40,016 bases of DNA from positions 1-40,016 of the forward strand of contig JAJDCU010000045.1 of assembly GCA_029260655.1 (NCBI GenBank), given 5' to 3'. The notes under the pieces are model-generated. The model saw only the letters and a program-made list of their open reading frames with translations. It had not been told where the DNA came from and did not search any database. The translations under genes were made by a program, and so were the position numbers. Position 1 is the stretch's first letter. Every line of letters begins with the position of its first letter. This DNA comes from Phycisphaeraceae bacterium. Lineage in GTDB: Bacteria > Planctomycetota > Phycisphaerae > Phycisphaerales > Phycisphaeraceae. Below are positions 1 through 40,016 of the stretch, piece after piece.

Positions 1-903
1 AAGGTCACTGTGACAAACGGGGGATTCCTCGATGTGCTGGGGGATGTCGAACTCAATGCAGGCCTAGCTGTCGGCGCTAGCAGCCTGTTGGAAATTGATG
101 GGGGCAATGGGGGGATCTCGGGCAATCTGGCGATCAACAGGGACAGTGCGCTTGCACTGAAGTCCGGCAATACCTTGGTGAGCGGCAATGTGACCGTGGG
201 CAGCTTCATCGACATAGGCGGCGCGTTTAGGATTAGCAATGCAGTCGGCAGCGCCGCGACGCTTGATGTAGTCGGCGACGTCACGATCGACGCACGATCG
301 CTGGGTCTTATCAACCGCATCGAAGTCGGCGGTGTGCTCAAGGCAACGACGGTTGACTTCAACACCGGCCTGCTGGTCGGGCGCGGCCGGATCGAGGCGG
401 ATGATGTGTTTAATGGTGCGAACCTCTACATCGGCTCATCCGAAGATGCGACCAAAGATACGCTGGATATCGTCGGCGACTACACACAGGAGCTGGACGG
501 CGATCTGCACCTGGTGCTGTCGGGCACCAGCTTTTCAACGACCGATCAACTAACAGTCAATACTTTTATCGGTTCGCCGACGGGGACGGCCACGCTTGCC
601 GGTGACCTGATCCTGCACGTCGACAGCAGTCTGAGTGTGCTGGCGGGTGACTTCGTTGATCTGTTACTTTCAAAGGGAACACTTGCCGGCACATTCAATC
701 AGGTCCTGTTCCAGGAGACCGGTGGCTTCCCGGGGGGGCTGCCCACTACCAGCCTCGGCAGGCCGTTTGAGATTCAGTACATCCGCAATGACCCCGGGAG
801 CCTTCAGCGTGTGCGGCTGAAGATCGTCCCCGAGCCCGGTTCCTTGTTGGTGCTGACAGCGACGTTGGGCATGATGTGCCCGCGCAGAACCCATCGCTGT
901 TGA
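1..903 (+). CDS. PEP-CTERM surface protein with beta-helix repeats (5' partial)
   Basis: The reading frame is already open at base 1 and no convincing start is visible, so the N-terminus lies outside the window. The visible 300 residues consist of short strand-forming units such as LDVLGDVEL, SGNVTVG and LDVVGDVTI at roughly 20-30 residue spacing, which suggests a right-handed beta-helix like autotransporter-type passenger regions. The protein ends in VPEPGSLLVL, a hydrophobic stretch and a basic tail (CPRRTHRC), the layout of a PEP-CTERM sorting signal handled by an exosortase at the cell envelope. Unlike most PEP-CTERM proteins of this window it has no dockerin pair before the VPEP motif. 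It is probably a structural or adhesive surface protein; no enzymatic motif is seen. The tmRNA gene follows 78 bases downstream. Confidence 0.75.
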   Translation, partial: KVTVTNGGFLDVLGDVELNAGLAVGASSLLEIDGGNGGISGNLAINRDSALALKSGNTLVSGNVTVGSFIDIGGAFRISNAVGSAATLDVVGDVTIDARSLGLINRIEVGGVLKATTVDFNTGLLVGRGRIEADDVFNGANLYIGSSEDATKDTLDIVGDYTQELDGDLHLVLSGTSFSTTDQLTVNTFIGSPTGTATLAGDLILHVDSSLSVLAGDFVDLLLSKGTLAGTFNQVLFQETGGFPGGLPTTSLGRPFEIQYIRNDPGSLQRVRLKIVPEPGSLLVLTATLGMMCPRRTHRC

Positions 904-954
904 GCAGGGCCAGGGAGTGGGGGGCGGCTTATGGCCGGGGGGTAGTTGGCCGAC

Positions 955-960
955 TATAAT
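955..960 (+). promoter_or_regulatory. -10 box of the tmRNA gene
   Basis: A perfect TATAAT lies 21 bases before the mature tmRNA 5' end. No good -35 is seen at the usual spacing. Transcription would begin near 967, leaving a leader of about 15 bases. Confidence 0.6.
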
Positions 961-967
961 GGGGGCA

Positions 968-979
968 GCTCTTTGACAA
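968..979 (+). promoter_or_regulatory. boxA-like motif just before tmRNA
   Basis: GCTCTTTGACAA is identical over 12 bases to the core of the boxA in the 23S leader at 39142-39153 and close to the bacterial consensus TGCTCTTTAACAA. It ends two bases before the mature tmRNA. Because the likely transcription start is near 967, it would sit at the very 5' end of the transcript; its role is therefore uncertain. Confidence 0.4.
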
Positions 980-981
980 TT

Positions 982-1358
982 GGGGCCGACTGGTATTGAC
1001 CGGACAGGGAAGGCTTGCGGTGGCACGTCGAGGTGTACGTTTGGTCCTCGTTAAACCACGTACAAAAACTTAAATGCCAACGATAATATCGCTGGTCGCA
1101 TCGGGTTCGCCCCGGCGCGCATGGCTGCCTAATAGTGGCCGAGTCCGACAACAGAGTGTCTGCGGCTGTTGTCGGGCTTACAATCAGCAGACTCGTCCAA
1201 AGGGGACGCCTTAGCCCCGGCGGATTAAACCTTTCTAGGGCTGGGGTCCTGGCAGGGTGCTCATGATCGTCCAGGACCTGAGATTAAAGCTTGAGCTAAG
1301 CGTGTAGAGGCCGTTTGCTGACTGTCACGGGACGGGGGTTCGACTCCCCCCGGCTCCA
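982..1358 (+). ncRNA. ssrA: transfer-messenger RNA (tmRNA)
   Basis: The RNA rescues stalled ribosomes by trans-translation with SmpB. The 5' end GGGGCCG pairs with CGGCTCC at 1351-1357 to form the acceptor stem; the third pair is G-U, the alanine identity element. The T arm is GGGGG-TTCGACT-CCCCC at 1334-1350 and base 1358 is the discriminator A. CCA is not encoded and must be added. The tag reading frame starts at the resume codon GCC at 1076 and reads ANDNIAGRIGFAPARMAA, ending in TAA (1130-1132) followed directly by TAG. The tag starts with the widespread AND and ends in MAA, a degradation signal resembling the usual LAA, but at 18 codons it is longer than the 10-codon E. coli tag. The molecule is of the ordinary one-piece type. 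Confidence 0.95.
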
Positions 1359-1513
1359 TTTATTTTCTTGCGCTGAGCGTCTGGGCGCTGCGGGAGATCT
1401 GCGGGCGGACCGTCCGTAGACGCGCCGGCATTTCTTCAATATGCCGCTGTGTTCAATCTGCCTGCCGGGCACGCGGCGATGGCGTTCCGGGCGGTGATAC
1501 GCATGCGGCGGGG

Positions 1514-2758
1514 CTAGCGGGAGCGTGCCCAGGGGGTGTCTGCCTTGCCTCGCAGGACGGTCTGCGTCAGCTTCTCCGCCAGCGGCAGGGGCTTGTGGCC
1601 GTTGTCCCGGTCGAACAGGCGGGCGTAGGCGAACCCGGCGAAGCCGTCGGTCTTGAGATCAAGGGTGATCGCGACCTGGTCCCGGATAATCTTTACATCG
1701 TTGCCGAGGCTCATCCCTGCCACGACCCAGCCCTTTTCGGGGCGGCGCTCCAGCAGCGCCCGGCAGCGGGTGGTGAACTTGGCGTTGTCGCCGGTGTAGT
1801 TCATCGTGATCGCCGCGTCGAGGTAGCCAAGCTCCATCCAGGTCACATAGTCCTGCATCTTGGTCTGGTAGGCGTCTTCCGGGTCGGCCATCACGGAGGC
1901 GGTGATGACGATGTCGGGGTTGTGTTTACGGACACGCTCGCTGACCTTCCGGGCGGTCTCGGTGATCTGCTCCGCCCGCCATTTAACCCAGGCTTCGGGG
2001 TCGAGGTCGGGCGCGGCGATGCCGGTCTCCTTGCTGAACCGCGCCAGGCTCACCGGGTCGTACGACCAGTTGCCCAGCCTCTTGGCGCGGTCTTCGTAGC
2101 CTTTGGCGACCTCCCTGATCTCGCGGGGGTAACGGATGTAATCGTAGTGAAGCCCGTCGATGTCGTAGTTCTTCACGAGTTCCTCGAAGAGGTCGACGAG
2201 GTAGTCCTGCGCCTCGGGGACGCCCGGGCTGATGAAGCTGTACCAGTCGCGCGAGACCTTAGGATCGGCCTCTGCGTCGCGTGGGATCATCCGGTTGCCC
2301 GCTGCGTCGCACATGAACCAGTCGGGGTGCTCCCACCAGAGTTGACCGCTGGTGCGCGGCGGGAACTTCTGCGAGCGCCAGGCTGGGAAGACGTTGACGT
2401 AGGCGTGCAGCTCCAGGCCTCGCTTGTGCGCTTCCTTGATCGCGACCGCAAGCGGGTCCCAGCCCGGGTCTTCCCCGGTTGTCTTGGGGTCTTCGCTTGT
2501 CAGCTCCCACGCCCAGGGCTCGATCTTGGACGGGTAGAACACCGTTCCGTTGCCGCGGACCTGGAACAGCACAACGTTGAACCGCATCGCGGCGCAGTTC
2601 TTCATGATCATGCGCACGTCGGCCGGGGTCTTGTAGTCCCAGCGCGTGACCCACAAGGCGCGGACCTGCTTGTCGTTGTCCCGCTTCGCGGCCTGTGCGG
2701 GGATCGCAGAGAGCAGGCCCAGGGTCAGGATGAATGCGATATGCCAGCGAAGTTTCAT
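1514..2758 (-). CDS. GHL10/DUF187 family glycoside hydrolase-like protein
   Basis: A 414-residue exported protein. Residues 1-23 form a signal peptide (MKLRWHIAFILTLGLLSAIPAQA). The rest matches the GHL10 family (DUF187, YngK-like), a TIM barrel: RALWVTRWDY near the start, NVVLFQVRGNGTVFYPS, HAYVNVFPAW, then DGLHYDYIRYP, the most typical motif of the family, and VITASVMADPEDAY. Members are thought to be glycosidases acting on surface or wall polysaccharides, with few characterised. The start is supported by AGGAGA seven bases upstream, which overlaps the stop codon of the GH43-like gene; the two genes are separated by 3 bp and surely form one operon. Unlike many neighbours it carries no dockerin or PEP-CTERM tail, so it is probably periplasmic or released. 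Confidence 0.85.
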   Translation of the reverse strand: MKLRWHIAFILTLGLLSAIPAQAAKRDNDKQVRALWVTRWDYKTPADVRMIMKNCAAMRFNVVLFQVRGNGTVFYPSKIEPWAWELTSEDPKTTGEDPGWDPLAVAIKEAHKRGLELHAYVNVFPAWRSQKFPPRTSGQLWWEHPDWFMCDAAGNRMIPRDAEADPKVSRDWYSFISPGVPEAQDYLVDLFEELVKNYDIDGLHYDYIRYPREIREVAKGYEDRAKRLGNWSYDPVSLARFSKETGIAAPDLDPEAWVKWRAEQITETARKVSERVRKHNPDIVITASVMADPEDAYQTKMQDYVTWMELGYLDAAITMNYTGDNAKFTTRCRALLERRPEKGWVVAGMSLGNDVKIIRDQVAITLDLKTDGFAGFAYARLFDRDNGHKPLPLAEKLTQTVLRGKADTPWARSR

Positions 2759-2761
2759 TGT

Positions 2762-3808
2762 TTATCTCCTGTCGTCTTCAAGTACTCGCGGCGCTGCGGT
2801 TGGCACGCCGGGCGGGATCGGTTGGCCGAAGTCCGGGTTGTTAAGGATATCCCATTTGAAAGGTTGCAGTCGAATGTCACGGGCCCAGCCCGAGCCTTTA
2901 GACTTCGCGGCGTGGTAGATGATCCAGTTTGCCGGGCCATCGGCGTTACCCAGGTGTATAAAACTGGCATGCCCGGGGCCGAAGACCTGATCGGATTTCG
3001 CGAACACGGGCTGGGGGTGTTTGGTCCATGCGCCCGGGGCAAGCGGGTCGTCGCCGGTGAGCGTCAGCCGGCCCAGGCAGTAATCATCGGTCCAACCCCC
3101 GGCGGCGGAGAAGATCACGTGGACCTTGCCGCCGTGGCGGAGCACCTGCGGGCCCTCGTTTATGGCGAGATCACCTGTGCGCTCCCACGGCAGCGTTGGC
3201 TCACTGATAAGCACGCGCGGGCCGGCGATGGTCAACGGGTCGGACATCGGCGCGATGTACAGGTTCTGCTGCCCGTTATTATCGCCGGGCCAACCCGACC
3301 AGATAAAGTACAGGTTGCCGTCTGAGCTCTGGTAGCACGTGCCGTCGATGGCCCAGAGGTCGGTCTCGTCGTTGACCGGGCCGACGAGTTCGTAGGGCCC
3401 AGGGGGGTCGTCCCCTTCGCTGCGCAGCACGTACATCCGGTGATGTCGGTTGTCACCGTCGTCTGCGGCGAAGTAGATATACCAACGCCCATCGATCCGG
3501 TGCATCTCCGGCGCCCAGATATTCTGCGAGAAGGGGCCCAACTTAGGCGTGGTCCACACGACCGTCGGCTCGCCCTCAGTGATCAGGTGCAGGCGAGCGG
3601 ATCGCTTGATACGGATGCTGTTGCTTTTCGCGTAGCAGTAGTAAAACGATCGCTGGTGAAGGGTCACCCACGGGTCCTGGCCTTGTTCTGCGATCGGGTT
3701 GGTGAATGTGTTCGCCGGGTCATGCGGGGGCTGCGCCGCCGTGATGCCGGTGGCTGTCAACAGCGCCAAGGCGAAGGCCCCCAGGCTCGTGGCGGTGCGT
3801 AAGGCCAT
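2762..3808 (-). CDS. GH43-like family glycosidase (secreted)
   Basis: A 348-residue protein with an N-terminal signal peptide (MALRTATSLGAFALALLTATGITA). It looks like a five-bladed beta-propeller of the GH43 clan: GQDPWV (Asp45, likely catalytic base), NIWAPEMHRIDGRWYIYFAA, DLWAIDGTC (Asp that tunes the acid) and INEGPQVL (Glu, likely general acid), followed by GPGHASFIHLG. Such enzymes remove arabinose, xylose or related sugars from plant or algal polymers; the exact substrate cannot be read here. The start at 3808 is chosen because it begins a clean signal peptide; the frame stays open for another 130 codons upstream but that part is not signal-like and overlaps the divergent gene. It is first in an operon with the GHL10 gene. 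Confidence 0.85.
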   Translation of the reverse strand: MALRTATSLGAFALALLTATGITAAQPPHDPANTFTNPIAEQGQDPWVTLHQRSFYYCYAKSNSIRIKRSARLHLITEGEPTVVWTTPKLGPFSQNIWAPEMHRIDGRWYIYFAADDGDNRHHRMYVLRSEGDDPPGPYELVGPVNDETDLWAIDGTCYQSSDGNLYFIWSGWPGDNNGQQNLYIAPMSDPLTIAGPRVLISEPTLPWERTGDLAINEGPQVLRHGGKVHVIFSAAGGWTDDYCLGRLTLTGDDPLAPGAWTKHPQPVFAKSDQVFGPGHASFIHLGNADGPANWIIYHAAKSKGSGWARDIRLQPFKWDILNNPDFGQPIPPGVPTAAPRVLEDDRR

Positions 3809-3941
3809 AGCTCTATCGTACCTCGTCGGGCTCGGCAAGTACGTTCGGGGGAGTTGTCCCAGACGGGGCGGGCCCATTCGGGTAAAATGAATTGGCAAGG
3901 GTCGGATGAGAGGGGCCAGCACACACCAGGAGAAAACGGGC

Positions 3942-4859
3942 ATGAGCGGAAAGCGGACACGCCGAGAATATGCGTCGACATCGCAGGCCGGGCACGCGGC
4001 GGGGCAGGAAGTGGGGGCGGATTCTGAAGACGAGTCCGACACGGCCGCTACATTCTTAATCTCGCTTGCGCAGTGGTCGCTGCACAGGGCGTTTAACAGC
4101 GGCAAACTCGACAACCTGGACTTCGCAGCCACCGCGAAGGGCGAGTTTGGTATCGAGGCGGTCGAGTACGTCAACCAGTTCTTCATAGACAAGGCCACAG
4201 ACACCGACTACCTCGGCCAGATGAAGAAGCGGGCCGACGACCTGGGCGTCAAATGCCTGTTGATCATGTGTGACGGCGAAGGGCGATTGGGTGACCCGGA
4301 CGCCGCCGCGCGTTTGCAGGCAGTCCAGAACCACTACAAGTGGATCGAGGCGGCGAAGTTTCTTGGCTGTCATTCGATCCGCGTTAACGCCGCGAGTGAG
4401 GGCGAATACGACGAGCAGCAGAAGCTCGCCGCCGATGGTTTAAGAAAGCTCTGTGAATTCGCCGACACGCACGGGCTGGACGTCCTGGTCGAAAACCACG
4501 GGGGGCTGTCGTCCAACGGCCAGTGGCTCTCTGGCGTGATGAGGCTCGTTGATCACAGCCGTATCGGGACGCTGCCGGACTTCGGCAACTTCCGTCTGAA
4601 GGACGATCAGTGGTACGACCGCTATCAGGGCGTCGAGGAATTGATGCCCTACGCCAAGGCCGTCTCCGCCAAGTCGAATGTCTTCGACGACGCCGGCAAC
4701 GAGGCCGAGACCGATTACCTGCGGATGATGAAGATCGTCCTGGATGCGGGATATCACGGCTATGTCGGGATCGAATACGAAGGCAGCGAGCTCGGCGAGG
4801 CGGAAGGTATCGCTGCAACCAAGGCGCTGCTGGAGCGGGTACGCGGCGAACTGGCCTAA
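3942..4859 (+). CDS. Sugar phosphate isomerase/epimerase family TIM-barrel protein
   Basis: A 305-residue protein of the xylose isomerase-like TIM-barrel family (AP endonuclease 2 fold). Typical strands are [68 protein letters not shown] and [13 protein letters not shown]; the Glu, Asp and His in these motifs are the usual metal ligands. Members isomerise or epimerise sugars or their keto forms. The ATG at 3942 has AGGAGA nine bases upstream. The first 38 or so residues are charged and low in complexity; they contain RTRREY but no hydrophobic stretch, so despite the twin-arginine look it is not a convincing Tat signal. The gene is divergent from the GH43-like/GHL10 operon with 133 bp between starts, so a shared control region is likely. 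Confidence 0.8.
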
Positions 4860-4951
4860 CCTGGTTACTGCCTTTGACCCTTCGGCTCTCTTAACCGGCT
4901 CATGCCGCGTAAGTATCGTGCCAATCCAAAGGCCAAGCCCGTGTATCTATG

Positions 4952-6262
4952 CTAGCGCTTGCGAAGGAACCAGAAAGCTGCGAAGCAGGTCAACGCGAGT
5001 GTCCCCGGTTCAGGGACCGCGCTGGATGCCTGGGTCGGCGGCGGTGTTCCGGCGTTCCAGTTGCCAAGCACGACGTTGAGGTCTTCGATCCCGACAAAGC
5101 CGTCGGCTGTCGGGTCACCGGCGGTGAAGAAGCCGGGCAGGACAGTCTGGTTCCAGTTACCCAGGACGGCGTTTAGGTCTTCGATCCCGACGAATCCGTC
5201 TGCGTTGAGGTCGCCGGTGATCACGGGTCGGTCGGGATCACCTGTCGCGACAACGTCCACCCCGATGCCGAGGTTCGTGCCGGCGGAAATCGTGTCAGGT
5301 GCGTCGAGCCATTCGAGCCAGACGCTCAATGAATCGTCGTTGGGGCTGGTCGTGCCGGCGAGGAATCCCTGCACGCCGAGTCGCATCCCATTCGTATTCG
5401 TAAGGTCGATGCGGATGGTCGGGCTGTCGGCGGACCAGGTGGAGCCTGGGCTCTTGATCAGTTCGATCCACGAGCCGAGTTCATCGGGCGCGGGCAGGAG
5501 GTGTGCGTTGCGTGCTGTGGTGCTAGTTAGTTGGAGGGTCTGAATATCGCCGTTGGCGTCTTCATAACGGAGGATGTCGGCGTCGTAGACGGTAGAGGTG
5601 GAGAACATGCTCGATACCGTCATCATGCGGAGGCGGTCGTTGCCGGTGAACACACCGCCGGTGGCGAGGTTGATGTTCTGGTCGGCAGTGAAGTCAACGG
5701 TGAGGCCGACGGTGGTCTTACCGATGGGGGGGTCGGGGAACGATCGTGTGGTGGTGAGGCTTGCCTGTGAGCCGAAGTTGCCGACGATCTGGCTGAAGTA
5801 GCGTCCGAAGGCTCCGGTAGTATTGACGTCGCCTCTTGTGGTGGTGGGGATGAACTGTAGGCCGGCGGTCGTGCGGAAGGACGCGGACCCGACGACGCTG
5901 GTCCCAAGCTCCGCGCCGCCACCGCCGGGCTTCTGGTACACGGCTCGGAGGAAGGTGTTGGCGTGCATGTCAACGAAGGTGAGCGGGAAGCTGCCTGACC
6001 CGGGGACGTTGTCGAACGCCTCGACGATCTTGTGGTTGTGTCCGCCAACCAGTGTGCCGTTGTGAAAGATCGGGACCGCTGATTCCAACACGCCGCCGTC
6101 GGCTGCGCGTAGCGCGAATTGGCCGTTGTCGAAAAAGTGCTGGTCGCTGGCGTGCGTCGTCATCACCGCCAAGGACAACATAAACAACCCGGCACAAATC
6201 ATCGCCGCGGTGGAGTAAAAATCTTTCCGGGTGCTATTCACTGCGTTTCTCCCATACATCAT
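4952..6262 (-). CDS. Secreted PEP-CTERM protein with dockerin-type repeats, function unknown
   Basis: A 436-residue protein. A signal peptide (hydrophobic MICAGLFMLSLAVMTTHA) follows a basic N-terminus of about 20 residues. Residues 40-330 are an unrecognised, beta-rich domain containing several FHNG/GGHNH and TVGLTVDFT-like strands; no catalytic motif is obvious. Then come two dockerin-type calcium loops (DLNADGFVGIED, DPTADGFVGIED), each followed by LGNWN, a short TPPP linker, and VPEPGTLAL with a hydrophobic segment and RKR at the C-terminus. The protein should be exported and held at the surface by exosortase processing. GAGGA precedes the ATG. It is the last gene after the GH94/ABC group, 49 bp beyond the GH94 stop, so it may be a surface partner of that glucan-use locus. 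Confidence 0.75.
   Translation of the reverse strand: MMYGRNAVNSTRKDFYSTAAMICAGLFMLSLAVMTTHASDQHFFDNGQFALRAADGGVLESAVPIFHNGTLVGGHNHKIVEAFDNVPGSGSFPLTFVDMHANTFLRAVYQKPGGGGAELGTSVVGSASFRTTAGLQFIPTTTRGDVNTTGAFGRYFSQIVGNFGSQASLTTTRSFPDPPIGKTTVGLTVDFTADQNINLATGGVFTGNDRLRMMTVSSMFSTSTVYDADILRYEDANGDIQTLQLTSTTARNAHLLPAPDELGSWIELIKSPGSTWSADSPTIRIDLTNTNGMRLGVQGFLAGTTSPNDDSLSVWLEWLDAPDTISAGTNLGIGVDVVATGDPDRPVITGDLNADGFVGIEDLNAVLGNWNQTVLPGFFTAGDPTADGFVGIEDLNVVLGNWNAGTPPPTQASSAVPEPGTLALTCFAAFWFLRKR
5049..5215 (-). repeat. Dockerin-pair DNA repeat, copy 1
   Basis: Copy of a cassette found seven times in the window. The loops encoded are DLNADGFVGIED and DPTADGFVGIED. Confidence 0.7.
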
Positions 6263-6311
6263 TATTCCTCATGTCCGGCAGGCTTCAAGCATTTTTCACC
6301 CACCGAGTGCA

Positions 6312-8786
6312 CTATTTCATCACCACCTTGACCGTGTGCTCCGCTAAGGCCCCCGTCGGAGGCGGCAGGGTGTTGCCCGGGAGTAATTGCCCATCGAGCG
6401 TCACGCTGGAAATCGACAGGCCGGCGGGCGTGAGGCGGGAGACCTCTATATGGTAGACGTGCCCGCGGTAGCGGCGCGTCATCTTAAAGCCCGGCCAGTG
6501 TGACGGGATACACGGATCGATCAGCAGGCCCTCCCAGGTCGGGCGGACACCCATGATCGACTCCATCAATACACGGTAAACCCACGCGGACGAGCCTGTG
6601 TACCAGGTCCATCCGCCCCGGCCGTACAGCGGCGAGTCGGGGCCATCGACGTTGGCGGCGGTGACGTAGGGCTCGCACTGATAGAGCTTGGGGTCCATGC
6701 CGCGCTGAGGTGGGGACATCTTGCGGAACAGGTTCCACGCCTTGTCGGCTCGCTTGAGCTGGCACTCCATCTGGATGGCCCAGGCGGCGGCGTGCGCGTA
6801 GAGCCCGCCGTTTTCGCGTGTGCCGGCGGCGTAGCGTGTGAGATACCCGATGCGTGGATCAGGGGTTGTGTAAGCCGGTTGCAGCAGCACCGCGCCGTAG
6901 TCCCGGTAGAGGTGCTTCTCTAATGATTCAAGCACAGCGTCGCGGCGATCGTCCGGGACGATCCCGCTGAGGATCGACCAGGTCTGGGGGTTGAGGTGGA
7001 TCTTGCCTTCGCTGGCGGTGTGGCTGCCGACGAGGGCGCCGTCGTCGCAGCTCGCTGCCCAGTACCACTTGCCGTCCCAGCCGTGGGTATTGACAGCCTG
7101 CTTAAGGTTTTGCGCCTCGGCGCGGTAGCGATCGATGCGCTGCTGCTCATCTTTGGGCAGTGTGCCCAGTTCGATAGCTCGCTCGGCGGCCTCACAGAAC
7201 CCGCCCAGGATCATAAACAGGAACTGCCCTACCCAGACGCTCTCGCCTTTGCCGTCCCAGCCGGTGACGGAAAACCCGTCGTTCCAGTCCCCGGTCCCGA
7301 TCAGGGGCAGGCCGCGCTCGCTGCGCTTTGATAGCGATCGCTCGATCGCTCGGGCGCAGTGCTCGTACAGCGTGCCGGTGCAGGTGTCATCGGGCGACGG
7401 GTCGAGGTAGGGCGCGGTCTCCTTGAAGATCCCGAAGTCCGCGGTCTCCTTGAGGTAATTAACGGTGACGAAGGGCAGCCAGAGCAGGTCGTCGGAGAAC
7501 TGCGACTCGATCCCCTCTTCGGTGATCGGGTGCCACCAGTGCTGGACGTGGCCTGCGGCGAACTGGTGCGCCGCGTGGAGCATGATCTGCGCCTTGGTGC
7601 GCGTGGGGTCCAGGTGCAGGAACAACAGGCTGTCTTGCAGCTGGTCGCGGTAGCCAAAGGCCCCGCCTGTCTGGTAGTAGGCCGTCCGTCCCCAGATACG
7701 TGAGGACAGCGACTGATACTTCAGCCAGCAGTTGGCCATCAGGTCCACACCCGCGTCGGGGGTCTTGACCTGTGACCGGTCCATCCAGTCGGACCAGAAG
7801 CGATTGACTTTTTGCAGGGCGTCGTCGGCCGCGTCTGGCTGCTGGTAACGTGCGACCTGCTCCTGGGCTTGCTCCTGTGTCTTTGCCACACCGAGCGTGA
7901 AAGTGACCTGCTCGGACGCGCCGGGCTCCAACTCGATCGGTACGGACAGGCTTGCCACCGAATCATCCCAACGCCCAGTCGTCTTGGCGACGTACCCGCC
8001 TTCACGCAGGGCCATCGGCGACGCAGACGAGCCGTACTGCCCGATGAACGCCTCCTTGCTCCCCGAGCACATCGACGCGGACTGGTCCACGCCGTGGAAC
8101 GCCACCATGTCCCAGTCCCGGTTCCAGTGCTGGCCCTGGTCGTTCTTGATGTCCCACATCCGCTTGGTCGCGTAGACCGCCCGGTGGTCGTCGGCGAGCT
8201 TCGTCTCCAGGAACGTCTTATGAAACTCGCGGTGCGTGTCCGGCGCTGTGCCAAGGCACCATTCAAGATAGGACCACAACGACAGCCTCCGCCGGCGCTT
8301 GCCCGTATTCGTGATCGTGATCCGCCACAGCTCCACGGATTCGTCCGGTGGGACCGTCAGGGTTAACTCCGTACGGACGCCGTCGTGCTCGCTGATGATC
8401 ACCGAGTACCCGATCCCGTGTCGGCATTCGTACCGGTCCATCGCGTGGCAGGTAGGCTTCCACGAGGGCGACCAGAAGGCCCCCGAGTCTTCGTCGCGCA
8501 CGTACAAATACTTGCCGCAGGAATCACTGACCAGGTCCTGTTCCCAGCGTGTGATCCGGTTGAGCCCGGCATGCGTCTGCCAGGAATACCCACCGCCGAC
8601 CTGCGAGACGACCAAGCCGTATTCGCCGGGGCAGATTACGTTGACCCAGGGCTTGGGCGTGTCCGGCCGGGTAATGACGTACTCGCTGCCGTCCGCCGTA
8701 AAGTAGCCGTAGCCGTTGTCGAAAAGATGATCCGACGGGACATCGACTTTGACGGGCATGAATGCGGGTTTAGTCACTCGTGTCAC
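6312..8786 (-). CDS. GH94 family glycoside phosphorylase
   Basis: An 824-residue cytoplasmic enzyme with no signal peptide, about the length of cellobiose and chitobiose phosphorylases. The N-terminal beta-sandwich shows GYFTADGSEYVITRPDTPKPWVN and SQVGGGYSW, followed by the helical barrel with GAFGYRDQLQD, HWWHPITEEG and GTGDWNDG; the two aspartates of DWND (residues 500 and 503) include the family's general acid. The family splits beta-linked disaccharides or oligosaccharides with phosphate, giving sugar 1-phosphate. Specificity cannot be decided: the neighbouring GH144 argues for beta-1,2-glucans, but known beta-1,2-oligoglucan phosphorylases are longer (about 1,100 residues). The GTG at 8786 is chosen because GGAG lies six bases upstream; an ATG nine codons further in is a possible alternative. 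It lies 48 bp after the permease gene. Confidence 0.88.
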   Translation of the reverse strand: MTRVTKPAFMPVKVDVPSDHLFDNGYGYFTADGSEYVITRPDTPKPWVNVICPGEYGLVVSQVGGGYSWQTHAGLNRITRWEQDLVSDSCGKYLYVRDEDSGAFWSPSWKPTCHAMDRYECRHGIGYSVIISEHDGVRTELTLTVPPDESVELWRITITNTGKRRRRLSLWSYLEWCLGTAPDTHREFHKTFLETKLADDHRAVYATKRMWDIKNDQGQHWNRDWDMVAFHGVDQSASMCSGSKEAFIGQYGSSASPMALREGGYVAKTTGRWDDSVASLSVPIELEPGASEQVTFTLGVAKTQEQAQEQVARYQQPDAADDALQKVNRFWSDWMDRSQVKTPDAGVDLMANCWLKYQSLSSRIWGRTAYYQTGGAFGYRDQLQDSLLFLHLDPTRTKAQIMLHAAHQFAAGHVQHWWHPITEEGIESQFSDDLLWLPFVTVNYLKETADFGIFKETAPYLDPSPDDTCTGTLYEHCARAIERSLSKRSERGLPLIGTGDWNDGFSVTGWDGKGESVWVGQFLFMILGGFCEAAERAIELGTLPKDEQQRIDRYRAEAQNLKQAVNTHGWDGKWYWAASCDDGALVGSHTASEGKIHLNPQTWSILSGIVPDDRRDAVLESLEKHLYRDYGAVLLQPAYTTPDPRIGYLTRYAAGTRENGGLYAHAAAWAIQMECQLKRADKAWNLFRKMSPPQRGMDPKLYQCEPYVTAANVDGPDSPLYGRGGWTWYTGSSAWVYRVLMESIMGVRPTWEGLLIDPCIPSHWPGFKMTRRYRGHVYHIEVSRLTPAGLSISSVTLDGQLLPGNTLPPPTGALAEHTVKVVMK

Positions 8787-8834
8787 AGCATACTCCAAAG
8801 AAAACAACGAACGAACTCTGGCTGTCGGGGCGCA

Positions 8835-10187
8835 TCACCCCTTGAGGCCGGTCATGGAAATCCCCTCGATGAATGTTCTCTGGGCCAGGAAGAACAAAAC
8901 GACAATAGGCAGCACGACCAGCGAGCTGGCGGCCATCAGGAAGTGCCACTGCGTCCCGCCGGTTTGGCTCTTGTAGGCTTGCAAGCCAAGGGCCAGGGTG
9001 AAGTCCTTTTCATCGGTCAGATAAATCAGCGGGCCCAGGAAGTCGTTCCAGGTGCCCATGAACTGGAACAGCGCCACGACGGCGATCGCGGGTTTGGCAA
9101 GCGGGAGGATGATCTGCCAGAAGATACGCAACTCGCTGCACCCGTCGATCCGCGCCGACTCGGACAGGTCTTTGGGGATCGTACGGAAGAACTGCCGCAG
9201 CAGGAAGACGTTGAACGCCCCGGCGAAAAAGGTCGGGACCCAAAGCGGCTTGAGCGTGCCGATCCAACCGAATTCTTTGAACATTGTGAACAGAGGCACC
9301 ATCACCACTGGGAACGGGACCATCATGGTCGCCATTACGACCAGGAAGACCTTATCGCGCCCGGGCCAGTCGATCCGGCTGAACCCGTAGGCCACCAGCG
9401 TGCTGGAGATGACCGTGCCGATCACGGTCAACACGCAGAGGATTACGGTGTTCTTCAGGTATGACGGGAACCTCTTCATGGCATAGATCGCCTTGCCGAA
9501 GTTGCCCCAGCGAAAGGCGGTGTGCTTGGACAGCGCCCCTGGCTCGACCTGGCGGCGCTCGACCTGCACGTGCGCCAGTTCCGATCGGTCGTCCCAGCCG
9601 ATGACGGTCTTGATGAGCGATTCGCGGGGCACAGCCAACGTCCGCGACTGGGCAAACGAGGCGCTTAGGTCATCGGTGGTCTGGTCATATACCCGGCGGA
9701 CATCCGCGGTATCGACCGAAACACGCGTGGTGTAGCCTCCGTCGTCAATAATCACCACGTCTATCGAGCCATCGGAGTCAAGCGTCCCGTCCGGGTCGGA
9801 CACCTGGGCCGAGTACCAGTCGCCGTCAATGTTGGCCTGGAAGTGAAAGTTCACCGTGACGTCGACGTTCTCGCCGTGAAGCACATCGGCTGACGGCATA
9901 ACCGGCACGCGCTGCCCGTCGATCTCCATCAGCCACTGGTAGGCGACCTGAACGGGGACCGATGTGTTTGGGGCCACGTCACCGGATATCTCCTCTACAC
10001 CAACCGTCGTTTCCCGGCCGTCCTCGGTCAGCACCCACTGGTACGGCAGCCATTTCGGGGGCGAACTCATCGCCTGATCGATCGGCTTGACCGCTGTGGA
10101 CAGCATCCACAACAACGGGACCGAGAAGATCGCGGCGCCCACGAGCAGCGCGGCATACACCATCAGTTTGCGGAAGCGTCGTGCCAT
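8835..10187 (-). CDS. Carbohydrate ABC transporter permease (MalG type) with large insertion
   Basis: A 450-residue inner-membrane permease; the family is usually about 270-300 residues. TM1 is residues 8-29 (YAALLVGAAIFSVPLLWML) and is followed by the familiar TAVKP. Between roughly residues 45 and 215 there is an extra, hydrophilic, beta-rich domain that should face the periplasm, after which the canonical fold resumes (RFPSYLKNTVILCVL, then the remaining membrane segments). The EAA loop that docks the ATPase is intact: ESARIDGCSELRIFWQIILPLAKPA. The C-terminus ends LKG, normal for the family. Its stop codon shares one base with the next upstream gene's coding order (TGATG junction at 10187). 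It works with the other permease and the binding lipoprotein; no ATPase gene is in the window, so a shared ATPase elsewhere is likely. Confidence 0.92.
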   Translation of the reverse strand: MARRFRKLMVYAALLVGAAIFSVPLLWMLSTAVKPIDQAMSSPPKWLPYQWVLTEDGRETTVGVEEISGDVAPNTSVPVQVAYQWLMEIDGQRVPVMPSADVLHGENVDVTVNFHFQANIDGDWYSAQVSDPDGTLDSDGSIDVVIIDDGGYTTRVSVDTADVRRVYDQTTDDLSASFAQSRTLAVPRESLIKTVIGWDDRSELAHVQVERRQVEPGALSKHTAFRWGNFGKAIYAMKRFPSYLKNTVILCVLTVIGTVISSTLVAYGFSRIDWPGRDKVFLVVMATMMVPFPVVMVPLFTMFKEFGWIGTLKPLWVPTFFAGAFNVFLLRQFFRTIPKDLSESARIDGCSELRIFWQIILPLAKPAIAVVALFQFMGTWNDFLGPLIYLTDEKDFTLALGLQAYKSQTGGTQWHFLMAASSLVVLPIVVLFFLAQRTFIEGISMTGLKG

Positions 10188-11074
10188 CAGCCGTCACCCC
10201 CGTAGTGCACATGCTTGCGGGACAGGGCGGTCACCCCCCAGGTCAGCAGTACGATCACGACGAACAGCACCCAGGCCATCGCGCATGCGTAGCCCATGTT
10301 CAGGTACCGAAAGGCGTTGTCGTAGAGGTTGATCGCGTAGAACAGGGCCGAGCGGTTCGGGCCCGGGCCGTCGAGCATGACGTACGGCCGTACGAACTCC
10401 TGCAGCGCGCCGATAATGCCTATCACGAGATTGAAGTAGATCGCCGGGGAGATCATCGGGACGGTGATGTGCAGCAACTGCACCCGTGGCGAGGCCCCGT
10501 CGATGTCGGCCGATTCGTAGAGCGATCGCGGCACGTCCTGCAGCGCGGCGAGGAAGATAACGATGGTCCCGCCGACCTGCCAGACACCCGAGAGCACCAG
10601 CGTGGGCTTGACCCACTGCTCATCTGTCAGCCAGCCTGGGCCCTTCAGGCCCAGCAGCGAGATCGCGTGGTTGATCAGGCCCAGGTCGCCGTTGAAGATC
10701 CACAGCCAGATCATTGAGACCCCAACCAGTGGGACGATCGACGGCAGGAAGTACACGGTGCGGAACACCGAGCGTCCCATCACCTTCTGGTTCAACAGCA
10801 CCGCGATCAGCAGGGCCAGGATCAATCCCAGCGGGATCGAGAAGACAGCGAAGTAGACGGTGTTGTAGACCGAGATCCAGAAAACCGAGTCGCCGACCAT
10901 CTCCCGATAGTTCAGCGTGCCGACCAAGGCGGGCTCGTTGAGGATGTCGTAGTCGCAAAAGGAATAGTAAAGCGACGCCGCTAGTGGGTAGATGCCGAAG
11001 ATGGCGAAGCCGATGATCCACGGGCTGATGAACCCGACGCCCTTGAGCAGGTTGTGCCGTTCGCCTCGCGTCAT
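10187..11074 (-). CDS. Carbohydrate ABC transporter permease (MalF/UgpA type)
   Basis: A 295-residue inner-membrane permease of normal length with six membrane segments (first WIIGFAIFGIYPLAASLYYSF, last CAMAWVLFVVIVLLTWGVTAL). The EAA motif is ESADIDGASPRVQLLHITVPMISPA. N-terminal FISPWIIGF and the YFLPSIVPLVGVSMIW segment are typical of sugar importers of this class. The start overlaps the binding-protein gene by four bases (ATGA) and the stop overlaps the MalG-type permease by one base, so these three genes are translationally coupled. The substrate is likely an oligosaccharide made by the GH144 enzymes and then cleaved by GH94. Confidence 0.93.
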   Translation of the reverse strand: MTRGERHNLLKGVGFISPWIIGFAIFGIYPLAASLYYSFCDYDILNEPALVGTLNYREMVGDSVFWISVYNTVYFAVFSIPLGLILALLIAVLLNQKVMGRSVFRTVYFLPSIVPLVGVSMIWLWIFNGDLGLINHAISLLGLKGPGWLTDEQWVKPTLVLSGVWQVGGTIVIFLAALQDVPRSLYESADIDGASPRVQLLHITVPMISPAIYFNLVIGIIGALQEFVRPYVMLDGPGPNRSALFYAINLYDNAFRYLNMGYACAMAWVLFVVIVLLTWGVTALSRKHVHYGGDG

Positions 11075-12552
11075 CGGCTACTCCATTCGGCGAGTCGCTG
11101 GTCACTGACAAGGTTCCACCGGTTTAGCACGCGGTCGAGCCGGATCTGCATGCGCCGCTGGGCGTTGTCAAGGGCGTCCTTGGCGGTGGCATCGCCGGCG
11201 TAGACACGGTCGGTAGCGACCTGGACCTCGACGGTGTACTCGGCCCAGATCGGCGTGCGCGGTACCCAGAAAGCGTTGGGGCTGGCTGCCAGTTCCATGA
11301 AGACCTCGATCGCCGGGTTCGGGTGCCGATCCACGAAGTCATCGCTGACCTGTGCGAGGGGGCTGAACTTGCGTTGCCCAAGCGTCAGCTTCTCCATCGC
11401 CGACTGACTGTTGACATAGCGGATAAACTCAAACGCCTCATTGGGGTGGCGTGCTCCGCGCGGGATCACCAGGACGTCGGCCTCGATCAGCGCTACCGGG
11501 CCGTCGGCGTGTTCGACCGACGCCGGGAAAGCCGCGGCACCCCAACGCATACTCGGGGTGAACTGATCAATGAAGTTGTGCATCCACACGCCCTGTTGAA
11601 CCATCGCGACTTGGCCTGAGAGGAACGGGTCCTGCGGCGAGGCGAAGTTGCCGAACGACTGCCCGAAGCGGTCGAGGTTCCGCCGGCCAAACTTCCGGGC
11701 GTAACTACCGAACCACTGGTAGGCCGCGATGTTGGCGGGAGAAGCAGTGGTCACCTGTGACTCACCATCCCACAACTCGCCGTCGAACCAGTAACCGAAC
11801 AGCGGCATGTACCACCCGGGGATCTTCGGCGAAAAACCCAGTTGGACGATGTCGAAGTCCTTGGCTTCTCGCTCTTGCTTGGTCAGTTCAGGGAAACGTA
11901 CGCGGAACTGTTCGCCGTCTCGCTCGATCTGGACGATTGTCAGTTGCTCGGCCATGGCATCGAGTTCCGCGATGGTGCGCGGTGGTTGGTCGGGGTCGAG
12001 CCCGGCCTGCTCGAACATCCGCTTGTTCCAGAACAGACCGATCGACCCCGGGGTCGACGGCAAGGCCCACAGGAATCCGCGGTACCGGCACAACTCCCAG
12101 AACGCAGGGATGTAGTCCGCCTGGCTCAGACCCGCGTCACGGGCGTACCCATCCAACGGCGTCAATGCACCCTTCTCGGCAAACACGTTGATCGTGTGCG
12201 TCCACAGCCCCGCCACGTCCGGCGGATTCCCGCCCGCGGTCGACAGCAGAAGCTTCTGATCAACCCCGCTGACCGATAGCATCTTCACGAAGATGCGGTC
12301 TTGCGAGGCGTTGAAGTCGTCCACCACCGCACGCATCGCCTCGGCCTCGAAGCCGGTCCACTTCTCCCAATAGCGCACAATCACACGCCCGTCCGGCGTA
12401 TGACTTGGCTGATCATCACCGCAGCCCTGCAAACCAACGAGTAGCCCCGCCAGCAGCGTGCTCAAACACAGGCGCAGGGCCCACGCCGCGCCGCCGTGTC
12501 TCCCAACAGCGCCGTTAAGGCTTGAAGTCTTGTTCAACGTAACGCCTGCCAA
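11071..12552 (-). CDS. Sugar ABC transporter substrate-binding lipoprotein
   Basis: A 493-residue extracytoplasmic solute-binding protein of family 1 type. A long basic N-region and hydrophobic segment end in a lipobox, LVGLQGC, with lipidated Cys44. The mature part starts with VIVRYWEKWTGFEAEAMRAVVDDFNAS, then GNPPDVAGLWTHTINVFAEKG, LPSTPGSIGLFWNKRMFEQAGLDPD, and near the end AFEFIRYVNSQSAMEKL, all classic for sugar-binding proteins. The start is TTG: it has GGAG six bases upstream, where GGAG runs into the TAG stop of the GH144 gene, so the two genes are coupled. It delivers the sugar to the two permeases that follow. It should be anchored in a membrane facing the periplasm. Confidence 0.92.
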   Translation of the reverse strand: MAGVTLNKTSSLNGAVGRHGGAAWALRLCLSTLLAGLLVGLQGCGDDQPSHTPDGRVIVRYWEKWTGFEAEAMRAVVDDFNASQDRIFVKMLSVSGVDQKLLLSTAGGNPPDVAGLWTHTINVFAEKGALTPLDGYARDAGLSQADYIPAFWELCRYRGFLWALPSTPGSIGLFWNKRMFEQAGLDPDQPPRTIAELDAMAEQLTIVQIERDGEQFRVRFPELTKQEREAKDFDIVQLGFSPKIPGWYMPLFGYWFDGELWDGESQVTTASPANIAAYQWFGSYARKFGRRNLDRFGQSFGNFASPQDPFLSGQVAMVQQGVWMHNFIDQFTPSMRWGAAAFPASVEHADGPVALIEADVLVIPRGARHPNEAFEFIRYVNSQSAMEKLTLGQRKFSPLAQVSDDFVDRHPNPAIEVFMELAASPNAFWVPRTPIWAEYTVEVQVATDRVYAGDATAKDALDNAQRRMQIRLDRVLNRWNLVSDQRLAEWSSR

Positions 12553-12555
12553 TGG

Positions 12556-14463
12556 CTACTCCAACATCAGATCGCCTAGACGGATACGCCCCGCCTGCTC
12601 CTTGAATCGCCAGTTCAGCTTGACCGATGAATCGCCCCGAGCGTTTACGCTCGTCACCGCGATCGATGATTGCATCTTTAAGCCCGCCTCGGGGGTAACG
12701 CCCAATACGCGCCAGGGGATCGCCGCACGGACTTCGTAGCCGCTGTCGGTCTGTTTGACGGTCTGCGTGATCTCGCCGTGACGGTTGCCGAACCACTCCC
12801 AGGCCTTGTCTGTTATGGAAAAGCCGAACTGAAAATCATCATCACTCCCCCAAACCAGTCCATCGTCTTGCGGATCAAGATAAAGCTCGACACAGTCCTG
12901 CTCATGCAAGCTTTCGGCATCAGAAACATTCACAACCTGACCATCGACGACGTGGATGACGACGTATAGCGCCTGCTTGTCCCAAGCGAGCGCGAACCGG
13001 GCCGAGACTTGGTTGTCTTTGCGGGGTTGGCCTTTTTCCAGGCAGTCCTCGGCGGTCACGGCGTGCCAGTCGGCCTGCTCCCAGCCATACGACACGGGCC
13101 GAACACGCGCGGTGCGGTTGCCCTTGTTCCAACTTGCGCTCAATAACTCGGAAGGGATCGACTCCAACCCGTACACCGAGCTGTCCGGATCCTCAACCTC
13201 GGGCTCGGGGCGGAACCCGGCCAAGCCCATCGCACGCTGGACCTCTGGGTTGGCCATGAAGTGTTTCCACACGAGGCCGCTTCGGTGGTTTTCGATCATC
13301 ATCAGCGACACCCCGACGTCGATTCCGATCACGTGGTCCGCGGTGTAGCCGGTCTGGGGGTTGAAGGCGTCGACGAATCCGTAGCGTTTCCAGACCCGCT
13401 CGCCGTAGGTCTCTTTCATGTAGCGGAGCGTGCGGATGCACTCGTCCGGGAGGAAGGGCACAGACCCTGCGGCGGCGCAGGGTACGACGGTGCCGTCGAT
13501 GTTCCCCGTGGCGGGCGGGCCGCCCCATGCGGTATATCCCCCGGCGTAGTCCGACGCGGTGATGCCCCAGAGGTCTTCGCCGAAATGGGGAAATCGTTTG
13601 GCGAGCTTGATACACATCTGCCGGTGGGCGCGTGTGGCGAGCACGGAGTTTCGGTAGTAATTGGCGACGTCGTCTCGCTTACCGCGGTAATCGATGAAGG
13701 CGTGTGAGAACTGATGGGTGAATAGCGGCGGGCAGGCCATGAACGTGAGCCCGTCGTAGGTGATGACCGGCTCTCGCTTCCAGGTCTTCCATGCCTGGGG
13801 GGGCAGCGGGTGCGTCCCCGAGCCCAGGCCCATCAGGTAGATCATCGTGTGTTCGCTGTACCCGTCCCAGGTCGCATTCAGAAACCCGCTCTCGGGTGAC
13901 CAACCCATGGTCAGAGTCCTGCCCTTGCCTAGCATCCAGGGCCAGTCCACGCGCTCATAGATCTTTGTCGCCAGTTCCTCGACCTCCGAGCCCTTGTAAT
14001 ACTGCCGTGCGGTCAGCACGCCGGCCAAGAGCAGCCCGGTGTCGATCGACGACAGCTCACAGTTCCACGCACGCTCGCCTGTCTTGTTGTCGACAAAGTG
14101 GTAGTAGAACCCGTGCTCATGGGGCATCTTCTCCCATATAAATCGCAGGGTGGTCAGGACCCGTTGATAGGCCTGGTCGTGCTCGATCCACCCGCGCTCA
14201 TCGGCGATGCACAAGGCCGCGAGGCCGTAACCGGTCGAGGCGATGCTGGCGACGTTGAACTTCTCACTGCCATCGGCCGGTGCGCGGTCGGCGACCAGGC
14301 CGGTGCTGGGTTCGGCCTGTTCAAGGAAAAAAAGGAAACAGCGTCTTTGAAGCTCGCCTAGAAACGCATCGTCCACTTCGTGCCCGGGTTTGGCCGTGTC
14401 TTGAACCGGCTCGGGGGCCGATGCGCACGCCTGGAAACCCAGAAAGAAGAGGATGCACCCCAC
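12556..14463 (-). CDS. GH144-family (PF10091) endo-beta-1,2-glucanase-like lipoprotein with CBM9-like domain
   Basis: At least 635 residues. Residues 25-450 match the glucoamylase/GH144 family (alpha/alpha toroid): ASTGYGLAALCIADERGWI, FYYHFVDNKTGERAWNCELSSIDTGLLLAGVLTARQYY, WDGYSEHTMIYLMGLGS, FTHQFSHAFIDYRG, GTVVPCAAAGSVPFLP, KRYGFVDAFNPQTGYTADH. Characterised members cut beta-1,2-glucan. Residues 480-635 look like a CBM9 domain (FALAWDKQALYVVIHVVD, DCVELYLDPQDD, VRAAIPWRVLG). The N-terminus is a lipoprotein-type signal ending FQAC. The GTG at 14463 has no ribosome site; eight codons upstream an in-frame ATA at 14487 lies eight bases after AGGAG and would add IRTTSAIA, making a complete basic signal peptide. 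The gene is first in a coupled operon with the ABC transporter. Confidence 0.88.
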   Translation of the reverse strand: MGCILFFLGFQACASAPEPVQDTAKPGHEVDDAFLGELQRRCFLFFLEQAEPSTGLVADRAPADGSEKFNVASIASTGYGLAALCIADERGWIEHDQAYQRVLTTLRFIWEKMPHEHGFYYHFVDNKTGERAWNCELSSIDTGLLLAGVLTARQYYKGSEVEELATKIYERVDWPWMLGKGRTLTMGWSPESGFLNATWDGYSEHTMIYLMGLGSGTHPLPPQAWKTWKREPVITYDGLTFMACPPLFTHQFSHAFIDYRGKRDDVANYYRNSVLATRAHRQMCIKLAKRFPHFGEDLWGITASDYAGGYTAWGGPPATGNIDGTVVPCAAAGSVPFLPDECIRTLRYMKETYGERVWKRYGFVDAFNPQTGYTADHVIGIDVGVSLMMIENHRSGLVWKHFMANPEVQRAMGLAGFRPEPEVEDPDSSVYGLESIPSELLSASWNKGNRTARVRPVSYGWEQADWHAVTAEDCLEKGQPRKDNQVSARFALAWDKQALYVVIHVVDGQVVNVSDAESLHEQDCVELYLDPQDDGLVWGSDDDFQFGFSITDKAWEWFGNRHGEITQTVKQTDSGYEVRAAIPWRVLGVTPEAGLKMQSSIAVTSVNARGDSSVKLNWRFKEQAGRIRLGDLMLE

Positions 14464-14484
14464 AGCGATGGCACTTGTCGTTCT

Positions 14485-14499
14485 TATGACCGCTGCTCC
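14485..14499 (-). promoter_or_regulatory. Ribosome site pointing to an ATA start for the GH144 gene
   Basis: AGGAG followed by CAGCGGTC and then ATA in frame. Starting here would give a normal lipoprotein signal; the downstream GTG has no such site. ATA starts are rare, so this needs direct evidence. Confidence 0.35.
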
Positions 14500-14551
14500 T
14501 TCCGCATTTCGTCGGTTCAGACGATGGGTATAGGTTTTCAGGCATCCGCCG

Positions 14552-14565
14552 CTTAGGCCGCTAAG
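14552..14565. promoter_or_regulatory. Inverted repeat upstream of the GH144/ABC operon
   Basis: CTTAGGCCGCTAAG has perfect five-base arms and lies between the upstream stop and the GH144 start, next to a TTGACT that could be a -35 on the minus strand. It could be an operator, but no second copy was found. Confidence 0.25.
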
Positions 14566-14576
14566 TCAAGCCCAAT

Positions 14577-17027
14577 TTACGTGTGAGATTCGTCCCCGGG
14601 CTCCCACAGACTTAACGGCGGCGCGTAAGACCGGGCCGCGTCTGCTTGGAACGATCCGGGCAGCGAACTTGTCACACCCAACGATGTGAAGGCCGATCTG
14701 CTCCCGCGTTGCCAGGCGGCGAGAGCCGAGCGCTGCGATGTGCTCATCGAACTATCGGCCGGATCGGACACGGTTGATTTGCTATCGGTACCCGCTACCG
14801 AGGCGGTAACCGGTTCGGCGGTCACAGCCGTAGTCTCCATTGTGGTGGCGCTTAGCTCTGAGGTGACGGTGGGGGGGGTGCCGGCGTTCCAATTGCCCAG
14901 CACCATGTTCAGGTCTTCGATCCCGACAAACCCGTCGCCCGTCGGGTCCCCGGCGAAGAAGTCGCCCGGTGCGACGTTCTGGTTCCAGTTACCCAGCGAC
15001 AGGTTCAGGTCTTCGATCCCGACGAACCCGTCCTTGTTCAAGTCGCCATCGAGGATGTCATTGGGGAAGACAAGGTCCAGCGCCGCGTCGACTTCGGGCA
15101 GGTCACTTAGGAAGTGGCTGTCGTCGTAGAGGTAGTCCATATACGACATGGTCGCCAGGGAGGTGTTCCACAGGTCGTTGTTGGCCGGGTGGCTGATGGG
15201 TTCGGCGGCCCCGGTCGCCCAGATCGCCGAATCGCTTAAGCCAAACGGGCCGTGCAGGTTGTGCTGCAGGCTGTTGCGTAGCGCCGCTTCTGCAAACTGC
15301 GGCTCACCCAGGAAGCTAAACGCCACCGACCAGGGCATAAAGACGTCGGGCTCGCCGTGATTGTTGTAAGCGCTGAACTGCTGATACTGCGTTCCGCTGG
15401 CCCCGGCATCCGGCTGAAGGAACAGGCCCCGACCGAGCTGCTCGAACCGGTCGTGCACGTCCTTCTGGTACTTCACCGCGTTGTCGAATGGGTTGGTGTT
15501 CTGGCTCGGGTTGGGGTAATTATCATTGCCGCGGTCGTTGGTGTCGACGTAAAGGTCGAACAGCCACTGCACGAACGGCGGGCGGAACTGGGTCATCGAG
15601 TGGTTGAACTGTGCGTTTGCGGGATCGACCAGGAAACTCTCTGCCCGAACTGTGCCGGAGTGGAAGTTCGTGGTGATATCGACGTGGTTGACCTGCGCCA
15701 GGTGCGCCGCCAAGGAGATTGACCATATCTCCCCGCCGTAGCCGTCGTATCCGGCGTTGATGAAACCGTTGGTGTTGTGATTGTAGGCGAACGACCAGCC
15801 GCCGCCGGGCAACTGGAACGAGGCGAAGTCGAACCGGTCCAGCAGGGCTTCGATACTGGTTTTCAACCCTGCGTCGATCCCGGCCTGCGACTTGTAGCCG
15901 TACAGCGCCAGGAACATAAACGCGCCGTCGATGACGGATTCTTCGGGGTTCGTCGGGGTGAAGGTCACGCGGTCCATGTAGCGGGCTGGGAGGTAGCCCC
16001 CGCCCATCGCGGTTTGGTTATCCATCCCGGTGTTCATGGTCACGACCATCTGCGTGAGCATGGCGTCGGCCTGGGCCCGTGTGACCCAGCCGCGTTCGAT
16101 CGCGCCGGGGAGCAGCTTGATCAGGGACGACGTCGTATTCATCGCCATGACCCGGCCGTTCTGGGCGTTGGTTTCCAGCGCGCCGGTATCGGGGTCGGTT
16201 GCTCCCCAAAGGCTCCTGAACTGGCGCTCGGCCAGCCGTCCGATGAGGTCGTTGATCGGCGCCGTCGCCGGGTCCAGCGCGCCGCCGGGCTCGACGAAGA
16301 CCATGTCGTCGATGATGACCTGGCCGTTGACCGCCGAACCCTGGTTGGCCTCGACCAAAAGGGCGAACTGCCTGGCCCGTGTTAAGTCCGGGCTGCCCGC
16401 GATCACCCAGCCGGGGGCCGCCAGGTCTAAGGGGACCACGACCTCGGTCCACACATCGGCCGCGCCGATCGTGTAGTTCTGGCTCGCCCGGTGCGAATTG
16501 CTGTCACGGTAGTCCTTGACCTCGAAGCGTAAGGTGAAGTTCGAGCCGGTCTGGTTGCGCACAAAGAAGCGGACCTCGTCGAACGCCGTGAGGTCGCGCG
16601 TGTCGGTGTAGAGCGCGTTGGGCTCGACGCCGCCCAGCGCGGTGATGACGAACCCGAACGAGTTTTGTGCCACGCCGACATTCATCTTGATCGCGCCGTT
16701 GCCGGTGCGGATCAGCGCCGGGTCGGTCGTGTGCGATACGGCCACGTTGAATGCGAGGCTGGTGTTACCGCCGAAGCGGTTCATCAGGTTGTTCCCGCCG
16801 GAGACGGTCTCACCGTCCAGCAGCGGGACGTGGGAGATGTCTGTTGATTGTGTTGTCAGAGCCGAGGCCATCTGATCGGGGGGCTGCGAAACGGATGCCG
16901 GGGATACAACCGACCCGCTTAACAACAGACGCGGCTCGAGCGGCTCAAGCCCGGGCCATATGCCATGGTGAGCATCCGGTTTAGGCCTTTCCCCCTCCTG
17001 AGTTGTCACGCACTTCCTCTGTAACAT
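14577..17027 (-). CDS. LEPR-XLL secreted protein with GH144-like domain and dockerin repeats
   Basis: An 816-residue protein. The N-terminus carries GLEPLEPRLLLSG, the LEPR-XLL export motif of large planctomycete surface proteins. Residues 65-250 form a carbohydrate-binding-like beta-sandwich (AFDEVRFFVRNQ, TEVVVPLDLAAPGW, QVIIDDMVFVEPGG). Residues 260-640 look like a distant relative of the GH144 toroid: LIGRLAERQFRSLWG, ERGWVTRAQADAML, DGAFMFLALYGYKS, GYDGYGGEIWSISLAAHL, FRPPFVQWLFDLYVD, ANNDLWNTSLATMSYMDYL. Two dockerin-type loops follow (DLNKDGFVGIED, DPTGDGFVGIED), then a 90-residue Ser/Thr/Ala-rich tail with no PEP-CTERM signal, the only such dockerin protein here. The ATG is preceded only by AGAGGAAGT, a weak ribosome site. 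It lies directly upstream of the GH144 operon, which suggests a related glucan substrate. Confidence 0.7.
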   Translation of the reverse strand: MLQRKCVTTQEGERPKPDAHHGIWPGLEPLEPRLLLSGSVVSPASVSQPPDQMASALTTQSTDISHVPLLDGETVSGGNNLMNRFGGNTSLAFNVAVSHTTDPALIRTGNGAIKMNVGVAQNSFGFVITALGGVEPNALYTDTRDLTAFDEVRFFVRNQTGSNFTLRFEVKDYRDSNSHRASQNYTIGAADVWTEVVVPLDLAAPGWVIAGSPDLTRARQFALLVEANQGSAVNGQVIIDDMVFVEPGGALDPATAPINDLIGRLAERQFRSLWGATDPDTGALETNAQNGRVMAMNTTSSLIKLLPGAIERGWVTRAQADAMLTQMVVTMNTGMDNQTAMGGGYLPARYMDRVTFTPTNPEESVIDGAFMFLALYGYKSQAGIDAGLKTSIEALLDRFDFASFQLPGGGWSFAYNHNTNGFINAGYDGYGGEIWSISLAAHLAQVNHVDITTNFHSGTVRAESFLVDPANAQFNHSMTQFRPPFVQWLFDLYVDTNDRGNDNYPNPSQNTNPFDNAVKYQKDVHDRFEQLGRGLFLQPDAGASGTQYQQFSAYNNHGEPDVFMPWSVAFSFLGEPQFAEAALRNSLQHNLHGPFGLSDSAIWATGAAEPISHPANNDLWNTSLATMSYMDYLYDDSHFLSDLPEVDAALDLVFPNDILDGDLNKDGFVGIEDLNLSLGNWNQNVAPGDFFAGDPTGDGFVGIEDLNMVLGNWNAGTPPTVTSELSATTMETTAVTAEPVTASVAGTDSKSTVSDPADSSMSTSQRSALAAWQRGSRSAFTSLGVTSSLPGSFQADAARSYAPPLSLWEPGDESHT
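14881..15047 (-). repeat. Dockerin-pair DNA repeat, copy 2
   Basis: Encodes DLNKDGFVGIED and DPTGDGFVGIED. This copy is internal, followed by a long Ser/Thr-rich tail instead of VPEP. Confidence 0.7.
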
Positions 17028-17102
17028 GCGGTGTCCGGTATCGGTTACTACTAAAACAACTACTACACTGTGGGGCCATACTATGATACACCCCGGCTCG
17101 GG

Positions 17103-17966
17103 TCAGAACCCCGGCGTCGTGGTCGTGCCGCCCTTATTGGGGTTGCCCCACGCGAACCAGACGTCGTTGCCGTACGGGTCTTTCTTTGCGGTAGTACTGC
17201 CCGGGGCCCGATACTCGTCGGCGCTCATGTGCTCGCTGTGCCCGTCGAGGAAGCTGAGGTTGCCACCGTCGCCGTGGCGCTCGATCCGCTTTTGGCCTGC
17301 GGGCGGCTCGTAAACATTGCCGTCGATCACCTGAGGCCAGTCCAGGTCAATCGCAACCACGACCCAGGTCGTCGCCGGCAGCGAATTGATCATGCGGTCG
17401 ACGATCCCGTCGGCGTTGTTGAGGTTGTCTGGCAAGCCGAAGGTGCCCGCATTGTCGTTGAGCTTGTAATCGGTGTGGAATGAGATCGGGTCTCCTCCCG
17501 GGTCTGTGCCCCAGACCCTTTTGCCCGCCACGAGTGGCGACTGCCCGCTGAACTTCGACTCGTAGATCCCATTACCCAGGAAGCTCGCATTCCTGACCGG
17601 GGGGTCCCAGAGCTCACCGGCGGTATCGGTGTCCAACGCGGTGGGGCAGATGAAAACATCCTTGTTGCCGCCGAGGTACTCGTCGAGCATCTCGATCTGC
17701 TCGCCCTGTCGCCCGAAACCCGGTATCAACGGCAGGCGGTCGTCCCATTCGCCGGTGTAGTTGATGATCCCGGTCGCGAGCTGCCGCAGTTGGGTGAGGC
17801 ACTGCGCCCGCATCGCGGTCTTGCGCGCCGCGCCCAGCGCCGGCAGGAGGATCCCGACCAGCAGCGCGATGATGGAGATGACGACCAGCAGCTCGATCAG
17901 GGTGAAACCCATTGATCCGGCCTTCTTCCCTGTAGGCTTGGGGGGATGGGTAAGTTTGCTTGGCAT
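17103..17966 (-). CDS. Pseudopilin-like protein with prepilin N-terminus and DG motif
   Basis: A 287-residue protein. After a short basic leader it has [30 protein letters not shown], the type IV/type II prepilin cleavage and methylation site plus membrane helix. The C-terminal half has the layout of the large planctomycete pseudopilin family (DUF1559-like): [10 protein letters not shown], then [16 protein letters not shown], the characteristic DG-containing motif. These proteins are abundant in Planctomycetota; their real role is unclear, and a type II secretion-like link is usually assumed. The start at 17966 has AGGAG nine bases upstream. No other secretion gene is nearby; it lies between the glucan locus and the PEP-CTERM genes. 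Confidence 0.85.
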
Positions 17967-18059
17967 GGCTGTGGACTCCTCAACCCAGCGGATCAGGGGT
18001 TGATCGGTATTTGGATTCGCTTATTCATTCAATGCCGACGATCGCGTCGGCTGGTAAGC

Positions 18060-18087
18060 GGAGGGGCCCGAGTTAACGGCCCCCTCC
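18060..18087 (-). terminator. GC-rich hairpin after a PEP-CTERM gene
   Basis: Arms GGAGGGGCC and GGCCCCCTCC with an eight- to nine-base loop lie 22 bases after the stop of the next gene on the minus strand. There is no T-run, so it may be a transcript-stabilising or weak terminator hairpin. Confidence 0.4.
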
Positions 18088-18109
18088 GGGAGAGACAAGA
18101 AACGACCGA

Positions 18110-18877
18110 TCAACCCTGCCGACGCCGCAGCACGGCCAGGCCGCCCAGGCCCATCAGCGCGAGGCTGGCGGGTTCGGGGGTCACCACGACGTTGTTGAAC
18201 GTGGTGGTCACAGCGCTGGTGGTTAGCGGGGCGGTTGGGATGTTCTGGGTATACACGCCCGCGTTGTGGTTTAGCGGGCCACCTTCGATGTTGTCCCAGT
18301 TCAACAGGCCGCTGGACTCCAGCCCGGCGCCGCGATCGATGATGTACTCGATCGTGCCGGCCACGTTAAGGAAGCCGCTAGAGGTGTACACCATCTTCAT
18401 GAAGATGCTTGTGCCTTGGACATACCCGTTAGGGGCTCCGGCTCCGGCGAAGCTGAAGAACGGCGCCCCGCCGCCGAACGCGGCGATCTCACCGTTGTCC
18501 TTGATGATGAACTGCACGTCGCCGGTCACCGGTGCGACGGCGCGCAGGCCGGCCTCGGAACCGGCGTCGGTGGCGGACAGGGTCACGTCCGCTTCGATCG
18601 AAAAATCATCGAGGAAGGTGAAGATGTGGTCCGACACACCGCCGTTACTACTCACGGACGCGTCGTGCCGGTTGGCCCAGCCGCCGGTCCCATACGCGCT
18701 CTCGGCGAACTGTACCGAGTCGATCCCGTTCGACGTCGTGACAAGCGTGCTGCCGGGGAAGTCGTTGAACACGCGCTCGTTGATGACGTTCAGGTCGAAC
18801 GCCGCCGACGCCGTTTGAACAACACTCAGTCCCAATACCGCTACGCCAGCCAATTTCAAAACACTCATGCCTTTCAT
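18110..18877 (-). CDS. PEP-CTERM protein, LamG-like, no dockerin
   Basis: A 255-residue exported protein. The signal peptide is MKGMSVLKLAGVAVLGLSVVQTASA. The mature domain resembles a LamG/concanavalin-like beta-sandwich: WANRHDASVSSNGGVSDHIFTF, FSIEADVTLSATD, IFMKMVYTSSGFLN, TIEYIIDRGAG, and ends TTTFNNVVV. The C-terminus is TPEPASLALMGLGGLAVLRRRQG, a PEP-CTERM signal. It is a shorter relative of the next gene upstream, which shares WXNRHXAXXSSNGG-like and KMVY blocks but carries a dockerin pair. The start at 18877 is chosen for AGGAGA seven bases upstream and for a clean signal peptide. Its function is unknown; binding of glycans at the surface is possible. Confidence 0.78.
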   Translation of the reverse strand: MKGMSVLKLAGVAVLGLSVVQTASAAFDLNVINERVFNDFPGSTLVTTSNGIDSVQFAESAYGTGGWANRHDASVSSNGGVSDHIFTFLDDFSIEADVTLSATDAGSEAGLRAVAPVTGDVQFIIKDNGEIAAFGGGAPFFSFAGAGAPNGYVQGTSIFMKMVYTSSGFLNVAGTIEYIIDRGAGLESSGLLNWDNIEGGPLNHNAGVYTQNIPTAPLTTSAVTTTFNNVVVTPEPASLALMGLGGLAVLRRRQG

Positions 18878-19010
18878 TTCTCCATCTCCTGTATTAGAAA
18901 ACGATTTGACCAATCACACAAAAAAACATTGCCCGTTAACATCAATCAGTATGGTGACGGCTCACAACTCGGTTCGGGCGGGTCCGAGCCGTGTGCCGAT
19001 GCAACTCATA

Positions 19011-20099
19011 TCACGCCCTTCGTCTGAGCATCGCCAACCCGCCCAGGGACAATACGGCGAGGCCGGCGGGTTCGGGAACCACCGAGCCCGGCGGCGGTGG
19101 TGTGCCGGCGTTCCAGTTGCCCAGGATCAGGTTCAGGTCTTCGATCCCGACGAAATTATCGTTGCTCGGATCGGCGCGGATGTCGTCGATCACCGAAACT
19201 TCGGGCACCTGGGCCTGGTTCCAATTACTTAAGACGATATTCAGGTCTTCGATCCCGACGAAGCCATCGGCGTTGAGGTCGCCATCGAGCAGGGTGGCGA
19301 TGCTGACATTGGTAAAGGCGGCGGTGACCGCCTCGGTGGCGGCGTCCACGAACGGGACGTCGCTTTGCAGGTACAGACCCAGGCGCGTGCCGTCATCGAT
19401 CCCGTTTTCAAGGTTGCCCAGCGCAATAACCCCCGAGGTGATGCCATCGACGATGAACTCGAGGCTGGCGGGCTTGACCAGATCTGCGGTGGCGTCGGAG
19501 CCCACGCCGGGACGGTAGACCATCTTGATGTTGACGTTCGTGCCGGGTGTGTAGGGCACGGCTCCGTACTCGAGGGCGCCATCGTCAATCACGTTGCTTG
19601 TGAAGGGGAAGTACGAGCTGAAGGTGGCGATTTCGCCGTCGGGGACCCCGGGGACCTGGGGGACCGCGTTGTTGTTGGTCGAGACTATGAAGAAGCCCGA
19701 CCCGGTCAGGATTGATGAGGTGAAGATCCCTGCTTCCTTACGCGGGGAGTCATTGACCGCGTCGAGATTCAGGTCGAAGCTCACGGAGAACCCTTCCTGG
19801 TTGACGAAGTCGTGCGGGGTCGTACCGCCGTTCGACGAGAAGAAGGCGTTGTGGCGGTTGAACCCGTTTGGTGCGCCGGCGTCAGGGATCCCGAAGTTGG
19901 TCTCGTCGAAGATAACCGTTCCGGTCGAGGCAAAGTTATCCGTCAGCACCAGGTTGCTGCTGGGATAGGCGTTAAAAGGGGCTCGCAGCAACGGGAAGAG
20001 GCCGTTGATATCCGAGACCGCCGCGCTTGCCGACGTGGCAGCGGACATAACCCCCACCGCGATGAGGCTCCCGGCCAAAAGTGTTCTACTGATCATCAT
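19011..20099 (-). CDS. PEP-CTERM protein, LamG-like, with dockerin pair
   Basis: A 362-residue protein. The signal peptide is MMISRTLLAGSLIAVGVMSAATSASA. Residues 28-255 are the same LamG-like domain as in the shorter neighbour: FNRHNAFFSSNGGTTPHDF, FSVSFDLNLDA, VNIKMVYRPG, LEFIVDGITSG, AAFTNVSI. Then come the loops DLNADGFVGIED and DPSNDNFVGIED, a TPPPPGS linker and VPEPAGLAVLSLGGLAMLRRRA. The second loop has Asn where Gly is normal, so calcium binding there may be weak. The start at 20099 has GGAGG nine bases upstream. A TGTAAG..CTTACA operator lies 100 bp upstream next to a TTGACA, so control by the neighbouring LacI protein is likely. Confidence 0.78.
   Translation of the reverse strand: MMISRTLLAGSLIAVGVMSAATSASAAVSDINGLFPLLRAPFNAYPSSNLVLTDNFASTGTVIFDETNFGIPDAGAPNGFNRHNAFFSSNGGTTPHDFVNQEGFSVSFDLNLDAVNDSPRKEAGIFTSSILTGSGFFIVSTNNNAVPQVPGVPDGEIATFSSYFPFTSNVIDDGALEYGAVPYTPGTNVNIKMVYRPGVGSDATADLVKPASLEFIVDGITSGVIALGNLENGIDDGTRLGLYLQSDVPFVDAATEAVTAAFTNVSIATLLDGDLNADGFVGIEDLNIVLSNWNQAQVPEVSVIDDIRADPSNDNFVGIEDLNLILGNWNAGTPPPPGSVVPEPAGLAVLSLGGLAMLRRRA
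19105..19283 (-). repeat. Dockerin-pair DNA repeat, copy 3
   Basis: Encodes DLNADGFVGIED and DPSNDNFVGIED, with a slightly longer spacer than the other copies. Confidence 0.7.
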
Positions 20100-20201
20100 T
20101 ATCCCTATCCTCCAGTTAGTGATCACCGATCTGAATCGGTACGAATGATTAATAAGCCCAATCTCATCTATCCAAGGCCGCGACACATACCGTGTCAACG
20201 G

Positions 20202-20215
20202 TGTAAGCCCTTACA
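20202..20215. promoter_or_regulatory. LacI-type operator upstream of LamG-like gene
   Basis: TGTAAGCCCTTACA has perfect six-base arms (TGTAAG/CTTACA). On the minus strand it ends three bases before a TTGACA (20193-20198). It matches the sites at the LacI gene and the FG-GAP gene. Confidence 0.6.
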
Positions 20216-20293
20216 TACATGCCAACCATGCGACGGGCCCTTGCTCACCTTCAAAACCAATCGCCGATGCGACTCGCACCCGCGTGTAAACCG

Positions 20294-21373
20294 TTAAGAC
20301 TCCCTCTCCACGCCGCATGAACGCCGGATCACAAGCTCGGTTGGGAGAACTCTTTCCAGCCGTGTACGACCACCGGTCACCAGGCTGATCGCCGCTTCGG
20401 AAGCGGCCCGGCCCATCTCACGCATCGGTGAGTGCACGGTCGTCAGCCCCAGGTGTCGGGCTGCCTGGACATCGTCAAAGCCAACCAAAGCCATGTCCTT
20501 GGGGACGCTCAGGCCCCGCTCGCGCATCGCCTCCATCACGCCCATCGCCATCGGGTCGTTCAGCGCGAACATCGCCTCGGGGAGCGTCTTGCCCGAATCG
20601 AGCCAGTGTTTCATTAACTCGTAGCCGCTTTCCCAGAAGAAAGTGCCCGGCCAGACCAGGTCCTTGTTGAGCGTGACCCCCGCACGCTTGGCGGCACGTT
20701 GGCAGCCCTGGAAACGTTGCTCGGCGTCAATGGTCCCGTCCGGACCGTTCAAGATCGCGATGCGCTCGTAGCCCAACGCAAGCAGGTGCGACATCGCCGC
20801 GTCGGCGCCGGAGATGTTGTCGATCATGACAGACGCGACACGGGCATCCTTCACCGGCCGGTCGATCAGGACGATCGGCAACTCCCGCTGAGAGGCCTGG
20901 CGTATGAACTGATCGGACATCCCCAGGTTCATCAGGATCAACGCGTCGACCCGGCCGGCCTGGAGGTACTCGGCGACCCGGTCGTGCTCATCTGGCAAGC
21001 CTTGGGAAAACGCGACCATCAGGTGATAATCCCGGCTGACGGCGTACTCGTTGATGCCCTTGAGCACCTCGCTGAAGAAACCCGAATCGATCCCCGGGAA
21101 CACCACGCCGATTGTGTCGGTGCGCTGCCGGGCCAAGGCGCGTGCGGAATGGTTGCGCATGTAACCCAATTCCCTGATGGCCTTGAGCACACGGACCCGC
21201 GTCGCCGGGCGGACCTTCGGAGACTGATTGATAACCCTGGACACCGTCGCCGTAGAAACACCGCTTTGGCGCGAAACGTCCTGCACGGTGACCGGGCGCC
21301 CGTTATCGCCGGCAACATCCCGAAGAATGGTACCGCTTACATCCTGTATGTAATCGTTTACATCCACGGGCAT
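20294..21373 (-). CDS. LacI family transcriptional regulator
   Basis: A 359-residue repressor of classic build. The helix-turn-helix and hinge are VTVQDVSRQSGVSTATVSRVINQSPKVRPATRVRVLKAIRELGYMRNHSARALA, starting about residue 28. The effector domain follows (TIGVVFPGIDSGFFSEVLKGI, IVLIDRP, YERIAILNGPDGTIDAEQRFQG, ALNDPMAMGVMEAMRERGLSVPKDMALVGFDDV) and is full length. It presumably responds to a sugar. An extra 27-residue N-terminal segment precedes the DNA-binding domain, and the annotated ATG directly abuts a -10-like TAGGAT, so the true start may be further in, although no later ATG exists in frame. Three copies of an operator-like site occur nearby: in its own 5' region, before the FG-GAP gene and before the LamG-like gene. 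Confidence 0.93.
   Translation of the reverse strand: MPVDVNDYIQDVSGTILRDVAGDNGRPVTVQDVSRQSGVSTATVSRVINQSPKVRPATRVRVLKAIRELGYMRNHSARALARQRTDTIGVVFPGIDSGFFSEVLKGINEYAVSRDYHLMVAFSQGLPDEHDRVAEYLQAGRVDALILMNLGMSDQFIRQASQRELPIVLIDRPVKDARVASVMIDNISGADAAMSHLLALGYERIAILNGPDGTIDAEQRFQGCQRAAKRAGVTLNKDLVWPGTFFWESGYELMKHWLDSGKTLPEAMFALNDPMAMGVMEAMRERGLSVPKDMALVGFDDVQAARHLGLTTVHSPMREMGRAASEAAISLVTGGRTRLERVLPTELVIRRSCGVERES
21349..21362. promoter_or_regulatory. LacI-type operator at the start of the LacI gene
   Basis: TGTAATCGTTTACA overlaps codons 4-8 of the frame as called and sits just after the predicted transcription start, a position suited to self-repression. Confidence 0.6.
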
Positions 21374-21401
21374 ATCCTACAGCATCTCATAGGAGTGTCA
21401 A
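21374..21401 (-). promoter_or_regulatory. Predicted promoter of the LacI gene
   Basis: On the minus strand TTGACA (21396-21401), a 16-base spacer and TAGGAT (21374-21379). The called ATG follows the -10 with no gap, so the message would start inside or after it. Confidence 0.45.
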
Positions 21402-21554
21402 GCATATTCTTAGCGCCTGAAAAAAAATTTGGATCTCGCCTGGCATCAGCCACTGAAAACTGTAATCAGCTTTTCAAGACCGACGCAACCGTAACTCATT
21501 TTTAAGCATGTCATTACGACTCGTGCAAAGCCGCTGCCACGCGAACTACGACTG

Positions 21555-23423
21555 TCACAGACCGCGTCGTGGCCGGCATCGCAGACATAACACAGCCGCC
21601 GAGCCTAATAAGATCAACCCGGCGGGCTCCGGAATCACGCTCGGCGGTTGGCCTGTCAGTGGCAAGCCGGCGTTCCAATTTCCCAGAACCTCGTTGAGGT
21701 CTTCGATTCCGACAAAACCGTCGCCCGAAGGATCGCCCAGTTGGTGCAGGCCGGACACCACCGACTGATTCCAGTTGCCCAGAACGATGTTGAGGTCCTC
21801 GATGCCGACGAAGCCGTCACCGTTCAGATCGCCGGGGAGATAGGTTTCCTGCGCTAGCAAGACCTGGTTGGGCGCGACATCGAAAAACTGCTGGACGATC
21901 CCGCTGGGCCAATTGATTGTGATGTTGTCGATGTTTCCGGCGAATGCACCTAGTCCGAAGTGCGCAGTCATCTGGTTCTGGCTGAGGTAGTTGGTGCCGC
22001 CATCGATCTCGCGAAGTTGCTCGTCGCCGATAACGGTGTTGTCGGGGTCGATGATGATCCGGGCGCCGATCCCGTCGCGGTTGGACTCGGCGCCGACGGT
22101 CTTCACACGCAGCCAGGCGTTGCCGTTGGCGGAGTCGTTGCGGTAGAAGACGGGCGCGCCGCCGTGGTTGATGACGAGTGTGTCCAGGTCGCCATCGTTG
22201 TCGTAGTCGAGCGTGAGCAGGCCGCGTCCCTGTGCGGTGTCTGTGATGCCCTCGGTGGTGGTAACGTCGGTGAAGGTCCCGTCGCCGTTGTTGTGCCAGA
22301 GCGTGGTCGGGTCGGCGTCGAAAACGCCGGGGAAGCCGTTGGTGGCCATCAGGTCCAAGTGCCCGTCGTTGTCATAATCGAGCCATGTCGCGGCCCACCA
22401 CCAGCCCTCGGGGCGTACGCCTGCGGCGTCGGTCTGCTCGGAGAAGACGCGGTTGCCCTCGTTTCGGTAAAGCCGGTTGCCGAACTCGGGCGCCGCGGCG
22501 GGGTCGCCGTTGACGATGGCGGTGACATACCAGTCCAGGTCGCCGTCGCCGTCGTAGTCACCGATGGTCGATCCCATGCCGGCCCGGTCGGTCCCGACGT
22601 TGGCGGCGGTTGTGCCATCGATGAACGTGCCGTCGCCGTTGTTCCAGAAAAGTTGACTGGTCAGGAAGTCGGCGGCGATCGCAATATCGGGGTTGCCGTC
22701 GCCGTCCATGTCGGAGAACCGTGGGGCGAAGCGGTAGGCGGTGGTCTTTGGGTAGACGTTGAGCCCGGCGGCGGCGGTGACGTCGTCGAAGTGGCCGGGG
22801 TTGGCGGTGCCCTGGTTGCGCAGGAGCCTGGATGACGACTGCGAGGCGAGGACTTCCCAATCACTGGTCATCGCATCGAGGTAGCCGTCACGGTTGTAAT
22901 CGCCCAGTGCGATCCCCATCCCGCTAGTGGGGATGGTGGTGGTGATGTCCGCGCCGCGAGCGACGGCGTCTTCGGAGAACGTGCCGTCTCCGTTGTTGAT
23001 GTAGAGGTAGTACCGGTTGCCTGGCGCGGAGATGGGGACGACGGCGGAGACATAAAGGTCCAGGTCGCCGTCGTTATCGATGTCGCCGAATACCGGGCCG
23101 TTGGTCGGGAGGTTTGCGGTGAACCCGGCGCTCAAGGAGACGTCCTGAAACGAGCCGTTGCCCAGGTTCTTATAGAGGACGTCGGCACCGTCGATGCGGG
23201 TGAAGAACAGGTCGACCAGACCGTCGCCGTCGAAGTCGCCCGCGGTAGCGCCACCTGTCATCGACGCCGAACCCGACTGGATGCCAGCCGCCTGGACGTG
23301 GGTGATCCCTGAATCGATGGCCGAAACCGCGGTAAACGCACCCCAAGCCGGTGACGACCACGCGAACAGCACCCCGACACACGGGGCAGCCCACCAAACT
23401 TGGCCCATCCTCGGCATCCTCAT
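21555..23423 (-). CDS. FG-GAP/ASPIC (CRTAC1-like) surface protein with dockerin pair and PEP-CTERM
   Basis: A 622-residue protein. A signal peptide ends near SSPAWGA. Then come about seven FG-GAP/VCBS repeats with calcium loops of the form GDFDGDGLVDLFF, GDIDNDGDLDLYV, GDYNRDGYLDAM, SDMDGDGNPDIAI, GDYDGDGDLDWYV, LDYDNDGHLDLMA and LDYDNDGDLDTLV, which should fold as a beta-propeller. An ASPIC/UnbV domain follows (NAWLRVKTVGAESNRDGIGARI, SQNQMTAHFGLG, INWPSGIVQ), then the loops DLNGDGFVGIED and DPSGDGFVGIED, and VIPEPAGLILLGSAAVL with CRPRRGL. Such proteins are common at planctomycete surfaces; roles in adhesion or glycan binding are assumed, not shown. GGAGG precedes the ATG at 23423 by four bases. 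A LacI-type operator lies just downstream of a TATATT in its promoter. Confidence 0.85.
   Translation of the reverse strand: MRMPRMGQVWWAAPCVGVLFAWSSPAWGAFTAVSAIDSGITHVQAAGIQSGSASMTGGATAGDFDGDGLVDLFFTRIDGADVLYKNLGNGSFQDVSLSAGFTANLPTNGPVFGDIDNDGDLDLYVSAVVPISAPGNRYYLYINNGDGTFSEDAVARGADITTTIPTSGMGIALGDYNRDGYLDAMTSDWEVLASQSSSRLLRNQGTANPGHFDDVTAAAGLNVYPKTTAYRFAPRFSDMDGDGNPDIAIAADFLTSQLFWNNGDGTFIDGTTAANVGTDRAGMGSTIGDYDGDGDLDWYVTAIVNGDPAAAPEFGNRLYRNEGNRVFSEQTDAAGVRPEGWWWAATWLDYDNDGHLDLMATNGFPGVFDADPTTLWHNNGDGTFTDVTTTEGITDTAQGRGLLTLDYDNDGDLDTLVINHGGAPVFYRNDSANGNAWLRVKTVGAESNRDGIGARIIIDPDNTVIGDEQLREIDGGTNYLSQNQMTAHFGLGAFAGNIDNITINWPSGIVQQFFDVAPNQVLLAQETYLPGDLNGDGFVGIEDLNIVLGNWNQSVVSGLHQLGDPSGDGFVGIEDLNEVLGNWNAGLPLTGQPPSVIPEPAGLILLGSAAVLCLRCRPRRGL
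21667..21833 (-). repeat. Dockerin-pair DNA repeat, copy 4
   Basis: Encodes DLNGDGFVGIED and DPSGDGFVGIED; the linker after it is LPLTGQPPS rather than TPPPP. Confidence 0.7.
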
Positions 23424-23472
23424 CAACCCTCCGTACAACAAACGACGTACTCCTCCGTCCGATAACTCCAAA

Positions 23473-23486
23473 TGTAATCGCTTACA
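23473..23486. promoter_or_regulatory. LacI-type operator of the FG-GAP gene
   Basis: TGTAATCGCTTACA. On the minus strand it lies nine bases after TATATT (23496-23501), so it would cover the start of transcription, a classical repression position. Confidence 0.6.
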
Positions 23487-23709
23487 AACCAGGGTAATAT
23501 ACCACAGTTTGGGATCAATACCATCAAAATCAACCCGGTTTAGCCTTAATGCAACGACTACACGGGGCTTGGAGATGATGCGATATCCCTCACGTCCCCC
23601 GTCGTGTTCTTAATGCGGCGGCGTAATTTCTATCTGCCAGAGACTGGAGCCCATGCCTGCTTGGCGCAAGCTATCTCCAAGCGATGCCAGTCGTGATGAA
23701 AGTTGCAAT

Positions 23710-25326
23710 CTATGCAGTGCGTCGCAGCATGGCCGTCGTCCCGACAACCAGCATCAGCACAGTCCCCGGCTCCGGGACCGTACCCGAGGCCTCGGGCGGC
23801 GGCGGTGTGCCGGCGTTCCAGTTGCCAAGCACAAGGTTGAGGTCTTCGATCCCGACAAAGCCATCTCCGGATGGGTCGGCCAGGGGGTTGCTGGGCGGGA
23901 CGGTCTGGTTCCAGTTACCCAATACGAAGTTCAGATCTTCGATCCCGACAAACCCGTCGCCGTCGAGGTCGCCTTCGATCATGGCAGCGACCGCGATCGT
24001 AATGCCCAGATCGTGTCGTCCGGTCGCCGGGTCCCACAGCCCGGGGTTGGCCAGTTGGATCGCGTACTCAGGTCGGTCGGCGAGAGTCGCCTCCGGGTCG
24101 GGCAGCGACAGCAACAGTTGGTAGTTACCCGCCGCCGCCTCGGCCGGGACATCGATCAGTGCGGATAAGGTGATCGTCCCGCCCGGCAACCATGTGCGCG
24201 GGTCGTCGGGCAGTGGTATGTCGTACTCGGTCAAGCCATCTTCCGATACAAGGGTGAGCACGACATCGCGCGGGTTGAACGGTGCGGCCCAGCCGGAGTT
24301 GACCAGGTCGATCGTCACCGGCAGTTGACCGCCGGCCAGCGCGCTTGGATCGTAGCCGATCGATTCCAAAGTGAACCGGTAACCCAGATTCCGCTTGACT
24401 TCATCCATGAACCCGTCTGCCTCCCAGCCGGCGAGCACATCCGGGTGGTAACCGCTGTTGAGGTAGCTGTAGTGAAGCTGCTGCATCTCGACACGCGCGG
24501 TCGCGCTGCCGGAGCGCGAGCTGAGACTACATGTCTCCCCGCCCATGGGCACGTATTGCGTGTCGGTGTTGAGCCAAGCCTTTTCCGCGACCGGGTTGGC
24601 GTAAGTCCCGAAGTCGGTCTCGCTGGCAAGGAAGCAGTCGTTATGGTGGCCGATGCGCGACTTGTCGGAGCCGGTAAACGCCTCGCCGGGGGTCAGCGCG
24701 TCGGTGTCCTGAACGATCATCCACTTCTGACTGGGCGTGCGGAGCTGGATGGTCCGATCGGCGGGGAGGATCTGCATCCACTTGTCGGTGATCTGGCGAG
24801 CGTTGACCGGGTCCATGAGGTTGTTAGTGGACGAATGCCATTCCCCCCACGCGCCGATGAAGCCCGCTTGCGCGGTTGCGATGACGTCGGAGTTGGCGTC
24901 GATGATCGGCGCGAGTTGATCCATGTGGTTCAGGACCACGCTCAGCGGCGCGTCCGGCTCACCATTCCCCTCGCTGTAGGCGAACCGCAGCACACTCTTG
25001 ACTCCTCCCTGACGCATCATCGCGAAGTCGCTGCTGATCATGTCCAACTGCGTCTGGCTCAGCGGCTGGTCCCGGAACGATTTGAGATAGTACAGGCGCA
25101 GCATCAGCGTCATGTTGTTGTCCTGCATGTGCTGGGTCATCCACGGCTGCACGGGGTTCTGTTCGGACTGGGAGCCGACGTGGAAGTACAGGCCGCGCTC
25201 CGGATTCGCGATCACCCTGAGGTCGTCGGCGAGGAAGGATTGTGTAGCGGACAGGGCACCGGACGCAGCAAGGACGAGGGTCAGCGAGAATGCGGCGGTC
25301 AGGATGGCGGTGTGAGACGGTCGCAC
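23710..25326 (-). CDS. DUF4874/DUF4832 secreted protein with dockerin pair and PEP-CTERM
   Basis: A 538-residue protein. The signal peptide is MRPSHTAILTAAFSLTLVLAASGALSA. The N-terminal half (DUF4874) looks like a TIM barrel: NPERGLYFHVGSQ, MLRLYYLKSFRDQPLS, GVKSVLRFAYSEG, GFIGAWGEWHSSTNNL, TIQLRTPSQKW. The second half (DUF4832) has IGHHNDCFLASETDFGTY, MGGETCSLS and LGYRFTLESIGY, then a beta domain. Loops DLDGDGFVGIED and DPSGDGFVGIED and VPEPGTVLMLVVGTTAMLRRTA follow. Family members are suspected glycosidases; the Glu in GAWGEW is a plausible catalytic residue. The GTG at 25326 is preferred because upstream codons are not signal-like; GGAG lies eleven bases upstream, so the start is uncertain. 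It follows the spherulin-4 gene by 28 bp, so both are probably co-transcribed. A close paralogue lies at 32488-33855. Confidence 0.8.
   Translation of the reverse strand: MRPSHTAILTAAFSLTLVLAASGALSATQSFLADDLRVIANPERGLYFHVGSQSEQNPVQPWMTQHMQDNNMTLMLRLYYLKSFRDQPLSQTQLDMISSDFAMMRQGGVKSVLRFAYSEGNGEPDAPLSVVLNHMDQLAPIIDANSDVIATAQAGFIGAWGEWHSSTNNLMDPVNARQITDKWMQILPADRTIQLRTPSQKWMIVQDTDALTPGEAFTGSDKSRIGHHNDCFLASETDFGTYANPVAEKAWLNTDTQYVPMGGETCSLSSRSGSATARVEMQQLHYSYLNSGYHPDVLAGWEADGFMDEVKRNLGYRFTLESIGYDPSALAGGQLPVTIDLVNSGWAAPFNPRDVVLTLVSEDGLTEYDIPLPDDPRTWLPGGTITLSALIDVPAEAAAGNYQLLLSLPDPEATLADRPEYAIQLANPGLWDPATGRHDLGITIAVAAMIEGDLDGDGFVGIEDLNFVLGNWNQTVPPSNPLADPSGDGFVGIEDLNLVLGNWNAGTPPPPEASGTVPEPGTVLMLVVGTTAMLRRTA
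23810..23973 (-). repeat. Dockerin-pair DNA repeat, copy 5
   Basis: Encodes DLDGDGFVGIED and DPSGDGFVGIED, the shortest spacer of the set. Confidence 0.7.
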
Positions 25327-25354
25327 GCGGGTGTCGGCTCCAATGCCAGCAACT

Positions 25355-26965
25355 CTACTGCCGTCGTAGCATGGCCAGGCCACTAATGCCAAGCAGCGCC
25401 AGGGTGGTCGGTTCGGGGATCACCGCAGCCGGTGGCGGGGGGGTGCCGGCGTTCCAGTTGCCCAGCACGGTGTTCAGGTCTTCGATGCCGACAAACCCGT
25501 CGCCTGAAGGGTCGCCCGCCGGAAGGTCGCCGGCCGTGACGCTTAGGTTCCAGGCGCCCAGGACGATATTCAGGTCGGTGATTCCGACAAAGCCATCGCC
25601 GTCGAGGTCGCCGACGAGCGGGCCGTTGACCAGATAGCGAAGCAGGTCGCCTCCCGCGCCGGCGCTGCCGGTGTTGGGGTAGTAGTCCTGCTCGGCGGTG
25701 TTGTCACCGAAAAGAACGAAGTCGAACCCGTCGGGGTTGCCGATCAGTGAGCGTGGGATCATCGTCTCGACGTCGGTGGTGGGGAAGGCGTCGAAGGGCT
25801 GGCTGCCCAGGAATCCCCAGTTCCAGGTGGTGGGGGTTGCACCGGCGAAGGAAAAGACGCTCGAGCCCTGGAGCAGGAACTCGGCGCCGATCGAGAGTTG
25901 GTCGCCGCTGCCACGGAACCCGGTGGTGCGGTCGTGGTCGATGTCGATGAAGACGTTGTTCCGGAACCCGAAGAAGTCGGAGGCATCGAGCTGGAACCGG
26001 AAGTAGAAGTTGTCATCGTCGTGTGCGACCTGGGCCTGCTGGTAATCGACCTCGGGCCCGGCGGAATCCGCGCCGTCGGGATCGTAAGCGGGGATAGCCA
26101 GCCAATCGGTGCGGTCGTTGCCGGTGACGACGATCGAGCCGTTGACCACCGGGTTGCTCATCGTCGGGGGCCCCGGCGGCGGCGGCGCGTTATTGATCTC
26201 CTCGATCCGCGTGACCTGCGCATCCCAGAACGACGGCAGCGTGTCCCAGGGGTTGTTCATCACGTCGTCGGTGACGTAGATCTGCCCGGCGTTGCGCTGC
26301 ACGGCCAGGTCCAGGTAGTTGAGCATGTCCGCCTCGCTGGCGGTGGTGTGCACGAGGTGCCCGATCTTGCTGGGGTCGTGGTTGTTGTTCCACGGCGAGG
26401 GCGTGTACCCGGGGTAGTTGGTGGCGAAACTCTCGAAGACCAGCAGGCTGTCGGCCACGGGCCGGGTCAGGTAGGACTCGGTCGTCGTTGAGCCCGGGTT
26501 GCCCATGACCTCCCAGGCCGGGTTGATGGCCTTGACGTAGTCGTAGAGGTCCTGGTAGTGGTTGAGCGTCGAGGCCGAGCCGGTGTTGGTCATCTCGTCG
26601 AAGAAGATGCCGTCGACGTTGTACCAGTTGACGTACTTGTCGACGTCGGCCTTGACGGCCGAGGAGGACCTTGCCCCCCAGGAGGTGGAGACGTAGCCGA
26701 TGACCTTGCCGCCGGCGCTGCGGAGGTTGTTAACGACGTTGACGTAGTTGGTGTCCAGGAAGTTTCCCGGGCCGCTGCCGGGGTTCATGATGGCGGTGAC
26801 AGGGATGCGTGCGGCGGCTGTGTTGAGGTCGTTCCAGGGGCTGCCCGGCACGGGGTAGAAGTAGGCCGGGACGATCGCTGTCAGCGCGGCGTGGGCGCTG
26901 GTCGCGGTGAGCAGGACAGCCACGGCGAGGGCGGCTGTCAGATGAACGGCGATGTTTATCCGCAC
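25355..26965 (-). CDS. Spherulin-4 (GH135-like) protein with CBM9-like module, dockerin pair and PEP-CTERM
   Basis: A 536-residue protein. The GTG at 26965 is chosen for AGGAG six bases upstream and a following signal peptide (RINIAVHLTAALAVAVLLTATSAHA). Residues 28-260 match spherulation-specific family 4: IVPAYFYPVPGSPWNDL, IMNPGSGPGNFLDTNYVNVVNNLRSAGGKVIGYV, VDKYVNWYNVDGIFFDEM; the D-E of FFDEM is the likely active site. The fungal relative Sph3 (GH135) cuts galactosaminogalactan. Residues 275-445 form a CBM9-like module (RTDWLAIPAYDPDG, FIDIDHDRTTGF, IGAEFLLQGSSVFSF, MIPRSLIGNPDGFDFVL) shared with the next two genes. The loops are DLDGDGFVGITD and DPSGDGFVGIED, and the tail is VIPEPTTLALLGISGLAMLRRQ. 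Confidence 0.82.
   Translation of the reverse strand: MRINIAVHLTAALAVAVLLTATSAHAALTAIVPAYFYPVPGSPWNDLNTAAARIPVTAIMNPGSGPGNFLDTNYVNVVNNLRSAGGKVIGYVSTSWGARSSSAVKADVDKYVNWYNVDGIFFDEMTNTGSASTLNHYQDLYDYVKAINPAWEVMGNPGSTTTESYLTRPVADSLLVFESFATNYPGYTPSPWNNNHDPSKIGHLVHTTASEADMLNYLDLAVQRNAGQIYVTDDVMNNPWDTLPSFWDAQVTRIEEINNAPPPPGPPTMSNPVVNGSIVVTGNDRTDWLAIPAYDPDGADSAGPEVDYQQAQVAHDDDNFYFRFQLDASDFFGFRNNVFIDIDHDRTTGFRGSGDQLSIGAEFLLQGSSVFSFAGATPTTWNWGFLGSQPFDAFPTTDVETMIPRSLIGNPDGFDFVLFGDNTAEQDYYPNTGSAGAGGDLLRYLVNGPLVGDLDGDGFVGITDLNIVLGAWNLSVTAGDLPAGDPSGDGFVGIEDLNTVLGNWNAGTPPPPAAVIPEPTTLALLGISGLAMLRRQ
25446..25612 (-). repeat. Dockerin-pair DNA repeat, copy 6
   Basis: Encodes DLDGDGFVGITD and DPSGDGFVGIED; the only copy with GITD and LGAWN. 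Confidence 0.7.
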
Positions 26966-27101
26966 GCGGGACTCCTTGGTCGAACGTTCGTGGGTATTAG
27001 TATCCTTGGCGCGTGTATCGCTATAAACAACCCCGGACAAAAGCGGTCGTCCGCCGCTAAGCGGGCGCCCGCTGGAAAGTATCGCTGTGGGGTTCAGCGG
27101 T

Positions 27102-28082
27102 CTATGCGTGTCTCCTGAGCAAGGCTACGCCGCCCAGGCCAAGCAGCGCCAGGGTGGTCGGCTCGGGCACGACCGAACCGGGCGGGGGCGGGGTGCCCGC
27201 GTTCCAGTTGCCCAGGACGATGTTCAGGTCCTCGATGCCGATGAACCCGGGGTTCAGCGGGTCGTCGAAGCCGTCGCCTTGCAGCAGGTTGCCGGGTGTG
27301 ACGATCAGGTTCCAGTTGCCCAGGACCAGGTTCAGGTCTTCGATGCCGACGAACCCGTCACCGTTGTAGTCGCCATCGAGGGAGGCTAAGACGGTGCTGT
27401 AGGTGAAGTAGTCGCCGGCCGCGCCGGCGTTACCCAGGTCGGGGTAGTAGTCTTCCAGAGCGGAGTTCGAGCCGTTGAGGACGAAGTCGAAGGCGGTGGG
27501 GTTGCCAATAGATGAAGCCGGAATCAAGGTCTCGACGTCGTTGGTGGGGAAGTCGTCGTAGGCGATGTTGCCGCCCGGTAAGCGTTGATCAATCAGGTTC
27601 CAACTCCAGAGCTCCTGATTCGCGCCGCCGGTGAACGCCCAGAGTTCGGGCCCTTGAAACATGAACTCAGCGCCGATGGCCAGGAAGCCGTCCGCGGCCA
27701 GAGGATTGCCGTCGTCTCCGATGAACCCGGTGGTTCGGTCTTGGTCGACGTCGATGAACATATTGTGACGGGACCCGAAGAACTGAGGCAAGGCCTGGGG
27801 TGCAAGCAGTTGGTGGATATAAAAGTTGTTGGCATCGTGCGCGATCTCAATGCCGGTGTAGTCCAGTTCGGGCGATGCGTCGCCGGTGGGGTCGGCCAGG
27901 TAGGTTGGGATCGGCAGCCAGTCGCTGCGGTCGTTGATGTCGAACGGGTCGAACGGGCCGATCAGGATGTCGCCGGGATTCACCGGGTTGCTCTGTGTCT
28001 CCAGTGAGCCCGCGAATGCGCCCGGTCCGGCAAGGCCGATCGCCAGCACGAGTGAGGCCGTGAGGTGTGAGGGGGTTAACAT
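27102..28082 (-). CDS. PEP-CTERM protein: CBM9-like module plus dockerin pair
   Basis: A 326-residue protein. The signal peptide is MLTPSHLTASLVLAIGLAGPGAFA. The single main domain is the same CBM9-like module as in the spherulin-4 protein: ETQSNPVNPGD, DRSDWLPIPTYLADPTGD, HNMFIDVDQDRTTGFIGDDG, IGAEFMFQGPELWAF, DDFPTNDVETLIPASSIGNPTAFDFVLNG, DYYPDLGNAGAAGDYF. The loops are DYNGDGFVGIED and DPLNPGFIGIED; the second lacks key calcium ligands (Pro in place of Asp). The tail is VPEPTTLALLGLGGVALLRRHA. The ATG at 28082 has AGGA nine bases upstream; an open extension upstream has no signal character. It is probably a surface glycan-binding or scaffold-like partner of the spherulin-4 enzyme. Confidence 0.78.
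   Translation of the reverse strand: MLTPSHLTASLVLAIGLAGPGAFAGSLETQSNPVNPGDILIGPFDPFDINDRSDWLPIPTYLADPTGDASPELDYTGIEIAHDANNFYIHQLLAPQALPQFFGSRHNMFIDVDQDRTTGFIGDDGNPLAADGFLAIGAEFMFQGPELWAFTGGANQELWSWNLIDQRLPGGNIAYDDFPTNDVETLIPASSIGNPTAFDFVLNGSNSALEDYYPDLGNAGAAGDYFTYSTVLASLDGDYNGDGFVGIEDLNLVLGNWNLIVTPGNLLQGDGFDDPLNPGFIGIEDLNIVLGNWNAGTPPPPGSVVPEPTTLALLGLGGVALLRRHA
27197..27374 (-). repeat. Dockerin-pair DNA repeat, copy 7
   Basis: Encodes DYNGDGFVGIED and a degenerate second loop, DPLNPGFIGIED; the most diverged copy. Confidence 0.65.
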
Positions 28083-28215
28083 GCTAGAGATTCCTTTTGT
28101 ACGGTTTAATCGAAGGCGCATTGTTCTCTTAATTAAAAGCCGACAAGTCATTTTCAGTAGTAACAACCATCGCGCAAGGCCTTAAAGACCTGTATGAATC
28201 GGTCGACTGTCCTTC

Positions 28216-28237
28216 GGCGGAGCCCCTTGGCCCCGCC
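28216..28237. terminator. Strong GC hairpin between PEP-CTERM genes
   Basis: GGCGGAGCC-CCTT-GGCCCCGCC forms a nine-pair stem with one mismatch, 19 bases after the stop of the next minus-strand gene. No T-run follows on either strand. Confidence 0.4.
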
Positions 28238-28255
28238 TGCACCCCGGAGGTTTGG

Positions 28256-28951
28256 TCAACGCCTGCGTCGGGCGATCCCGAATACACCCATGCTCAGCAG
28301 AGCGATGCTGGCCGGTTCCGGCACGATCGTGTAGCGGAAGAAATCGCCAGCAGCACCACCGGTCGCTCCGTCGGGGTAGTACTCTTCAATAGGAGCCGTC
28401 GCCGCGTTGAGGATCAGGTCGAACGCGTCGGGGCTTCCTATCGCGGCACGCGGGATTTTCAATTCGATGTCGGTGGTCGGGAAGTCGTCCCACGCAAGGC
28501 CACCGAGCCAGTTCCATCCCCATGTCTCCTGGGTTGCGCCCACAAAGCTGTGGTTGCTGGTGCCCTGGATCAGGAAGTCCGCCCCGATGGACATGAATCC
28601 GCCTCCGCCGATGAACCCGGTACCGCGGTTCAGGTCGGTGTCCAGAAACAGGTTGTGCATGAACCCGAAGAACATCGGCGACGCCTGCGGCGCGAACAGG
28701 AAGTGCATGTACACGTTGGTGTCGTCGTGGGCGATCTGGACCTGCTCGTAGTCGATCGCTGCGGCGTCACCGGTCGGGTCGGCCTGATAGAACGGGATGC
28801 CGTTCCAATCGGACCGATCGTTGTTGCCGGGCGCGACCGTCATTACGCCGTTGGCGACCGGGTTGCTCTGGTTTTCCAGGAGCCCGGCGTTCACGGGCGC
28901 CGCCACGGCCATGACCGCTCCCATGAGTGCGAATCCTAAAACCTTTCTCAT
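28256..28951 (-). CDS. PEP-CTERM protein: stand-alone CBM9-like module
   Basis: A 231-residue protein. The signal peptide is MRKVLGFALMGAVMAVAAPVNA. The rest is the CBM9-like module seen in the two genes downstream: ENQSNPVANGVMTV, DRSDWNGIPFYQADPTGD, HNLFLDTDLNRGTGFIGGGG, IGADFLIQGTSNHSF, DDFPTTDIELKIPRAAIGSPDAFDLILN, EEYYPDGATGGAAGDFFRY. It goes straight into VPEPASIALLSMGVFGIARRRR with no dockerin pair, so it is the minimal form of this family. GGAGG lies eight bases before the ATG at 28951; an ATG five codons upstream also has a ribosome site. It probably binds glycans at the surface together with the spherulin-4 protein; no active site is seen. Confidence 0.78.
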   Translation of the reverse strand: MRKVLGFALMGAVMAVAAPVNAGLLENQSNPVANGVMTVAPGNNDRSDWNGIPFYQADPTGDAAAIDYEQVQIAHDDTNVYMHFLFAPQASPMFFGFMHNLFLDTDLNRGTGFIGGGGFMSIGADFLIQGTSNHSFVGATQETWGWNWLGGLAWDDFPTTDIELKIPRAAIGSPDAFDLILNAATAPIEEYYPDGATGGAAGDFFRYTIVPEPASIALLSMGVFGIARRRR

Positions 28952-28992
28952 CGTGATTCCCTCCATTGTTTCTCCCCTTCCTCAATAGTTAT

Positions 28993-29022
28993 GCCCCCCC
29001 GGCTTAAGTAGCTCCGGGGGGC
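28993..29022 (-). terminator. GC-rich hairpin after the AraR-like regulator gene
   Basis: Arms GCCCCCCCGG and CCGGGGGGC around an eleven-base loop, starting four bases after the regulator stop on the minus strand. The sequence after it (ATAACTATT) is AT-rich but has no clean T-run. Confidence 0.5.
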
Positions 29023-29025
29023 GTA

Positions 29026-30096
29026 TCAACGCTTCACAAGCGTCGGCTGTAAACAAATCTGCATATTCATCTGAACCGAGTTGTTGCCCGGCTTCAGGAC
29101 CAGTGCGGCATTGACCACGGCCTGCTCACCGAGTTGGCTAAAGGGCATCGCCACGGCCGAAAGAGGCGGATCGGACCGATCCGCCAGGGTGTTATCGATA
29201 CTGACAAAGCGGATGTCCCCTGGGATCGACAGCCCGGCTTCCTGGGCAGCGGCGATCGCGCCCATAGCCTTGGCGTCACTAGCGCCGACCACGCCGTCGG
29301 GTATGACGCCCGCATCCAGCAGGTCACGGAACATGGCCCGCCCGGCCTCGCTGTCGATTGCGTGAAGACCGTTTCGGATCAGGGCCTGGTCCACCTCCAG
29401 CCCGGCCTCCTCGATCGCACGCAGGTAGCCCTGCTGACGCGCCTCGAAGCCCCAGTAGGTGTTTAAGGGGCCGTTAAGAATCGCCACCCGGCGGCAACCC
29501 TCATCAAGCAGGTGCTTGGTCGCAAGGTACCCCGCCGCGTCCTGATCGATGAAAACGCTGTTGCAGCCTGGGCACGGCTCATTCAGTGCCCAAGTGTTCC
29601 AGCCCCGGTCCTGGAGCTCGCGGACCAGCGCGGGGTTGAACGATGGCTCGATCACCAGGGCCATACCCGGCTGTGTCTGATCGAGGAACCACTTCGTGCC
29701 CTGGTCGATCTGATCCGGCTGGGCCTGACGCACCGCCATCGCGGGACGACCCTGGCCAAGCGCCGACTGGATGCCGTTAATAATCCGTAGTTGCACCTCG
29801 CGTGCGTCACCGCTGAGCTTCGCGACCTCGTTGGAGATGAACACGGCAACGGTCTCGCTGCGTGTCTTCTTACTCAGGTCGGCGACAAACGTGCCCCGGC
29901 CCTGCTCGCGATACAGGTACCCGTCGCGCACCAATTCCTGCAGCGATCGGATCAGCGTCGGTCGGCTGACCTTGTAACGCTGAAGTAACTGGCTTTCGGA
30001 TGGGAACGCGCTGCCCGGGGACCACCGCCCGGTATGGATCTCCTTGACCAGACTGCGTTTGACTTGTTCATACTTGGGGACGTCTGTCACTGACAT
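29026..30096 (-). CDS. GntR/LacI chimeric transcriptional regulator (AraR-like)
   Basis: A 356-residue regulator. Residues 7-72 are a GntR-type winged helix: YEQVKRSLVKEIHTGRW, GSAFPSESQLLQRYKVSRPTL, LQELVRDGYLYREQGRGTFV. Residues 80-356 are a LacI/periplasmic-binding-type effector domain: ALVIEPSFNPALVREL, NSVFIDQDAAGYLATKHLLDEG, RVAILNGPLNTYWGFEARQQGY, GVVGASDAKAMGAIAAAQEAGLSIPGDIRFVSIDNT. This domain combination is that of AraR of Bacillus. The start at 30096 has GGAGAG just upstream; the open extension beyond it contains an operator and promoter instead of protein. A TTGTATTGTCAA site covers its -35, pointing to autorepression, and three related sites occur at nearby genes. The inducer is unknown; arabinose is only one possibility. 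Confidence 0.9.
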   Translation of the reverse strand: MSVTDVPKYEQVKRSLVKEIHTGRWSPGSAFPSESQLLQRYKVSRPTLIRSLQELVRDGYLYREQGRGTFVADLSKKTRSETVAVFISNEVAKLSGDAREVQLRIINGIQSALGQGRPAMAVRQAQPDQIDQGTKWFLDQTQPGMALVIEPSFNPALVRELQDRGWNTWALNEPCPGCNSVFIDQDAAGYLATKHLLDEGCRRVAILNGPLNTYWGFEARQQGYLRAIEEAGLEVDQALIRNGLHAIDSEAGRAMFRDLLDAGVIPDGVVGASDAKAMGAIAAAQEAGLSIPGDIRFVSIDNTLADRSDPPLSAVAMPFSQLGEQAVVNAALVLKPGNNSVQMNMQICLQPTLVKR

Positions 30097-30103
30097 GCTC
30101 TCC

Positions 30104-30131
30104 AATCTAGCGGCCCAGCTTGTATTGTCAA
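30104..30131 (-). promoter_or_regulatory. Promoter and operator A of the AraR-like gene
   Basis: Minus strand: TTGACA (30126-30131), 16-base spacer, TAGATT (30104-30109). The operator TTGTATTGTCAA (30120-30131, plus strand) overlaps the -35. Confidence 0.6.
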
Positions 30132-30197
30132 CTACTATTTTCACGAAAATCGAAAAAAAGGCTTTATTTCCATGTTAAGACAGGTTAAGATGCCAAG

Positions 30198-30209
30198 TCG
30201 TATTGACAA
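30198..30209. promoter_or_regulatory. Operator B (AraR-like) before the pseudopilin gene
   Basis: TCGTATTGACAA, one mismatch from operator C, containing TTGACA in the direction of the pseudopilin gene and 67 bases before its start. Confidence 0.5.
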
Positions 30210-30275
30210 GTCGGCGTGTTTTATGGGTAGCGACGGCGTGGTTGGCAATGTCATAAACAAGCCTAGGATAGAACC

Positions 30276-31073
30276 ATGATGCGCAGACGGGTCAAAAATC
30301 AAGCCTTCACACTCATCGAGCTGCTGGTGGTGATCTCGATCATCGCCCTGCTGGTGGGGATCCTCCTGCCGGCCCTGGGGGCGGCCCGGCGAACCGCCCA
30401 AAGGATCAGTTGCGCCTCCAACCAGCGGCAACTGGGGCTGGCGCTGCACATGTACGCCCAGCAGAACAAGGACTATTTCCCCTATTCCTTCTTCCGGGAC
30501 CCCAGCACCAACGAGGTTACTTACTGGTGGGACCGGATGATGATGGAAGGTATGGCGGTCGGCTCAAGTGAACAGGGTGGAAACAGCAACCTGGTCTGCC
30601 CTGCGGATGATGATCCCTACGATGCCGGCGATGCCGCCGATCCTAACAACAACCCATTGAGTAGTTACGGCGTCAACTTCTACACCGCCATCACAGATGG
30701 ATTTGCAGGTAGCCCAGACGAGATAGATGACTTTCATGGCTTCGCCTGGATGAAAACGGGTGATAGTGTAGCTCCCACAGAGTTGGTGCATCTGACCGAG
30801 ATATGGCACGGGCACACGATCGAGTCTGATAATTTTAACGACATCCCCAATCCAATAGTCTGGACGTTTCCCAATCCGATGAATCTCCTTTGGAATTGGG
30901 TTGAGTGGCCCAGGCACGGTTCAGGAGGCAATGGGTCTGACGCGCCGATCAATGTCTTGTTCGCGGATGGACATGTAGAGGCCGTGACTCGAAACAGTGG
31001 GATTGCGAATTTCAAGTCGCCGTACGACGACGAGGTCAAGCGATCATGGTTACCCAAGCATGAGCTGCCATAG
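30276..31073 (+). CDS. Pseudopilin-like protein with prepilin N-terminus and DG motif
   Basis: A 265-residue protein. A basic leader ([10 protein letters not shown]) precedes [28 protein letters not shown], the prepilin cleavage/methylation site and helix. The C-terminal part has [21 protein letters not shown] and [16 protein letters not shown], the layout of planctomycete pseudopilins. AGGA lies seven bases before the start. The N-terminal 30 residues are almost identical to those of the pseudopilin at 17103-17966, while the rest differs strongly. It is divergent from the AraR-like regulator, with 179 bp between starts, and carries one of its operator-like sites, so it may be co-regulated with glycan genes. 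How such single pseudopilins act is not known. Confidence 0.85.
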
Positions 31074-31200
31074 GGGGCCAATTCAAATTCGACCCCATGC
31101 GGGCCTCGCCCTTGATTGGGTGGTATGGGTCCATGCCGGTATAGTGCTCAGCGTGCCACACGCAATCACCTTTTAAGCCGGTGACACCCTTGGATAAGTC

Positions 31201-32394
31201 ATGATCCGTTTAGCAGTTATAGGTTCTGGGTTCCGTGCCGCTTCGCTGGTGAAGCTGGCGATGGAGATGGACCCTCAGGTCCGCCTCGCGGCTGTGGCCG
31301 ACCCGGACGGCGACAACGCCAAGACCCAACTGCGCAACGGGGGTGTGGCGTTCGAGGGTACGCGGTTCTTCGATTCCGCCGACGAACTGATCGAGCATGC
31401 CGACGGGTTCGACGCCCTGATGCTCGGCACCCGCTGCGACCTGCACACACCGATCGCGGTCAAACTCGCGCCGCTTGGGTTGCCGCTGTTCCTGGAGAAG
31501 CCGGTTTCAATCACATACGATCAGCTTTCGGACCTGGCGACTGCGTTTGAAGGACGAGACGGCAAGGTCGTCGTGTCGTTCCCCATGCGCATGAGCCCGC
31601 TGTGCCGGCGGGTCAACGAGATCGTACAGTCCGGCCGGCTGGGCAAGATCAACCAGGTCGTCGCGTTCAACGATGTGCCCTACGGCGGGGTTTATTTCGG
31701 GCAGTGGTACCGCGATCACAAGACCACCGGCGGGCTGTGGCTCCAGAAGGCGACCCACGACTTTGACTACATCAACCACCTGCTGGACGCGGTGCCCCTG
31801 ACAATCGTCGCCACCAGCACCCGCAAGGTCTTCGGCGGCAACGAGCCGGCAGACCTGCGCTGTTCAACGTGCCCCAAGACCGAGCTGTGCCCGGAGAGCC
31901 CGACGAACATCCTCAAGCGAGGCGACGACGGCGGGATGGGCAAGGAAGACCACGCCTGCGCGTTCTCAAGCTCGATCCAGAACCAGGATGCAGGCGCCGC
32001 GATGGTGATGTATGACGACGCCACACAGTTGAGCTATACACAGAACTTCGTCACGCGCAGAAGCGCCGCCCGGCGCGGGGCGCGGATTACCGGGTATTAC
32101 GCCACGCTCGACTTCGACTGGTTCACCGAGAAGATCCGCGTCACCGAGCACCACGGCCAGGCCGTCGACAACATCCACGTCCCGGTTGTGGAAGACCATC
32201 ACGGCGGCGACAGCGTGCTGATCAAAAACTTCATCCATGTCATCCGTGGTCAGGCCGGGTCCAGGTCCACGCTCGACGACGGGCTGATCAGCGCGGCGAT
32301 GTGTCTGGCCGCCCGCGAATCCGCGGCGACCGGCTCGTTCCAACGGGTCACCGTCCCCGGTCGGGCCGTCGGGCAGCCGCAGACCTCAAGCTAA
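31201..32394 (+). CDS. Gfo/Idh/MocA family oxidoreductase
   Basis: A 397-residue cytoplasmic NAD(P)-dependent sugar oxidoreductase. The Rossmann start is IRLAVIGSGFRAASLVKLA, followed by LAAVADPD and LPLFLEKPVSI (Glu99-Lys100-Pro101, the family motif with the catalytic lysine). The second domain has GRLGKINQVVAFNDVPYG, GLWLQKATHDFDYINHLL (with the His-Asp pair) and ARITGYYATLDFDW. There is a cysteine cluster C221-x2-C224-x5-C230 and C253 (CSTCPKTELC), possibly a metal site, seen in part of the family. Likely substrates are sugars or inositol-like compounds set free by the surrounding enzymes. The ATG has GGATAAG shortly upstream. It is convergent with the DUF4832 gene that follows. Confidence 0.88.
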   Translation: MIRLAVIGSGFRAASLVKLAMEMDPQVRLAAVADPDGDNAKTQLRNGGVAFEGTRFFDSADELIEHADGFDALMLGTRCDLHTPIAVKLAPLGLPLFLEKPVSITYDQLSDLATAFEGRDGKVVVSFPMRMSPLCRRVNEIVQSGRLGKINQVVAFNDVPYGGVYFGQWYRDHKTTGGLWLQKATHDFDYINHLLDAVPLTIVATSTRKVFGGNEPADLRCSTCPKTELCPESPTNILKRGDDGGMGKEDHACAFSSSIQNQDAGAAMVMYDDATQLSYTQNFVTRRSAARRGARITGYYATLDFDWFTEKIRVTEHHGQAVDNIHVPVVEDHHGGDSVLIKNFIHVIRGQAGSRSTLDDGLISAAMCLAARESAATGSFQRVTVPGRAVGQPQTSS

Positions 32395-32420
32395 TAAGAT
32401 TGTGTTTGAATAGCGTAGAC

Positions 32421-32447
32421 CAGCCGCCCGCCTTCCTGGGCCGGTTG
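32421..32447. terminator. Weak hairpin between convergent genes
   Basis: CAGCCGCCC and GGGCCGGTTG can pair with one bulge around an eight-base loop, in the 93-bp gap between two convergent genes. No T-run. Confidence 0.25.
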
Positions 32448-32487
32448 TGACTGCCTCATCGCTGCGGACCCGGAGCGAGATGCGCGG

Positions 32488-33855
32488 CTACCTGCTTTGA
32501 ATGTGAATCGTCACGCCCAGGTCATGCCGGCCGGTTGCCGCGTCCCAGAGCCCGGGGTTGGCAAGGCGGATCGCGTACTCGGGTCGGTCCGCCAGACGCG
32601 GTTGGGGGTCGGGCAGGGCGAGAAATAGCTGGTATTTCCCAGGAGTCATGGTGCTGTGTGGTGGGAAGGATGTGTGAAGCGTGATCGTCTCACCGGGCAG
32701 CCAGGTGCGGGGGTTGTCGGGGAGCGTCACCATGAGCTCGGCCGAGCCGTCCTCGGCGGCGAGGATGAGCACGACGAGCCGGGGGTTGAAAGGGGCAGCA
32801 AAGCCCGTGTTCGATAGCGTAAGGGATAACGTCAACTCATCGCCCACGTAGACGGACGGGTCGTACCTGATCGACTCAAGAGACAGGCGGTAGCCCAACC
32901 GCCGCTTGACTTCGTCGAGGAAGCCCTCGCTGCGCCACAGTTCCAGCACGTCCGGGTGATACCCCAGGTTCAGGTAGCTAAAGTGCAGGTTCTCCATCTC
33001 GGCGCGTGCGTTGTCGCTGGCGGCGAATGGGGTGACCGCGCACGTCTCCCCGCCCATCGGGACGCAGCACGTATCGAGCCCGAGGTACTTCTTCTCGGCC
33101 GCTGGGTCCTGGTACGTCCCCACATCCGTGTCGCTGGAGATGAAGCAGTCGTTGTGGTGTCCGATGCGCGCGATGGGCGAATCGGTGAAAGCCTCCTCGG
33201 GCATGAGAGGGGTCTTGCTCTCAAGGACCATCCACTTCTTTCGTGGTGTGCGTAACTGGACGGTTCTTTGAGGCGGTAGGACGTCGAGCCATTTGTTGAC
33301 GATCAGTCGGGTGTTTTCAGGCTCGGCGAGGTTGTTTGTTGAGGCGTGCCCTTCCCCCCAGGCACCGACAAATCCCATCTGTGCGGTGGCGATGACGTCG
33401 GCGTTGTCGCCGAGGATCGGGCCAAGCTGATCCATGTGTCCGAGTACAACGTCGATCGGTGCATCGGGTTCGCCGATGCCCTGGCTGTAGGCGAAGCGCA
33501 GGACGCACTTGACGCCGGCCTGCCGCATAACGCCGAAATCTTTGCGGATCATCTCGAGTTGCTTTTCGCTGAGCGGCCGATCGCGGAAGGTCTTGAGGTA
33601 ATACATCCGCAGCATGAGGCTGATGTTCTCATCGCGCAGCGCCTTAACGGCGGACAGATCAAGCGGATCAACTTCGGCCTGGCTGGTGAACTGACGGTAC
33701 AGGCCGCGCTCGGGGTTGGGAAAGTCCAGTTGGTTGTCCTGGGCAAAGGTCTTGTCGGCCGAGTACGTGGCGCCCGCGCCCATGTGCAGCGCCAGGGCGA
33801 GCGTCAGCGCGGCGCAGAGGGTGGTCGATCGACGGATGCATTCGATGTGTGTCAT
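32488..33855 (-). CDS. DUF4874/DUF4832 secreted protein without surface anchor
   Basis: A 455-residue protein, a clear paralogue of the gene at 23710-25326. Shared blocks include NPERGLYRQF, LMLRMYYLKTFRDRPLSEKQL, GVKCVLRFAYSQGIGEPDAP, GFVGAWGEGHASTNNL, TVQLRTPRKKW, RIGHHNDCFISSDTDVGTY, MGGETC, and the ending ADRPEYAIRLANPGLWDAATGRHDLGVTI. It stops soon after that block and has no dockerin pair or PEP-CTERM, so it should be periplasmic or released. The signal peptide starts at 33855 (MTHIECIRRSTTLCAALTLALALHMGAGA); GGAG lies six bases upstream. The TIM-barrel half suggests a glycosidase, with the Glu in GAWGEG as a candidate residue; no activity is known to me. An AraR-like operator (C) sits 71 bp upstream. 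Confidence 0.82.
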   Translation of the reverse strand: MTHIECIRRSTTLCAALTLALALHMGAGATYSADKTFAQDNQLDFPNPERGLYRQFTSQAEVDPLDLSAVKALRDENISLMLRMYYLKTFRDRPLSEKQLEMIRKDFGVMRQAGVKCVLRFAYSQGIGEPDAPIDVVLGHMDQLGPILGDNADVIATAQMGFVGAWGEGHASTNNLAEPENTRLIVNKWLDVLPPQRTVQLRTPRKKWMVLESKTPLMPEEAFTDSPIARIGHHNDCFISSDTDVGTYQDPAAEKKYLGLDTCCVPMGGETCAVTPFAASDNARAEMENLHFSYLNLGYHPDVLELWRSEGFLDEVKRRLGYRLSLESIRYDPSVYVGDELTLSLTLSNTGFAAPFNPRLVVLILAAEDGSAELMVTLPDNPRTWLPGETITLHTSFPPHSTMTPGKYQLFLALPDPQPRLADRPEYAIRLANPGLWDAATGRHDLGVTIHIQSR

Positions 33856-33925
33856 GTCGGGCTCCGTTGAAGTGAGCGGCAGCCGTTGAATCCCCATGAT
33901 CATGGGTCATCGTGCCGTCACAAAC

Positions 33926-33937
33926 TTGTCAATACAA
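33926..33937. promoter_or_regulatory. Operator C (AraR-like) before the DUF4832 gene
   Basis: Minus strand TTGTATTGACAA; it includes TTGACA in the direction of the DUF4832 gene. It agrees with the Bacillus AraR box core TTGTACGTACAA at nine of twelve bases. Confidence 0.6.
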
Positions 33938-34024
33938 CTAAAACAGGCTACCAGAAATCCATCGCAGCTGTCAAGGCTATTCTTTACGAAGATTCCAGCG
34001 GTCTTTGGATCTTTGGGAATTAAC

Positions 34025-34036
34025 TTGACAATACAA
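34025..34036. promoter_or_regulatory. Operator D (AraR-like) before the SSS symporter operon
   Basis: TTGACAATACAA on the plus strand, the exact reverse complement of operator A. It contains TTGACA as -35; TAGTTT follows after 16 bases as a weak -10. Confidence 0.6.
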
Positions 34037-34192
34037 ATTGATCCAGTAGTTTGGGTCAGTAGATGCCCTGTGGACACAGGTCGCAAGGTGGGCGCCGGCC
34101 GTTTGACGCATGCCGGTGCCGCGGCGGGGTATCTTTGTTCCCATCCGCCGCGTCGATCTCGTTGCCCATCGCTTCGCTGACAGGACCCCCCC

Positions 34193-36082
34193 ATGGCCAC
34201 TATTGACTGGCTCATCGTCGCCTTGTACGTCCTGACCGCGCTGGTGATCGGTTTTATTTTCGTCAGAAAGGCGTCGCACAACACGGCGGACTTCTTTGTA
34301 GCCGGGCGTTCGCTGCCGTGGTGGATCGCGGGCACGTCGCTGGTGGCGACGACGTTCTCGACGGACACGCCGTTGTTCGTTGCGGGGCTTGCGCGTAAAG
34401 AGGGGATCCACGGCAACTGGTTCTGGTGGGCGGCGGCGATCGGGCAGACCGCGACGATCTTCTTCTTTGCCAAACTCTGGCGGCGCACGAAGGTGCTGAC
34501 CGATGTCGAGCTCATCCAGTGCCGGTATGACGACTCGCCCCAGCGGTCGTTGCTGCGTGTGTTCAAGGTCTACTTCGACGGCGTGTTTGTGAACTGCGTG
34601 GTGATGGCGTCGGTGACGATCGCGGCGACGAAGGTCGTGCAGGCGGTGATGGGGCTGGGTTCTGACCCGATTTTCTCGCTTGTCATTTCACAGGACGCTG
34701 CGCCGCTGTTCACGATCACCGAAACCGGCGCGGTGCTGCTGGTGCTGGGCTTCTGTGCGATGGTGTACTCGATGGCGTCGGGTTTGTACGGCGTGGTGTA
34801 CACGGACCTTGTGCAGTTCGGCCTGGCGATGGTGGGGACGATCTGGCTGGCGGTGGTGTCGTTTAACAAGGTCACGGAGAACGGCGGATTCGCGGAGCAG
34901 ATCGAGGCGAGTACGGCGTACAACCCGGACAAGAACATCCTCGGTTTTTTCCCCGATATGTCGTCGTTTGACCTGGTTGTCTTCACTTTCCTGACCTATA
35001 TATTTGTCGTGTCCTGGCAGTCCTCCCCGGGCTCGGGGTACATGGTGCAGCGGATGCTAGCGACGAGGTCGGAGAAGGACTCGCTGCTGGCGTTCCTCTG
35101 GTACAACATCTGCCACTATGTGCTGCGGCCCTGGCCGTGGATCGTGGTCGGGTTGGCGTCGATGGTGCTCCTGCCGGAGTTGGCAGAGCCCGGCGCGGAT
35201 GCGGAGAACGCTTTCCCGATGATGATCGACCTGATGCTTGGGCCGGGCATCAAGGGCGTGATCGTCGCGGCGATGCTGGCGGCGTACATGAGCACGCTGG
35301 ACACGCACCTGAACTGGGGCGCGTCGTACCTGGTGAACGACCTGTATCAGCCTTTTCTCAGGCCAGGTGCGAAGCCCAAGGAACAGGTCCTGGTCTCACG
35401 GATGACGATGGTGATGCTGACGATTATGGCGTTGGAAGTATCGACGATGCTGACAGGCATCATCGACGCCTACAAGTACCTTGGTGTGATCATTGGCGGG
35501 GTGGGGACGGTTCTGATCCTGCGCTGGTACTGGTGGCGTGTCACGGCGTGGTCGGAGATCACGGCGATTATTGGTGCGCTATTGATCGGTAACGCGTGCG
35601 AGCTTTGGCTGACAAACCCGCTGGATGCGAACGGTGACGCGCTGCTTGACGCTGTCGGCCGGCCGATCGACTACTTCGCGTACCGGATGATCATCACAAC
35701 GTTCGGCACGGCGGTCATCTGGGTTGCCGTGACACTGCTGACCTCACGCAGGCCCTCCGCCAGCGCGATCAAGTTCTGTCGTGATGTCCGCCCGTCCGGG
35801 CCCGGTTGGCGGTTCGTGCGTGAGCAGGAAGGCATCCCGAAGGAGCGCGGGGAGTTCGTGCGCAGCACCGTCGGATGGCTGGCGTCGATTGCGCTCATCT
35901 ACTCGATGCTGCTGGGGATCGGCTCGGCGATCTTCTCGCGGTGGACCGGCATGGCCATCTGCCTTGTCATCGCGGTGGTGTCGGCGTTCGTATTGCGCTG
36001 GATACTGAAGCGGTCGATCTTCGGCGACACACTGGGCCCGGGGGGTTCCTCGGAAACCGCAGAGGCCATCGAGGGGTCTTGA
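34193..36082 (+). CDS. Sodium:solute symporter (SSS family)
   Basis: A 629-residue inner-membrane transporter with about 14 membrane segments. It starts TIDWLIVALYVLTALVIGFIF, then FFVAGRSLPWWIAGTSLVATTFSTDTPLFVAG, the classic SSS N-terminal signature, and later WQSSPGSGYMVQRMLATRSEKDS and AAYMSTLDTHLNWGASYLVNDLYQPF, where the STLDTHLNWG segment carries Na+-site residues. Sequence type is that of sugar or sugar-acid symporters of marine polysaccharide degraders. The next gene starts one base after its stop, so the two form an operon. Operator D upstream suggests control by the AraR-like protein, divergently with the DUF4832 gene. The start has GACAGGA about ten bases upstream. Confidence 0.92.
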   Translation: MATIDWLIVALYVLTALVIGFIFVRKASHNTADFFVAGRSLPWWIAGTSLVATTFSTDTPLFVAGLARKEGIHGNWFWWAAAIGQTATIFFFAKLWRRTKVLTDVELIQCRYDDSPQRSLLRVFKVYFDGVFVNCVVMASVTIAATKVVQAVMGLGSDPIFSLVISQDAAPLFTITETGAVLLVLGFCAMVYSMASGLYGVVYTDLVQFGLAMVGTIWLAVVSFNKVTENGGFAEQIEASTAYNPDKNILGFFPDMSSFDLVVFTFLTYIFVVSWQSSPGSGYMVQRMLATRSEKDSLLAFLWYNICHYVLRPWPWIVVGLASMVLLPELAEPGADAENAFPMMIDLMLGPGIKGVIVAAMLAAYMSTLDTHLNWGASYLVNDLYQPFLRPGAKPKEQVLVSRMTMVMLTIMALEVSTMLTGIIDAYKYLGVIIGGVGTVLILRWYWWRVTAWSEITAIIGALLIGNACELWLTNPLDANGDALLDAVGRPIDYFAYRMIITTFGTAVIWVAVTLLTSRRPSASAIKFCRDVRPSGPGWRFVREQEGIPKERGEFVRSTVGWLASIALIYSMLLGIGSAIFSRWTGMAICLVIAVVSAFVLRWILKRSIFGDTLGPGGSSETAEAIEGS

Positions 36083-36083
36083 T

Positions 36084-37211
36084 ATGGCAGAGTCTGATGC
36101 GGTCGCGACGGCGGCTCCGGGGGTGGGGGGGCGGCTGATTTCTCTGGACGTGTACCGCGGCCTGGTGATGACGCTTCTGATCGCGGAAGGCGCAGGTGTC
36201 TACGGGGCACTGCACGCGCTGGATGTGCCCTGGGTCAAGTCGATCGCTGAGCAGTTCATGCACCCGCCCTGGGAGGGGCTTCGATTCTGGGACCTGGTCC
36301 AGCCGGCGTTCATGTTCATTGTGGGTGTGGCGATGGTGTTTTCGATGCGGAAGCGCGCCGGGCGCGGCGAAAGCTGGGCCAAGCGATCCGGCCACATCCT
36401 CCGCCGGTGTGCCATCCTGTTCCTGCTAGGCACGGGCCTGCACTGCCTCTTCGCCGACAGACTGGTCTTCGAGCTGTGGAACGTATTGACACAGTTGTCG
36501 GTGACGATCCTGATCGCGTTCCTCATCATGGAACTCCCGTTGGCGGCGCAGTTGTTGATTTCGCTGTCGCTGATCGGCGCAACGGACCTGGCGTACCGGT
36601 TCATCCACATAGCGCCCTATGACCAGACGTTCGCCCCCGGCGCAAATTTCGGCTCGTATGTGGACACGCTCCTGATGGGCAAGCTCAGCAGCGACAACTG
36701 GGTAGCGATCAACTGCATCCCGACGGCGGCGCACACGATCTGGGGCGTGATGGCCGGGCGTGTGCTGATCGGCCCAGGCGGCGCGGGCCGCAAGGCAGCC
36801 GCTATTGCGCTATGGGGCGTGGCGGGGATGGTGATCGGTTACGGCCTGGACTTTGTGGGGTACGCACCCATCATCAAGCGGATCTGCACCAGCCCATTCG
36901 TGATCGTCACCGGGGGTTGGTGTCTGCTTGCGCTGGCCGCCTTCTACTGGTTCATGGATATCATGGGCTGGCGGTGGGGGAGCACGGTCTTCATCATCGT
37001 GGGAACAAACTCGATCTTCATCTACATGGTAAGTGAGGCGCTGGCGTTCAATTGGTTGAACCCCAAGACCTATATCTTTGTGGGCGGCGCTCTGGAGATA
37101 TTCGGCATCACGGGGCCTTGCTCCCATGTGGTTAACGCGCTGACGGTATGGGCGATCCTCTGGTTTATGTGCTACTGGCTTTACAGAAACAAGGTGTTTA
37201 TCCGCATCTGA
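36084..37211 (+). CDS. Heparan-glucosaminide N-acetyltransferase-like membrane protein (DUF5009/NagX type)
   Basis: A 375-residue membrane protein with about ten helices. The N-terminal ISLDVYRGLVMTLLIAEGAG is the hallmark of this family, followed by FWDLVQPAFMFIVGVAMVFSM, VLTQLSVTILIAFLIMEL, NCIPTAAHTIWGVMAGRVL and a C-terminal GPCSHVVNALTVWAILWFMCYWLYRNKVFIRI. The human relative HGSNAT acetylates terminal glucosamine across the lysosomal membrane; bacterial members often sit in amino-sugar or glycan loci, and an acetyl transfer to sugars across the inner membrane is a reasonable guess. It begins one base after the symporter stop with GAGGGG upstream. The pairing with the symporter and the nearby GH109 gene suggests amino-sugar handling. 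Confidence 0.82.
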   Translation: MAESDAVATAAPGVGGRLISLDVYRGLVMTLLIAEGAGVYGALHALDVPWVKSIAEQFMHPPWEGLRFWDLVQPAFMFIVGVAMVFSMRKRAGRGESWAKRSGHILRRCAILFLLGTGLHCLFADRLVFELWNVLTQLSVTILIAFLIMELPLAAQLLISLSLIGATDLAYRFIHIAPYDQTFAPGANFGSYVDTLLMGKLSSDNWVAINCIPTAAHTIWGVMAGRVLIGPGGAGRKAAAIALWGVAGMVIGYGLDFVGYAPIIKRICTSPFVIVTGGWCLLALAAFYWFMDIMGWRWGSTVFIIVGTNSIFIYMVSEALAFNWLNPKTYIFVGGALEIFGITGPCSHVVNALTVWAILWFMCYWLYRNKVFIRI

Positions 37212-37308
37212 TCAAGGCGGTCGCCAGGGTGTGTACGAGAATATGATTGGGTCTGCATAAGTAATGTCGTTGAGATGAATCCTATTTGAGCAATCGCAGG
37301 GAGCTACC

Positions 37309-38697
37309 ATGTCACATGATGAAACAAGAAGAGAGTTCCTAAGAGACATCGCGGGCCTGTGTTCTGCCGGCATAGGTGTAGGTCTGTCGGGCTGCGCAAC
37401 AAGTGCAGCACGACCCGGCGGACAGGACCCAAAGGCGAACCTCGCCGCGGCGGCCCCGCTGCAAACTGAAGCGATCGACCGGGTCAGATTTGGGCTGATC
37501 GGCACGGGTGACCGGGGCACCCAGCATGCTCGGCTGTTGTGCATGCTCGATCATGTTCAGATCAAGGCGATCGCCGACCCACACGCACCCGCTGCAGCGC
37601 AAGCCCAGAAGATATGCCAGGAATCCGGGCACGCTCCGCCGCTGCTATACAAGGATGGCGATCACGATTACCGAAGGATGCTCGAGCGCGATGACATCGA
37701 CGCCGTCATCATTTCAACGCCCTGGAAGTGGCATTGCCCCCAGGCGGTTGAAGCGATGCGAGCCGGCAAGCACGTCTTTGTCGAGGTGCCGATGGCTACG
37801 ACACTTGACGAACTCTGGCGGATGGTTGAAACATCCGAATCGACACGAAGACACTGCATGATGATGGAGAACGTCAACTACGGCCGAGATGAGATGATGG
37901 CGCTGAACATGTGCCGCCAGGGGCTGCTGGGTGAGTTGCTGCACGGGGAGGCCGCCTATATCCACGACCTGCGCTATCAGATGAAGGATATCGACCACGG
38001 CACCGGCTCGTGGCGCACGGCGTACCACGAAAATCACAACGGGAATCTTTACCCCACCCACGGCCTGGGCCCGGTCGCCCAGTACATGAATATCGACAGG
38101 ACCGAGGACCGCTTCTCTACCCTGACCTCTGTCAGTTCCCCGGCGCGCGGCCGTGATGAATACGCAAGAAAGAACTTTGCTCCAGAACACCTCAGACGCC
38201 AGGTAAAGTACAACTGCGGCGACATCAACACGAGCATCATCCGGACCGAGCTGGGAAGAACTATCATGGTTCAGTGGGATACCACTACGCCCCGGCCGTA
38301 CACCCGCCATAACTTGATCCAGGGAACAAACGGTGTGTTCGCCGGCTTCCCCACCCGGCTGGCGGTTGAGGGCAGAGGGAGCTATCACGAATGGACGCAA
38401 GGCCCCGCCATGGAGGAGGTCTACCAAGAGTTTGAGCACCCCCTGTGGAAGCGTCTTCATAGCAAGGCAGTCGAAGCGGGGGGCCACGGCGGGATGGACT
38501 ATGTCATGCTGTACCGGATCGTTGAGTGTCTACGAACCGGCCAACCGCTCGATCAGAATGTGTACGAAGGCGCGAGTTGGTCCGCTGTCCGCCCCTTAAG
38601 CGAAGCGTCAGTGAGTGCGTCAGGAAGCCCGGTCCGATTCCCCGATTTCACCAAAGGCCGATGGCGCCAAACCGCACCGCTGCCGATTATCCTGTGA
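37309..38697 (+). CDS. GH109-like NAD-dependent glycosidase (Gfo/Idh/MocA fold), exported
   Basis: A 462-residue protein. The N-terminus has a twin-arginine motif (TRREFLRDIAG) and a lipobox-like LSGC at about residue 28, so it is probably exported folded with its cofactor and lipid-anchored. The Rossmann start is RFGLIGTGDRGTQHARLL; then VFVEVPMATTLDELW, MMENVNYGRDEMMALNMCRQGLLGELLHGEAAYIHDLR, YPTHGLGPVAQYMNI and TTPRPYTRHNLIQGTNG, all characteristic of GH109. Characterised members are alpha-N-acetylgalactosaminidases that use NAD+ in a redox-elimination mechanism. AGGGAG lies five bases before the ATG. It follows the symporter/acetyltransferase genes after 97 bp and is followed by a terminator. 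The exact sugar specificity is inferred from the family only. Confidence 0.88.
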   Translation: MSHDETRREFLRDIAGLCSAGIGVGLSGCATSAARPGGQDPKANLAAAAPLQTEAIDRVRFGLIGTGDRGTQHARLLCMLDHVQIKAIADPHAPAAAQAQKICQESGHAPPLLYKDGDHDYRRMLERDDIDAVIISTPWKWHCPQAVEAMRAGKHVFVEVPMATTLDELWRMVETSESTRRHCMMMENVNYGRDEMMALNMCRQGLLGELLHGEAAYIHDLRYQMKDIDHGTGSWRTAYHENHNGNLYPTHGLGPVAQYMNIDRTEDRFSTLTSVSSPARGRDEYARKNFAPEHLRRQVKYNCGDINTSIIRTELGRTIMVQWDTTTPRPYTRHNLIQGTNGVFAGFPTRLAVEGRGSYHEWTQGPAMEEVYQEFEHPLWKRLHSKAVEAGGHGGMDYVMLYRIVECLRTGQPLDQNVYEGASWSAVRPLSEASVSASGSPVRFPDFTKGRWRQTAPLPIIL

Positions 38698-38814
38698 GTG
38701 CGGTATGTTCTCTGCCGTGCAGGCGAACGGTCAATCAGATCGCCGGGGTTATCTTGCTTTCGTGAGGGAATGACAGTCAATAGATCGTGGTGTCGGGTGA
38801 TTTTGCTACCCCGT

Positions 38815-38834
38815 GGCTGGCAGGCCGCCTTTTT
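38815..38834 (+). terminator. Rho-independent terminator after the GH109 gene
   Basis: GGCTGG-CAGG-CCGCC (one T bulge) followed by TTTTT at 38830-38834, 118 bases after the GH109 stop and before the rRNA promoters. Confidence 0.6.
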
Positions 38835-38872
38835 GTCCGCGTAACCATCTTTCCACACGGATTTTACCCCAC

Positions 38873-38900
38873 TTGACAGGCCCGATGAGCTGGGTACAAT
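38873..38900 (+). promoter_or_regulatory. 23S rRNA promoter P1
   Basis: TTGACA (38873-38878), 16-base spacer, TACAAT (38895-38900). A strong match, upstream of the 23S gene and after a terminator. Confidence 0.7.
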
Positions 38901-39013
38901 CCTTCTCTTGGCTCGGAAACACCGCGAAAGGTTTCAGTGACAGCGACTTACCCGAAGAATCCGTAGACCCCGACGGGCCAAGCCGACCCGTCCAGGGTCG
39001 GAAACAGGGGTGC

Positions 39014-39041
39014 TTGACAAGCACAACCACGACAGTACAGT
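39014..39041 (+). promoter_or_regulatory. 23S rRNA promoter P2
   Basis: TTGACA (39014-39019), again a 16-base spacer, TACAGT (39036-39041). Tandem with P1, 141 bases further on. Confidence 0.6.
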
Positions 39042-39140
39042 ACTCGGCTCGCTGCCAGTGGCGGCGTCCCTCTTGAGGGGCATCACCACCCGCAGCAAGC
39101 GGGGGTTCGAGAACTCGGCGAAGGCCGGTCGATCGGATCT

Positions 39141-39153
39141 TGCTCTTTGACAA
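39141..39153 (+). promoter_or_regulatory. boxA antitermination site in the 23S leader
   Basis: TGCTCTTTGACAA, one base different from the bacterial boxA consensus TGCTCTTTAACAA; it should load the Nus antitermination complex. Confidence 0.75.
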
Positions 39154-39274
39154 GTGGAAAGGTCTTGGTGTTGCACGCAATGTTTAGTGTGATACCGAGT
39201 TGAAATCTAGCGCGTAATGAGGTGCTTGCTCATCGCCGTTGGGCCGTCTGTATGGAGGTCTTGCGTTGGTGGGT

Positions 39275-39295
39275 CGCTGTGAAATCGTCACAGCG
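39275..39295 (+). other. Hairpin in the 23S leader
   Basis: CGCTGTGA-AATCG-TCACAGCG, a perfect eight-pair stem with a five-base loop, about 48 bases before the mature 5' end; possibly a processing signal. Confidence 0.5.
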
Positions 39296-39342
39296 GATTG
39301 GCTCGGCTTGGCCCGGCGTTTACGTCGGTCGCAGGTCGGGGT

Positions 39343-40016
39343 GATTAAGCTATTAAGAGTGTGTGGCGGATGACTTGGCGTCAAGAGGCGATGAAAGACG
39401 TTGGAGCCTGCGATAAGCCCAGGGGAGTTGGCAACCAAGCGTTGATCCTGGGATCTCTGAATGGGGAAACCCGGCCCGCAAGGGTCATCCATGTCTGAAT
39501 GTATAGGGCATGGAAGCGAACGCAGCGAACTGAAACATCTAAGTAGCTGTAGGAAAATAAAGAAACCTCGATTCCGTCAGTAGCGGCGAGCGAAATCGGA
39601 ACAGCCCAAACCGTCCTTCGGGGCGGGGTTGTGGGCGCCACTGTGGTATCTCGACGAGTGCTGCGAACGGCCTGGAAAGGTCGGCCAGAGCAGGTGACAG
39701 CCCTGTAGCAGTGCGAGACGAGGGCCTAGGCGTTCCAGAGTAGCATGGAGCTCGTGAAACTCCGTGTGAAACTGGGGGGTCCACCCCCCAAGGCTAAATA
39801 CTCCTTGACGACCGATAGCGAATCAGTAGAGTGATTGAATGTTGAAAAGTTCCCCGACAAGGGGAGTGAAAAGTTCCTGAAACCACACACTTACAAGCGG
39901 TCGGAGCCTGCCTTCGGGCGGGTGACGGCGTGCCTTTTGCATAATGAGCCGGCGAGTTAGTCTCTGTGGCAAGCTTAAGCGGTACCCCCGTGTAGGCGAA
40001 GCGAAAGCGAGTCTTA
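39343..40016 (+). rRNA. 23S ribosomal RNA (5' part, runs off the window)
   Basis: The 5' end is placed by alignment with the known bacterial start: GATTAAGC corresponds to E. coli GGUUAAGC. Conserved blocks follow: GGCGATGAAAGACGT, CTGCGATAAGC, GAATGGGGAAACCC, AGTAGCGGCGAGCGAA, GAAAAGTTCCTGAAACC and CCTTTTGCATAATGAGCC. Only about the first 670 bases are inside the window. No 16S gene or spacer tRNA precedes it; instead it has its own promoters, leader and boxA, so the 16S and 23S genes are apparently unlinked at this locus, as in many Planctomycetota. Confidence 0.95.

Follow-up and report, generated by a model that had tools for sequence, protein, structure and literature searches.

We analysed a window of 40,016 nucleotides from a Phycisphaeraceae bacterium and propose, with a probability of about 0.8, that a locus on its minus strand scavenges beta-1,2-glucan made by other organisms. 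In the proposed pathway, a secreted GH144 protein with a CBM9 domain and the surface LEPR-XLL protein would hydrolyse linear or cyclic beta-1,2-glucan, with inversion, to sophoro-oligosaccharides. A solute-binding protein (SBP) and two permeases would import these, powered by the single MalK-type ATPase of the genome. A GH94 enzyme would phosphorolyse chains of at least three glucoses from the non-reducing end, yielding glucose 1-phosphate and finally sophorose, and a LacI protein would regulate the locus. The support is computational: the order and kinship of the genes, their active-site residues, the predicted fold and a conserved neighbourhood. The original prediction had likewise been a locus for beta-1,2-glucan, in which secreted endo-glucanases are combined with a GH94; this reading is well supported, on other grounds than those first given, by the GH94 tree, the acceptor-site residues, the neighbourhoods and the fold.

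Beta-1,2-glucans play roles in symbiosis and pathogenesis, and to our knowledge few enzymes that consume them have been described. We give even odds to a broader, two-part claim: that stand-alone GH94s of the CGS type form a widespread class of 1,2-beta-oligoglucan phosphorylases that have one N-domain, are probably dimers and represent a surviving intermediate between the disaccharide phosphorylases, which are dimeric, and SOGP and CGS, with their two N-domains, and that the LEPR-XLL proteins found a new glycoside hydrolase family of the SGL clan. If true, oligo-beta-1,2-glucan phosphorylases would have another build, occurring in many phyla, the proposed N-domain duplication of SOGP would become testable, the SGL clan would likely gain a new family, and Phycisphaerae loci would gain an assigned substrate.

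Gene order of the locus

The genes named in the original prediction are all present and lie in one direction, on the minus strand. From upstream to downstream, they begin with a LEPR-XLL surface protein of 816 aa (14577–17027; NF012209 LEPR-8K, 22.8 bits, cut-off 17) and a secreted GH144, a predicted endo-beta-1,2-glucanase with a C-terminal CBM9 (12556–14463; PF10091 232 bits, CBM9_1 59 bits). The importer genes follow: the SBP (11071–12552; SBP_bac_1), a MalF/UgpA-type permease (10187–11074; PF00528, UgpA-like) and a MalG/UgpE-type permease (8835–10187; PF00528). Downstream are the stand-alone GH94 of the CGS type, a predicted 1,2-beta-oligoglucan phosphorylase (6312–8807; PF17167 391 bits, PF06165 266 bits), and a PEP-CTERM-like protein with two dockerin-like repeats, recognized by eye in its translation (4952–6262; motif matches at 5081–5104 and 5177–5200) and without a match in a Pfam search. 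The core genes had been described as overlapping. This holds among the three transporter genes alone, because only they have negative gaps (−4 bases between the SBP and the MalF-type permease, −1 between the permeases); the other genes are separated by 3–113 bases (LEPR-XLL to GH144, 113; GH144 to SBP, 3; MalG-type permease to GH94, 27; GH94 to PEP-CTERM-like, 49). The GH94 is 831 aa from a TTG start and 815 aa from the first in-frame ATG, and the 824 residues given earlier fall between the two. The description of importer parts without an ATPase proved correct: the cluster encodes an SBP and two permeases and has no ATPase gene, and the single MalK-type match in the host genome (PF17912) lies on C43, outside the cluster.

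Judged by its relatives, the block extends upstream of 17027 to 21373, still on the minus strand. This part comprises a pseudopilin-like protein with an N-terminal methylation motif (17103–17966; TIGR02532 21.9 bits, cut-off 16.3), a PEP-CTERM secreted protein (18110–18913; PF07589 26.6 bits), a PEP-CTERM protein recognized by eye in its translation, with a dockerin-like repeat (19011–20198; motif match at 19245–19268; no match in a Pfam search), and a LacI-family regulator that likely controls the locus (20294–21373; Pfam LacI and Peripla_BP_3). Of 28 related stand-alone GH94 loci, 23 have a LacI-type gene within the flanks that were fetched, as do three of the four loci with a LEPR homolog (L082–L085). 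At L083, PEP-CTERM and dockerin-like genes are present, and the pilin-like gene adjoins the LEPR homolog. A search of the host genome for a cohesin partner of the dockerin-like repeats gave no PF00963 match. PADLOC, run on two neighbours, returned nothing.

Kinship and acceptor site of the GH94 protein

The window GH94 has the catalytic and supersandwich domains of its family, with equivalents of D760 and H924. Its residues include the motif YYQTGGAFGYRD at 377–388, the acid D510, R664-E665, H672 and Y736. Among solved structures, CGS was the best match (8rf9, 548 bits; 504 for the CGS GH94 domain), followed by the phosphorylases of cellobiose (446 bits), chitobiose (415 bits) and cellobionic acid (240 bits). 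SOGP (5h3z) was absent from the 20 solved matches at E 0.001, so the likeness of the window GH94 to SOGP rests on few residues.

We sorted the GH94s of 397 genomes of the class by identity to the window protein. CGS GH94 domains are 37–43% identical; one tier of stand-alone GH94s (T1) is 42–46% identical, and the other stand-alone proteins, which are cellobiose-phosphorylase-like (T3), 30–36%. Four cut or odd matches were left unsorted (G051:C163, G109:C252, G120:C175 and G367:C146). In a tree of 78 rows, from which SOGP rows, the partial T1 loci L061 and L062, L002 and the second GH94 of L109 were omitted, the window protein grouped with 26 stand-alone proteins (support 99) and these with the CGS domains (100; SH-aLRT only), and CBP/ChBP-like rows fell outside. 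A grouping with cellobiose or laminaribiose enzymes had been named beforehand as evidence against the prediction. The former did not occur in the tree; the kinship of laminaribiose phosphorylase was compared by search score alone, and it and the cellodextrin enzyme reached 65 bits, far below CGS. The assignment of the window GH94 as a cellobiose phosphorylase was rejected, as we found neither the tree grouping nor the plug loop with Arg362 nor the +1 Lys-Glu. L063, whose 822-aa frame lies at the start of a contig, grouped with the CGS domains and is probably a cut CGS. With other phyla added, in a tree that took 12 of the 26 T1 rows and again no SOGP rows, the window GH94 had no supported join to the T1 clade and the stand-alone proteins formed an unresolved grade; we therefore dropped its firm membership in a clade of the class, which had held in the 78-row tree.

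Acceptor-site residues are given in LpSOGP numbering, with roles taken from PMC5309861. In the alignment, Arg916 and Tyr1004 are both present in the window GH94 and in 26/26 T1, 14/14 CGS and 2/2 SOGP rows (counts omit the partial T1 loci L061 and L062). Tyr1004 occurs in 0/32 T3 rows and Arg916 in 1/32, and neither occurs in the five CBP/ChBP references. None of the nine window, T1, CGS and SOGP rows inspected has the loop with which CBP fills subsite +2, and this subsite is predicted to be open in the window GH94. The motif Gln lies one column away from SOGP Gln621. Since the SOGP acceptor Arg and Tyr are present and the +2 loop is missing, the likely substrate consists of chains of at least three beta-1,2-linked glucoses.

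The shortness of the GH94 had been taken as a sign of a new specificity or of disaccharide use. We set this argument aside because the missing stretch corresponds to one N-domain (SOGP architecture, PMC5309861); the protein has one PF06165 stretch and aligns in one piece with CGS residues 2003–2799. Its closest kin, the CGS GH94 domains, and the predicted open subsite +2 also speak against the argument. The GH94 likely corresponds to the GH94 domain of CGS as a separate enzyme with a single N-domain, a predicted 1,2-beta-oligoglucan phosphorylase. Given the single N-domain, it is probably a dimer, in which each pocket would be closed by the other subunit, the arrangement known from cellobiose phosphorylase.

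The predicted secreted glucanase and the surface protein

The best solved relative of the GH144 catalytic domain is XcSGL of Xanthomonas campestris (8xul, 237 bits), with which it shares the clan Glu, Phe and Tyr (E204, the general acid, F248 and Y310); D141 lies at the candidate base position. The three residues are invariant across 25 GH144 rows, most of which have Asp or Glu at the base position. The PF10091 barrel, the clan residues and a nearest characterized relative in GH144 place gene 12556–14463 in this family. Unlike XcSGL, the window protein carries a CBM9 domain; its lipobox (...GFQAC) appears weak by eye. XcSGL is reported to be specific for beta-1,2-glucan (excerpts of PMC12102758).

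The LEPR-XLL protein had no Pfam match, so its earlier label, GH144-like, needed profile and fold tests. It comprises an N-terminal beta domain, a predicted (alpha/alpha)6 SGL-clan barrel at about 250–658 and dockerin-like repeats. The barrel was matched by profile at hhalign E 5.5e-11. In a profile search, XcSGL was the best match. E433, F485 and Y548 lie at the clan positions (equivalent to XcSGL Glu239, Phe286 and Tyr367), which are invariant in 22 rows, and D367 lies at the candidate base. A first structure of the whole protein, from five rows, was poor (pLDDT 47) and was discarded. For a good model, built with GH144 rows in the alignment, which may favour an SGL fold, SGL-type structures took ranks 1–15 (Z 29.9–42.4; next 21.0), GH144-type structures scoring 40.9–42.4 and the GH189 structure 8wy1 close to them at 40.5. 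Profile, predicted fold and clan residues place the protein in the SGL clan. The barrel is 16–21% identical to 16 GH144 domains, so this modelled domain may represent a new family of the SGL clan. We did not assign the N-terminal domain to CBM11; 2lro and 1v0a (endoglucanase H), which we take to be CBM11, matched only at E ~0.05, and we kept them as a hint.

Neighbourhoods, importer and alternative readings

A GH144 gene lies nearby in 23 of the 28 fetched T1 loci and in none of the 30 fetched T3 loci, and the 12 fetched CGS loci contain no GH144 beyond CGS itself (the T3 and CGS loci are a subset of those in the 397-genome survey). A Fisher p of 1e-11 treats related loci as independent and serves as a yardstick only. 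The T1 loci without GH144 are L049 and L050, with ~20 kb fetched, and L045, L061 and L062, on shorter fetched stretches. Outside the class, SGL genes occur at 11 of 18 stand-alone GH94 loci, or 13 of 20 if L143 and L145, Phycisphaerae close to T1, are included. These counts are no census, as the scan retained only 80 of the 593 stretches that were confirmed; 20 of the 80 were taken as stand-alone, and the remaining 60 have frames that are cut or of CGS length, including L172 (686 aa). A motif regex was discarded as evidence because it is partly circular, the scan having been seeded with two of its motifs. Among loci with a LEPR homolog, L084, from the same family, combines LEPR and GH144 genes with a true SOGP (613 bits against 5h3z) in place of the stand-alone GH94, L082 has LEPR and GH144 without GH94 nearby, and L085, outside the family, has none of the other profiled genes within 20 kb.

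According to excerpts of PMC8861115, the SGL cluster of Ignavibacterium album resembles the window in GH144 (two genes there), an ABC importer with an SBP, and a GH94; this protein, IALB_1177, is presented there as homologous to the SOGP domain at the C terminus of a CGS. This is the one earlier mention of this GH94 type that we found in the literature searched, and in these excerpts it comes without an assay. As described there, the I. album cluster includes a GH35 transferase, and its SBP is homologous to the Listeria one; the window instead has the LEPR-XLL SGL-clan protein, the PEP-CTERM proteins and a family-specific importer. In excerpts of PMC3960220 and PMC12369401, Listeria innocua Lin1839-1841 likewise pairs an ABC SBP with a GH94 whose substrates are sophoro-oligosaccharides. 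Lin1839 is an SOGP that has an extra N-terminal region (PMC5309861), whereas the window GH94 has one N-domain; the Listeria cluster includes a GH3 beta-glucosidase, whereas the window's host genome gave no GH3 match for an enzyme that would split sophorose. The CGS GH94 domain, the nearest solved kin, shares the acceptor Arg and Tyr (14/14 rows) but is fused to a glycosyltransferase, a cyclase domain and a second N-domain (excerpts of PMC10901819).

A phosphorylase with a new acceptor or linkage specificity, for a disaccharide or hetero-oligosaccharide, would be compatible with the ≤46% identity to class relatives, the lack of a reported assay of any stand-alone CGS-type GH94 in the literature searched, and the absence of the SOGP Arg907 stretch from the window GH94 in the alignment. 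We consider it improbable, because SOGP and CGS show the same acceptor Arg and Tyr, which all 26 T1 rows keep, and the same open +2 motif, and because SGL neighbours of stand-alone GH94s recur across phyla. Even less credible is a role in making or remodelling beta-1,2-glucan of the cell itself. In its favour, the closest solved kin of the window GH94 is a domain of CGS, an enzyme that makes the glucan, but no CGS was seen in the host genome (95% complete), where the sole PF10091 match is the locus GH144 and the two GH94 matches lie in frames of 840 and 893 aa; moreover, the importer, the LacI regulator and the secreted cutting enzymes are consistent with a catabolic role.

The beta-1,2-glucan reading is weakest at the importer, because the closest relatives of its SBP sit at other loci (L221–L226). 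The SBP and the MalF-type permease are 47–58% and 59–63% identical to same-family importers at these six loci, which have no SGL or GH94 matches, and 36–42% and 41–49% identical to T1-locus importers. Neighbours of these relatives include a GH130 gene beside L226, GH2 beta-mannosidase-like and GH5 genes near L224 and another GH2 near L225. The best solved relative of the SBP is 4r9f MBP1 (153 bits), presumably a mannan-oligosaccharide binder, and its 24.8 bits to Lin1841 do not place it among Lin1841-type sophoro-oligosaccharide SBPs. It is thus conceivable, if doubtful, that the locus serves beta-1,2-glucan while its importer carries another sugar (manno-oligosaccharides or mixed ones, for example) or has a broad range and was recruited from another locus. 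Against this, the importer genes sit between GH144 and GH94 with gaps near zero, related transporter genes recur at 12–13 of 28 T1 loci and several loci of other phyla, and the MalG-type permease is no less identical to T1 loci (54–61%) than to family copies (50–56%). This permease has an insert of ~150 aa between TM1 and TM2 (alignment with 14 relatives), found in 6 of 397 class genomes, the window's included, all from one family.

Composition of the locus and kinship of its phosphorylase

We read the locus as one that would scavenge beta-1,2-glucan, which would be cut outside the cell, imported and phosphorolysed by a stand-alone GH94 of the type found in the enzyme making cyclic beta-1,2-glucan (CGS). 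The host genome (3.5 Mb, 95% complete; the window is its contig C45) contains all the genes previously named, and gene calls and domain searches placed them on the minus strand: LEPR-XLL (14577-17027), GH144 (12556-14463), the solute-binding protein (SBP; 11071-12552), the MalF-type (10187-11074) and MalG-type (8835-10187) permeases, and GH94 (6312-8807). The core genes had been described as overlapping. This holds for the three transporter genes but not for GH144 and GH94, which are separated from them by 3 and 27 bases. The importer set does lack an ATPase, as originally predicted, and the sole PF17912 (MalK-type) match of the genome lies elsewhere. The genome has one PF10091 match and one GH94 gene besides that of the window (L002, 295-2967; 890 aa), whose best solved match is weak (83 bits).

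The best solved match of the window GH94 by sequence was CGS, with 548 bits, 504 of them from the GH94 domain of CGS. Scores were 446, 415 and 240 bits for the cellobiose, chitobiose and cellobionic acid phosphorylases (the first two CBP and ChBP) and 65 bits for the laminaribiose and cellodextrin enzymes. The 1,2-beta-oligoglucan phosphorylase (SOGP) 5h3z was absent among the 20 solved matches listed at E 0.001. In the host's class, 96 of 397 genomes had a match to the window GH94 at E 1e-100 or better. We distinguished T1, stand-alone GH94s with 42-46% identity to that of the window (28 loci, four with partial matches); T2, GH94 inside CGS-length frames (37-43%; 12 loci examined); and T3, other stand-alone GH94s (30-36%; 30 loci examined).

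The original prediction had considered a new specificity or the use of disaccharides, and the phylogeny that it proposed set the window GH94 apart from CBP-like sequences. In a 78-row tree (a quick search with SH-aLRT support, no bootstrap), the window and 26 T1 rows formed one set (99), its union with the CGS domains was supported at 100, and 3qde and the annotated ChBP rows fell outside this grouping. We enlarged the tree with 21 GH94 rows from 20 stand-alone loci found by a scan of named genomes. CBP-like rows still split off (99) and the CGS domains stayed together (100), but the stand-alone enzymes, including the window GH94, formed an unresolved grade. One of the two GH94s of scan locus L141 sits among CBP-like rows. 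The GH94s of L042, from the class, and L143, labelled Phycisphaerae bacterium, are identical. In Massilia mucilaginosa (L161), a 1277-aa GH94 frame groups with the CGS domains and lies opposite an SGL (beta-1,2-glucanase-type clan) gene, an SBP and a LacI gene.

Acceptor site and gene neighbourhoods of the GH94

According to PMC5309861, LpSOGP holds sophorose at +1/+2 through Gln621, Asp631, Tyr1004, Asp760, Arg907 and Arg916; +2 stays open thanks to small Gly/Ala residues, and in CgCBP Arg362 occupies it. In our alignment, Arg916 and Tyr1004 (LpSOGP numbering) are kept in the window GH94, all 26 T1, all 14 CGS and both SOGP rows. Among 32 T3 rows, Tyr1004 occurs in none and Arg916 in one; L002 has neither, and in the five CBP/ChBP references Leu and Lys occupy these two positions. 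The CBP plug loop is missing from the nine window, T1, CGS and SOGP rows inspected. The window motif YYQTGGAFGYRD places a Gln one column off Gln621, and the Arg907 stretch of SOGP was not found in the aligned window GH94. Both D510 (catalytic Asp) and H672 (His of the phosphate site) are retained. Because it has one N-domain, versus two in SOGP and CGS, the window GH94 is predicted to be a dimer.

Profiles built for this analysis were run on stretches of 3.8-20 kb around each locus. T1 loci (n = 28) carried GH144 in 23, LacI-type genes in 23, SBP in 12 and permeases in 13; the 30 T3 loci had no GH144 or SBP, permeases in one and LacI-type genes in three. At the 12 CGS loci the only matches were weak ones to the middle domain of the CGS itself (4) and one of LacI type. 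GH144 was not found in about 20 kb searched at L049 and L050, or in 5-11 kb at L045, L061 and L062, all T1. Beyond the class, the named-genome scan (80 of 593 stretches kept) found an SGL-type gene in the flank of 11 of 18 loci taken as stand-alone. These 11 are labelled Omnitrophota, Bacteroidota, Neomarinimicrobiota, Ignavibacteriota, Mycoplasmatota, Acidobacteriota, Thermotogota, Auribacterota and Chlorobiota, labels that derive from MAGs and may be in error; in the tree, L144, the Acidobacteria row, sits within T1.

The IALB_1177 cluster of Ignavibacterium album likewise has a GH94 of the CGS C-terminal type among SGL genes. PMC8861115 presents IALB_1177 as homologous to the C-terminal SOGP domain of a CGS and expects it to release sophorose; we found no mention of it elsewhere in the literature searched, mostly outside subscription journals. 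Weak phosphorolysis of linearised glucan by a CGS GH94 domain is cited in PMC3960220. No assay of a stand-alone CGS-type GH94 was found in the largely open literature searched, including passages of PMC8950772, PMC8741936, PMC11842490 and PMC12369401.

The LEPR-XLL protein and a phosphorylase swap

By single-sequence search, LEPR-XLL had no Pfam match and no significant PDB match. Its predicted likeness to GH144 was borne out by profile-profile comparison: the match to that family spans 365 columns at probability 97.1 and E 5.5e-11. Against all PDB chains, the best match of the profile was XcSGL (E 4.4e-4, profile positions 213-359 only); a dockerin (0.012) came next, then domains of endoglucanase H (about 0.05). 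Aligning six LEPR-type and 16 GH144 domains gave seven invariant columns, three of which are residues defining the SGL clan (E433, F485, Y548), as given in PMC12102758. An AlphaFold2 model of residues 250-658 (pLDDT 90.8, pTM 0.93) retrieved GH144, PF10091-type, GH189/CGS and other SGL structures at ranks 1-15 (Z 29.9-42.4; next fold 21.0), although the underlying alignment contained GH144 rows and may favour this result. Since the barrel shares 16-21% identity with GH144 rows, near the under 20% given for most pairs of SGL-clan groups (PMC12102758), LEPR-XLL proteins may form a family of their own.

Long LEPR homologs (44-48% identity) occur in four class genomes, three from the window's family. 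Two family loci, L083 and L084, combine LacI, GH144 and LEPR with a GH94, whose frames span 1599 and 1133 codons. The L084 enzyme is clearly an SOGP, scoring 613 bits against 5h3z, and is the one for which kinship was shown; the L083 enzyme has its acceptor residues. The third, L082, has LEPR, GH144 and LacI with no GH94 within 20 kb; at L085, outside the family, LEPR was the only profiled gene found. For the window GH144, identity is 57-67% to the GH144s of L082, L083 and L084 and 31-36% to the other 21 aligned. The same surface enzymes therefore accompany SOGP in a relative and a CGS-type GH94 in the window, a natural swap of the phosphorylase.

Importer and further features of the window

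Between TM1 and TM2, the MalG-type permease carries about 150 extra residues. This insert is absent in 14 aligned relatives and present in six of 397 class genomes, the window's among them, and all six belong to a single family. With the six further copies (L221-L226, spread over five genomes) lie an SBP and permeases that share 47-63% identity with those of the window, and the 18-20 kb examined gave no match to SGL or GH94; a GH130 gene adjoins L226, and GH2 genes lie near L224 and L225. The window SBP and MalF-type permease are less like their T1-locus counterparts (36-42% and 41-49%) than like those at L221-L226; for the MalG-type permease this does not hold (50-56% to L221-L226 versus 54-61% to T1 loci). 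In the SBP tree, L221-L226 are nearest by path length, without support. Given this kinship, recruitment of the importer from within the family is probable, as far as sequence comparison indicates.

The window has 11 copies of a near-invariant dockerin-like motif, DGFVGIED, between 5081 and 27359, where 0 would be expected, and the genome has 128, against 0 for the reversed pattern; no cohesin (PF00963) partner was found in this genome. GHL10 and GH43 genes are neighbours on the minus strand at 1514-4204. The true GH43 start is probably later than the frame start, because the frame overlaps a plus-strand xylose-isomerase-like gene. A second sugar-type locus (23710-37211) encodes a DUF4874/DUF4832 protein and, judged by eye, its look-alike (32488-33903), a Spherulin4 protein, PEP-CTERM proteins, a GntR regulator, a GFO/IDH/MocA oxidoreductase and, also by eye, a sodium-symporter-like protein.
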